Virus record (IMG/VR): IMGVR_UViG_3300009149_000131 | Location: 1-35,596 of that record | Length of the DNA: 35,596 nt | Reading direction: 5' to 3' (one strand) | DNA from: a virus | Shown: positions 1 through 35,596 of the stretch, piece by piece | How the letters are laid out: every line of letters begins with the position of its first letter | Position numbering within the stretch: position 1 is the first letter of the stretch | Translations under genes and position numbers: made by a program | Notes under the pieces: generated by a model | What the model was told of the DNA's origin: nothing | The model's input: the letters and a program-made list of their open reading frames with translations, nothing else | Databases searched by the model: none

Positions 1-123
1 ATTATCTTACGCTTCAGAAGGCGAACTTCCCGAAGTTGGCGAAGTGGTAATGATAGGCGAAGAAATCGCACCTGAAGGGGCTTATACTGACGAAAACGGG
101 ACAATTGTAACCGTTGCGGCTGA
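1..123. repeat. Terminal duplication, left copy
   Basis: These 123 bases are identical to 35474-35596. Both copies lie inside the same reading frame of the protease/scaffold gene. This looks like the overlap of a circular assembly rather than a biological terminal repeat. Joined, the map is about 35,473 bp. Confidence 0.95.
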
Positions 124-391
124 AGGAATCGTTGAATCGGTTGTTTTGCTCGAAGAAGAAACGATTGAAGCGTTAAAAGCAAAATTAGAAGCGCAAAGCG
201 AAGCACATTCAACGGAATTAGAAGATTTAAAAACTTCTTTTACTGAACAAATGGACGCTTTAAAAATTGAAATCGGATCTAACTTTGTACCAAAGGCAGA
301 AAAGAAAGTTTTCGCGAAAAAAATTGTTAAACCTATTTTGTCAATGACTGAAAAAGTGGCTTTAAGAAAAGCGGAATATAAAAAAAAATAA
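1..391 (+). CDS. Prohead protease/scaffold, C-terminal part (partial; 5' part is at the window end)
   Basis: This is the C-terminal fragment of the gene that begins at 34785 near the other end of the window. The window is a circular genome cut inside this gene, codons here start at base 2, and the joined protein is 359 aa. The fragment holds a small repeat-like module (GAYTDENGTIVTVAAEG) of a kind I recall from Bacteroidetes phage scaffold-type proteins. A charged helix likely to form a coiled coil follows (EEETIEALKAKLEAQSEAH), and the tail is Lys-rich, ending AEYKKK. A basic C-terminus after a coiled coil fits a scaffold that binds capsid subunits. The major capsid gene follows 65 bp downstream. 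Protease identity comes from the other fragment; the scaffold role is inferred. Confidence 0.8.
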   Translation, partial: LSYASEGELPEVGEVVMIGEEIAPEGAYTDENGTIVTVAAEGIVESVVLLEEETIEALKAKLEAQSEAHSTELEDLKTSFTEQMDALKIEIGSNFVPKAEKKVFAKKIVKPILSMTEKVALRKAEYKKK

Positions 392-456
392 ATCCAAACC
401 AGGAAATAAATAAAAAAAAGAATTAAAAATATTGTATAATTTAAAAAATAGAAAAA

Positions 457-1527
457 ATGATAATCAATCCTGGCGATTTAACGTTTAACGGCGAAGAAAT
501 AAAAGAATTAAGCGAAGCGGTTTTTGAAGCGGTTTTTAACAAACCTGAAGCAAACCTTTTTCATACCTTTGTACCTGGTATAAAAGCAAAAAAACAAATT
601 GCTTTATTAGGAAGAATCCAAGGCTTAACGGGTAAAGGGGACGGCGGTTGCGATCCAGTTTCAAACGGGGCAACGATCGGAATGTCTGAAAAATTTTGGG
701 ATCCCGCTACGGTTTCCAATAGAGAATCCGAATGTTGGGACAACCTGAAAGAATCATTTTTTATCTACGGTACAAAATGCGGAATTGCGCAGGCAGATTT
801 AACGGGGACGGATTTTTGGGCGTTCTTAATGGAAAGAATGGCGGACACTTTGATTGAAGAATATTATCGAATTGTTTGGTTTAGCGATCTTGCGGCTGCG
901 GTCGTTCCTGGTGGAAATTTAACTTTGGGAACTGATCCTTTGTATTTTAATAAAATCGAAGGTTTTTGGAAACAATTATTTGCAATCGTTACTTTAGACG
1001 CGAATCGCAGAACGTTAGGTTTAGATTCAAGAAACGGGCAGGCTTCTTTTGCAACGCAAGAATTTGACGCAACCGATACGACTAATTTAGTTGTAACGAA
1101 TACGCTTCAAAATATGCGATACGGTTCAGATTACAGATTAAGAGGAAAAGCGGATTTACAATATATTGTTACGCAATCGGTTGCGGATCAATACGAAAAA
1201 GAGTTGACGGCTTGCCAAAAACCTTATTCGACTGAACGATTAGAAAACGGAATGACGGTTTTAAAATCGGGCGGGATTGACGTTATATCTTTCCAATTTT
1301 GGGATCGAATTATTAGAACTTACGAAAACGACGGGGTTGTTTGGTTCTTACCGCATAGGGCTTTATTAACGGTCAAAGAAAATACGCAAATCGGAACCTG
1401 CGAGGAAGCGAACCTTTCGGAAATGGCAACGATTTACGATCCGATTAAAAAGTTTATGCATTTAGATACTGGATATAATATCGACGCAAAAGTTATCGAA
1501 GATTATTTGGTTCAAGTTGCTTACTAA
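457..1527 (+). CDS. Major capsid protein
   Basis: At 356 aa this is the best major capsid candidate: it lies directly after the protease/scaffold gene, the canonical position, and has the size of an HK97-fold capsid subunit. The N-terminus is charged and helical (EEIKELSEAVFEAVF). The middle is rich in aromatic residues and small loops, and the C-terminal half contains YIVTQSVADQYEKEL and VWFLPHRALLTVKEN, the style of capsid P/E-domain strands. It has four or more cysteines. The start follows an A-rich stretch (atagaaaaaATG). A GGGG/CCCC hairpin follows the stop, which could stabilise an abundant message. The call rests on position, size and composition; I see no single diagnostic motif. Confidence 0.8.
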   Translation: MIINPGDLTFNGEEIKELSEAVFEAVFNKPEANLFHTFVPGIKAKKQIALLGRIQGLTGKGDGGCDPVSNGATIGMSEKFWDPATVSNRESECWDNLKESFFIYGTKCGIAQADLTGTDFWAFLMERMADTLIEEYYRIVWFSDLAAAVVPGGNLTLGTDPLYFNKIEGFWKQLFAIVTLDANRRTLGLDSRNGQASFATQEFDATDTTNLVVTNTLQNMRYGSDYRLRGKADLQYIVTQSVADQYEKELTACQKPYSTERLENGMTVLKSGGIDVISFQFWDRIIRTYENDGVVWFLPHRALLTVKENTQIGTCEEANLSEMATIYDPIKKFMHLDTGYNIDAKVIEDYLVQVAY

Positions 1528-1550
1528 GTAAGGACAAAAAAGAAAATATA

Positions 1551-1567
1551 GGGGCGTAAAAAACCCC
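1551..1567 (+). other. Small intercistronic G:C hairpin after the capsid gene
   Basis: GGGG (1551-1554) and CCCC (1564-1567) are separated by nine bases, 24 bases after the capsid stop codon and before the next gene. The following bases are only weakly T-rich (ttcttt), so a partial terminator or an mRNA 3'-end stabiliser is more likely than a full stop. Similar hairpins follow the first gene of five early operons. Confidence 0.45.
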
Positions 1568-1596
1568 TTCTTTAAAAATATTTAAAAAAAAAGATT

Positions 1597-2193
1597 ATGA
1601 TTATTTTAATGGCTACAATTTGCGGAAAGATAACGCAAGGGTTCGACATTGATTGCGACAACCCGCTTCAGGCAGGCGCCGAAGATACGTTGATTTTAAT
1701 TAATCGGGACGACTGGTTGGCTGCTGCAATTACTTTAAATGTAGGTAACCCGCAAATAATCGAAGACGTTGTTCTTCCTGGACTTACGGTTGCGTACGCT
1801 TACGAAGGAAAAAATAATTCGATTGCACCGAAATACGAATTTATTAAGCAAACATACGCGGAAGTTTATAACCACGAAATCAATTTTAAAGTTTTCAACG
1901 TTAACCCTGACGCAAAAAAAGAACTCGAAGCAATGGCGAAAGGTTCAATGGTTGCAATTATTAATAATAAATTTAAAGGGTTAAACGGAAACGCGGCTTA
2001 CGAAGTTTACGGCGCAGACGCGGGATTGATTATTTCCCAAAATTTAAGGGACGTAATTAACCAGGAAAACCAGGGCGCATTCGATGTAATTTTAAAATCG
2101 GACGAAAACGCACCCGAACCGCATATGCCTAAAACGTTTTTTAATACCGATTTAGCAACGACAAAGGGAATAGTTGACGGATTGTTAGTCTAA
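1597..2193 (+). CDS. Virion structural protein, probable major tail tube or decoration protein
   Basis: The protein has 198 aa from this ATG; an in-frame ATG four codons later (MATICGK) is equally plausible. It lies between the capsid gene and a strong terminator, so it shares the capsid transcript and is probably abundant. The sequence is beta-rich. The C-terminal part (AAYEVYGADAGLIIS, then GAFDVILKSDENAPEPH) resembles tail-tube-like proteins of Bacteroidetes phages as I remember them. A head decoration protein or minor capsid component is the main alternative. There is no signal peptide or membrane segment. Confidence 0.5.
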   Translation: MIILMATICGKITQGFDIDCDNPLQAGAEDTLILINRDDWLAAAITLNVGNPQIIEDVVLPGLTVAYAYEGKNNSIAPKYEFIKQTYAEVYNHEINFKVFNVNPDAKKELEAMAKGSMVAIINNKFKGLNGNAAYEVYGADAGLIISQNLRDVINQENQGAFDVILKSDENAPEPHMPKTFFNTDLATTKGIVDGLLV

Positions 2194-2220
2194 AATAAAT
2201 TAGATCAAATAACTATATTT

Positions 2221-2256
2221 AAAAAGCGCAATCGAATTATTTTGATTGCGCTTTTT
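2221..2256. terminator. Strong intrinsic terminator, possibly bidirectional
   Basis: A 13-bp perfect stem (aaaaagcgcaatc at 2221-2233 with its complement at 2244-2256) surrounds a 10-base loop and ends in a run of eight T. A-run and T-run on opposite sides would let it work on both strands. It closes the protease-capsid-tube segment 28 bases after the stop codon. Confidence 0.92.
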
Positions 2257-2269
2257 TTTATTACATTTG
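2241..2269 (+). promoter_or_regulatory. Bacteroidetes-type promoter overlapping the terminator
   Basis: TTTG (2241-2244), 17 bp, then TACATTTG (2262-2269) fits the Bacteroidetes consensus TTTG-N17-23-TAnnTTTG exactly. The upstream box lies in the terminator hairpin. The -7 box ends only four bases before the ATG at 2274, so the transcript would have little or no 5' leader. Confidence 0.65.
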
Positions 2270-2273
2270 TTTT

Positions 2274-2900
2274 ATGGAATTGAAGGATCAAATCAAATTA
2301 TTACTTTCGTACAAACCAACGAAGCAAATTTGGAAAAACGATCACAATTCGCAGGAATGGAAATTGGCGAATGACGTTGCTTCGGTTATAATGAAGCAGG
2401 GTTTAAATCGAACTAAAAATTGCGGTTGTTTAACCGATCTTTTTATTATGTTAGAATCTTTAAGCGAATCAAAAATTAAACTAAAACAATTACAAATGGA
2501 AAATGAATTTGAATTAAAGCCAGGTATTTTATTATTTATTAACGGAACCCATTATTCAAACGCGAATATTACGGACGTTATTTCAATTGAAATTTTAACG
2601 AAATTCCCAATTAAAATAAAAGACTTTGTTCGTTACCCGAAGAATTGGAAAGATCTTTGCGTTTCTGAAGCACCAAAAGAAAAGAATAAAGCGGCAAAAG
2701 CGGAAGTAAAAGCGGAAGCAAAAGCGGAAGTAACGGGGATCGATTACGAAGCCGAATTAAGGGGTTTAAATGACGATGTTAAACTTCGCGACCTTTGCAC
2801 TAATTTAGCCGAACAAACGGAAGGATTAGGCAAATTAAACCACAAAGCGGGAACGGAAAAAATGATTGAATACCTTTTGAAAAATAAAGTAAACGGATAA
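2274..2900 (+). CDS. Unknown protein upstream of portal
   Basis: The protein has 208 aa and no family I can name. The N-terminal ~140 residues look globular (contains NCGCLTDLF). A low-complexity Lys/Ala/Glu linker follows at about 141-157 (KAEVKAEAKAEV). The last ~50 residues form a compact helical module (DDVKLRDLCTNLAEQTEGL) whose layout recalls small SAP/HeH-type nucleic-acid-binding domains, though that is only an impression. It is the first gene of the portal transcript, starting just after a terminator and promoter and ending 4 bp before the portal start. A head-assembly or packaging-related role is inferred from position only. Confidence 0.7.
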   Translation: MELKDQIKLLLSYKPTKQIWKNDHNSQEWKLANDVASVIMKQGLNRTKNCGCLTDLFIMLESLSESKIKLKQLQMENEFELKPGILLFINGTHYSNANITDVISIEILTKFPIKIKDFVRYPKNWKDLCVSEAPKEKNKAAKAEVKAEAKAEVTGIDYEAELRGLNDDVKLRDLCTNLAEQTEGLGKLNHKAGTEKMIEYLLKNKVNG

Positions 2901-2904
2901 TTAA

Positions 2905-4164
2905 ATGAAGGCGACAATTACAGATATTGAAAAACGAATTGTTACCCCCGTTAATAAAACGGAAGGAATTATTAATTACGATATTGACAACGCTTATCCG
3001 CAAAGGATAAACACAATAATTAATTCTTCAGGAACGGGGACGCTTTGCACTTCTTTATTTGGAAAGTTTTTATACGGGGGCGGATTTCTTCAGGAAGCAT
3101 TAGCGAAAACAATTGTAAGCCCTTCAAATAAATTACGGGCAAATAAATTACTTTTCAAAACTGGAAAAGCGATTTCAAAATTTAACGGCTTCGCGATTCA
3201 CGTTAATTATAACGCCCTTTATCAAAAAACTTCGCTTAATTATATTCCTTTCCAGGATTGCAGATTTACAACTTCCGATTCGAAGGAATATCCGAATATG
3301 ATCGCCATTTATAACGACTGGGATAAAACGAAATTCCCAAAGGTTAAAAAAGAAAACATTGATTATATTAATTTTTACGATCCCGATCCCGAAGTTATTC
3401 AGGCGGAAGTCGAAGCCGCGGGCGGTTGGGATAAATATAACGGGCAGGTTTATTATTGGTCGGTTGACGGGTTGGAATATCCTTTGGCGCCTTCCGATTC
3501 AGTTTTAGAAGACGTTCAAACGGATTCGCACGCTAAAATTTTTAAATTTAGAAATATTACTACTAATTTTATGGCTTCGCATATCCTGGAAACGGGGGAA
3601 TTCGAAGATTCCGCGGCAAAAGAAGAATTTTTGGAAGATATTAATACTTTCCAGGGTTCGGACGACGCTTCGAAAATCTTATTACTGGAAAAATCAACGG
3701 ACGAAAGTTCGTTTGTTTTAACGAAAGTTGACATTCAGGACATTGATAAACTTTATCAATTCACGGAAGAATCGGTTCGCGATAATATTATTCGAAATTA
3801 TTTAATTCCTTCAGTTTTATTATTGGCAACGCCTGGGAAATTAGGAACGGCAAGCGAAATAAAAGACGCAACGGCTTTTTACAATGGAGTAACGGAAGAT
3901 TATCGAAATATAATTGAAGAATCTTTTTCAGAATTATTTAATAATTCAGTTTTTAAAGTTGAACCCGATTTCGATATTATACCAGTAAGCGCGAAAACGG
4001 TTGAACCAAAAGATACAACGGAAGGAAAAAAGGAAATTGTCGCGTTGCTAACTAACGAAGCGATAGCGGATCCAAAGAAAAAAATAATTCTTCAGGTAAT
4101 TTATAATTACTCAAAAGAAGAAACGGACGAATTAATTCAAACCGAAGATTTAATTGTAAAATAA
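2905..4164 (+). CDS. Portal protein
   Basis: At 419 aa this is the likely portal, the dodecameric ring at the capsid vertex through which DNA is packaged and to which the tail attaches. Portal-like features are the early region INYDIDNAYPQRINTI and SGTGTLCTSLFGKFLYGGG (N-terminal helices). The middle beta-rich clip/wing carries FQDCRFTTSDSKEYPNM. The late helical stretch LYQFTEESVRDNIIRNYLIP is followed by the loop LLATPGKLGTASEIKDA, typical of the region before the crown/stem helix in Bacteroidetes phage portals. It overlaps the next gene by one base, as expected for co-translated portal and connector. The C-terminal helix is charged. Confidence 0.82.
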   Translation: MKATITDIEKRIVTPVNKTEGIINYDIDNAYPQRINTIINSSGTGTLCTSLFGKFLYGGGFLQEALAKTIVSPSNKLRANKLLFKTGKAISKFNGFAIHVNYNALYQKTSLNYIPFQDCRFTTSDSKEYPNMIAIYNDWDKTKFPKVKKENIDYINFYDPDPEVIQAEVEAAGGWDKYNGQVYYWSVDGLEYPLAPSDSVLEDVQTDSHAKIFKFRNITTNFMASHILETGEFEDSAAKEEFLEDINTFQGSDDASKILLLEKSTDESSFVLTKVDIQDIDKLYQFTEESVRDNIIRNYLIPSVLLLATPGKLGTASEIKDATAFYNGVTEDYRNIIEESFSELFNNSVFKVEPDFDIIPVSAKTVEPKDTTEGKKEIVALLTNEAIADPKKKIILQVIYNYSKEETDELIQTEDLIVK

Positions 4165-4760
4165 TGTTTGATAATAATTTAATAACGATTTTAGATATTC
4201 AGGAATTCAAACCGATTTCCAAAAATACAGACACGCAAAAAAAATTAGATCCGTTTATTCAGGAAGCGCAGGAATTCGATCTTCGCCCTTTTATGGGGGA
4301 CGAATTTTATTTGAAATTAATCGCGGAATTTAAAACGTTACCGATCCCGTTTCCTGATACTAATTATTCGGATTTATTTAACGGTTCAATTTGGACGAAG
4401 AACGGAAGGACTTACGAAAACCCAGGAATAAAGGCGGTAATTGTTTATTATTCTTACGCGCGTTATATTAACAAGGCAAACACGAATTCAACGGCGTTCG
4501 GTATGGTTGGGAAAAACAATCCCGATTCAACCCCGATAACAGACAAAACAATTAACCGATTAGTTGCGCAGGCAATGAACGGGGCGAAGGCTTATTTAAA
4601 CCGCGTTGAATATTTTATTCAATGTAATAAAGATTTATTTCCTGAATACGATTGCGGGATTGATTTACAAAAATCAGGATCAATTCGAATTTCGGGCGCA
4701 GGCGGAAACGGAAGCAAAAGAAGGAAGTTTGATCCAGTTACAAAAACATATTATTATTAA
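4164..4760 (+). CDS. Head-tail connector (adaptor) protein
   Basis: The protein has 198 aa and starts inside the portal stop codon (TAATG). The N-terminus (LDIQEFKPISKNTDTQKKLDP, continuing with FIQEAQEFDLRPFMGDEFY in the next residues) matches the pattern of small helical gp6-like adaptors in Bacteroidetes phages, the DUF6712-type family as I recall it. Helices with YYSYARYINKAN and a long charged helix (INRLVAQAMNGAKAYLNR) support an alpha-helical adaptor. The C-terminus is Gly/Lys-rich, then TKTYYY. Position directly after the portal supports assembly onto the portal ring. Confidence 0.65.
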   Translation: MFDNNLITILDIQEFKPISKNTDTQKKLDPFIQEAQEFDLRPFMGDEFYLKLIAEFKTLPIPFPDTNYSDLFNGSIWTKNGRTYENPGIKAVIVYYSYARYINKANTNSTAFGMVGKNNPDSTPITDKTINRLVAQAMNGAKAYLNRVEYFIQCNKDLFPEYDCGIDLQKSGSIRISGAGGNGSKRRKFDPVTKTYYY

Positions 4761-4763
4761 AAA

Positions 4764-5504
4764 ATGGGAAAAGAAGATATACTTTTAAGGGAATTAGTTA
4801 ACGTACCTTTAACAACCAAAGGAAGCGAATTTTTGTTTTCAGATTTAGACGAAAATTTTATTACAATTTATAATCAATTTGTTGCGTTGTCGCAATCTTC
4901 CCAGGTTCCCGCGTATGACAATGCGATTACATACATTCAGGGGAAATATGTTTCTTTTAATTCCCAATTATGGAAAATGATTAATATAATTCCGCAAATT
5001 AATATAACGCCAGGAACGGATCCTTTAACCTGGTTCGCCGTTTACGCTTCCGATATGGTTCAAGCGCCTTTAATTAATGGGGCAAAAATATACGAATTCG
5101 AAAAATTAATTTTATCCGCGGACGTTTTAACAATGGGGGTAACTGACACGCTTATTGAGATTTTGCCCGCGTTGGGGGTTGGATTAGCGCCGCAATTTTT
5201 AGGCGGAACGGTAACGGTTCAAAATGTCGGGGGGTTTCCTTACGACATTAATACTTCAATACATATCGCGCCCGCAAATTTTGATTTAGCCGCAGGGCGA
5301 AGGGCGTTTGAATTAATTAATATATTGCAGGCGACAACCTTTCAATCAATGGCGTTCACGCCTTCGGTAATTGCTTATTCCCCCGCGGTCGATCAGTTAC
5401 CAACAAATACCCCGATAATGGCAGGCGTTGCGGGCGGGAATCCTTCGGGCGGAAGTTCAGATATTTTAATAAAAGGAACTTATAAAATTTTAGATTTTAA
5501 TTAA
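4764..5504 (+). CDS. Fibre-like virion protein with a carbohydrate-binding-like module
   Basis: The protein has 246 aa. Residues 14-40 (VPLTTKGSEFLFSDLDENFI) have the sequence style seen at the N-terminus of phage fibre and appendage proteins. Residues 51-91 (YDNAITYIQGKYVSFNSQ, then LWKMI, PGTDPLTW) follow the spacing of small chitin/cellulose-binding type 5/12 modules: aromatic, G-x-Y-V, W, P-G-x-x-P-x-x-W. The remainder is beta-rich and Gly/Pro-rich at the end. It sits between connector and holin-like genes, which would suit a head or neck fibre binding surface polysaccharide. The role is inferred; no catalytic motif is visible. Confidence 0.6.
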   Translation: MGKEDILLRELVNVPLTTKGSEFLFSDLDENFITIYNQFVALSQSSQVPAYDNAITYIQGKYVSFNSQLWKMINIIPQINITPGTDPLTWFAVYASDMVQAPLINGAKIYEFEKLILSADVLTMGVTDTLIEILPALGVGLAPQFLGGTVTVQNVGGFPYDINTSIHIAPANFDLAAGRRAFELINILQATTFQSMAFTPSVIAYSPAVDQLPTNTPIMAGVAGGNPSGGSSDILIKGTYKILDFN

Positions 5505-5505
5505 T

Positions 5506-5736
5506 ATGCCGAAAAGATTTTTTAATACTGAAACCCTGGAAAATATAGGGGCTTTTATTTCGGGGGATTTACTCGCGACAATAGTTGCGTTCAATCTTTT
5601 AACAGACGTCGGAAAACCGATTTTTATTGCGGTAATTACTGGGATCCTGGGGGGGTTTTGCGCTTTGTTGGGGAAAGATTTTTATAAATATTTAAAAAAA
5701 AGGTTTATTAATAATGACGGAAGCCAGGCAAAATAA
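5506..5736 (+). CDS. Small membrane protein, holin candidate
   Basis: The protein has 76 aa. Residues about 15-32 are moderately hydrophobic (FISGDLLATIVAFNLL) and 37-55 form a clear membrane segment (KPIFIAVITGILGGFCALLG). A basic tail follows (KDFYKYLKKRFINNDG). Size, two hydrophobic segments, charged C-terminus, and location two genes before the endolysin fit a holin. It overlaps the next gene by 23 bp. The 91-aa protein at 34456 is a competing holin candidate. Confidence 0.6.
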   Translation: MPKRFFNTETLENIGAFISGDLLATIVAFNLLTDVGKPIFIAVITGILGGFCALLGKDFYKYLKKRFINNDGSQAK

Positions 5737-6214
5737 AATAAATGATTTTTTAAATTCCCTGAAAGGAAAAATAATCGGGGCGTTAACGGGTTTAATTGTT
5801 TTATTTTTAGTTGCAAAATGGGACGCGATCCTGGCAACCTTTGACAAAGGGCAGGCAATCGAAAATCAAATTTCATTCAATAGTAATTTAAAAACCGCAT
5901 TTAATAACGATTCGGTTGTTTCCGCTTTAATGGCAAATGAAAAATTCGTTCAAATATTATTTCAATCCCCAACGGTTCAAAAGCATATTGAAGAAATCGG
6001 CGAAGAAATACATAACAAAATCGTTGTTGACGTTACAAAAAACGATTCAAATAAAGTTTCAATGCGGGCGTTTGTAGGTATGGGGGCGGGCGTTCGGGAC
6101 GAAGAAGTTCTTCCGATACTTACGGAAATTGTCAAAGCCTGGGACGAAGGCAAAATTATTACTGAAAAAGATATTGAAGGAATCGTTAAAAAAGCCAGGA
6201 CGGCAAAATTTTAA
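5714..6214 (+). CDS. Single-pass membrane protein in the lysis region
   Basis: The protein has 166 aa. It has a short basic N-terminus, one membrane segment at about 19-36 (KIIGALTGLIVLFLVAKW), then a mostly helical soluble domain of about 125 residues. This N-in topology would place the soluble part in the periplasm. The start overlaps the upstream holin-like gene and the stop is 9 bp before the endolysin, so it is part of the lysis operon. It could modulate the holin or act in lysis control; I recognise no family. Confidence 0.65.
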   Translation: MTEARQNKINDFLNSLKGKIIGALTGLIVLFLVAKWDAILATFDKGQAIENQISFNSNLKTAFNNDSVVSALMANEKFVQILFQSPTVQKHIEEIGEEIHNKIVVDVTKNDSNKVSMRAFVGMGAGVRDEEVLPILTEIVKAWDEGKIITEKDIEGIVKKARTAKF

Positions 6215-6223
6215 AAAAACATT

Positions 6224-6694
6224 ATGAAACTATCGGAAAATTTATTATTAAGCGAAGTAATAAAATCGAACACCGCAACGCAAAAGCGAATTAACAACGC
6301 GCCAACGGACGAACACCTGAAGAACCTTAAAACGGTTGCGAAGTTTATTTTTCAACCGTTACGCGACGCCCTGGGGGCAATTTCGATTTCTTCAGGTTAC
6401 CGATCTAAAAAACTAAATTCAGCAATCGGGGGAAGTAGATCTTCGCAGCATTGCAAAGGCGAAGCCCTGGATTTAGACAACGATCACAAAGAAGGACGCG
6501 CAACGAATCGCGAAATATTTTTTTACATAAAAAATAATTTACCGTTCGACCAATTAATTTGGGAATTCGGAAACGATAATAAACCCGACTGGGTTCACGT
6601 TAGTTATAACACGAAGGGAAAACAACGCGGGATTATTCTTCGGGCGGTTCCTGGTAAATGGGGGACGAATTACATTCCTTATAAATATAAATGA
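6224..6694 (+). CDS. Endolysin, M15-type D-Ala-D-Ala/L-Ala-D-Glu peptidase
   Basis: At 156 aa this is a compact peptidase M15 domain (VanY/Ply-like), a zinc enzyme that cuts peptide stems of peptidoglycan. The signature ISISSGYRSKKLNSAIGGS (about 53-71) is followed by SQHCKGEALDLD, giving zinc ligands His76 and Asp83. DWVHVSY near residue 125 supplies the third ligand, His125. There is no signal peptide, so release needs a holin. Its stop overlaps the spanin start by four bases (ATGA). The whole length is the catalytic domain; there is no separate wall-binding module. Confidence 0.9.
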   Translation: MKLSENLLLSEVIKSNTATQKRINNAPTDEHLKNLKTVAKFIFQPLRDALGAISISSGYRSKKLNSAIGGSRSSQHCKGEALDLDNDHKEGRATNREIFFYIKNNLPFDQLIWEFGNDNKPDWVHVSYNTKGKQRGIILRAVPGKWGTNYIPYKYK

Positions 6695-7263
6695 AAAATT
6701 TAATTATAATCTTCCTGGCGATTTCTTTTATTTCCTGCAATCCTTTTATTACAAAAGATCTTCGAAGGAAAAATAAATGCAATAGAAAACTTCAAAGGGT
6801 TGTTAATAAATGCCCTGAACTTTTAAGCAACGATACGATTCGCGACACGGTTTCAATTTTGGTTCCTGAAGTAAGGATTGATTCGTTTATTACGATCGTA
6901 AAGGACACCGCGGAAATTGATTCCCTGGTTTCTTTGATCCAGGATCCAGGCGTTCAGGAAATTATTAAACAATATATTTACAGATACAAACCTTTTAACG
7001 ATACTATAACGCAAATAATAGACGGTTATACGTTCCGATTTTATGTCGAAGGGCAAAATATACGTTACGAAGTAGATAAGCCCGCAGAACTCATTAAAAA
7101 GCCAATTGAAGTAATTATTCCAATTGTTAAACCCGTTGAATTAACAACGATCGAAAAAGCCCTGGATTTCTTTTCCCGTTTTTGGTGGTGGTTTGTTATT
7201 GGTTTAATCTTTTTTATCCTGATCCGAATATTCGGAAAAACAATTAAAAATTTACTTTTATAA
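6691..7263 (+). CDS. Unimolecular spanin (u-spanin)
   Basis: The protein has 190 aa with the two anchors that define u-spanins. At the N-terminus is a lipoprotein signal peptide with lipobox-like FISC at Cys16. At the C-terminus is a Trp-rich membrane segment at about 163-180 (FWWWFVIGLIFFILIRIF) with a basic tail. Between them lie about 145 periplasmic residues, including a Pro/Ile/Val-rich stretch (KKPIEVIIPIVKPVE). This would link outer and inner membranes and fuse them in the last step of Gram-negative lysis, as described for phage T1 gp11. It overlaps the endolysin gene by 4 bp. It is the last late gene before repeat array A. Confidence 0.8.
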   Translation: MKNLIIIFLAISFISCNPFITKDLRRKNKCNRKLQRVVNKCPELLSNDTIRDTVSILVPEVRIDSFITIVKDTAEIDSLVSLIQDPGVQEIIKQYIYRYKPFNDTITQIIDGYTFRFYVEGQNIRYEVDKPAELIKKPIEVIIPIVKPVELTTIEKALDFFSRFWWWFVIGLIFFILIRIFGKTIKNLLL

Positions 7264-7270
7264 ATTCAAT

Positions 7271-7490
7271 CGTTGACACGTTTTGAACTTTACCGAAAAC
7301 GAACTTCCTTCAAAGTTGTTCGTTGTTCGGTTTTAAACTTCGCCGAAAAACTACTTTGCGCAAAATCAATCGTTGATCGGTTTTTGATTCGGTCGTTTTT
7401 GAACTTCTTAAAAAATCAATCGTTGCCCGTTTTTTTCTTTGATCGTTTTTGAACTTCCTTAAAAATCAATCCTTCGCCAATATTCCAGGC
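7271..7490 (+). repeat. Array A: 50-bp-period tandem repeats
   Basis: Four imperfect 50-bp units start at 7271, 7321, 7371 and 7421, with a degenerate fifth at 7471. Each begins cgttg, continues with a t-rich ggtttt block and gaactt, and most end aaaatcaat. Unit junctions carry dyads such as ATCAA-TCG-TTGAT (7366-7378). The 50-bp period is not a multiple of three and stops occur in all frames, so it is not coding. The reverse complement of unit 7321-7370 matches 19274-19323 in array B at roughly four of five positions. It fills the gap between the last late gene and the first early promoter. Confidence 0.9.
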
Positions 7491-7521
7491 AATCAAAAAT
7501 ATTTCTTTTAAAATTATTCTT

Positions 7522-7534
7522 CCTGATCTTCAGG
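7522..7534 (+). repeat. CCTG...CAGG upstream element, copy 1
   Basis: CCTGA-TCT-TCAGG, preceded by ctt and followed by cagttag. It belongs to a conserved block that lies about 60-75 bp upstream of five of the early promoters. Confidence 0.7.
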
Positions 7535-7568
7535 CAGTTAGCATTATTCTATAAAAATAATTGTTATC

Positions 7569-7602
7569 TTTCGTTAGTTTATCAATTTAATTACTATCTT
7601 TA
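7569..7602 (+). promoter_or_regulatory. Early promoter P1
   Basis: The -7 box TATCTTTA (7595-7602) is followed by the conserved leader catcgaactttaaaacta. The upstream box is weak (TTTC at 7569, 22-bp spacing). It drives the 7628 operon. Confidence 0.75.
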
Positions 7603-7627
7603 CATCGAACTTTAAAACTAAAAAGAT

Positions 7628-8005
7628 ATGAAAACTTTAAAAGACTTTACAAACGATCAACAATTAAACGTGGAAACTGAAATTAAATTTCAAGTTAATC
7701 AAACGCAAGGAAATTCGGTTGACGCTTACGGAACGGGGGATTATGTTTCTTATTGCGAATACGAAGTTAAACGTAAACAAATGATTTGCGACATACCAAA
7801 GCCGCAGGGCGGAACGAAAGATTCGGAAATTTGTTTTTCTGACGAACTTTTGGTTATTCAAAACAACGAAGGCGTTTGTAAATTCGGAACGTTTTCGAAT
7901 CCAAAATTGGCGGATCTATTTTGCAAAGCATTAAACGAAACGGATCAGGCGGAATTATTAGATCTTATTAATTCGGATCCTTACAAATCAAATATTATAC
8001 TTTAA
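7628..8005 (+). CDS. Unknown early protein, first gene of operon 1
   Basis: The protein has 125 aa, soluble and acidic toward the C-terminus, and no family is recognised. It has four cysteines (YVSYCEYE, MICDIP, SEICFS, GVCKF) plus one near the end. The start is the first ATG after promoter P1 and the common leader. The gene is followed by a GGGGG/CCCCC hairpin and two small genes. As the promoter-proximal gene of an early operon it may be a host-takeover protein, but nothing in the sequence shows a specific function. Confidence 0.75.
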   Translation: MKTLKDFTNDQQLNVETEIKFQVNQTQGNSVDAYGTGDYVSYCEYEVKRKQMICDIPKPQGGTKDSEICFSDELLVIQNNEGVCKFGTFSNPKLADLFCKALNETDQAELLDLINSDPYKSNIIL

Positions 8006-8012
8006 AAAACCA

Positions 8013-8038
8013 GGGGGCGGGATCTTTCTTCCCCCTTT
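8013..8038 (+). terminator. G:C hairpin after first gene of operon 1
   Basis: GGGGG (8013-8017), a 13-base loop and CCCCC (8031-8035) are followed by tttt. This is probably a partial terminator or a stabiliser of the upstream message, because two more genes follow without a promoter. Confidence 0.55.
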
Positions 8039-8050
8039 TAAATAAAAATT

Positions 8051-8251
8051 ATGTCAATTATTTTAAAAAAACAAAATTCATTTTTAAGGGTTCGCCATTT
8101 ATTAGCAGACGAATTAATTATTAATTTCAGATTACAAAAAATTTACGGATCCCTTTTCGAAGGTTCCGAACTGGAAAAGGAATTTTGTAAACTCGAAACC
8201 CGATACCGAAACGAAAAGCATTTAAAAAAAATAGGTATTAATCGAAACTAA
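8051..8251 (+). CDS. Small basic unknown protein
   Basis: The protein has 66 aa, with basic helices (RVRHLLADELIINFRLQKIY) and a charged C-terminus (KLETRYRNEKHLKKIGI). The start follows aaataaaaattATG, typical here. It is co-transcribed with 7628 and 8257, 5 bp from the latter. No family is recognised. Confidence 0.65.
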   Translation: MSIILKKQNSFLRVRHLLADELIINFRLQKIYGSLFEGSELEKEFCKLETRYRNEKHLKKIGINRN

Positions 8252-8256
8252 AAAAT

Positions 8257-8478
8257 ATGAAATTATTAAAAACATTATTGAAGGAAAACAACCTGAAAAA
8301 AGAAACGGATTATTACGATTTAATTTTGTCGCATTTTTTTAAAGGAAATCATTTTAAAGCGTCGGAATTATTCCAGGATTTAAAGATTGCAAAAAAGGAA
8401 TTCTTCCTTTGCAGTTATTTAGCCCCCGAACCTTTCGCAAAAGTTATAAAATTCTTTATTAAAGAATTATTAACTTAA
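8257..8478 (+). CDS. Small unknown protein, end of operon 1
   Basis: The protein has 73 aa, Lys/Leu/Phe-rich and probably all-helical, with one moderately hydrophobic stretch (EFFLCSYLAPEPFAKVIKFF). The stop codon is nine bases before the CCTG-CAGG block of the next early promoter. No family is recognised. Confidence 0.65.
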   Translation: MKLLKTLLKENNLKKETDYYDLILSHFFKGNHFKASELFQDLKIAKKEFFLCSYLAPEPFAKVIKFFIKELLT

Positions 8479-8487
8479 ATTAATCTT

Positions 8488-8500
8488 CCTGGGAATCAGG
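8488..8500 (+). repeat. CCTG...CAGG upstream element, copy 2
   Basis: CCTG-ggaat-CAGG, followed by tagttagataattattataaa, the same extended block as copies 1 and 3. Confidence 0.7.
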
Positions 8501-8538
8501 TAGTTAGATAATTATTATAAAAAAAGTTGTTATTCTTC

Positions 8539-8568
8539 TTTGTATTATAAGTTTAATTACTATCTTTA
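8539..8568 (+). promoter_or_regulatory. Early promoter P2
   Basis: TTTG (8539-8542), 18 bp, TATCTTTA (8561-8568), then catcgaactttaaaactaaa and the ATG at 8593. Confidence 0.85.
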
Positions 8569-8592
8569 CATCGAACTTTAAAACTAAATGAT

Positions 8593-8961
8593 ATGAAAAC
8601 GACTACAAAAGAATTTAACGCAAACAACGAAGTAAGAATTTCAAACCAAAGAATTATCAGAAAAAATTCTGAATTAATCAGGGAAGGAAATAACACTTTA
8701 GAAACTGACAAAGAATTGCATAACGCGGAAGCGGTTTTGGAATGTCAAAAGGAATGCTATTTTGATCTATTGGAAACGGTTAACGTTTCTTATTGGGTTG
8801 GTTATTACAAACATTATTCAAACGTTATCAAAATCGGAAAAACTTATTACCACAGATTCGAAAAAATGACGCAATCGAACGGGTTTCGATCGGTTACTGA
8901 AATCGAAGAAATAACGGATCGAATGAAGTCGCAAATGTTATCCGATTCTTACGCAATGTAA
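8593..8961 (+). CDS. Unknown early protein, first gene of operon 2
   Basis: The protein has 122 aa. A polar helical N-terminal half (IRKNSELIREGNNTLETDKE) is followed by an aromatic-rich segment (VSYWVGYYKHYSNVIKIGKTYY). There is no signal peptide and no recognised family. The start is the first ATG after promoter P2 and the common leader. A strong G:C hairpin separates it from the recombination genes downstream. Confidence 0.75.
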   Translation: MKTTTKEFNANNEVRISNQRIIRKNSELIREGNNTLETDKELHNAEAVLECQKECYFDLLETVNVSYWVGYYKHYSNVIKIGKTYYHRFEKMTQSNGFRSVTEIEEITDRMKSQMLSDSYAM

Positions 8962-8966
8962 ATCCA

Positions 8967-8996
8967 GGGAAGGGGGATTAATTCCCCCGCCCTTTT
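8967..8996 (+). terminator. G:C hairpin after first gene of operon 2
   Basis: GGG-aa-GGGGG (8967-8976) pairs with CCCCC-g-CCC (8984-8992) around an AT loop and is followed by TTTT. It lies just after the stop of 8593 and before recombination genes that lack their own promoter, so termination is probably partial. Confidence 0.6.
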
Positions 8997-9027
8997 AAAT
9001 AAAATTATAAACTAATAAATTGAAATT

Positions 9028-9228
9028 ATGCCAAAAGAAGTAATTATTGTAAAATCCGAAAAGGATTTAAAAGATCAAACCGCGGAAGCCTGGGGAAGTT
9101 TAACCAGGGTTTGCAAAGAATACGATTGTTTCCCTTATCACACGTTAAAGGTTTTAAAATTTCCCTTTACGTTTGCGGGATTTAGATTCATAAAAGTAAA
9201 ATATAACGAAAAGCATAAATTGAAATAA
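9028..9228 (+). CDS. Small unknown protein upstream of Erf
   Basis: The protein has 66 aa, basic, and looks like a small alpha/beta domain (TRVCKEYDCFPYHTLKVLKF, then PFTFAGFRFIKVKYN). The layout could suit a DNA-binding helix and wing, but this is weak. The stop is one base from the Erf start region, so it is translationally linked to recombination genes. Confidence 0.65.
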   Translation: MPKEVIIVKSEKDLKDQTAEAWGSLTRVCKEYDCFPYHTLKVLKFPFTFAGFRFIKVKYNEKHKLK

Positions 9229-9229
9229 T

Positions 9230-9847
9230 ATGAAAACTTTATTAAAAATTCAAAAGGTAATTGATAAAATAAAAGAATCGGACGTTAAAAAACTGGGTCG
9301 CAACGATTTTTCGGGTTACGATTATTTTACCCCCGAACAAATTGACGGGATCGTTTCGGCTGAATGCAAAACGGAAAAGTTGTTTTATAAATTCGATTTA
9401 GCGCGAAACGAATTCGGAATTTCAGGATCTTTAAAAATTTATGACCTGGAAGATTTAAAAGCGGAACCGATCGTTTTCGAAATGGCTTCGGACGTTCCCG
9501 CAATTACCGCAACGAACGCGGCGCAGCAATTGGGCGGTTCAATGACTTATACAAAACGTTATCTTTTACAAAACGCGTTTAATATAAATGATAATAATTT
9601 GGATCCTGATTCAACGAACCAAACAAAGAAGCGGGAAGAAATAAAAATTACCTGGTTAACGAAACCACAATTCGAATCGGCTTTAAATTCTAACGTTAAG
9701 GGAATCGGGGCAACCCTGGAAAAGTATTCAACGGCAACGTTTAAAATGTCAAAGGAATTTAAAACGCAACTTGAAAATAAATTGAACGATTTAATTTCTT
9801 CGGACGGGGAACCAACAAACGAACAATTACACGGAACTAATAATTAA
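9230..9847 (+). CDS. erf: Erf-type single-strand annealing protein
   Basis: The protein has 205 aa. The segment around residues 90-119 (AITATNAAQQLGGSMTYTKR, then YLLQNAFNI) is the family signature of ERF recombinases, where a Gly-Ser-x-x-x-Tyr-x-x-Arg/Lys-Tyr motif is conserved. The N-terminal part (KLGRNDFSGYDYFTPEQI) also fits ERF proteins. These anneal complementary single strands in phage recombination and genome circularisation. The C-terminal ~70 residues are a polar, less conserved tail. The neighbours are Gp157-like, NinB-like and, one operon later, NinG, forming a recombination set. Confidence 0.88.
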   Translation: MKTLLKIQKVIDKIKESDVKKLGRNDFSGYDYFTPEQIDGIVSAECKTEKLFYKFDLARNEFGISGSLKIYDLEDLKAEPIVFEMASDVPAITATNAAQQLGGSMTYTKRYLLQNAFNINDNNLDPDSTNQTKKREEIKITWLTKPQFESALNSNVKGIGATLEKYSTATFKMSKEFKTQLENKLNDLISSDGEPTNEQLHGTNN

Positions 9848-9871
9848 TATTAACTTTTAAAATTTAAAAAT

Positions 9872-10426
9872 ATGAAAAACGAAGCGGAAAACGGAACTGA
9901 TTTTGAACTTCAGGAAATCGAAAAGAATAAAACGCCAGTAAAAAACAAATCTTTATTTAATATTCAGGAAGATTTTAACGGGCTTATGCGAACGATTGAA
10001 GACGCCGAAGGGGAAATTACCCCCGAAATGGAAAAAGCCCTGGAAATCAACGAAAAAGACCTTCAAAAGAAATCAATCGGTTATCTGGAAATTATGAAAC
10101 AAAAGGAAGGGCGGGTTTTAATGTATGACAACGAAATAAAAAGATTGCAGTCGTTAAAGAAAACGGAAGAAAATTCAATTGATCGTTTAAAAAATAGTTT
10201 GTTAAACGCGGTTAAAATGTTCGGGGAATTTACTTCGGGAACCGTTACGTTTAAAACCCGAAAAAGTTCTTCGTTAATAATTGAAAACGAAGATTTGATT
10301 CCTGAAATTTATAAGACGGAAGTAACGATTATTAAAATTGACAAAGCGCGAATTAAATCGGATCTGAAAACGGGAAAAGTTGTTTCCGCTTATCTTCAGG
10401 AAAACGAAAATCTAATGATTAAATAA
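9872..10426 (+). CDS. Gp157-like protein
   Basis: The protein has 184 aa. From about residue 28 it has the layout of the Siphovirus Gp157 family: a helical segment around EDAEGEITPEMEKALEINEK, then KSIGYLEIMKQKEGRVLMYD. A central coiled coil (EIKRLQSLKKTEENSIDRLK) is followed by the beta-rich end TVTFKTRKSSSLIIENED and IPEIYKTEVTIIKIDKARIK. Gp157 proteins are linked with phage recombination modules, often next to annealases, and have been associated with phage resistance. It ends in TAATG shared with the next gene. The start follows aatttaaaaatATG. Confidence 0.8.
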   Translation: MKNEAENGTDFELQEIEKNKTPVKNKSLFNIQEDFNGLMRTIEDAEGEITPEMEKALEINEKDLQKKSIGYLEIMKQKEGRVLMYDNEIKRLQSLKKTEENSIDRLKNSLLNAVKMFGEFTSGTVTFKTRKSSSLIIENEDLIPEIYKTEVTIIKIDKARIKSDLKTGKVVSAYLQENENLMIK

Positions 10427-10863
10427 TGATTAAGAAAATTCAAATCTTTACAAATATTGTTAACGGCAAAATAGCCAGGAACCGCAAAAGCCTGGTTAAT
10501 TGCCTGCGCGAACACGAAGGGAAGGAAATCGTTATTTCTATTGAAAGGAAGAACAAAAAACATTCAGACAATCAACGGGGTTATTATTTCGGCGTTATTG
10601 TTTCAATGGTTCGCGCGGCAATATTTGATTCCTGGGGGGACAAATTGGATTCAAACCAGGTTCACGAAATATTAAAATTCAATTGTAATTGGACTGAACG
10701 CGTAAACAAAGAAACGGGGGAAATTATAAGGATCGCCAAAAGCATTAAAGAACACACGACAACCGATCAGGAAGAATTCCATTTGGAATGCAGGAAATGG
10801 GCGAAGGATTGGTTTAATATTGAAATTCCCCTTCCTAACGAACAAATCGAAATTAAAGTTTAA
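10426..10863 (+). CDS. NinB-like recombination protein (probable)
   Basis: The protein has 145 aa, close to lambda NinB (about 146 aa). The N-terminal third parallels NinB: a basic helix followed by EIVISIERKNKKHSDNQRGY and YFGVIVSMV, comparable to the strand, basic 'QNR' motif and helix of NinB. Near the end TTTDQEEFHLECRKWAKDWF corresponds to the conserved C-terminal helices. NinB promotes annealing and Holliday-junction recombination. It shares a stop/start (TAATG) with Gp157-like. The call is from remembered pattern, not a search, so a generic recombination-region hypothetical is the alternative. Confidence 0.55.
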   Translation: MIKKIQIFTNIVNGKIARNRKSLVNCLREHEGKEIVISIERKNKKHSDNQRGYYFGVIVSMVRAAIFDSWGDKLDSNQVHEILKFNCNWTERVNKETGEIIRIAKSIKEHTTTDQEEFHLECRKWAKDWFNIEIPLPNEQIEIKV

Positions 10864-10873
10864 AATTATTCTT

Positions 10874-10886
10874 CCTGGTTATCAGG
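10874..10886 (+). repeat. CCTG...CAGG upstream element, copy 3
   Basis: CCTG-gttat-CAGG, 10 bases after a stop codon, followed by tagttaagtaattattataaa. Confidence 0.7.
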
Positions 10887-10924
10887 TAGTTAAGTAATTA
10901 TTATAAAAATAATTAATATCCTTC

Positions 10925-10954
10925 TTTGTTTTATCAATTTAGTTCGTATCTTTA
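10925..10954 (+). promoter_or_regulatory. Early promoter P3
   Basis: TTTG (10925-10928), 18 bp, TATCTTTA (10947-10954), then catcgaactttaaaactaaa and the ATG at 10979. Confidence 0.85.
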
Positions 10955-10978
10955 CATCGAACTTTAAAACTAAAACAA

Positions 10979-11209
10979 ATGAAAAAGCAAATTTTAACAA
11001 TCGCATTCAGAAACTTAACAACAAACGAGGAAGGAATTATTACTTTATTCGCTTCTAATCCTTTTATGTTATTAAATAAGGTTAACAAGTTTTTAACCCG
11101 CGAAATTTGGGTTGGAAGTTGGAATTTAATTAATAATAACTGGGAAGCGGGAAACAAAGGAATGAACGCTGAACCTTATCTTTGGGAAACTTTAGAAGAA
11201 TTAAATTAA
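10979..11209 (+). CDS. Unknown early protein, first gene of operon 3
   Basis: The protein has 76 aa, a small beta/alpha protein with a Trp-rich second half (REIWVGSWNLINNNWEAGNK). No family is recognised. It follows promoter P3 directly and is followed within 2 bp by an HTH gene, without the G:C hairpin seen in other early operons. Confidence 0.7.
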   Translation: MKKQILTIAFRNLTTNEEGIITLFASNPFMLLNKVNKFLTREIWVGSWNLINNNWEAGNKGMNAEPYLWETLEELN

Positions 11210-11211
11210 TT

Positions 11212-11484
11212 ATGTATTTAAGGGATTTAAAACATAAAATTATTAACGAAGTAGATATTAACAATCTACTTCGTTATTTTAGCGCGCAGGAAATCGCTTC
11301 AGTTTTTGGGGTAACTGAAGATTATGTTTATAAAACGCGAACCCTTCAGCGGATCCAGGCGGAAGAAAATTTTAATAAAAATATTTATAACGATACGGAC
11401 GAAATGAAATTGGGAAGGGTTGGCGCCTGGAAACTTTCAAAGGAACGTAAATGTTTAAACGAATCAAAAAACGAAGAAATATGA
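11212..11484 (+). CDS. Small helix-turn-helix protein
   Basis: The protein has 90 aa starting at ATG 11212 (aattaattATG), preferred over an upstream in-frame start inside the previous gene. Residues about 20-45 (YFSAQEIASVFGVTEDYVYK) form a classical helix-turn-helix followed by a basic recognition-helix end (TRTLQRIQ). It may regulate transcription or help load replication proteins. Its stop overlaps the start of the replication gene (ATGA), so the two are co-translated. The C-terminus is basic (AWKLSKERKCLNESKNEE). Confidence 0.65.
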   Translation: MYLRDLKHKIINEVDINNLLRYFSAQEIASVFGVTEDYVYKTRTLQRIQAEENFNKNIYNDTDEMKLGRVGAWKLSKERKCLNESKNEEI

Positions 11485-12167
11485 AAGGCAAAAAATCAGT
11501 TTTAATTTATTGCGATATAATTCACACGGTCGAAAAACTGGACGACGAAAACGCGGGGTTATTATTTAAACACCTTTTAAGATATGTTAACGATCAGGAA
11601 CCCGAAGCCCCGAACCTTTTAATTGAAATCGCATTTGAAGGGATTAAACAAACGTTAAAAAGGGATTTAAAAACCTGGGAAAACAAATCGGAAATTCGAA
11701 GCCGTTCGGGGCAAATTGGAAACTTAAAACGTTACAATCCTGATATTTACGCGGATTTTATCAATAAAAAAATTACATTTGACGAAGCGGAAGAACTCGC
11801 AAAGGATCGCAAAGGATCGCAAGCGGTCGCAAATATCGCCGTTAAAGATATTGTAAAAGATAAAGATATTGTAAAAGATAAAGTAATTAATAAAAATAAA
11901 ACTATAAAGGAACGCGAAACGGAATTTAAAAATTCCTTACTTCCTTTTTTGGATATTTACGGAAAAGATATGTTAAATAAATTTTTTCTTTATTGGACTG
12001 AAAAAAAACCAAACGGTAAAAAAATGCGGTTCGAAATGGAAAAAGTTTTTGATCCTGAAAGAAGATTGACAACCTGGAATAATAAAAATTTTAATAATAA
12101 CGATAAAAATTCAACAAATGGAAAACGCCCTGGAAAAAGTAGAATTGAAAAATTTACTGGAAATTAG
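11481..12167 (+). CDS. Replication protein, DUF6291-like N-terminus
   Basis: The protein has 228 aa from ATG 11481, which overlaps the previous stop as ATGA. The N-terminal domain (SVLIYCDIIHTVEKLDDENA, then GLLFKHLLRYVND) matches the DUF6291-type domain often found in replication regions of Bacteroidetes phages. A linker with repeats follows at about 104-145 (KDRKGSQAVANIAVKDIVKD), then a C-terminal domain (PFLDIYGKDMLNKFFLYWTE) typical of replication-initiator or primosome-loader C-termini. The linker DNA carries iterons and AT-rich repeats (see 11791). It overlaps the next gene by 50 bp. Confidence 0.65.
   Translation: MKGKKSVLIYCDIIHTVEKLDDENAGLLFKHLLRYVNDQEPEAPNLLIEIAFEGIKQTLKRDLKTWENKSEIRSRSGQIGNLKRYNPDIYADFINKKITFDEAEELAKDRKGSQAVANIAVKDIVKDKDIVKDKVINKNKTIKERETEFKNSLLPFLDIYGKDMLNKFFLYWTEKKPNGKKMRFEMEKVFDPERRLTTWNNKNFNNNDKNSTNGKRPGKSRIEKFTGN
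11791..11915 (+). other. Candidate replication origin inside the replication gene
   Basis: Five tandem 10-bp units run from 11791 to 11840: aagaactcgc, aaaggatcgc, aaaggatcgc, aagcggtcgc, aaatatcgcc. Directly after come two perfect 18-bp repeats (aaagatattgtaaaagat, 11844-11861 and 11862-11879) and a long AT-only-like stretch to about 11915. Iterons followed by an AT-rich unwinding region inside an initiator gene is the arrangement of lambda O/ori. Function here is inferred. Confidence 0.55.
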
Positions 12168-12825
12168 AATTAAGGAAAAAAACAATTATAATAATTATTC
12201 CTTCGAAGATCGAAATTTGTTTTCCGAAGTTTTTAATTCAATTGCTTTTCAATTAGGAATTCGGGAATTTTTGGTTCCTGAAGAATTAAAAATAATATTT
12301 GATTTCCTGAATAAACATTTTGGCGGTTTTTCTTTAAATGATTTGCGGGAATCTTTCAGTTATTATTCCGCGCAAAAATTAAACTTTAAAGATTCGCATT
12401 TTCAAAGTTTAGACAATGTATTTATCGGGCGCGTTTTAACTTCTTATAAAGAATTTATTTCGAACGAATTAAGGAATAAACCCAAACGAATTAATTCGGA
12501 ACCAATTAAAGCCCTAACGTTTAACGAAATTAAATTTGAAGCGGATCAATCTTTGAAGGATTTCAGGGAAGGAAAAGATTTGTCGAAATATAGTTTTATT
12601 TTTATTTACAATTATTATAAAGAAAAAGGATTGATAAAATTTGAAGGATCCCAGGCAAAGGAATTTCAGGAAAAAGTTAAACGGGAAATTTTAAACGAAG
12701 TTGATCTTCAGAAAAAGGAAGGGAAAAAAGGAACCGCAACTTTATTGTTATTGCAAATTAAAACTTTATTTTACGGGGAATGTAAAAAAAGGGCGGTTTT
12801 AAATTATTACGAATCAATCAAATGA
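12118..12825 (+). CDS. Unknown replication-region protein
   Basis: The protein has 235 aa, rich in Phe, Asn, Lys and Glu and predicted helical (IREFLVPEELKIIFDFLNKH, then LNDLRESFSYYSAQ). It overlaps the upstream replication gene by 50 bp and the downstream NinG gene by 4 bp, so it is translated as part of that operon. Position suggests a replication helper such as a helicase loader, but I see no Walker motif and assign no function. Confidence 0.7.
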   Translation: MENALEKVELKNLLEIRIKEKNNYNNYSFEDRNLFSEVFNSIAFQLGIREFLVPEELKIIFDFLNKHFGGFSLNDLRESFSYYSAQKLNFKDSHFQSLDNVFIGRVLTSYKEFISNELRNKPKRINSEPIKALTFNEIKFEADQSLKDFREGKDLSKYSFIFIYNYYKEKGLIKFEGSQAKEFQEKVKREILNEVDLQKKEGKKGTATLLLLQIKTLFYGECKKRAVLNYYESIK

Positions 12826-13433
12826 TTAAGCCAAAGGAAAAGAAATGTAAGGGATCAGGGAAGGCGAAGGGCTTCGGCTGCGGGACAATGCAATTAAAAA
12901 GGCGTTACGGGTTGGGGTTGAATTGCTGCTTCGGTTCCTGGCTTTATACTTCGGACGAAGGAAAAAAGATCGTAAACAAAACAACGAACAAAGTAACCGC
13001 CCCCCGCGTTTCATTAGAAAAAGCAATTGAAAACAAAAGGAAAACGAAGGGGATAACGGCGCAATTACTTTATACAAAAGAATTAGTACATCAGGCGATT
13101 AGATTAAGGGACACGGGCAAACCTTGCATTTCCTGCGGCGCGGGTTGGAACGAACATTTTCAGGCGGGACACTTTTACAACGCGAATAATTATCGAAGTA
13201 TTAAATTTAATTTCCTGAATATAAACGGGCAATGTCGGCAATGTAATTTATTAAAGGACGGGAATTTTACCGAATATCAATTTCGACTTCCTGAAAGGAT
13301 CGGGGAAGAATTATTTCAGCAACTCGAAGAATTGGCGCGCCTGGATAAACATTCGAATAAACATTGGTTCGTTGACGAATTAAAAATAATTCAAAAGGAA
13401 GCCAAAATTATTATAAAAGAATATAAAAAATAA
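12822..13433 (+). CDS. ninG: NinG/Rap-type recombination nuclease
   Basis: The protein has 203 aa and matches the lambda NinG (Rap) family, a Holliday-junction-targeting endonuclease. Family hallmarks visible are CISCGA (Cys102, Cys105), QAGHFYNANNYRSIKFNFLN (with His117) and INGQCRQCN (Cys138, Cys141), forming a zinc-bound HNH-like core with the typical spacing. The N-terminus has another cysteine set (Cys9, Cys20, Cys35, Cys36), also usual in NinG. Length is as expected. It ends the replication/recombination operon, just ahead of a candidate small RNA and terminator. Confidence 0.9.
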   Translation: MIKPKEKKCKGSGKAKGFGCGTMQLKRRYGLGLNCCFGSWLYTSDEGKKIVNKTTNKVTAPRVSLEKAIENKRKTKGITAQLLYTKELVHQAIRLRDTGKPCISCGAGWNEHFQAGHFYNANNYRSIKFNFLNINGQCRQCNLLKDGNFTEYQFRLPERIGEELFQQLEELARLDKHSNKHWFVDELKIIQKEAKIIIKEYKK

Positions 13434-13434
13434 G

Positions 13435-13442
13435 TATCTTTG
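13435..13442 (+). promoter_or_regulatory. -7 promoter box upstream of a possible small RNA
   Basis: TATCTTTG matches TAnnTTTG exactly and begins one base after the NinG stop codon. No clear TTTG is found 17-23 bp upstream, so it may be weak or activator-dependent. Confidence 0.45.
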
Positions 13443-13448
13443 TTATTC

Positions 13449-13518
13449 ATTCCCGCGTTTTCATATTTCGCAGGCTTTGAAGTTCAGAAAAACCCCTGAT
13501 TTATCGGGGGTTTTTTGT
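13449..13518 (+). ncRNA. Candidate small RNA ending in intrinsic terminator
   Basis: The interval of about 70 bases between the TATCTTTG box and a strong terminator holds no ORF of useful size. Its 3' end is the terminator hairpin. It could be a small RNA or just the NinG 3' UTR. Confidence 0.35.
13489..13517 (+). terminator. Intrinsic terminator after NinG
   Basis: AAAAACCCCTGA pairs with TCGGGGGTTTTT around a TTTA loop: a 12-bp stem with one G:T pair, with a T-run. It isolates the operon 3 genes from promoter P4. Confidence 0.92.
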
Positions 13519-13554
13519 GTTTAATAAAGTTTTTTGAAAATAAATCGAAAAAAG

Positions 13555-13585
13555 TTTGGTATTATAAAGATAATGTATATCTTTA
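13555..13585 (+). promoter_or_regulatory. Early promoter P4
   Basis: TTTG (13555-13558), 19 bp, TATCTTTA (13578-13585), then catcgaactttaaaac and the ATG at 13609. The sequence from aaagtttg to the -7 box is nearly identical to P6. Confidence 0.85.
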
Positions 13586-13608
13586 CATCGAACTTTAAAA
13601 CAAACGAT

Positions 13609-13935
13609 ATGTTAAACACTAATAAAATAACAAAAGAAAACCTTCAAACGTTGGGAAACCTTTTAAGAAACAACAAAGGAATTAAAACTTTGAATATTTT
13701 AAACGAAGGAAGTAATTCTTTCGAAACTAAAAAGGAATTTTGTAACGAAATAATAAATCTTTTAGAATCGGGAAAACTTTTGCAAGTTGTTTGCATTACT
13801 CGAAGCGGATATTTTGGCGAAACTCGAATTAACTTAAACAATTATAAAAACGATTCTGAAATTGAATCAATTCAAATCGGGGTTTATAAATTAACCGAAA
13901 ATAAATCGAATCCTTCGGAATGGACTTTGGATTAA
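13609..13935 (+). CDS. Unknown early protein, single-gene operon 4
   Basis: The protein has 108 aa from ATG 13609, chosen because it follows promoter P4 and the common leader; an upstream in-frame start would lie before the promoter. An alpha/beta layout is suggested (IKTLNILNEGSNSFETKKEF, LLQVVCITRSGYFGETRINL). No family is recognised. A terminator with a UUCG loop follows, so this is a monocistronic early gene. Confidence 0.75.
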   Translation: MLNTNKITKENLQTLGNLLRNNKGIKTLNILNEGSNSFETKKEFCNEIINLLESGKLLQVVCITRSGYFGETRINLNNYKNDSEIESIQIGVYKLTENKSNPSEWTLD

Positions 13936-13940
13936 TTCCA

Positions 13941-13959
13941 GGGGTTCGCCCCAATTTTT
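13941..13959 (+). terminator. GGGG-TTCG-CCCC terminator
   Basis: GGGG (13941-13944), TTCG tetraloop, CCCC (13949-13952), then aattttt. UUCG is an exceptionally stable RNA tetraloop. It lies six bases after a stop codon. Confidence 0.8.
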
Positions 13960-13988
13960 AAAAAAAAATAAAAATAAATTGAAATAAA

Positions 13989-14019
13989 TTTGCAGTTATC
14001 AAAATAATAACTATCTTTA
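13989..14019 (+). promoter_or_regulatory. Early promoter P5
   Basis: TTTG (13989-13992), 19 bp, TATCTTTA (14012-14019), then catcgaactttaaaacta and the ATG at 14043. Confidence 0.85.
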
Positions 14020-14042
14020 CATCGAACTTTAAAACTATTAAT

Positions 14043-14318
14043 ATGAAAATCGAAAACTTTAACCCTGGAATTTTAACACCTTCGCAAAATCTTTACTTCT
14101 TTGACGGTTGTATTATTGAATACTTCGAAGGGGATCCGTTTAAAATATTCGGAAGTATTGACGTTAATTTTATTGAAAACGAAATTGATATTTCTTATTT
14201 TGATTTAACAATAATTAAAGATTTTAACGGAAGAACAATTTCGTTGTCGGATCAAATAAGAAGGGAAATCGAAAAAGCCCTGGAAGATAAATTGGAAACT
14301 TTAAACGTTGAATTATGA
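14043..14318 (+). CDS. Unknown early protein, first gene of operon 5
   Basis: The protein has 91 aa, acidic, with beta-rich first two-thirds (YFFDGCIIEYFEGDPFKIFG, IDISYFDLTIIKDFNG) and a charged helix at the end (SDQIRREIEKALEDKLETLN). No family is recognised. It overlaps the next gene by 4 bp. Confidence 0.7.
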   Translation: MKIENFNPGILTPSQNLYFFDGCIIEYFEGDPFKIFGSIDVNFIENEIDISYFDLTIIKDFNGRTISLSDQIRREIEKALEDKLETLNVEL

Positions 14319-14500
14319 AAAGGAATTTAAGACACGAACATTTCAACCGAATAAGGGAAATTATTTTGAACCCGAAGAACAACGAATTAAATATTTCTTC
14401 GATCGGAAATCTGATCAGAAATTTTATTTTAATGTTTGGAATTTCCCCGCTATCAAATAATTTAGAATTATTAAAATTAGAATTAATTAAAACCTTTTAA
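14315..14500 (+). CDS. Small unknown protein
   Basis: The protein has 61 aa, basic N-terminus (MKRNLRHEHFNRIREIIL), helical, with a mildly hydrophobic middle (IGNLIRNFILMFGISPL). The start overlaps the upstream stop (ATGA). No family is recognised. Confidence 0.6.
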   Translation: MKRNLRHEHFNRIREIILNPKNNELNISSIGNLIRNFILMFGISPLSNNLELLKLELIKTF

Positions 14501-14503
14501 TTA

Positions 14504-14773
14504 ATGACATTGTTAAAATTAAACAAAGAAGAATTAAGCCCCGAAGAAAAGGCGGTTTTATTAATCGAATCATTTTACGAAGTTTTTCCGATCGTTGGAT
14601 TATTAAGCGGAATAAAAGATTATGAAAAAGCAAAGAAGGGCGCGATCGTTTGCCAGGAAAAAACAATTGAAAAATTATCTGAATACGATATTTATTCCGA
14701 ATATGAAAAAGAAATATTAAATAAAATTATAAACTTTAAAACTAAAAAATATGTCAAAGGCAAGTCGAATTAA
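14504..14773 (+). CDS. Small unknown helical protein
   Basis: The protein has 89 aa, acidic and helical (LSPEEKAVLLIESFYEVFPI, then VGLLSGIKDYEKAKKG). The last 23 bases overlap the start of the winged-helix gene. Near its 3' end the DNA contains aaactttaaaactaaaaaat, resembling the common early leader. No family is recognised. Confidence 0.65.
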   Translation: MTLLKLNKEELSPEEKAVLLIESFYEVFPIVGLLSGIKDYEKAKKGAIVCQEKTIEKLSEYDIYSEYEKEILNKIINFKTKKYVKGKSN

Positions 14774-15131
14774 TTATTTAGAACAATTACACCGCGGAAA
14801 TTTAGAAAACTTTCGAATCGGAATTTTAGATTATATCAAACGCAACGGGCGAAAAAGTACGGAAGAATTAAGAAACGAATTAATTTATCCGCATCAAACG
14901 CTTACGGGAAGTTTAAGCGTTTTGACGGACTTCGGATTAATTAAGGTTGTCGATACTATTCAAAAGGAAAAAGAAGGCAGGAAATCGACCTTCAGCGTTT
15001 ACGAATTTGTTTTTAATGAATTCGAACAATTGGAACTTCAGGAAGCCCGACATTTAGAAAAGGCGAAAAACTGGCTAAAAGGTTACAATAAATTTAAGGG
15101 CGTTTTAAAAATTAGTTTAATCGAATATTAA
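14751..15131 (+). CDS. Winged helix-turn-helix regulator
   Basis: The protein has 126 aa. Residues about 20-85 form a winged-helix domain: a first helix (FRIGILDYIKRNGRKSTEEL), a recognition region (RNELIYPHQTLTGSLSVLTD), then a wing (FGLIKVVDTIQKEKEGRKST). The C-terminal part is a charged helix suitable for dimerisation. This is the clearest DNA-binding regulator in the early block and a candidate to act on the repeated early promoters or the 50-bp arrays; that target is inferred. Start ATG 14751 follows actaaaaaatATG. It is the last gene of operon 5. Confidence 0.7.
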   Translation: MSKASRINYLEQLHRGNLENFRIGILDYIKRNGRKSTEELRNELIYPHQTLTGSLSVLTDFGLIKVVDTIQKEKEGRKSTFSVYEFVFNEFEQLELQEARHLEKAKNWLKGYNKFKGVLKISLIEY

Positions 15132-15135
15132 TCTT

Positions 15136-15148
15136 CCTGGTTATCAGG
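15136..15148 (+). repeat. CCTG...CAGG upstream element, copy 4
   Basis: CCTG-gttat-CAGG, five bases after a stop codon; identical core to copy 3, followed by tagttagata. Confidence 0.7.
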
Positions 15149-15184
15149 TAGTTAGATAAAAAAGCGAAAATAATTTGTTTAAAG

Positions 15185-15215
15185 TTTGGTATTATAAAGA
15201 TAATTACTATCTTTA
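15185..15215 (+). promoter_or_regulatory. Early promoter P6
   Basis: TTTG (15185-15188), 19 bp, TATCTTTA (15208-15215). The downstream leader differs from the other copies (cataagttaaacgaaac) before the ATG at 15256. Confidence 0.82.
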
Positions 15216-15255
15216 CATAAGTTAAACGAAACAAACGAACTTAAAACTTTAAAAT

Positions 15256-15492
15256 ATGAAAACTTACTTAACAACTTTAATCGAAGAAAAAGGAAGATCA
15301 ACCGAAGCGGAAATTCAATTGAACGGACATTTTGGATTAACTTACGAAATGTTAATTGATTACATCGAATCGGCAAAACAATTTCACGGGGAAATTAAAA
15401 ACACTTTAGTAAAAATCGACTTTTTAAACGGGGACGTTTTTCATTACCTGGATTATTTGGCGGCGGGAATGGTTAAAGCATTAGGATATTAA
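15256..15492 (+). CDS. Unknown early protein, first gene of operon 6
   Basis: The protein has 78 aa, with an N-terminal strand/helix (KTYLTTLIEEKGRSTEAEIQ) and a central helix (GLTYEMLIDYIESAKQFHGE). Two strands and a helix end the chain (KIDFLNGDVFHYLDYLAAGM). No family is recognised. It is followed by a perfect 8-bp G:C hairpin. Confidence 0.72.
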   Translation: MKTYLTTLIEEKGRSTEAEIQLNGHFGLTYEMLIDYIESAKQFHGEIKNTLVKIDFLNGDVFHYLDYLAAGMVKALGY

Positions 15493-15498
15493 AAAAAC

Positions 15499-15522
15499 GG
15501 GGCGGGATCAAACCCCCGCCCC
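15499..15522 (+). terminator. G:C hairpin after first gene of operon 6
   Basis: GGGGCGGG (15499-15506) pairs perfectly with CCCGCCCC (15515-15522). There is no real T-run after it (ttaattat), so it is more likely a processing or stabilising hairpin than a full terminator. Confidence 0.6.
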
Positions 15523-15555
15523 TTAATTATAAATTGAACTTTAAAATTTAAAAAT

Positions 15556-15978
15556 ATGAATTGCAAAATAAACGATACTATTTATAGAATAAATCTAAAT
15601 AAGGCGCAGCCGTCGAAATATTCACTTCGCGAAACGGGTTTGTTTATCGAAAAATTTAAGATCCTGGGAATTTCAGAAACAAAAATTTGTTTGAATGACG
15701 AAAATTTTACAACCTTTAAGATCCTGGAAACGGGAAAAAAACGCTATTCCTGGTATTCTTATTTAGATAATATTTCCGTAAACATTAAAACAAACGAAAC
15801 GTTATTTGAAAACGGCGTTTTTATAACGCTTTATTCCACAAAGAAGCCAACGAAAAAAACCTTTCAAAAAATGGCAGCAACCGCAGCAATTGAAGCGAAG
15901 GAAAAGTTCGGATTCTTATTTGGAAACGTTGGCGAAGAATTAAACGAAATTGTTAATAATTACAAACCCGCGAAATGA
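15556..15978 (+). CDS. Unknown early protein
   Basis: The protein has 140 aa, an alpha/beta protein with a beta-rich middle (YSWYSYLDNISVNIKTNETL) and a helical, Ala-rich end (FQKMAATAAIEAKEKFGFLF). The start follows attgaactttaaaatttaaa, a variant of the common leader lacking a promoter. It overlaps the next gene by 4 bp. No family is recognised. Confidence 0.7.
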   Translation: MNCKINDTIYRINLNKAQPSKYSLRETGLFIEKFKILGISETKICLNDENFTTFKILETGKKRYSWYSYLDNISVNIKTNETLFENGVFITLYSTKKPTKKTFQKMAATAAIEAKEKFGFLFGNVGEELNEIVNNYKPAK

Positions 15979-16304
15979 TTTTTAATAATAAAACAATAAT
16001 CGAAGCCCTGAAATCCTGGGCGATCGAAAAGGGAATTGCGAAAACGGATTTAGTCGCGGAAGATTTGGCGAATATGGTTATTGAAAAGATAAAGGAAAAC
16101 AAAGAATTGAAGGACTTCAGGCAAAATATAATTTTTGATTCCTTCAGGATCGCGAACAATTATCGAAAGATCGAAGAACAAAACGAATCCTTTAAAACTA
16201 TGTTAAAAGAAGTTTCCGAAGGTTTAACGGATCGCGGGGGCTTCGAAATAATAACGGCGAAGATTAACGAAGTTTTAAAAGGGAATGAAGAAACCGCAGG
16301 ATAA
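15975..16304 (+). CDS. Unknown helical protein
   Basis: The protein has 109 aa, strongly helical and charged (IIEALKSWAIEKGIAKTDLV, MVIEKIKENKELKDFRQNII). The start overlaps the upstream stop (ATGA) and the end overlaps a 43-aa membrane ORF. No family is recognised. Confidence 0.68.
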   Translation: MIFNNKTIIEALKSWAIEKGIAKTDLVAEDLANMVIEKIKENKELKDFRQNIIFDSFRIANNYRKIEEQNESFKTMLKEVSEGLTDRGGFEIITAKINEVLKGNEETAG

Positions 16305-16416
16305 AGATTTTATTAAATTGATCGAAGCGGGAATTTTTGGAATAACCGCGGGAATCGTTGTCGGCTGCGTAATTATGTATTATTTTTTAAAATTAATCTT
16401 CCTGGCTTTCAGTTAG
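16285..16416 (+). CDS. Tiny membrane protein (43 aa)
   Basis: It starts 20 bp before the end of the previous gene. The protein has a charged N-terminus (MKKPQDKDFIKLIEAGI) and one hydrophobic segment (GIFGITAGIVVGCVIMYYFL). Its stop lies within the CCTG-CAGT element of the next promoter region. Overlap and membrane character support it, but it is short. Confidence 0.5.
   Translation: MKKPQDKDFIKLIEAGIFGITAGIVVGCVIMYYFLKLIFLAFS
16401..16413 (+). repeat. CCTG...CAGT upstream element, copy 5
   Basis: CCTG-gcttt-CAGT, imperfect copy of the upstream block, with the following tagttag preserved. Confidence 0.6.
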
Positions 16417-16449
16417 TTAGCTAATTAATTGAAAATAATTTGTTTAAAG

Positions 16450-16480
16450 TTTGCAGGTATAAAGATAATTCGTATCTTTA
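16450..16480 (+). promoter_or_regulatory. Early promoter P7
   Basis: TTTG (16450-16453), 19 bp, TATCTTTA (16473-16480), then catcgaactttaaaactaaa and the ATG at 16505. Confidence 0.85.
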
Positions 16481-16504
16481 CATCGAACTTTAAAACTAAA
16501 TGAT

Positions 16505-16666
16505 ATGAAAAAGCAAGCAATTACAAAATCAAAAGTTATCGCAAGGTTAATTAAATGGGGTAACAACGAAGAAAACGCAACGAAATACACGAACGAACAT
16601 TTTGATTACGCGGTTAAATATTACGGAACCGTTTCGAAGGTTGCCGAAGTTATAATGAGCCTTTAA
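16505..16666 (+). CDS. Small basic early protein (53 aa), first gene of operon 7
   Basis: The protein begins MKKQAITKSKVIARLIKWGN and ends TVSKVAEVIMSL. It has the exact position of a first early gene: 24 bp after promoter P7, same leader, followed by a G:C hairpin. Basic residues and a possible helix-turn-helix-like end (YYGTVSKVAEVIM) hint at nucleic-acid binding, but no family is recognised. Confidence 0.7.
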   Translation: MKKQAITKSKVIARLIKWGNNEENATKYTNEHFDYAVKYYGTVSKVAEVIMSL

Positions 16667-16673
16667 AATAAAC

Positions 16674-16698
16674 GGGGGGGGGATCTGAACCCCCCCCC
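16674..16698 (+). terminator. G9/C9 hairpin after first gene of operon 7
   Basis: Nine G (16674-16682), a seven-base loop (atctgaa) and nine C (16690-16698): a 9-bp all-G:C stem. No T-run follows, so it is likely a processing or stabilising element, or a partial terminator. Confidence 0.6.
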
Positions 16699-16724
16699 AT
16701 TAATTGAACTTTAAAATTAAAAAT

Positions 16725-17258
16725 ATGCTTAACCAGGAATTAAAAGAAAAATTATTAAAACTTTACGAATTAAGTAAAAGGGGGATCGGGGGCGAAAAAA
16801 CAAACGCGGAAACCTTCCTTCAAAAATTATTAGATAAACACGGGTTAACGATTGACGACATAGACGCAAACGTTAAAAAGGAAAGGTTTTATAAATATAC
16901 AACGAAGGCGAACAAATCAATTATTCTTCAGGTTATTTTTTCAATATTAGGGGAAAAAGGATCCCTTTATTCAAACAAAAGTTATAAAGAAGTTATCACG
17001 GACGCGACCGATTACGAAAATATTCAGATAATCGAAAAAATTGATTTCCATTTGGAAAACTTCGAAGCGGATCGGAAGCAAATTTTTAACGACTTTAAAT
17101 CCGCGTACATTCAAAAACATAGGTTATTTCCTATGGATAACGGGGACACGGACGAAGAATGTAAGCCGTTAACACCTGAAGAACGCGCGGCAATTATGCG
17201 GGCGGCGCACTTGCAAACCGTTTTAAATAATAATACTTATACTAAAAAATTAGATTAA
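16725..17258 (+). CDS. DUF2786-like protein
   Basis: The protein has 177 aa from ATG 16725 (ttaaaattaaaaatATG). The N-terminal 40 residues (KLLKLYELSKRGIGGEKTNA, then ETFLQKLLDKHGLTIDDID) have the DUF2786 pattern of two helices ending in an 'HGL' turn. The rest includes a basic YKYTTKANKSIILQVIFSIL segment and a long charged helix. The function of DUF2786 proteins is not established. It shares TAATG with the next gene. Confidence 0.65.
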   Translation: MLNQELKEKLLKLYELSKRGIGGEKTNAETFLQKLLDKHGLTIDDIDANVKKERFYKYTTKANKSIILQVIFSILGEKGSLYSNKSYKEVITDATDYENIQIIEKIDFHLENFEADRKQIFNDFKSAYIQKHRLFPMDNGDTDEECKPLTPEERAAIMRAAHLQTVLNNNTYTKKLD

Positions 17259-17623
17259 TGACAAACCAGGAAAAAAAAGAATTGCCAAAACATTATCGAT
17301 ACGTTCGCGAATACCCTTTGAACTGGGACACCGAACCGCCCGATCAGGAAGGAAAAATTAAATTAGTTGAATTCGAAGCGATCAGGGAAACCCCTTCGGG
17401 ATATTGGATCAAAGAATTAAGCGCCTGGGGATTCGCTACGAAGCCGCGGTTCGTTTTAAAAGTATCGCGGAAGCGTTTCGCCTATCAAACAAAAAAGGAA
17501 GCGTTTAAATCGTTTAAAATACGAACGAATAAATCCTGGGGTTATGCTGAACGGGATTTGAATAACGCAAAAATGTTTTTTAAATTGATTGAAGGATTTG
17601 ATTTATCCCAGTTAGAACAATGA
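17258..17623 (+). CDS. Unknown protein upstream of small terminase
   Basis: The protein has 121 aa, basic and aromatic-rich (HYRYVREYPLNWDTEPPDQE, SGYWIKELSAWGFATKPRFV). Its end is helical (AYQTKKEAFKSFKIRTNKSW). No family is recognised. It overlaps both neighbours (stop/start TAATG upstream, 4 bp downstream). Confidence 0.7.
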   Translation: MTNQEKKELPKHYRYVREYPLNWDTEPPDQEGKIKLVEFEAIRETPSGYWIKELSAWGFATKPRFVLKVSRKRFAYQTKKEAFKSFKIRTNKSWGYAERDLNNAKMFFKLIEGFDLSQLEQ

Positions 17624-17874
17624 CGGAAGCGGAAGAAATACATAAACAACTTATTTCGAATAAGGATTTCCAGGTTATCGCAATCGAAGATCGTTCCCGA
17701 TTAAATAGGATAAATTCGATTTGTTGGTTTTATTACATTAGCGCAACGATAATATTCGAAGCGAAGGAATACAACGTTTTTATCTTTAAGGCGCGCAAAG
17801 GGATTAAAAAGGATATTCAGGAAAAGGAATCAATCCCGCATAACATTAAATTATTATCTTTGATAAATGACTGA
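17620..17874 (+). CDS. Unknown small protein upstream of small terminase
   Basis: The protein has 84 aa, with an alpha/beta layout with one hydrophobic strand region (SICWFYYISATIIFEAKEYN) and a basic segment (VFIFKARKGIKKDIQEKE). It overlaps the small terminase start by 8 bp. No family is recognised. Confidence 0.65.
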   Translation: MTEAEEIHKQLISNKDFQVIAIEDRSRLNRINSICWFYYISATIIFEAKEYNVFIFKARKGIKKDIQEKESIPHNIKLLSLIND

Positions 17875-18391
17875 AGAAAAATTAACACCAAAACAAACCC
17901 GTTTCGCGGAAGAATTCCTTTTGGATCTTAACGGAACCCAGGCAGCAATCCGCGCGGGATATTCGAAAGATTCAGCAAAAGAAATCGCGTCGCAAAACTT
18001 AACAAAACTTAACGTTCAAAATTATATCGCGGAACTTCAGGCGGAACGCGCCAAAGAATTAAAAATTAATTCAAATGAAGTTCTTCGCAAAATTCGCGAC
18101 ATTGCTTTTTCTGACATAACGCGAACAATGACTTTAAGCGTTACGGAATTCGAAGATTTGCCCGAATCGGTTCGTTTATGTATTTCAAAATTTAAAACCT
18201 TTACGCGAACTTATGACATAGGGGAAGAAACGATTTCGGAAACAACCGTTGAATTATGGTTTTGGGATAAAATGAAGGCGTTTGATATGTTAAATAAACA
18301 TATCGGATTTTATGAAAAGGACAACGAACAACAAAATAATATAACTATCTTTGAACTTCCTTCGAATGGACGCGAAGCAAAAGAAGAATAA
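17867..18391 (+). CDS. terS: Terminase small subunit
   Basis: The protein has 174 aa. Residues 6-54 carry the Terminase_2 family pattern: LTPKQTRFAEEFLLDLNGTQ, AAIRAGYSKDSAKEIASQNL, then KLNVQNYI. This N-terminal helix-turn-helix domain recognises the packaging site. The segment LRKIRDIAFSDITRTM and a beta-rich oligomerisation region (TTVELWFWDKMKAFDMLNKH) follow, as is usual. It sits at the distal end of the early block, 1.2 kb upstream of the large subunit, with repeat array B between them, an unusual separation. Confidence 0.9.
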   Translation: MTEEKLTPKQTRFAEEFLLDLNGTQAAIRAGYSKDSAKEIASQNLTKLNVQNYIAELQAERAKELKINSNEVLRKIRDIAFSDITRTMTLSVTEFEDLPESVRLCISKFKTFTRTYDIGEETISETTVELWFWDKMKAFDMLNKHIGFYEKDNEQQNNITIFELPSNGREAKEE

Positions 18392-18454
18392 AAAAGTTTT
18401 ATTTTCCCCCTGGGACAACCTGACTAAATAATTGAAAACCAGGACTTTAAAAAT

Positions 18455-18607
18455 ATGAAAAAATTACTTCAGTATTTCGCAAATCAAATAATTATTAAAA
18501 TTGATAATTGCCTGATCGTTTGGGATCCCGAATCCGCGTTGGGTTGGGTTAACGTTGGGAAGCAATTAAACGGCTTCGCGATATATTTCGGAATTGAATT
18601 AAATTAA
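18455..18607 (+). CDS. Small unknown protein (50 aa)
   Basis: It begins MKKLLQYFANQIIIKIDN and ends GFAIYFGIELN, with a small beta-rich middle (CLIVWDPESALGWVNVGKQL). The start context (gactttaaaaatATG) is typical here. It lies between small terminase and array B. No family is recognised. Confidence 0.6.
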   Translation: MKKLLQYFANQIIIKIDNCLIVWDPESALGWVNVGKQLNGFAIYFGIELN

Positions 18608-18612
18608 AACAA

Positions 18613-18801
18613 ATGATTAAATTTACTATTCAATACATTAATTTTTTATTGCATAAAAATATAAAAAATGATAATAAAAAGAATAAAACGAATCGTTCGA
18701 ATTGTTCGATTTCTTTGCCGTCCGCATATCTTGAAAGTTGCGAAGGCGGGGAATCAATAACACCGCGACCGAAAACAACGCAATCAATTGATTCGTTTTA
18801 A
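18613..18801 (+). CDS. Possible small protein (62 aa), uncertain
   Basis: It starts 5 bp after the 50-aa gene and reads MIKFTIQYINFLLHKN, then a Lys/Asn-rich stretch and a polar end. A second frame (18668 to 18907) overlaps it and also looks partly coding but has an in-frame TAA at 18758-18760. Which frame is used cannot be settled by eye. Confidence 0.4.
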   Translation: MIKFTIQYINFLLHKNIKNDNKKNKTNRSNCSISLPSAYLESCEGGESITPRPKTTQSIDSF

Positions 18802-18907
18802 CAATGCGGAAGGCAATAATTATATTATACATTTATCTTCGAATATTGTTAACGGAATTTTATTCGATCGAAGTATTTTAAACAAAACCAATAAATTAAA
18901 AATATGA
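18668..18907 (+). pseudogene. Possible interrupted reading frame
   Basis: Frame starting ATG 18668 (MIIKRIKRIVRIVRFL) meets TAA at 18758-18760, then stays open (QLIRFNNAEGNNYIIHLSSN) to TGA at 18905-18907, which overlaps the next start as ATGA, a junction typical of real coupled genes here. It could be a decayed gene, a short downstream gene from a non-ATG start, or coincidence. Confidence 0.3.
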
Positions 18908-19008
18908 AAAAAATTAAAAGCAAAAGGAAGCGAAAACAATTAGGGAAATTAATAATCGAATATTCTTCCGAACGTTACCCAAAACACAAAGTTAAAAAAG
19001 GGCGTTAA
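18904..19008 (+). CDS. Tiny basic protein (34 aa)
   Basis: It begins MKKIKSKRKRKQLGKLII and ends KVKKGR, extremely Lys/Arg-rich. The start context (aaattaaaaatATG) is typical. It lies immediately before array B, last in the early direction. It could bind nucleic acid; no family. Confidence 0.5.
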   Translation: MKKIKSKRKRKQLGKLIIEYSSERYPKHKVKKGR

Positions 19009-19153
19009 AGAAATTGTTCGAACGTTGCCTTTTTAAAGAAGTTCAAAAACGTTAGAAAATAAAAACGTCAACGATCAACTTTTTACGAAGTTCGTTTTCG
19101 ATAAACTTAAAAACGTTGCAACGTTGAACAAAAGACAAAGTTCAAACGGACGT

Positions 19154-19184
19154 CCTGCAACCCTTATAAACAAAGGGCTTCAGG
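19154..19184. other. Compound hairpin inside array B
   Basis: CCTG (19154-19157), three bases, CCCTT (19161-19165), a seven-base loop, AAGGG (19173-19177), three bases, CAGG (19181-19184). It interrupts the regular 50-bp units. No T-run follows on the + strand. Confidence 0.55.
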
Positions 19185-19352
19185 GCGTTGTTTTGAAATG
19201 TTGAACAACTTCGGGCGGCAACGTTGCACTTTTAACAAAGTTCAAAAACGATCAACTTCAAAACCGATCAACGATTGATTTTTGTTAAAGTAGTTTTTCG
19301 GCAAAGTTCAAAAGGGATCAACGATTGATTTTAAAAGAAGTTGTTTTTTGAT

Positions 19353-19360
19353 TAACTTTG
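19353..19360 (+). promoter_or_regulatory. Candidate late promoter in last unit of array B
   Basis: TAACTTTG matches TAnnTTTG and lies 37 bp before the first late ORF (19398). The upstream box is poor (TTTT at 19329-19332, 20-bp spacing), which would fit a promoter needing an activator. Confidence 0.4.
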
Positions 19361-19397
19361 AAAACGTTAAAAGATTAAATTTAAAAAACGAAAAAAA

Positions 19398-19562
19398 ATG
19401 ATAAAATTTAAAGTAAGTATTTTCACATATCAAAACGGAAGGGTTGACGCCCCCGCGTTTATTATCGAAGCGGCAAAGCCAGGCGAAGCAATCCAGGAAG
19501 CCAGGGAACGAAGTCGTTTATCCGACTTTCCGAATTGGCAATTTGAAGCGGCAAAGATTTAA
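19398..19562 (+). CDS. Small unknown protein (54 aa) upstream of large terminase
   Basis: It begins MIKFKVSIFTYQNGRVDA and ends PNWQFEAAKI, with a helix EAIQEARERSRLSDF. The start follows aacgaaaaaaaATG. It is 4 bp from the large terminase start and so translationally linked with it. No family is recognised. Confidence 0.65.
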   Translation: MIKFKVSIFTYQNGRVDAPAFIIEAAKPGEAIQEARERSRLSDFPNWQFEAAKI

Positions 19563-19566
19563 TTAA

Positions 19567-21078
19567 TTGGATCAACCGAAAATAATAAGACCACAGGAAG
19601 GTTACCAACTTCAGGCGCTTAGTTCTTCCGCTGATATTTTGATAGGCGGGGGCGCTGCGGGCGCGGGAAAAACCTTTTGTTTATTATTGGATCCTTTGCG
19701 TTACAATAATAATCCTGATTTCGGGGCGGTTATCTTCAGGCGAACAACCCCGCAAATTACAAACCCTGGGGCGTTATGGGACGAATCAAATAAAATTTAT
19801 CCCTTCGTTGGGGCTTCGTCAAATAAAACCGCGTTATCCTGGACGTTTAAAAGCGGGGCGCGAATTAAATTTTCACATTTAGAATACGAAAAAAATGTTT
19901 ACGACTGGCAGGGATCGCAAATTGCTTATATTGGATTTGACGAATTAACCCATTTTTCGAAGTTCAGTTTCTTTTATTTATTGTCGCGGAACCGATCGAC
20001 TTCAGGGGTTCGCCCTTGCGTTCGGGCGACCTGCAATCCTGATCCCGATTCCTGGGTTTCCGATTTGATTTCCTGGTGGATCGGGGAAGACGGGTTTCCG
20101 ATTGCTGAACGTTCGGGCGTTCTTCGTTACTTCGCAAAGGACGGCGAATCATTCATTTGGGGGGATTCAAAAAAAGAATGTATTGAAAAAGCCAGTTATT
20201 TTATTGATCCTTTGGTTGAAAAATCAGGGCAGGCGGCAGAAAATTTTATTAAATCGATTACCTTCGTTGGGGGATCCGTTTACGAAAACAAAGAATTATT
20301 AAACGTTGATCCTGGATATTTGGCAAACCTGGCAGCGCAGGACGACGCAAGCAAATTGCAATTACTCGAAGGAAATTGGAAAGTTGCGTTAAACCCTTCG
20401 GACGTTTATAATTATACAAATTTTAAAGACATATTTACAAACGATTTTGTTGAAAAAGGAAGCGGGGCGATAACGGTTGACGCTGCAATTTTCGGGGCGG
20501 ATAAATTAATTATTTGTTACTTCGAAGGGCGGCGCCTGGAAGATTTGGTTTTAATGGATAAAAGTTCGGGGAAGGATATAATCGACAAAATTCGAAAGTT
20601 TCAAAGCGAATATAAGGTTCCGAATTCGCGGGTTGTTTATGACGCGAACGGCGTCGGGGCTTTTATTGGCGGAAAGGAAACGGGGTTTATTCCTGGGGCG
20701 GTTGCCTTTGATAATAACGGAAAAGCAATCCAAACGAAAAAGGATCTTCGAAACTTCAGGAACTTAAAAGCGCAATGTTATTATTTATCAGGGGACGCGG
20801 TTAACAATGCGGAATATTTTATTTCCGAACGGGTTCAAAATTTAATGTATTCCGATAAAATGACAATCCGACAAAGATTTTTATTTGAACGAAAAGCAAT
20901 CAAAAAAGAAGTTCGAAAAAACGAAGAACCTTTTAACCTGATCCAAAAAAAGGAAATGAAATCAAAATATTTAGGGGGCGAATCCCCCGATTTACTGGAC
21001 GCTTTTATGATGAATGAATTCTTTTATTTGGTTCCGAAAAGAACGGCGCCAAAATCAACGGTTGTTCGAAGAAAATAA
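19567..21078 (+). CDS. terL: Terminase large subunit
   Basis: The protein has 503 aa and is the packaging ATPase/nuclease. Walker A is GGAAGAGKT at residues 28-36. Walker B is IAYIGFDE at 119-126 with the catalytic Glu. A coupling-type segment VRPCVRATCNPDPD follows. The C-terminal RNase H-like nuclease has acidic motifs GAITVDAAIFGADK, VVYDANGVGA and SPDLLDAFMM. The start is TTG 19567; no ATG lies nearby and the first residues (DQPKIIRPQEGYQLQ) are the usual TerL N-terminus. It opens the late block, separated from small terminase by array B. Confidence 0.93.
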   Translation: MDQPKIIRPQEGYQLQALSSSADILIGGGAAGAGKTFCLLLDPLRYNNNPDFGAVIFRRTTPQITNPGALWDESNKIYPFVGASSNKTALSWTFKSGARIKFSHLEYEKNVYDWQGSQIAYIGFDELTHFSKFSFFYLLSRNRSTSGVRPCVRATCNPDPDSWVSDLISWWIGEDGFPIAERSGVLRYFAKDGESFIWGDSKKECIEKASYFIDPLVEKSGQAAENFIKSITFVGGSVYENKELLNVDPGYLANLAAQDDASKLQLLEGNWKVALNPSDVYNYTNFKDIFTNDFVEKGSGAITVDAAIFGADKLIICYFEGRRLEDLVLMDKSSGKDIIDKIRKFQSEYKVPNSRVVYDANGVGAFIGGKETGFIPGAVAFDNNGKAIQTKKDLRNFRNLKAQCYYLSGDAVNNAEYFISERVQNLMYSDKMTIRQRFLFERKAIKKEVRKNEEPFNLIQKKEMKSKYLGGESPDLLDAFMMNEFFYLVPKRTAPKSTVVRRK

Positions 21079-21082
21079 AATT

Positions 21083-21871
21083 ATGATAAAATTCACTTCA
21101 GGAAAAAGGAAGAATAAAAAATTTTATAGTTGCCCGACTTCCTGGGGCGAAATAACTTTTAAACAATGGAAAGATTTAAACGCTTCGGATAATGAATTGG
21201 AAATGATTTCAATTTTAACGGGGATCACTTCAGAAGCGATTAATTTAATTTCTGAAGGTAGTTTATTAAAATTATCTTTGGCGATCGGATTCGTTGCGAA
21301 ACCGCTTCAAATGGAAAATTACGCGCCGCCTTCAGAATTTAATTATAAACAAAACCGAAAAATTCCTTTTGTCGAAGATATTCGCGAAAAAAATTACGGT
21401 CAAAAAATATTCCTTCAGCATTTATTAATTGAAAACGAAAAGGACGAAGCGAAAATTATTGAAGAATCCGTTTTAATTTACGCGCAACCGTTTATCGATA
21501 ATTCCGAATTTAATTTGGATCGGGTTATTGAATTAAAAAATTCTTTGGATAACGTTTTTTTTGTAGATTCGTATTCGATTGCAATCGATTACGCGAATCA
21601 ACTTCGGGAAATTGTAGAAACGGAAGCAAAACAATTAAACGTTCAACCAACGAACGAACAAAAGGCGGCGGGGGTTGATATGTTTTTAAAATTTGGGGTT
21701 ATGAATACGGTTAAAGCCCTGGCAGAAAATAACGTTTTGAATTATGAAAAGGTTTTAAGAATAGAGTATAATACGGTTTTTATTCATTTATTAATGAAGA
21801 AAACCGAAGGAATTTATCAGGACAATTACAGAAAAATATTAGATCAAAAACATAAAAGAAGTAGAAAATGA
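21083..21871 (+). CDS. Unknown late protein downstream of large terminase
   Basis: The protein has 262 aa from ATG 21083 (ataaaattATG), preferred to an in-frame start inside the terminase gene. It contains CPTSWGEITFKQWKDLNASD, a pattern found in hypothetical proteins of Bacteroidetes phage tail regions. Long helices follow (AIDYANQLREIVETEAKQLN). It could be a tail-assembly or packaging accessory protein. It overlaps the next gene by 4 bp. Confidence 0.7.
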   Translation: MIKFTSGKRKNKKFYSCPTSWGEITFKQWKDLNASDNELEMISILTGITSEAINLISEGSLLKLSLAIGFVAKPLQMENYAPPSEFNYKQNRKIPFVEDIREKNYGQKIFLQHLLIENEKDEAKIIEESVLIYAQPFIDNSEFNLDRVIELKNSLDNVFFVDSYSIAIDYANQLREIVETEAKQLNVQPTNEQKAAGVDMFLKFGVMNTVKALAENNVLNYEKVLRIEYNTVFIHLLMKKTEGIYQDNYRKILDQKHKRSRK

Positions 21872-22341
21872 TAATTTCAATAGTTCAAACGCTTGTTAAT
21901 CAATTAAACGTTAGCGGATTAACTTACGGATTCGGACACGGGGCGCAATATTGGGCGAACCTATTAAATGACGAATTCGATTTTGGCGACTTCAAAGGGA
22001 TCGTTTATTTAGATCAACCAATTACAACCGATTACCAATTAACCGCGGGCGGATATATTGGCGAATTTTATAATATAAGTTTGTTTTTTATGTTAAAATC
22101 CGAATTAGATTGGTTACCCGCCGAACACGATTTTAATTGTATTGAACCCGCAAACAATGCGATTCGTCAATTTATATCGATATGCCAGGCGGCAAACGAA
22201 TTAATCGACGAAGTTTCGGATCCTTCCGCCGTTGAATTTATCAACTTATTAGACGTTAACGTTTCGGGGAAAATATTAACAATCAAATTAAAACCGCGAA
22301 TTAATGCGGGCGTTTGTATTCCGATCCCGCCAATACCTTAA
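21868..22341 (+). CDS. Probable tail terminator/completion protein
   Basis: The protein has 157 aa, an alpha/beta protein (TLVNQLNVSGLTYGFGHGAQ, GIVYLDQPITTDYQLTAGGY), with a strand-rich end (GKILTIKLKPRINAGVCIPI). Size and place just before the HK97 gp10-like gene fit a tail terminator or neck component, by analogy only. It overlaps the upstream gene by 4 bp (ATGA). Confidence 0.5.
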   Translation: MIISIVQTLVNQLNVSGLTYGFGHGAQYWANLLNDEFDFGDFKGIVYLDQPITTDYQLTAGGYIGEFYNISLFFMLKSELDWLPAEHDFNCIEPANNAIRQFISICQAANELIDEVSDPSAVEFINLLDVNVSGKILTIKLKPRINAGVCIPIPPIP

Positions 22342-22344
22342 AAA

Positions 22345-22800
22345 ATGGCTGAAAGTTTAAAAGAAATAATAAAACAATTCGGGGAAAAATTAACCGAAGA
22401 TATTAAAAAAGCGATTCCCGTTGCAACGGGGCAAACGCGGGATTCCGTAAACATAGAATATACTAAAACGGGTTTTATTATTCGGGGCGGCGAACAAATC
22501 GGGGCGATAATTGACGGAAGGAAACCCAGTCAAAACGGAAAAAAGCCAGGGCAATTAAAGCCAATGATTTTAGAATGGATTAAAGCGAAGCGAATTCGCC
22601 CGCGCGAATCTTCAATGACTGAAGAAACGTTGGCTTTTTTAATTTCGCGATCGATTCACGAAAAAGGTTATCCAGGAAAGGGAAATATTTTTGCGAAAGT
22701 AATAACGGATTCCCGAATTAATTCGTTAACACAATCGTTATTAAATTTTGAAACGATCGCGATTCAATCAAAAGTAATTAAAGAATTTAAATTTAAATAA
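22345..22800 (+). CDS. HK97 gp10-like neck/tail completion protein
   Basis: The protein has 151 aa. An N-terminal helix (SLKEIIKQFGEKLTEDIKKA) is followed by IPVATGQTRDSVNIEYTKTG, matching the hallmark 'P-x-x-T-G-x-x-R/D-S' segment of HK97 gp10-like proteins. RGGEQIGAIIDGRKPSQNGK fits the family too. These proteins help join head and tail in siphoviruses. The neighbours are tail genes. Confidence 0.72.
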   Translation: MAESLKEIIKQFGEKLTEDIKKAIPVATGQTRDSVNIEYTKTGFIIRGGEQIGAIIDGRKPSQNGKKPGQLKPMILEWIKAKRIRPRESSMTEETLAFLISRSIHEKGYPGKGNIFAKVITDSRINSLTQSLLNFETIAIQSKVIKEFKFK

Positions 22801-22801
22801 A

Positions 22802-23899
22802 ATGGGCTTAAACGTTACCGAATACCCGCAAAGAATTGTCGATAATAACCCGTTATTCGTTTCGAAGTGGTCGGCAATTAATCATTCGATGTTATTTAAA
22901 ATGGAACGCCAGGACTACCCCGTTTTTATTTTTTATAATCCCGTTACCTTTGTTTTGGTTGCGGTTATTACGGTCGGAACCGTTATCGATTCCCCTTTGC
23001 CTGGCGATAAAATTTACATTGAAACGCCGAACGCTTCAGGAACTTTTATCCTGGCGGCTTACGGGTTCCCGAATGTTTTCACAATGGAACCGAAAACCTG
23101 GACGGGCGGAACTGGCGTTTCGGGATTTATGAATTTACTTTCGCGTAAAAATTATTTTATACGAACAAACGTTTACGGAATAAATGAAAATAATCAGTAT
23201 GAATTAATAGGTCAAAATAGAAACAAACCCGATTCAGCGGGGCGGGCTTCGGTTGACGTTTCCGCATTTCTTAAAAATATTGTAGGATATGAAGATAAAT
23301 TTCAGTATAACATATTAAACGAAAAAGACGAAACCCTGGGTTCGCCTTATAATATTACTTATTCCGAAAACTGGGAATTTTACGAAGGCGCTTTTTCGGG
23401 ACTATCGACAACCCTTTTAAGGTTCGGGGTAAATTCAGCAAAACAGATTCAGGATCTTTACGGGCAAAATATGGGGGTTTACGTTCCGTTTTGGATCAAC
23501 CTATTAACGCCCGTTCCGTTCGCTAAATTTTTAAGCGACTTCGAATCGCCGACTTACTTTCCAGGATTTCCGTTTTCTTTATCTTTTATTTATAGTGAAT
23601 ATTTGGTTGGAATTCAAACGTTTAGACACCAGGAAAATTTCGACGTAAACGGAAATTCAGTCGCAATAATTGCACCGATTAAATTAAGCAACGGAAACGC
23701 GCAGGAAGTTAATCGTTTGTTAATTGATTACGGATTTCCTTCGATAATAAAATTCGCTGAAGTTTGGTTGGAAACTGAAGGGGTAATTGATTGCGTTGAA
23801 TACGTTCAACCTGGTTACGTTCAAATTGGTTATGTTGAATCAATTTGCGGGCTTCCGATTATTTCGTTACCGCCTGAATTGGGAAATCCAACTTCGTAA
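22802..23899 (+). CDS. Tail structural protein
   Basis: The protein has 365 aa, strongly beta-rich, with many aromatic residues and Gly/Pro turns (FPNVFTMEPKTWTGGTGVSG, WEFYEGAFSGLSTTLLRFGV). It has no catalytic motif. Size and position between neck protein and the large tail protein make it a tail-tube, distal-tail or baseplate candidate. Starts 1 bp after the neck gene. I do not recognise the exact family. Confidence 0.6.
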   Translation: MGLNVTEYPQRIVDNNPLFVSKWSAINHSMLFKMERQDYPVFIFYNPVTFVLVAVITVGTVIDSPLPGDKIYIETPNASGTFILAAYGFPNVFTMEPKTWTGGTGVSGFMNLLSRKNYFIRTNVYGINENNQYELIGQNRNKPDSAGRASVDVSAFLKNIVGYEDKFQYNILNEKDETLGSPYNITYSENWEFYEGAFSGLSTTLLRFGVNSAKQIQDLYGQNMGVYVPFWINLLTPVPFAKFLSDFESPTYFPGFPFSLSFIYSEYLVGIQTFRHQENFDVNGNSVAIIAPIKLSNGNAQEVNRLLIDYGFPSIIKFAEVWLETEGVIDCVEYVQPGYVQIGYVESICGLPIISLPPELGNPTS

Positions 23900-23909
23900 A
23901 ATAAACAAA

Positions 23910-24386
23910 ATGAGAATAACAGAAAAGAAAAAAATTAAAGTAGATCACGAATGTAAGGATTTCCCTATTTATTTAACCTGGCTTAATAGTTTGGGGGGTT
24001 ATTCTTATTGGCTTTTTTTTAAAGAACATTCGGAATTAACAAAAACTTCTTTAGAAAATCAATATATTAAATCAATTGAAGATTTAGAAAACGCAATTTC
24101 CACAAATGACATAACGGGAAAATCCGCAGAACATACAATTCAAATCGGGGGAAGAATTCAGGCGGAAGATATGGGGGGAATTACGGGGTTATACGAATCC
24201 CCAAAAGTTGAAAGGTTAATGAATCCTGACACCTGGGAAACGGACGGAACGGGGGGGACGCCCGCGCCAAAATGGCAAAGGGTAATTATTAAACCTGGAT
24301 CGATTACGATTTTAAAAACTGGAATTGAATTCCTTACTATAAAAATGACTTTGGAATTACCTTTTATTAATACCCAAAAGGAATAA
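23910..24386 (+). CDS. Tail-region protein
   Basis: The protein has 158 aa from ATG 23910 (taaacaaaATG). An upstream extension in the same frame overlaps the preceding gene and is unlikely. It contains FPIYLTWLNSLGGYSYWLFF, the sort of segment seen in tail proteins that pack against the tube or tip, and a beta-rich C-terminus (GSITILKTGIEFLTIKMTLE). It lies 6 bp before the 1059-aa tail gene. The function is inferred only as tail structure. Confidence 0.6.
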   Translation: MRITEKKKIKVDHECKDFPIYLTWLNSLGGYSYWLFFKEHSELTKTSLENQYIKSIEDLENAISTNDITGKSAEHTIQIGGRIQAEDMGGITGLYESPKVERLMNPDTWETDGTGGTPAPKWQRVIIKPGSITILKTGIEFLTIKMTLELPFINTQKE

Positions 24387-24391
24387 AAAAA

Positions 24392-27300
24392 ATGAGTTTA
24401 GACGTTTACATAAACGATCAATTGTTAGAATTAAATTCGAATAAGGGGATCGGTTTAACTTTTCAAATCGGTTCGATTTTGAATCCAGGAAATCGCGCGG
24501 GTAATTTATCGAATAATTTTAAGGTTCCGAAGACGCGTCAAAATACGGAAATATTGGAAAACCTTTCGAATATTAATTCGACGACAAATATTCCCTATCA
24601 AAGAAATACGGGGAAAATTGTTCAGGACGGAATCGAAATTTTTCCTGACGGTTTCGCAATCGTTGATTCGACGGGATCCGATTATTCAATAACTATTTAT
24701 TCGAGTAACGTTTCGTTTTTTGATTTAATTAAAGGGGCGAATATTTCCGATTTAGATCTTTCGGATCTTTGCGAAGAATGGACGGTTGCAAATGTTATCG
24801 CAACTTTTAATAATACGGACGGATTTATTTACCCGATTATTGACTGGGGAATTATCGGCGTTCAGTTATTAGATAATACAACTTTACAAAATTCAAACGC
24901 TTTAATTCCCGTTTTATTCCTGAAGGAAGTATTAAACCGAATCGCAACTTCGGTCGGATATGAAATTAAAGGAACTTTTCCTTTGTCGGATCAATGGGAT
25001 CGTTTACTTTTAACCCCGCAACAATTCGGATTTACTGAATTAGAACAATCAACAAACACGGGGGTTGCGCAGGACGTTGTTACGGTTCCGTTAACAACGG
25101 TAATAGTTACCGCAAATCATTGCGCACCGATAACGCCGCTTCCTTACTTTTTAAATATTCCTTTAGTTTATCAGGATATTAACGGGGCAAATTTTAATCA
25201 AATAACGGGGGCGGATTTTACCCCTGATAATACATATTTCGGACAATTCAACGTTAACGCGCAGGGCTTTTTTAACGCGCCTTTCATTCCTTCAAAGGGG
25301 GAATTAACAATTCAGACGGGAACCCTTTACAATGACTTTAAGGAAGCCAATATAAACGATGATTATATTTGTTGGATCAATCGAACCCAGGGATTTAATG
25401 ACGCTAACGTTTGGATAAAAAATTTAAATAATAGTTCTTCCCCTTTATTAATTGCGAATTCGGGATTTAACGATTTTGGGGTTTGTTCAATAACCGAAAC
25501 AAACGGCGGGTTCGTTGCTTATTCAATTACAACTTCAGGACAAACGGACGTTTATTTGTATGACATTAATTTGGCAACCTTAACGCAAATTTATTTAAAT
25601 AATTTAGCGACTGGGATCGTTGATTTCCTGAAGGTTTGGAACGGAAAAGTTATTATTCAGGATCGCGATATTAACGGCGGTTTATTTGTTTACGATATTT
25701 TAACCGCAACCCTTAAAACGGTTATCCTGGGAAATGTAACGGGGGCAGAACTTGACGGGAACGGGGATTTTGTAGTTTATGAAAATTTTAATACAAATGA
25801 TATTATTATTTGGGATTACGCAACCGCAACGAATACGGTAATTGAAAACGGGGGCGCTTTTTCGGGATTGAATACCTGCCACGTTTTGGGCGATTATGCT
25901 ACTTATTGGGACACTTCTTTGGATAAAATGGTTTCCTTTAAAATTTCAACTTTAACGAAAGTTGATATATTAACGGACGCGGGGACAACGGTTCAGGGAT
26001 CCGCGCGGACAAAAACAACCCTGGCGTTTGCGAAACAATCAGGGCAATTATATTTTTATGACTTAATTACTGACACTTTAACGACGCCCCCAACGCAAAC
26101 AAATTGCACGGTTCAGGGGGTTGGAAACGTTCCTGATCGTTACATTGATATAAACGAAAATTTTATTGTTTATCGTTACGATTCAACCGATCAAATAAAC
26201 GCTTACGAAATTTTAACGGGGATTTCCTTTGTCGTTTCATTAGAAACCGATTCGATTTTTTGGGTTAAAATAGGGCAATGTTTGAACGTTGTAACCCATA
26301 CGATAGGCGGGGCGGTTGATTTAATTAAACAAAATATTATAACAACTGGGGCGCCCGTTTTATTCGATACGATCGCAAGCGTTAACAATGTCGTTTCAAT
26401 GAATCGCGCAATCGGAAACGATCGGGTTATTTTTACGAACGATACGGGTTTAAGTTCTTCGCCTTTGGATCGGGTTTCAATTATTCAGCCAGTCGTTTTT
26501 CCAATTTCCGCAAAAATTGAATTAGTAATAAAGGAAAACGGAATTCCAGTTTACACGGCAAACGATGTTTTAACGGTAACCGATGTTAATAACCCTTACA
26601 ATATAACAATAAGCCCAGGCGTTATAATTGTTAATTCGGGGGACGTTTATTCGGTCGAATTATTTATTGAAGGATCCCGCGAAGAAACGATTGATTATCT
26701 TTTGGAATATTCTTTGGCGATTAGTTCGTTTTCTTTTATTGCTTATTGTTCTATTCCTTACGGGGCAAAATTAAGATTAGAAAACTTTTACGATTTAGAT
26801 CAGGAAATCCCATTTAAGGACGTTATGAATATGTATTCCTTAACGATTCAGACGGACGAAGTTTCGAAACAAATATTTTTAACACCTTTAGACGAATTAA
26901 ATAATAATTTATCGAAGGCGATAAACTGGAATGATAAAATTAATTTATCCCGCGCGCCCGTTGTTAAATATAAAATAGGAAGTTACGCGCAAAAAAATTA
27001 TTTAAATTATAAGACTGAAGATGGGGTTCCTGAAAATTTAGGAAGGGGATCGTTTGAAATTAACGATTATCAACTTCCGTTAACAAAAGATATTATAACT
27101 TTAAATTCGGCGGCGGTTGAATCGGAATTTCGTTTGTTAAATGAAGTTACCCCGACAATACATTTTCAATCCGACGAAGGCGATTGTTTCGATAAAAAGG
27201 CGCCGCGAATTTTATTATTGGATAAAATATCAAAACCGATTTCCTGGAAAAATACCAGGAACGGGGACGTTGGAAATTCAACAATCCTTCCGTTATCTTA

Positions 27301-27571
27301 TTTTAATAAAAACACAAAAACCGACAACCTGGATTTCCCTTCTTTAATTTCGGAAAATTATAACGTTTTAACTGGGATTATGAATCAGGTAAAATTTATT
27401 TCAGCTAATTTTCGTTTAACTGAAGTCGATATTTCGAACCTGGATTTTACGATTCCCGTTTTTCTGGACGTTCATTATTTTGAAATACATATTAACGGTT
27501 ATTTTTACATAAATAAAATTTCTAATTTTAAGAAAAACGAACCGACAAAAGTTGATTTAATACGATTATAA
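24392..27571 (+). CDS. Large tail-tip protein with predicted beta-propeller insertion
   Basis: The protein has 1059 aa. The N-terminal ~220 residues (VYINDQLLELNSNKGIGLTF, NNFKVPKTRQNTEIL) and C-terminal ~350 residues (YGAKLRLENFYDLDQEIPFK, KYKIGSYAQKNYLNYKTEDG) look like tail-tip or baseplate hub modules. Between about 310 and 690 lie roughly eight repeats of about 45 residues with the form 'hydrophobic-strand, 8-15 residues, V-x-x-Y/F/W-D, T/A-x-T/L'. Examples are TDVYLYDINLATLTQI, GGLFVYDILTATLKTV, DIIIWDYATATNTVI and GQLYFYDLITDTLTT. That periodicity suggests a TolB/WD-like beta-propeller. The propeller may bind a host surface ligand. It precedes the tape measure gene. Confidence 0.68.
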   Translation: MSLDVYINDQLLELNSNKGIGLTFQIGSILNPGNRAGNLSNNFKVPKTRQNTEILENLSNINSTTNIPYQRNTGKIVQDGIEIFPDGFAIVDSTGSDYSITIYSSNVSFFDLIKGANISDLDLSDLCEEWTVANVIATFNNTDGFIYPIIDWGIIGVQLLDNTTLQNSNALIPVLFLKEVLNRIATSVGYEIKGTFPLSDQWDRLLLTPQQFGFTELEQSTNTGVAQDVVTVPLTTVIVTANHCAPITPLPYFLNIPLVYQDINGANFNQITGADFTPDNTYFGQFNVNAQGFFNAPFIPSKGELTIQTGTLYNDFKEANINDDYICWINRTQGFNDANVWIKNLNNSSSPLLIANSGFNDFGVCSITETNGGFVAYSITTSGQTDVYLYDINLATLTQIYLNNLATGIVDFLKVWNGKVIIQDRDINGGLFVYDILTATLKTVILGNVTGAELDGNGDFVVYENFNTNDIIIWDYATATNTVIENGGAFSGLNTCHVLGDYATYWDTSLDKMVSFKISTLTKVDILTDAGTTVQGSARTKTTLAFAKQSGQLYFYDLITDTLTTPPTQTNCTVQGVGNVPDRYIDINENFIVYRYDSTDQINAYEILTGISFVVSLETDSIFWVKIGQCLNVVTHTIGGAVDLIKQNIITTGAPVLFDTIASVNNVVSMNRAIGNDRVIFTNDTGLSSSPLDRVSIIQPVVFPISAKIELVIKENGIPVYTANDVLTVTDVNNPYNITISPGVIIVNSGDVYSVELFIEGSREETIDYLLEYSLAISSFSFIAYCSIPYGAKLRLENFYDLDQEIPFKDVMNMYSLTIQTDEVSKQIFLTPLDELNNNLSKAINWNDKINLSRAPVVKYKIGSYAQKNYLNYKTEDGVPENLGRGSFEINDYQLPLTKDIITLNSAAVESEFRLLNEVTPTIHFQSDEGDCFDKKAPRILLLDKISKPISWKNTRNGDVGNSTILPLSYFNKNTKTDNLDFPSLISENYNVLTGIMNQVKFISANFRLTEVDISNLDFTIPVFLDVHYFEIHINGYFYINKISNFKKNEPTKVDLIRL

Positions 27572-27572
27572 A

Positions 27573-30155
27573 ATGGCAAAAAAAGAAACGATAATTATTG
27601 AACTGGATTTCGATACTTCAGACTTTACAAAAGACGCGGCAAAACTTAACAAAGAAATTTCCGATTTAAATAACCAACAAAAGGAATTAAAAAAATCAGG
27701 GGAAGAAGGTTCGATTCAATACCAAAAAAACACGGAAGCGTTAAGGGCAAATAAAAAAGAATTGAACGAAACGAATAAGACAATCGATCAATTAACCACG
27801 GCGAACAAATCAACCGCAGGAAGTAACGAACAACTTCGCGCGCAATTGTCAATCCTTACAAAAGAATATAACGGGCTTTCTGAAGCGGAAAGAACCAACG
27901 GGGCGCGCGGTAAAGAATTAAACGCGCAGATCAACCAAACAACGGACACGTTAAAAGAAAATGAGGAAGGAATCGGGGACAACCGAAGATCCGTTGGCGA
28001 CTATGGAAAAGCATTATCGGGAACCCCTTTCGGTTCTTTTATTGGCGGTTTAAAATCAATGGGGGCGGCTTTAATAGCGAACCCGATCGGTTTAGTTATT
28101 ACCGCAATTGTTGTCGCTTTAAAGGCTTTATACGAAGCATTCCAAACAACCGAAGACGGGGAAAATAAAACGGCAAAGGCAACCGCGATAATTTCAACAA
28201 TCTTTTCGAAATTACTTGACGCGTTGGAACCGTTGGCGTCTTTTATTGTTGACGTCCTGGGGGCTGCCTTTGAATACTTATCGAAACAAGTCGAAGACGC
28301 CGCGAAGGCAATTGAAGCGGGGTTGGAATTCTTCGGATTCGGGGACGCCGCCGCAGGGCTTCGGGAATATAGGGGCGAAATTGAAGCAACCGCAAAGGCA
28401 GTCGCGCAAATTGCAGACGATCGCGCGGAAGCGGATAAACTGGAAAGGGGTTTGATCGTTGAAAGCGCAAAGGCGCAAAGGGCGATCGCGGAAGCCAGGG
28501 GGCAGGTTAACGACAAAGAAAACGTTTCCGCTGCGGATCGAAAAGCAGCATTAGAAGAAGCCGCAACGTTAACGGACGAACTGGCAGCAAAGCAGGAAGC
28601 CGCCGCAAAATTAAGATTTGAAGCGTTAAAACTGGAAAACACTTTGACGAATTCCAACAAAGAAGCGTTAACCGCCGAAGCCGAAGCCGAAGCGGATTTA
28701 ATAAATATACAATCGCAACGGGCGAATTTACAAAAGGGTTTATTATCGGATCGAAAAAAGGTAAATGCAGAAATTGCGAAGGCAAACGCGGACGCGGTTA
28801 AAGCGGCGCAGGACGCGCAAAAAAGGGAAATTGATTCCCAAAAATTACAAATACAATTATTTATAGAATCGCAAGGGATCAGGGCGAAAACCCTTGACGA
28901 ACAATTGAAACTTTCGGAACAAATCGCAGCGAAGGAAGTTGAAATTTTAAAAAAGGAATTAGCCGCCAAAATTATTTCTCAGGAAGAATACGAACTGGCA
29001 ATTTTGCAAATCCAAAACGAACAATTATTAAAACAAGCTGAAGCGGTCGCAGAAAACGCGCAACGTGAATTAGATATAATTATTGAAGCGAATTCGCAAA
29101 AATTAGAAGCGAACCAATTTTTAACGGACGAATTATTTATTCAGGAACAAGAAAAAAACGCGCGGATCCTGGAAGCCCAATTGGAATTCGAAGCGTTAAG
29201 ATTAGAACAAGGATTGACAACCGAACAAGAATACCAGGACGCCGTCCGCGGTATTAAAGAAGAAAACGCGGAAGTTGACAAAGCCCTGGCGGAAGAAAAA
29301 GCCGCAGCGGACAACGAACAAAGAATTGTCGATTTAGAAAATCAAAGGGAAATCGATATATTAAATCGGGAAGACGAATTCGCATTAAGGCAGGCGGATT
29401 TAGAAATTCAAAAGGCGCAGGAACTCGCGAACGCCGAAACAACGGGCGCGGATAAAGCATTGATTGAAGAAAAATTCGCGAAGTTTTCAACCAAAATAGA
29501 AAAAGAACAAAGGAAGGCGCAGGTCGGCGAAGCCCTGGCAGCGTTTGACGCAATCGCAGGACTGGCAGCGGGTAACGCTGAAGCCGCAAAAGCGATCGCA
29601 ATTGCGCAGGCAATTATTAACGGATTTCAAGGGGTTACCGCGGTTTTGGCTGCGCAATCTACAATCCCCGAACCTTTCGGTTCAATATTAAAAGGGGTTA
29701 CCGCTGCGGCAATCGGGGCAACGGCTTTAATTAATGTCAATAAAATTAGATCGACACCCGTTCCAAAAAAAGCAGCGAAGGGGGGCGTCTTTGGCGGAAA
29801 CCTACATTCCCAGGGCGGAAATAAAGGATATTTTCAGGACGGAACCGTTGTCGAAGTTGAACGCGGGGAATTGTTCGCGGTTGTCAATAGAAATTCAACG
29901 GGAATGTTAAACAATTTAAGCGCCTTAAACGAAGCGGGCGGGGGCGTTTCGTTCGGAAGGGGCGGAACGAAATCGTTTCTTCAGGACGGGGGAATTGCAA
30001 TTGACAACGTTTCGAATCAAATCGATTCGGAAATTGAATCCAGTTTGCAAATCGTTGCGGCGATTGAATCATTACCGCCGCCCGTTGTAATTGTTCAGGA
30101 TATTAACGAAGTTCAGGGGGCAACCGTTGCGGTTGAACAACGGGCGATAATTTAA
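27573..30155 (+). CDS. Tape measure protein
   Basis: At 860 aa this is the longest typical tail-length protein here. The N-terminal ~150 residues are coiled coil (KLNKEISDLNNQQKELKKSG). Hydrophobic stretches occur at about 163-190 (MGAALIANPIGLVITAIVVA) and about 205-235 (LASFIVDVLGAAFEYLSKQV), typical of the segments ejected into the host membrane. A very long Ala/Glu/Lys/Gln coiled coil follows to about 665. The C-terminus is Gly-rich (KKAAKGGVFGGNLHSQGGNK), a common tape-measure ending. Starts 1 bp after the tip gene. The long opposite-strand frame at 28001-28969 is a composition artefact. Confidence 0.92.
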   Translation: MAKKETIIIELDFDTSDFTKDAAKLNKEISDLNNQQKELKKSGEEGSIQYQKNTEALRANKKELNETNKTIDQLTTANKSTAGSNEQLRAQLSILTKEYNGLSEAERTNGARGKELNAQINQTTDTLKENEEGIGDNRRSVGDYGKALSGTPFGSFIGGLKSMGAALIANPIGLVITAIVVALKALYEAFQTTEDGENKTAKATAIISTIFSKLLDALEPLASFIVDVLGAAFEYLSKQVEDAAKAIEAGLEFFGFGDAAAGLREYRGEIEATAKAVAQIADDRAEADKLERGLIVESAKAQRAIAEARGQVNDKENVSAADRKAALEEAATLTDELAAKQEAAAKLRFEALKLENTLTNSNKEALTAEAEAEADLINIQSQRANLQKGLLSDRKKVNAEIAKANADAVKAAQDAQKREIDSQKLQIQLFIESQGIRAKTLDEQLKLSEQIAAKEVEILKKELAAKIISQEEYELAILQIQNEQLLKQAEAVAENAQRELDIIIEANSQKLEANQFLTDELFIQEQEKNARILEAQLEFEALRLEQGLTTEQEYQDAVRGIKEENAEVDKALAEEKAAADNEQRIVDLENQREIDILNREDEFALRQADLEIQKAQELANAETTGADKALIEEKFAKFSTKIEKEQRKAQVGEALAAFDAIAGLAAGNAEAAKAIAIAQAIINGFQGVTAVLAAQSTIPEPFGSILKGVTAAAIGATALINVNKIRSTPVPKKAAKGGVFGGNLHSQGGNKGYFQDGTVVEVERGELFAVVNRNSTGMLNNLSALNEAGGGVSFGRGGTKSFLQDGGIAIDNVSNQIDSEIESSLQIVAAIESLPPPVVIVQDINEVQGATVAVEQRAII

Positions 30156-30159
30156 AATT

Positions 30160-30402
30160 ATGACGGTATTAAATCAACTGATAAATTTAAAGGAATTAAA
30201 TCTTTATTCCGATTTAGTAAAAAAAGGAATCGTTCCCGTTTCCGTAAATTCTTCGTTTGAAATTTATAATCATTTTAAAATCAGGTTAACGGTTAACGCG
30301 GAATTTTCGGATTGCAAATCCCGATCTTATACGGAAACTTCCGAAGAATTTAATTGTTCGGAAATGACGGTTCGAAGGGCGGTTATTTTTATGGAAAAAT
30401 AA
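30160..30402 (+). CDS. Small HTH-like protein
   Basis: The protein has 80 aa. The last 28 residues (KSRSYTETSEEFNCSEMTVR, then RAVIFMEK) look like a helix-turn-helix. The first part is helical (VLNQLINLKELNLYSDLVKK). It follows the tape measure by 4 bp, so it is late-expressed. It may regulate the structured-leader gene or minus-strand gene that follow; this is inference. Confidence 0.6.
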   Translation: MTVLNQLINLKELNLYSDLVKKGIVPVSVNSSFEIYNHFKIRLTVNAEFSDCKSRSYTETSEEFNCSEMTVRRAVIFMEK

Positions 30403-30405
30403 TTG

Positions 30406-30413
30406 TATCTTTG
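30406..30413 (+). promoter_or_regulatory. Promoter -7 box before structured leader
   Basis: TATCTTTG matches TAnnTTTG; a T-rich block lies about 15-20 bp upstream. It begins three bases after the previous stop and would start a transcript at the leader described next. Confidence 0.55.
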
Positions 30414-30429
30414 CAAGGAAATTAAAAAT

Positions 30430-30462
30430 ATGAAGCCCCGAAACTTTCGCCTTTCCTGGTAG
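30430..30462 (+). CDS. Possible 10-aa leader peptide
   Basis: ATG 30430 to TAG 30462 encodes MKPRNFRLSW. It starts just ahead of, and runs through, the 5' half of the hairpin at 30432-30486. The stop overlaps a GTG of the downstream frame (TAGTG). It could be an attenuator-type leader. Confidence 0.35.
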   Translation: MKPRNFRLSW

Positions 30463-30489
30463 TGGGCGATTTCGTTAAGGGGCTTCGCC
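30432..30489 (+). ncRNA. Structured 5' leader with alternative pairings
   Basis: GAAGCCCC (30432-30439) pairs with GGGGCTTC (30479-30486), GAAA (30440-30443) with TTTC (30470-30473), and TCGCC (30447-30451) with GGCGA (30465-30469). A second TCGCC at 30485-30489 could pair with the same GGCGA, giving a mutually exclusive fold. It lies between a promoter box and the start at 30504. I recognise no known riboswitch class. Confidence 0.55.
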
Positions 30490-30503
30490 ATTTAAAAAAT
30501 ATT

Positions 30504-30887
30504 ATGAATATAGTAACTGAAGATTCAAAACCAAAAAAGGAAGAATACATTCCGAAGATTGTCGTTTGCCCTGATTTTAAATCCCTGGCAATGGTTCAAA
30601 CCGAATTTATTTCTTTATTGGGTTATAAATGTTTAGGGCTTTGTTTAATTACGTTAAAGGAAGCGATCGATTTTAAACTACCTTTAAGGAAGGCAATTTT
30701 TGATTACGACAATAAGATTGCGCACGATGTTTATTTAGCGGGAACGGTTAAAGAAATGGTTCCTGAAGGTTATTTGGATCCGAAGGAATCAACGGATTTA
30801 CATTCGGTAATTCAATATTTCCACGATAACCCGCGAAATCAGGAAAGGAACAAACCCTGCCTTTTGCGAATCGGGAAAAAAATATAA
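30504..30887 (+). CDS. Unknown protein behind structured leader
   Basis: The protein has 127 aa from ATG 30504 (aaaaaatattATG), preferred over GTG 30462, which lies inside the hairpin. It has an alpha/beta character (PKIVVCPDFKSLAMVQTEFI, SLLGYKCLGLCLITLKEAID) and a charged C-terminus. No family is recognised. The structured leader suggests its expression is controlled at RNA level. Confidence 0.65.
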   Translation: MNIVTEDSKPKKEEYIPKIVVCPDFKSLAMVQTEFISLLGYKCLGLCLITLKEAIDFKLPLRKAIFDYDNKIAHDVYLAGTVKEMVPEGYLDPKESTDLHSVIQYFHDNPRNQERNKPCLLRIGKKI

Positions 30888-30900
30888 ATTTTGTTGTATG

Positions 30901-31149
30901 TTATCGGAAAATAAAATAAATTAATCCGATCCAGGAAAAAATATTTAGGAAGGTAAAAAAGAAAATAGAAAAATATAAACGGATTGCCTTTTTTGCAAAC
31001 CAAACATTTGTCCGTTTTTCTTCGATTGCTTTGTTATGTATTTCTTTAGTAAACTTTTTAAAATTATAACAACCAACAAAACCCGAAAAGAAAATTATAA
31101 TAAATGGGGCAAATATTTTTCGTAAAATAATTATTGTTTTATATTTCAT
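30901..31149 (-). CDS. Minus-strand membrane protein, moron-like
   Basis: The protein has 82 aa and is the only convincing minus-strand gene. There are two membrane segments: about 12-28 (IFAPFIIIFFSGFVGCYNF) and about 55-80 (YFSIFFFTFLNIFSWIGLIY), with a basic loop between (KKFTKEIHNKAIEEKRTNVW). It has its own Bacteroidetes promoter ending five bases before the ATG. The DNA is more AT-rich than the neighbours and codons favour ATT/TTT. Such independently transcribed membrane genes in late regions often encode superinfection exclusion; that role is inferred. Confidence 0.7.
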   Translation of the reverse strand: MKYKTIIILRKIFAPFIIIFFSGFVGCYNFKKFTKEIHNKAIEEKRTNVWFAKKAIRLYFSIFFFTFLNIFSWIGLIYFIFR

Positions 31150-31154
31150 AAAAA

Positions 31155-31182
31155 CAAATATAACACAAATTTGTTAAATCAA
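31155..31182 (-). promoter_or_regulatory. Minus-strand promoter for the membrane gene
   Basis: Read on the minus strand: TTG (31182-31180), 17 bp, TATATTTG (31162-31155), then ttttt and ATG at 31149. The short distance implies a leaderless or near-leaderless transcript. Confidence 0.65.
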
Positions 31183-31221
31183 TATTATATTTAATTCTTA
31201 GTTTTGTTTAAAACAAATGAT

Positions 31222-32778
31222 ATGTTAAATCCCGATTCAATCACAATAACAAAAGAACAGAACGATAACGTTACTATTTTAATTCAGGACGAAAAATCGT
31301 TTAATCTTTTATCCGAATCGTATCTTACTAAAATGATTGCTTCGGTAATTGTTAGGGGAAAGGGCGGCGAATTATTATACGAATTCTTTTTTACTGAAGT
31401 AAAACACGTTATTAGAAAGGACGGAACGGACGTTTCAATTACCGATAACGATATTTTATTTAATGAATTAAATCAATTTTTTTTTTTCATAAATAACCAG
31501 GGCGGCGGCGGCGGCTTAACGAATTTACCCGTTGGAAACTTTGTTTTTGTTAACCCTTTAGGGGACGACGGGACGGGGGTTCGCGAGGATTACGCATTTC
31601 CTTTTCTTACTTTGAACGCTGCAAAAAACGCAGCAATTGCAGGCGATACGATTTTAGTTTTCGGGGGAACTTATAACGAAGCGAATTCGCTTCAAAAGGA
31701 CGGGGTAAAATGGCACTTTATAGGGAAGCCGATATTAAATTTATTTGCTGCGTCCGTTTGGAATGACGATGCAGGGTTGACCGATATTCAGATTCAAGGG
31801 GACGCGATCGTTAATCACTTTGGAAGTATGCACGTTATTGAAATAAGCCAGGGTTCAACTGTTAACGCTAACTTTCACAAAGTAACGGCGAACGGCTTCG
31901 CGATTTTTTGGTTGGGAACGGGCAGCGGGATTATAAACGTTGCGACAAAAGTAGAAGTTACTTTGGTTAATCGTTGTATTCAATTTGAAGATCAATCGAA
32001 TTACGTTATTAATATTGACGACATTTTTTGTAATTCCTTTGTCGGGGGCGTTTCAAACGCAATAAATCATAGAGGTTCAAACACGGGGACAAACATTATT
32101 AACGCGCGAATCATTCGAAGCGAAAGGGCGTTTGGTTCAACGATAACAACCGCGCCAAACCAAACGGGGAAAACGACAATAAACATTTCGGATAAAATTT
32201 CATTCGACCAGGCAACGACAATCCCGATTCAACAAGATTCGGCGGTTGCGCACCTTTCAGGGTTGTTAATTATTAACGGAAATATTGACGGTGGGAAAGG
32301 AAAAGCAATTGATATTCAAACGCAATTCCCAACGGTCGGGGCGCTTAAAACTTTAGAACATAACGGGAACGCAATAAATGACGGAACGGAACCGCTTATT
32401 TATCACGGGGCGGACGCGGGTTTTTGGGCTGCGGGAAAATCAACGTTAAAATTAAACGGAAAATATACTTCAGCGAACGACATAACAATTGAAAACGGCG
32501 GCGTTCCTGGGAATAAATTAACGATAAAGGGAAGGATTGAAAACCAAGGGACGGGCGTTGCAACCGCGGGCGTAAATATTCAGGCGGTCGGAACGACTAT
32601 TTTCGAAGATACGGTTATTATAATGGATAATTCGGCAGGTTTGCGCGAATGTATTTCCGCACCCGTTCCGCAAAACGTTAAATTATTTCATAGCGTAGGA
32701 ACGAACAAAAACGCTTCGGCGAATATTACTAATTTAATAGCGGCGAATAATTTAACCGTTGACGCTGAATACGAATAA
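31222..32778 (+). CDS. Tail fibre with right-handed beta-helix
   Basis: The protein has 518 aa from ATG 31222 (aaacaaatgatATG). An N-terminal ~90-residue attachment domain (SITITKEQNDNVTILIQDEK) is followed by a Gly-rich hinge (NNQGGGGGLTN) at about 92-102. From about 115 the pattern is that of a parallel beta-helix: FVNPLGDDGTGVREDYAFPF, LNAAKNAAIAGDTILVFGGT, repeated Asn/Ile/Gly turns (VINIDDIFCNSFVGG) and no long helix. Such fibres bind or degrade host surface polysaccharide. No clear catalytic pair is visible. A run of 11 T occurs at 31487-31497 just before the hinge. Confidence 0.8.
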   Translation: MLNPDSITITKEQNDNVTILIQDEKSFNLLSESYLTKMIASVIVRGKGGELLYEFFFTEVKHVIRKDGTDVSITDNDILFNELNQFFFFINNQGGGGGLTNLPVGNFVFVNPLGDDGTGVREDYAFPFLTLNAAKNAAIAGDTILVFGGTYNEANSLQKDGVKWHFIGKPILNLFAASVWNDDAGLTDIQIQGDAIVNHFGSMHVIEISQGSTVNANFHKVTANGFAIFWLGTGSGIINVATKVEVTLVNRCIQFEDQSNYVINIDDIFCNSFVGGVSNAINHRGSNTGTNIINARIIRSERAFGSTITTAPNQTGKTTINISDKISFDQATTIPIQQDSAVAHLSGLLIINGNIDGGKGKAIDIQTQFPTVGALKTLEHNGNAINDGTEPLIYHGADAGFWAAGKSTLKLNGKYTSANDITIENGGVPGNKLTIKGRIENQGTGVATAGVNIQAVGTTIFEDTVIIMDNSAGLRECISAPVPQNVKLFHSVGTNKNASANITNLIAANNLTVDAEYE

Positions 32779-32799
32779 GAAAATTTAAAATAAAAAGAT

Positions 32800-32994
32800 A
32801 TGCAAAAAAATACTATAATTGTAACAAAAAATAACGTTACACCGATTCAAGGAATTTGCGTTTGCGATGTTAACACCGCAGCGGAACCGCCAACGGACGA
32901 AACTACTTCGGTTGATTACGATTCTTTATCCGCTGCGGAAAAGACGCAATTCGACGAATGCGTTACAATGATTTTAAGTAAAATCCCCGCGTAA
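32800..32994 (+). CDS. Small unknown protein after tail fibre
   Basis: The protein has 64 aa. A beta-rich start (NTIIVTKNNVTPIQGICVCD) is followed by an acidic Thr/Pro stretch and a C-terminal helix (LSAAEKTQFDECVTMILSKI). It follows the tail fibre with start context aataaaaagatATG. It may be a fibre chaperone or minor structural protein; not recognised. Confidence 0.6.
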   Translation: MQKNTIIVTKNNVTPIQGICVCDVNTAAEPPTDETTSVDYDSLSAAEKTQFDECVTMILSKIPA

Positions 32995-32997
32995 ATT

Positions 32998-33432
32998 ATG
33001 AAAAGTTTATATTCAGACATAAACACAAACGACGAAGAAATTCGGGAATCGGGAAGGTTATTGTTACCGCCTGAATTTATCGAATCTTTTCCTTTGGGTT
33101 CGGATATTGACAACCTGGGATCGTTAGGCGAACCGATTATTTTTTTAAACCCGAATCGAATAAGCGTTTGCCGCTTAGATCCTGACGCGAACAATTGGGA
33201 TATTACGGGAATCGTTGCGCCTGGGGTAGATTTCCCAAACAAATTAATTGCAATCACAAACATAAATCCCGCGAATAATAGAACGATAAGATTTCAAAAT
33301 AATGACGGGGGATCCCTTGCGGAAAATAGGTTTTTATTAGAATCAAACGCGATAACATTAAAACGAAACCAAACCTTAACTTTGCGTTATGATTCCTTAT
33401 TTAATCGTTGGCGACCGTTATCACAAAGATAA
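32998..33432 (+). CDS. Beta-rich fibre-tip-like protein
   Basis: The protein has 144 aa. The N-terminus (MKSLYSDINTNDEEIRESGR) is polar. The body is beta-rich with Asn/Gly turns (LIAITNINPANNRTIRFQNN), and it ends TLRYDSLFNRWRPLSQR, an ending I associate with phage fibre or appendage tips. It is probably part of the tail-fibre assembly. Three bases separate it from the upstream gene. Confidence 0.62.
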   Translation: MKSLYSDINTNDEEIRESGRLLLPPEFIESFPLGSDIDNLGSLGEPIIFLNPNRISVCRLDPDANNWDITGIVAPGVDFPNKLIAITNINPANNRTIRFQNNDGGSLAENRFLLESNAITLKRNQTLTLRYDSLFNRWRPLSQR

Positions 33433-33441
33433 AAAAACATT

Positions 33442-34083
33442 ATGAAATTATACGTTGAAAATAACGAAGAAATTCCCGCGATTAAAGTTCTTCAGGATTC
33501 GGATCCTGCGCCTTCAGGTTATACGGAAAAAATTTCGATTGAAGATTGGCACCAATACGGGGGCGAAGTTTTGGACGCGTTCTTTGGGTTCAATTATTTA
33601 ACCTGGCGAACTCAAATTTTTAATTTAGTTATCGGGATTGTTAATCCTGATTATTCAAATTGGATCGGATTAAATGCGAATCAAAAAACGATCGCAATAA
33701 ATTTAATTTTGGCGCCTTACGTTTTAAGGGTTCCGACAATTTCGGACGAATTAGATCTTAAAAATTGGAATGATTTAATAGTTACTTCGCAAGGTTTGCC
33801 CGTTTCAAAATATGGCGGAAGGGCGAAGATTGTCGAAGAAATGCGCGAAGCGTTCGGCGAAGAATTAAGGGTTGAAACAATAACAAAAACGGACATTGAT
33901 CTTTTTTATTCGGCAACGTCACAATTATTACAATATTATATCGCTTCGAATTCGCCCGAATTTAAACAATGGTTAACGAATGAAGTCGGAAGCCCTTTCG
34001 AAAATAACGGGTTCGCGCAGGAAATTTATTATACAATTGCCAGGAAAGATTATTTACTTTCAATTTATCAGGGTAATTGTTAA
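33442..34083 (+). CDS. Unknown late protein
   Basis: The protein has 213 aa and mixed alpha/beta. It starts LYVENNEEIPAIKVLQDSD and has a helix-rich C-terminal half (RAKIVEEMREAFGEELRVET, FYSATSQLLQYYIASNSPEF). It could be a fibre-associated or assembly protein. No family is recognised. It starts after ataaaaaaacattATG. Confidence 0.65.
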   Translation: MKLYVENNEEIPAIKVLQDSDPAPSGYTEKISIEDWHQYGGEVLDAFFGFNYLTWRTQIFNLVIGIVNPDYSNWIGLNANQKTIAINLILAPYVLRVPTISDELDLKNWNDLIVTSQGLPVSKYGGRAKIVEEMREAFGEELRVETITKTDIDLFYSATSQLLQYYIASNSPEFKQWLTNEVGSPFENNGFAQEIYYTIARKDYLLSIYQGNC

Positions 34084-34086
34084 AAA

Positions 34087-34443
34087 ATGAATTTTATATT
34101 ATTCCTTTTGGCTTTTATTTTGGTTGCGGTTTTTACCCCTTTGGGATTTATTACCGTAATTATTATTTCGCTTTTAAATTGGAATAAAGGGATCCTTCAG
34201 GATTATTTTTTTAACCTGGCTTTATCCCTGGATCAATTCGGTAACGTTTCAATGCAAAGAACTTTTAATTTGATCCTGATTAAAAAAGAATCAATTCATA
34301 AATTCGGGAATCCTGACGAAACGATTTCTTCCGTATTGGGAAAAAATCAAAAGGCGGCAACGCTTATTTATTTCGGTAAAAGATTAGTCGCATTATTAGA
34401 CGCGATCGAAAAAGATCATTCCCTAAAATCAATAAATCAATAA
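34087..34443 (+). CDS. Membrane-anchored protein
   Basis: The protein has 118 aa. The first ~32 residues are strongly hydrophobic (LFLLAFILVAVFTPLGFITV), one long or two short membrane segments. A cytoplasmic or periplasmic helical part follows (NLILIKKESIHKFGNPDETI, KRLVALLDAIEKDHSLKSIN). It could take part in lysis timing or host interaction. No family is recognised. Confidence 0.65.
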   Translation: MNFILFLLAFILVAVFTPLGFITVIIISLLNWNKGILQDYFFNLALSLDQFGNVSMQRTFNLILIKKESIHKFGNPDETISSVLGKNQKAATLIYFGKRLVALLDAIEKDHSLKSINQ

Positions 34444-34455
34444 AACTTTTATATT

Positions 34456-34731
34456 ATGCAAACAATATTAAATTTATTACCTTTTATTTTGGCAGCCCTT
34501 GCGGGTTCGGTTATTCATATCGTTGCGAAATTTGCGGAACTGGAAAAAACAAAGCGAAGTTTAAACCCGCGGGAATTTTTTAAAAAGAATTTTTATCGAA
34601 CAATTTTAGGGTTCGCGCTATCAATTGGGGGCGTTATTGTTTTGGCAGAAATGCAGGAACCAACGTTTGCCGCTTGTTTATTAATGGGTTATACTGGCGA
34701 TTCATTAATGAAAAAAGGACAAAAAAAATAA
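34456..34731 (+). CDS. Small two-helix membrane protein, holin-like
   Basis: The protein has 91 aa. Membrane segments lie at about 4-24 (ILNLLPFILAALAGSVIHIV) and about 48-64 (TILGFALSIGGVIVLAEM), with a basic loop between (KTKRSLNPREFFKKNFY) and a basic C-terminus (MKKGQKK). This is a holin-like layout, but it lies far from the endolysin, so it competes with the 76-aa protein at 5506. Confidence 0.6.
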   Translation: MQTILNLLPFILAALAGSVIHIVAKFAELEKTKRSLNPREFFKKNFYRTILGFALSIGGVIVLAEMQEPTFAACLLMGYTGDSLMKKGQKK

Positions 34732-34743
34732 TATAACAAAATT

Positions 34744-34791
34744 ATGTTATACAATCCCAATAAAAAAACTTTTACTTTTACTTTATGTTAA
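34744..34791 (+). CDS. Possible 15-aa leader peptide overlapping the protease start
   Basis: ATG 34744 (acaaaattATG, a typical start context) encodes MLYNPNKKTFTFTLC and its stop (34789-34791) lies just inside the protease coding sequence. It could couple translation into the protease/scaffold start, or be chance. Confidence 0.3.
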   Translation: MLYNPNKKTFTFTLC

Positions 34792-35596
34792 TAGGAAATA
34801 TTTATATTACGGGACAAATAGGAAGCACGGAAGACGCGAAAGGCGTTGAATTGCAGGACGTTGTTATGCAAGTCGCAGCGAAAAAAGACGCCGAAATATT
34901 ACATATCCATATTAATAGCCCTGGCGGTTCGGTTCAAACTGGACGGTTAATTGCTGAATATATTTCTAAATTACCAAACGCGGTAACTATTGCGGACACA
35001 ATTTGCGGATCAATAGCAACGGAAATTCATTTGGCGCGCCCAATAAATCAACGAAAAATAATTGCGGGAACTGAATATTTTATTCATAACCCTTTATTGC
35101 AAAACGTAATGGGTAACGCTGACGAATTGGAAAGGGCGGCGGCGTTGGTTCGACCTTTTGAAGTTGAAATGTTAAAAATGTATATTAAAGCAACTGGGGC
35201 GGATAAAGTGGCAATTGAAGGGTTAATGAAGGCGGAAACAAGTTTGACGGACGAACAATGTAAAAGTTTAAATTTCGTTTGTGAAATCATTCAAAAATTA
35301 GAATTAAAGGCGGTTGCCTTTTACGATAAAGAAACAAATAATAATAATAAAATAATTGATATGTCAAAAATAATCGAAGAAATTAAAGAAGGTTTTAAAA
35401 ACCTAAAAGCCGAAATAGGATTAGAAAAAAAACCTGAAGTAAAAGCGGGTATGTTATCAACTGACAACGGCGAATTATCTTACGCTTCAGAAGGCGAACT
35501 TCCCGAAGTTGGCGAAGTGGTAATGATAGGCGAAGAAATCGCACCTGAAGGGGCTTATACTGACGAAAACGGGACAATTGTAACCGTTGCGGCTGA
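34785..35596 (+). CDS. Prohead protease (ClpP-like) fused to scaffold, N-terminal part (continues at base 1)
   Basis: These are the first 270 residues of a 359-aa protein that continues at window base 1. Residues 1-180 form a ClpP/S14-type serine protease: LHIHINSPGGSVQTGRLIAE, then DTICGSIATE with the nucleophile Ser76, and EYFIHNP with His101. This protease matures the procapsid. An Asn-rich linker (NNNNKIID) at about 185-192 leads to an internal in-frame ATG at 35361 (residue 193, MSKIIEEIKEGFKNLK). It could start a separate 167-aa scaffold, as in lambda C/Nu3. The start ATG 34785 follows a short leader ORF. The gene is followed by the capsid gene. Confidence 0.85.
   Translation, partial: MLIGNIYITGQIGSTEDAKGVELQDVVMQVAAKKDAEILHIHINSPGGSVQTGRLIAEYISKLPNAVTIADTICGSIATEIHLARPINQRKIIAGTEYFIHNPLLQNVMGNADELERAAALVRPFEVEMLKMYIKATGADKVAIEGLMKAETSLTDEQCKSLNFVCEIIQKLELKAVAFYDKETNNNNKIIDMSKIIEEIKEGFKNLKAEIGLEKKPEVKAGMLSTDNGELSYASEGELPEVGEVVMIGEEIAPEGAYTDENGTIVTVAA
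35361..35596 (+). CDS. Putative internal scaffold start (nested, in frame)
   Basis: ATG 35361 lies after an AT-only tract (aataataataataaaataat), the same start context as other genes here, and begins the scaffold-like segment. The product would be 167 aa, ending at base 391 across the junction. It is a proposal based on context and the known nested scaffold of lambda-type phages. Confidence 0.35.
   Translation, partial: MSKIIEEIKEGFKNLKAEIGLEKKPEVKAGMLSTDNGELSYASEGELPEVGEVVMIGEEIAPEGAYTDENGTIVTVAA
35474..35596. repeat. Terminal duplication, right copy
   Basis: Identical to bases 1-123; see the left copy. One copy should be removed when the map is circularised. Confidence 0.95.

Follow-up and report, generated by a model that had tools for sequence, protein, structure and literature searches.

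Two inverted arrays of a diverged 50-bp unit in a Bacteroidota phage genome, a candidate protein-binding DNA element

The question raised by this locus is why a compact 35.5-kb phage genome should carry two arrays of a 50-bp unit, in inverted orientation, on either side of the genes served by its early promoters. The window, meaning the whole stretch of DNA analysed, is a virus record of 35,596 bases with an end repeat of 123 bases; contig IMGVR_UViG_3300024262_000442 from a second assembly spans the junction of the record's ends, so the map is circular at approximately 35,473 bases. By its genes the window belongs to a tailed phage of Bacteroidota. They include those for TerS, TerL, the portal, an endolysin and a tape-measure-like protein; the early block encodes Erf, Gam-like, NinB/Orf-like and NinG-like proteins, and all main genes are carried on the + strand. 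The closest prophage-like TerL in named genomes is from Leeuwenhoekiella marinoflava (65%). A gene for a Clp-like head maturation protease appears to cross the artificial record ends (34787-35596 and 1-391). The small-gene block at 15556-17874 has no counterpart in one relative, G001, and forms a variable accessory region; small indels that distinguish the window from the second strain are clustered just upstream of its ORF 15556, at 15496-15536.

Lag-50 autocorrelation and a PWM place array A at 7241-7490, as five whole 50-bp units in - orientation, where the original prediction had four units and a degenerate fifth at 7271-7490. Its cores lie at 7475, 7425, 7375, 7325 and 7275, spaced by exactly 50. 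Array B, predicted as seven units at 19024-19373, extends from about 18954 to about 19388 as eight slots in + orientation, with cores at 18970, 19020, 19069, 19119, 19219, 19269 and 19319. The strict period that had been proposed is therefore exact in A, whereas in B one step measures 49 bp and one slot (19154-19203) has no core and holds a hairpin; the register is kept across it. Together, the arrays occupy about 680 bp.

Both arrays are non-coding except where they overlap the end of an ORF, which qualifies the earlier placement between genes. Array A follows the last gene before it (6691-7263, +), which encodes a 190 aa spanin/lysis-position protein and whose 3' end runs into unit 7241-7290; it precedes the first early promoter (7595), as had been stated. 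Array B lies between TerL on one side and TerS with small ORFs on the other. The terminase small subunit gene is upstream at 17867-18391 (+; PHROG 51, E 2e-37) and the large subunit gene downstream at 19567-21078 (+; PHROG 979, E 6e-100), and a possible basic ORF of 34 codons read from the sequence (18904-19008, +) overlaps the first slot with its 3' end.

The periodicity itself was borne out. In both intervals the autocorrelation is highest at lag 50 and exceeds all shuffles, with a lag-50 identity in A of 0.65 vs 0.45 for the best of any lag (500 shuffles) and in B of 0.43 vs a shuffle maximum of 0.40; the two arrays are also the two strongest lag-50 places within the window. When the 11 recognisable units are set in register, the mean pairwise identity is 52%, compared with 28% +/- 0.9% and a maximum of 31% for shuffled units (n=500), so that the units do align better than shuffled sequence. 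Identity from unit to unit ranges from 30 to 82%, and no repeat is identical to another. Contigs 3300024262_000442 and 3300024262_002197, which are 99.9% identical to the window, carry the arrays without any difference, and an assembly artefact is thereby ruled out: arrays A and B are real.

The inverted relation between the two arrays was likewise confirmed, with the reverse complement of 7321-7370, expected to agree with 19274-19323 at about 41 of 50 bases, agreeing at exactly 41. BLAST aligns array A in inverted orientation with the right-hand part of B (77% over ~170 bp), and the pair 7341-7390 and 19254-19303 reaches 82% identity, above any pair of units within an array. In-register comparison of A with B is best at zero offset (0.64) and nearly equal at an offset of +50 (0.62). 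The two ends of A, 7241-7265 and 7491-7515, lie exactly 250 bp apart and resemble each other and also the 3' end of relative L108's homologue of gene 6691-7263, a likeness that fits tandem amplification starting in the gene end. The simplest history suggested by these alignments would be that units were amplified at one site, that a single inverted copy reached the other and that the two then diverged. Duplication had been set aside in the original prediction, and the correspondence between A and B, the 82% pair above all, instead indicates it.

In examining the units, conservation is seen to be uneven and focused on a core and an AAGT/A-tract. The part most strongly conserved, a CAACG(A/T)T-type core, is nearly palindromic, varies between units and is flanked by A/T tracts; the most conserved columns are CAACG, the T after it, a TTT run and AAGT. 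The middle tract of the unit is either AAAAA or TTTTT, and it therefore seems that A/T character rather than the base is kept. Each unit may thus be described, as a candidate binding site, as a near-palindromic core of CAACG(A/T)T(T/C)G type with A/T tracts on either side, together with an AAGTTC/A-tract element.

Several kinds of element were considered and rejected. A coding array is discounted, since a period of 50 bp is not divisible by three and neither array is contained in a single ORF. For a structured RNA, no Rfam match was found and the fold of array A is not significant (z -0.1), while the z of -2.1 for 18990-19397 in array B is attributed to the hairpin in slot 4. As the unit occurs in both orientations with respect to transcription and no significant fold is present in A, the arrays are read as an element of DNA and not of RNA. 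CRISPR arrays consist of near-identical repeats with unrelated spacers; here no repeats are identical, and similarity is spread over the core and the AAGT element. The idea that the unit derives from the early promoters was also rejected, the alignment being no better than shuffles.

The distribution of the arrays bears directly on what they could do. In three relatives, G001 (L104), G002 (L105/L106) and L108, the genes across the lysis/early junction are ordered as in the window, and the flanking lysis-position protein is 56-62% identical to that of the window; array A is found in none of the three contigs, which have a short intergenic stretch with an early promoter there. Array B is absent upstream of TerL in six contigs (L002, L003, L004, L005/G001, L006 and L007) with TerL identities of 65-83%, and in L003 and L004 terS abuts terL. 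A set of 153 sequences, most of them related at the protein level, yielded no lag-50 array. Searches of viral contigs with 17-mer, spaced double-core and hairpin patterns returned only the window phage, its second assembly and chance matches in unrelated sequence, a 26-base array pattern had no match in genome contigs, and distant blastn gave one chance match of 30 bp in phages and none in plasmids. Among 299 Flavobacteriaceae genomes, only chance-like matches of 24-52 bp were seen, with no array beside those fetched. Given the negative relatives and array-specific searches, the arrays are confined to this lineage in present data. They had been proposed as a device of the early/late boundary; the arrays exist, yet relatives with the same gene order lack them, and they are therefore not a conserved (ancestral) early/late insulator, boundary device or origin. 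As a separate observation, a terminator-like hairpin (ATCGTATAAGTTTACACGATATTTTT) is present at the lysis/early junction in L104 (12571-12720) and L106 (8851-8911), and the window is without it.

Between A and B lie seven near-identical early promoters on the + strand, at 7595, 8561, 10947, 13578, 14012, 15208 and 16473, of the form TTTG ... TATCTTTAC ATCGAACTTTAAAACTAAA with a Bacteroidota -7 element; the consensus for Bacteroidota is TTTG/TAnnTTTG (PMC6847099). These copies make up a clean early regulon of Bacteroidota type, driving the early block. In six of the seven, TTTG is found at -33, 18-19 bases before the -7 element. The sole exception is the promoter beside A, 100 bp beyond the array, with its -7 element (TATCTTTAC) at 7595-7603 (+) and TTAG/GTTA in place of the -33 TTTG. 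In the last unit of B, TAACTTTG (19353-19360, +) matches the -7 element TAnnTTTG and lies 38 bp before the ATG at 19398 of the first late ORF; it too has no TTTG at -33, and it is a possible late promoter. The missing -33 at 7595 and 19353 is what promoters dependent on a bound helper could show; it was noticed post hoc, on one early promoter and the element in B, and -33 is also missing at position 30406. In slot 4 of B, a hairpin with the arrangement ACGTCCTG-CAA-CCCTT-loop-AAGGG-CTT-CAGGGCGT (19150-19188, +), then TGTTTTG, is probably a terminator of the early/TerS transcript; a simple terminator scan did not flag it, and its sequence occurs in no other viral contig.

The reading that best accommodates these data, held tentatively and at somewhat less than an even chance, is a protein-binding cis element that acts on two transcription starts, was recently acquired and was copied once in inverted orientation. 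Under this reading, A and B would be one lineage-specific, cis-acting DNA element made of tandem sites for a sequence-specific DNA-binding protein, arising when a 50-bp unit was tandemly amplified in this phage lineage and a single inverted copy was placed in another intergenic region. The protein, encoded by phage or host, would most likely coat the arrays and control the adjacent transcription start, namely the first early promoter for A and, at the end of B, the start of the late block; the spacing of the units would be under selection. Several observations favour it: the similarity of units is far above shuffles while their spacing is near-perfect, the register survives a slot whose sequence was replaced, conservation is focused on the core and the AAGT/A-tract, the arrays lie outside genes and upstream of promoter elements, neither of the two adjacent elements has the -33 TTTG present in most early promoters, and the second strain has kept the arrays unchanged. 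Of the operator-type array in the original prediction, protein binding thus remains the best reading, with spacing kept and sequence diverged, and the conserved insulator falls away. The argument that binding would occur on one helical face also does not hold, as 50 bp corresponds to 4.76 turns at 10.5 bp per turn, and the sites are not on one face.

Against protein binding stand the lack of a clear binder, the post hoc nature of the -33 observation with its further case at 30406, and the fact that plain decay could explain the divergence of the units. No repressor family was matched above cut-off in the proteins scanned; the only candidates are two weak HTH-like proteins (14751-15131 and 11182-11484), both of which have homologues in an array-less relative, and the predicted structure of the wHTH candidate at 14751-15131 is of low confidence, with a pLDDT of 43. 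Since relatives keep the gene order without arrays, the role would be dispensable or would compensate for something specific to this phage. A bolder proposal, that twin inverted arrays of a diverged unit, gained recently by one lineage, couple the early and late starts through a binding protein or sequester a host regulator, and so represent an undescribed design, is doubtful.

The main rival holds that the arrays are functionless repeat DNA, produced by slippage of replication that made tandem copies at a gene end, a chance inverted copy elsewhere and decay. We regard it as possible but on balance unlikely. It would account for the absence of arrays in all relatives examined, for unit identities that fall as low as 30-44%, for the replacement of one slot by a hairpin, and for 7241-7265 and 7491-7515, which look like a partial duplication of the gene 3' end. 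Its chief difficulty is that almost no indels accompany 30-60% substitution, which is unusual for decaying non-coding DNA; focused conservation also speaks against it, as do the roughly 680 bp of dead weight retained in so compact a genome and unchanged in the second strain.

The other alternatives are each much less probable. The arrays could be one or two replication origins, or an iteron array, since repeats with A/T tracts are similar to origins in general design; this is improbable, as there is no lasting GC-skew change at the arrays and a putative initiator gene (DUF6291, 11451-12167), 4-7 kb from both, has repeats of its own. Inside that gene, 10-bp repeats (TCGCAAAGGA) at 11797-11833 are followed by AT-rich 18-bp repeats at 11843-11886. 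Repeats within the initiator gene are the layout of lambda O, and on this analysis 11797-11886 is the probable origin, lambda-O-like, if DUF6291 is the initiator. The homologue in G001 (L104) has the same repeat arrangement, yet that relative has neither array, and the earlier suggestion of arrays as origins is accordingly not upheld. A pac-like packaging site bound by TerS would suit the position of B between the two terminase genes, and it has equally little in its favour: a homologous array lies 12 kb away, and in the closest relatives that carry both genes (TerS 69% and TerL 81% identical) terS directly adjoins terL, without an array. A decoy that titrates a host DNA-binding protein, either a regulator or a defence protein, would fit a lineage-specific acquisition with multiple site copies and no phage binder in sight; it is also given a low probability, as the 299 Flavobacteriaceae genomes yielded only short chance-like matches. 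Finally, a centromere-like or DNA-clustering site of the sopC kind, which would hold the phage DNA together or silence neighbouring genes, is suggested by the period, near-palindromic core and unit number, which resemble those of F sopC. It is very unlikely, given the two copies in inverted orientation and no parA/parB match among the proteins scanned (PHROGs, Pfam and NCBIfam); a 34-aa ORF gave a very weak ParB_C match, below cut-off (E 0.044). The partition-like sites proposed at the outset fall under this reading.

If the arrays do bind protein, they would offer a rare handle on the early-to-late switch in Bacteroidota phages, in a genome where one promoter in seven copies forms the early regulon and no late promoter is obvious. 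Should they have no function, they illustrate the speed with which non-coding repeats can arise in a compact phage genome.

The searches, including the literature, returned no described system of this twin-array form, and no described match to the array sequence, to such extreme unit divergence at fixed spacing or to the twin inverted placement. Partial likenesses are seen in several known systems. The ends of transposons with multiple transposase sites (Tn7, Mu) are also inverted site arrays that bracket a DNA segment; a transposon pair was rejected here, since relatives show the bracketed block to be ancestral and none of the proteins scanned was found to be a transposase. Iteron origins of the lambda O type share direct repeats with A/T-rich DNA, but A and B are absent in relatives and the iteron-like repeats sit in the DUF6291 gene. 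Mycobacteriophage L5 carries many copies of its repressor site, the operators and stoperators, between its genes (PMC9283540). Stoperators are asymmetric sites of 13 bp that are dispersed and follow the direction of transcription, whereas the sites of A and B are grouped at a fixed spacing and the two arrays run in opposite directions while the main genes are all on the + strand. The sopC site of the F plasmid consists of twelve 43-bp repeats with 16-bp inverted repeats, and F parS/sopC and ParB-type centromere arrays are, like A and B, non-coding tandem units of ~43-50 bp with a short inverted-repeat core (PMC6238139), which in A and B is near-palindromic and variable. Arrays A and B are unrelated to sopC in sequence, far more diverged from unit to unit and present as two inverted copies; the repeated-site array as such is already a known kind of thing.

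Follow-up and report, generated by a model that had tools for sequence, protein, structure and literature searches.

The hub gene and its neighbors

The stretch of DNA analyzed here (the window) is a virus record of 35,596 bases that contains genes for a terminase, a portal, a tape measure protein and other phage proteins. The gene of interest (24392..27571) encodes a protein of 1059 amino acids. Based on the open reading frame, family alignments and the predicted fold, we describe it as a tail hub protein with an inserted repeat domain. This gene, its parts, and the neighboring tail genes described below are all on the plus strand.

Directly 3' of the hub gene is the gene for the tape measure protein (27573..30155), which was recognized by matches to phrog_3336 and phrog_20660 (tail length tape measure protein) and starts right past the hub stop codon. 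This adjacency is kept in many relatives. On the 5' side of the hub gene are two tail-module genes (22802..24386), encoding proteins of 365 and 199 amino acids. As listed, their open reading frames share ~110 bases, and the second probably begins further downstream. Both genes are homologous and syntenic in the relative L008, where the encoded proteins are 30% and 37% identical to those of the window, respectively, and in other relatives. The module shared with other Bacteroidota phages comprises five upstream genes (encoding 285, 157, 151, 365, and 199 amino acids), the hub gene, and the tape measure gene. All five upstream genes are present in L008, in the same order. The order of hub before tape measure (19567-30155 in the window), which is not that of lambda-like phages, is also found in phages phi46:1 and TCUEAP1 and in many contigs.

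Two other features of the window were noted. A 50-base direct repeat, present in 2.2 copies (7362-7471), lies between the end of an open reading frame at 7263 and the start of another at 7628. Further along, 31204-32778 encodes a protein of 524 amino acids whose sequence ('FVNPLGDDGTG...FPFLTLNAAKNAAIAGDTILVFGGTYNEA') has the look of a parallel beta-helix and which is a candidate for a separate tail spike or adhesin. This protein matched nothing above threshold in Pfam or PHROG. We considered whether it might be a second propeller and rejected this, as the match to Kelch was weak and the sequence reads as a beta-helix.

The flanking parts of the protein have the predicted fold of a tail hub

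We found, by fold comparison of a predicted structure, that the two ends of the protein correspond to a tail hub of the gp27 / Mu gp44 / Tal type. The N-terminal hub part (residues 1-213; 24392..25030) is homologous in all relatives. The C-terminal hub part (residues 807-1059; 26810..27568) was delimited by family alignments and the model, and a match to phrog_33698 covers residues 782-1031. We modeled the protein with AlphaFold, using an alignment of 28 rows. The pLDDT was mostly 75-95 over residues 1-213 and mostly 80-95 over residues 800-1059. The best 42 matches of this model in the PDB were hubs of phages, contractile-injection systems or type VI secretion systems (VgrG), with Z scores of 8.4-14.6. 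Each match spanned approximately 230-330 aligned residues at 3.8-6.0 Å. The top matches were to the hubs of phages 7-7-1 (Z 14.6), Milano (14.4), and Mu (14.0). Matches to phage 80alpha (11.8), T4 gp27 (10.3), and T5 (9.8) were further down. Foldseek on its own gave E values of 1.8e-4 to the Milano hub and 3.0e-4 to the MuSo2 hub. Residues 1-107 also matched a tail-tube fold (9cb9, PhiTE tail). The preliminary description of this DNA had called the sequence on both sides of the repeats hub-like, and the fold comparison bears this out.

Likeness to the known hubs extends beyond the predicted fold of residues 1-213 and 807-1059, for which structures of MuSo2 (3CDD), Mu (1WRU), a Listeria protein (3GS9), 80alpha (6V8I) and the T5 tip (7ZHJ) gave Z scores of 9.2-13.5 to the model. 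As with those hubs, the gene is beside that of the tape measure protein, and one relative, from phi46:1, is annotated as a virion protein. In contrast, sequence identity to the known hubs is only ~6-10%, the window's gene is 5' rather than 3' of the tape measure gene, and ~400 residues are inserted in the middle domain.

The virus is a long-tailed phage of Bacteroidota-type bacteria. A search with the whole protein identified proteins of Elizabethkingia phage TCUEAP1 and Cellulophaga phage phi46:1, each matching in two pieces with 36-37% query coverage. The phi46:1 relative (gp20) is annotated in its record as a structural (virion) protein identified by MS/MS. Additional relatives were found in viral contigs, in one Bacteroidales genome, and in 10/395 and 19/395 Bacteroidota genomes, in draws that overlap. 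An initial alignment, made from three full-length proteins, put the C-terminal half in the wrong place and was discarded in favor of alignments of the core.

The repeat domain is inserted in the middle domain of the hub

We found that the block of repeats is a true insertion into a loop of the middle domain. The middle domain, whose sequence is suggestive of a beta-sandwich, is split into a first half (residues 214-310; 25031..25321) and a second half (residues 715-806; 26534..26809). The inserted domain lies between them, at approximately residues 311-714 (25322..26533), and is slightly bigger than the 310-690 estimated earlier. We built a family profile from the relatives, leaving out the window's own protein, and compared it to the protein with and without the insertion. 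The intact protein matched in two pieces, residues 1-292 (200.0 bits) and 730-1059 (201.8 bits). When residues 311-714 were removed in silico, there was a single match of 415.9 bits that covered the full profile. Many nearby cut points scored within 1-3 bits of one another, and the left boundary is therefore good to ~15 residues and the right boundary to ~30.

The length of the middle region gave the same picture. The spacer between the N- and C-terminal hub parts is 601 residues in the window's protein, compared to 30-273 residues in 36 relatives, a set that includes a few near-duplicates. The first 30 of these spanned the whole range (median 197), and the six others had spacers of 175-230 residues. 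None of the 36 (0/36) had insertion-like sequence. The empty-site test and this comparison of lengths agree with the earlier proposal that the repeats are inserted in a tail-tip protein.

The inserted domain itself had no relatives among the viral contigs, only chance matches to phage and plasmid records, and no match to the PDB by sequence. Because no second record with the insertion was found, the block might have been mis-joined into the hub gene during assembly. We consider such a chimera exceedingly improbable: all 1059 codons are in one unbroken frame that is shared by both halves of the hub, and the G+C content of the block (0.38) is within the range across the phage's genes (0.32-0.45).

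Relatives of the hub protein carry decorations elsewhere, and these differ from one relative to another. A relative in a Bacteroidales genome (L014, 3115-6762) is a protein of 1216 amino acids with an N-terminal right-handed beta-helix (Pfam Beta_helix, E 2.2e-14) and, next to it, an adaptor that is also found in the relative L005. Several relatives have C-terminal extensions of approximately 70-230 residues. Viral proteins of similar structure are annotated with BACON or Fib_succ_major domains. The shortest relative (L010, 6001-7599; 533 amino acids) is almost without a middle domain, which suggests that this domain, too, is a module that can be replaced.

The insertion contains eight repeat units

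The preliminary description had proposed about eight repeats of about 45 residues in residues 310-690 of the 1059-residue open reading frame (25319-26461). Repeat profile analysis upheld this: we found eight units of 39-49 residues in residues 322-659 (25355..26368). The units start at residues 322, 371, 417, 457, 499, 540, 588, and 627, giving spacings of 49, 46, 40, 42, 41, 48, and 39 residues. Each unit contains one strand resembling 'NGDFVVY', one resembling 'IIIWDY', and a third strand that is rich in T.

Two comparisons to shuffled sequences indicated that the repeats are real. For residues 306-700, the best off-diagonal self-alignment scored 97, compared to 43 ± 9.4 (maximum 72) in 60 shuffles. 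We also made profiles from seven units and scored each on the eighth, with 300 shuffles for comparison. This test is somewhat favored, since the boundaries of the units were set by eye. Six of the eight units were recognized, with the native score reached in 0, 0, 0, 3, 5, and 7 of the 300 shuffles. Units 5 (39/300) and 8 (90/300) were without support on their own. A partial unit at approximately residues 677-715 ('NDRVIFTND...RVSIIQP'), judging from its sequence, could complete a ninth blade if paired with an N-terminal strand.

The inserted module is probably a beta-propeller

The inserted module is probably a closed beta-propeller with eight, perhaps nine, four-stranded blades of the TolB / prolyl-oligopeptidase type. 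This reading comes from the length of the units, their strand pattern, and two unbiased searches in which propellers were the best real matches. In one search, the sole match of the repeat block in 395 Bacteroidota genomes was to one blade from the propeller of a prolyl oligopeptidase. This match was in register, at 48% over 40 residues (E 4.7e-4 per genome, not significant over 395 genomes). In the other, a profile of the blades matched a TolB protein among 118 genomes (E 0.008 per genome, not significant over 118 genomes). What counts about these two weak matches is that both show the predicted fold, not their significance. We arrived at the names prolyl oligopeptidase and TolB by reading the translated loci; they are not database assignments. 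A second match of the blade profile (in genome G022) was to a stretch of 39 codons containing a stop and was dismissed as noise.

The structural predictions were less informative in this region. The pLDDT of the insert was 25-56 (low confidence) in the 28-row model, and a model from the single sequence (pLDDT 29.5) was discarded. Neither AlphaFold model, both of low confidence in the insert, showed a closed ring. Hairpins were predicted in the better-modeled parts. Below the hubs, and with the model poor in the insert, Foldseek gave non-significant matches to many propeller proteins, including endosialidase, the clathrin terminal domain, DPP IV, eIF2A, sortilin, and prolyl oligopeptidases. None of the Pfam propeller models, including PD40, matched the insert, and the blade profile had only non-significant matches in the PDB. 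Matches of the repeats to Pfam VraX (16.7 bits, cut-off 25) and to a PHROG minor-tail family (E 0.061) were below the usable level and were set aside.

The lack of ring closure in the models and of a match to a curated propeller profile might also indicate that the repeats form some other all-beta fold, such as an open array of hairpins, a beta-solenoid, or a string of Ig-like domains. We think that this is quite unlikely. The units are of 39-49 residues with predicted hairpins, and the proteins found in both weak sequence matches are true propellers, aligned in register.

A possible role in host recognition

The explanation that we favor, and consider reasonably likely, is that the gene encodes the tail hub of a Bacteroidota phage with an inserted probable propeller that binds a ligand on the host surface. 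As the fold comparison indicates, the N- and C-terminal parts make up the conserved hub, which sits where the tail tube ends. Hubs of this fold form trimers at the end of the tail, hold the C-terminus of the tape measure protein, and can open upon contact with the host (PMC7291167). With one module per subunit, the trimer would project three propellers around the tail tip. They would bind a host surface ligand, probably a glycan, and could add affinity or trigger the hub. The protein would in effect be an 'evolved Tal', with a propeller in place of the usual carbohydrate-binding module.

We infer host recognition by analogy to the carbohydrate-binding modules inserted in evolved Dit and Tal, from the propeller of phage phi11, and from the other decorations in relatives of the hub. 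The modules in Dit and Tal mediate binding to hosts (PMC7291167). In the phi11 receptor-binding protein, the propeller platform has a cavity into which GlcNAc could fit (PMC4901313). The window's module did not match the carbohydrate-binding module families in Pfam. We counted the gene order against the favored explanation: in the usual order, tape measure-Dit-Tal, the Tal gene comes after the tape measure gene (PMC7291167), whereas the hub gene in the window is 5' of it. A further proposal is that the propeller is the primary receptor-binding domain within the trimeric hub, and that ligand binding by the three propellers is relayed directly to the plug holding the tape measure protein, triggering release of DNA without a separate receptor-binding protein. 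We regard this as unlikely.

Propellers are common platforms for protein-protein contacts, and the phage encodes a separate beta-helix-like candidate adhesin (31204-32778), so the hub need not bind the receptor. Both points would fit a propeller that is a structural or docking module, anchoring another tail protein (for example, the beta-helix protein) and not contacting the host. This seems to us fairly unlikely, if less so than the primary-receptor proposal. The hub insertions in the literature are carbohydrate-binding (PMC7291167). In addition, relatives without the insertion keep the same module of neighboring genes, which argues that the conserved tail has no need of the propeller.

Propeller hydrolases, lyases, and sialidases occur in phage tails, and the non-significant Foldseek matches include endosialidases and a tetrasaccharide-bound LOR107 enzyme. 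The propeller might thus be enzymatic and cleave glycans of the capsule or surface, but we judge this to be very unlikely. The module matched no enzyme family in Pfam, reading through the repeats revealed neither an Asp-box nor a catalytic signature, and there were no relatives of the insert to show conserved active-site residues.

Comparison to known tail-tip modules

Phage adhesins with propellers and tail hubs with inserted binding modules are both already known. We found no propeller inserted in a gp27-like hub in the literature that we searched, which covers part of the field. Among the closest parallels to the favored explanation, binding by an inserted propeller, are the evolved Dit and Tal proteins of Lactobacillus, lactococcal, and streptococcal phages (PMC7291167). 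These also have an extra module inside a tail-tip structural protein, patchy among relatives. In contrast to those proteins, the module described here consists of propeller-type repeats and is not a BppA-like carbohydrate-binding module, the phage is of Bacteroidota, and carbohydrate binding is only putative.

The phi11 receptor-binding protein Gp45 (PMC4901313) is similar, as it is a tail-tip adhesin of a siphophage whose propeller has been proposed to hold a host sugar. However, it has five blades and is a separate trimeric protein around the core of the baseplate, whereas the propeller proposed here is in the central hub and has at least eight units. PhiKZ gp131C and PRD1 P2, both named in the same paper (PMC4901313), likewise have propellers in phage adhesion or baseplate proteins. 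Unlike the window's module, these are terminal or head domains of other proteins and not insertions in a hub.

To our knowledge, little is understood at the molecular level about how Bacteroidota phages bind their receptors. If the inserted module is a propeller that does bind the host, then the 'evolved Tal' principle, in which a conserved hub at the tail tip accepts an exchangeable binding module, would widen from the carbohydrate-binding modules of phages of Gram-positive bacteria to a propeller in a Bacteroidota phage. The loop in the middle domain of the hub would then be a place to seek determinants of host range in this group of phages.
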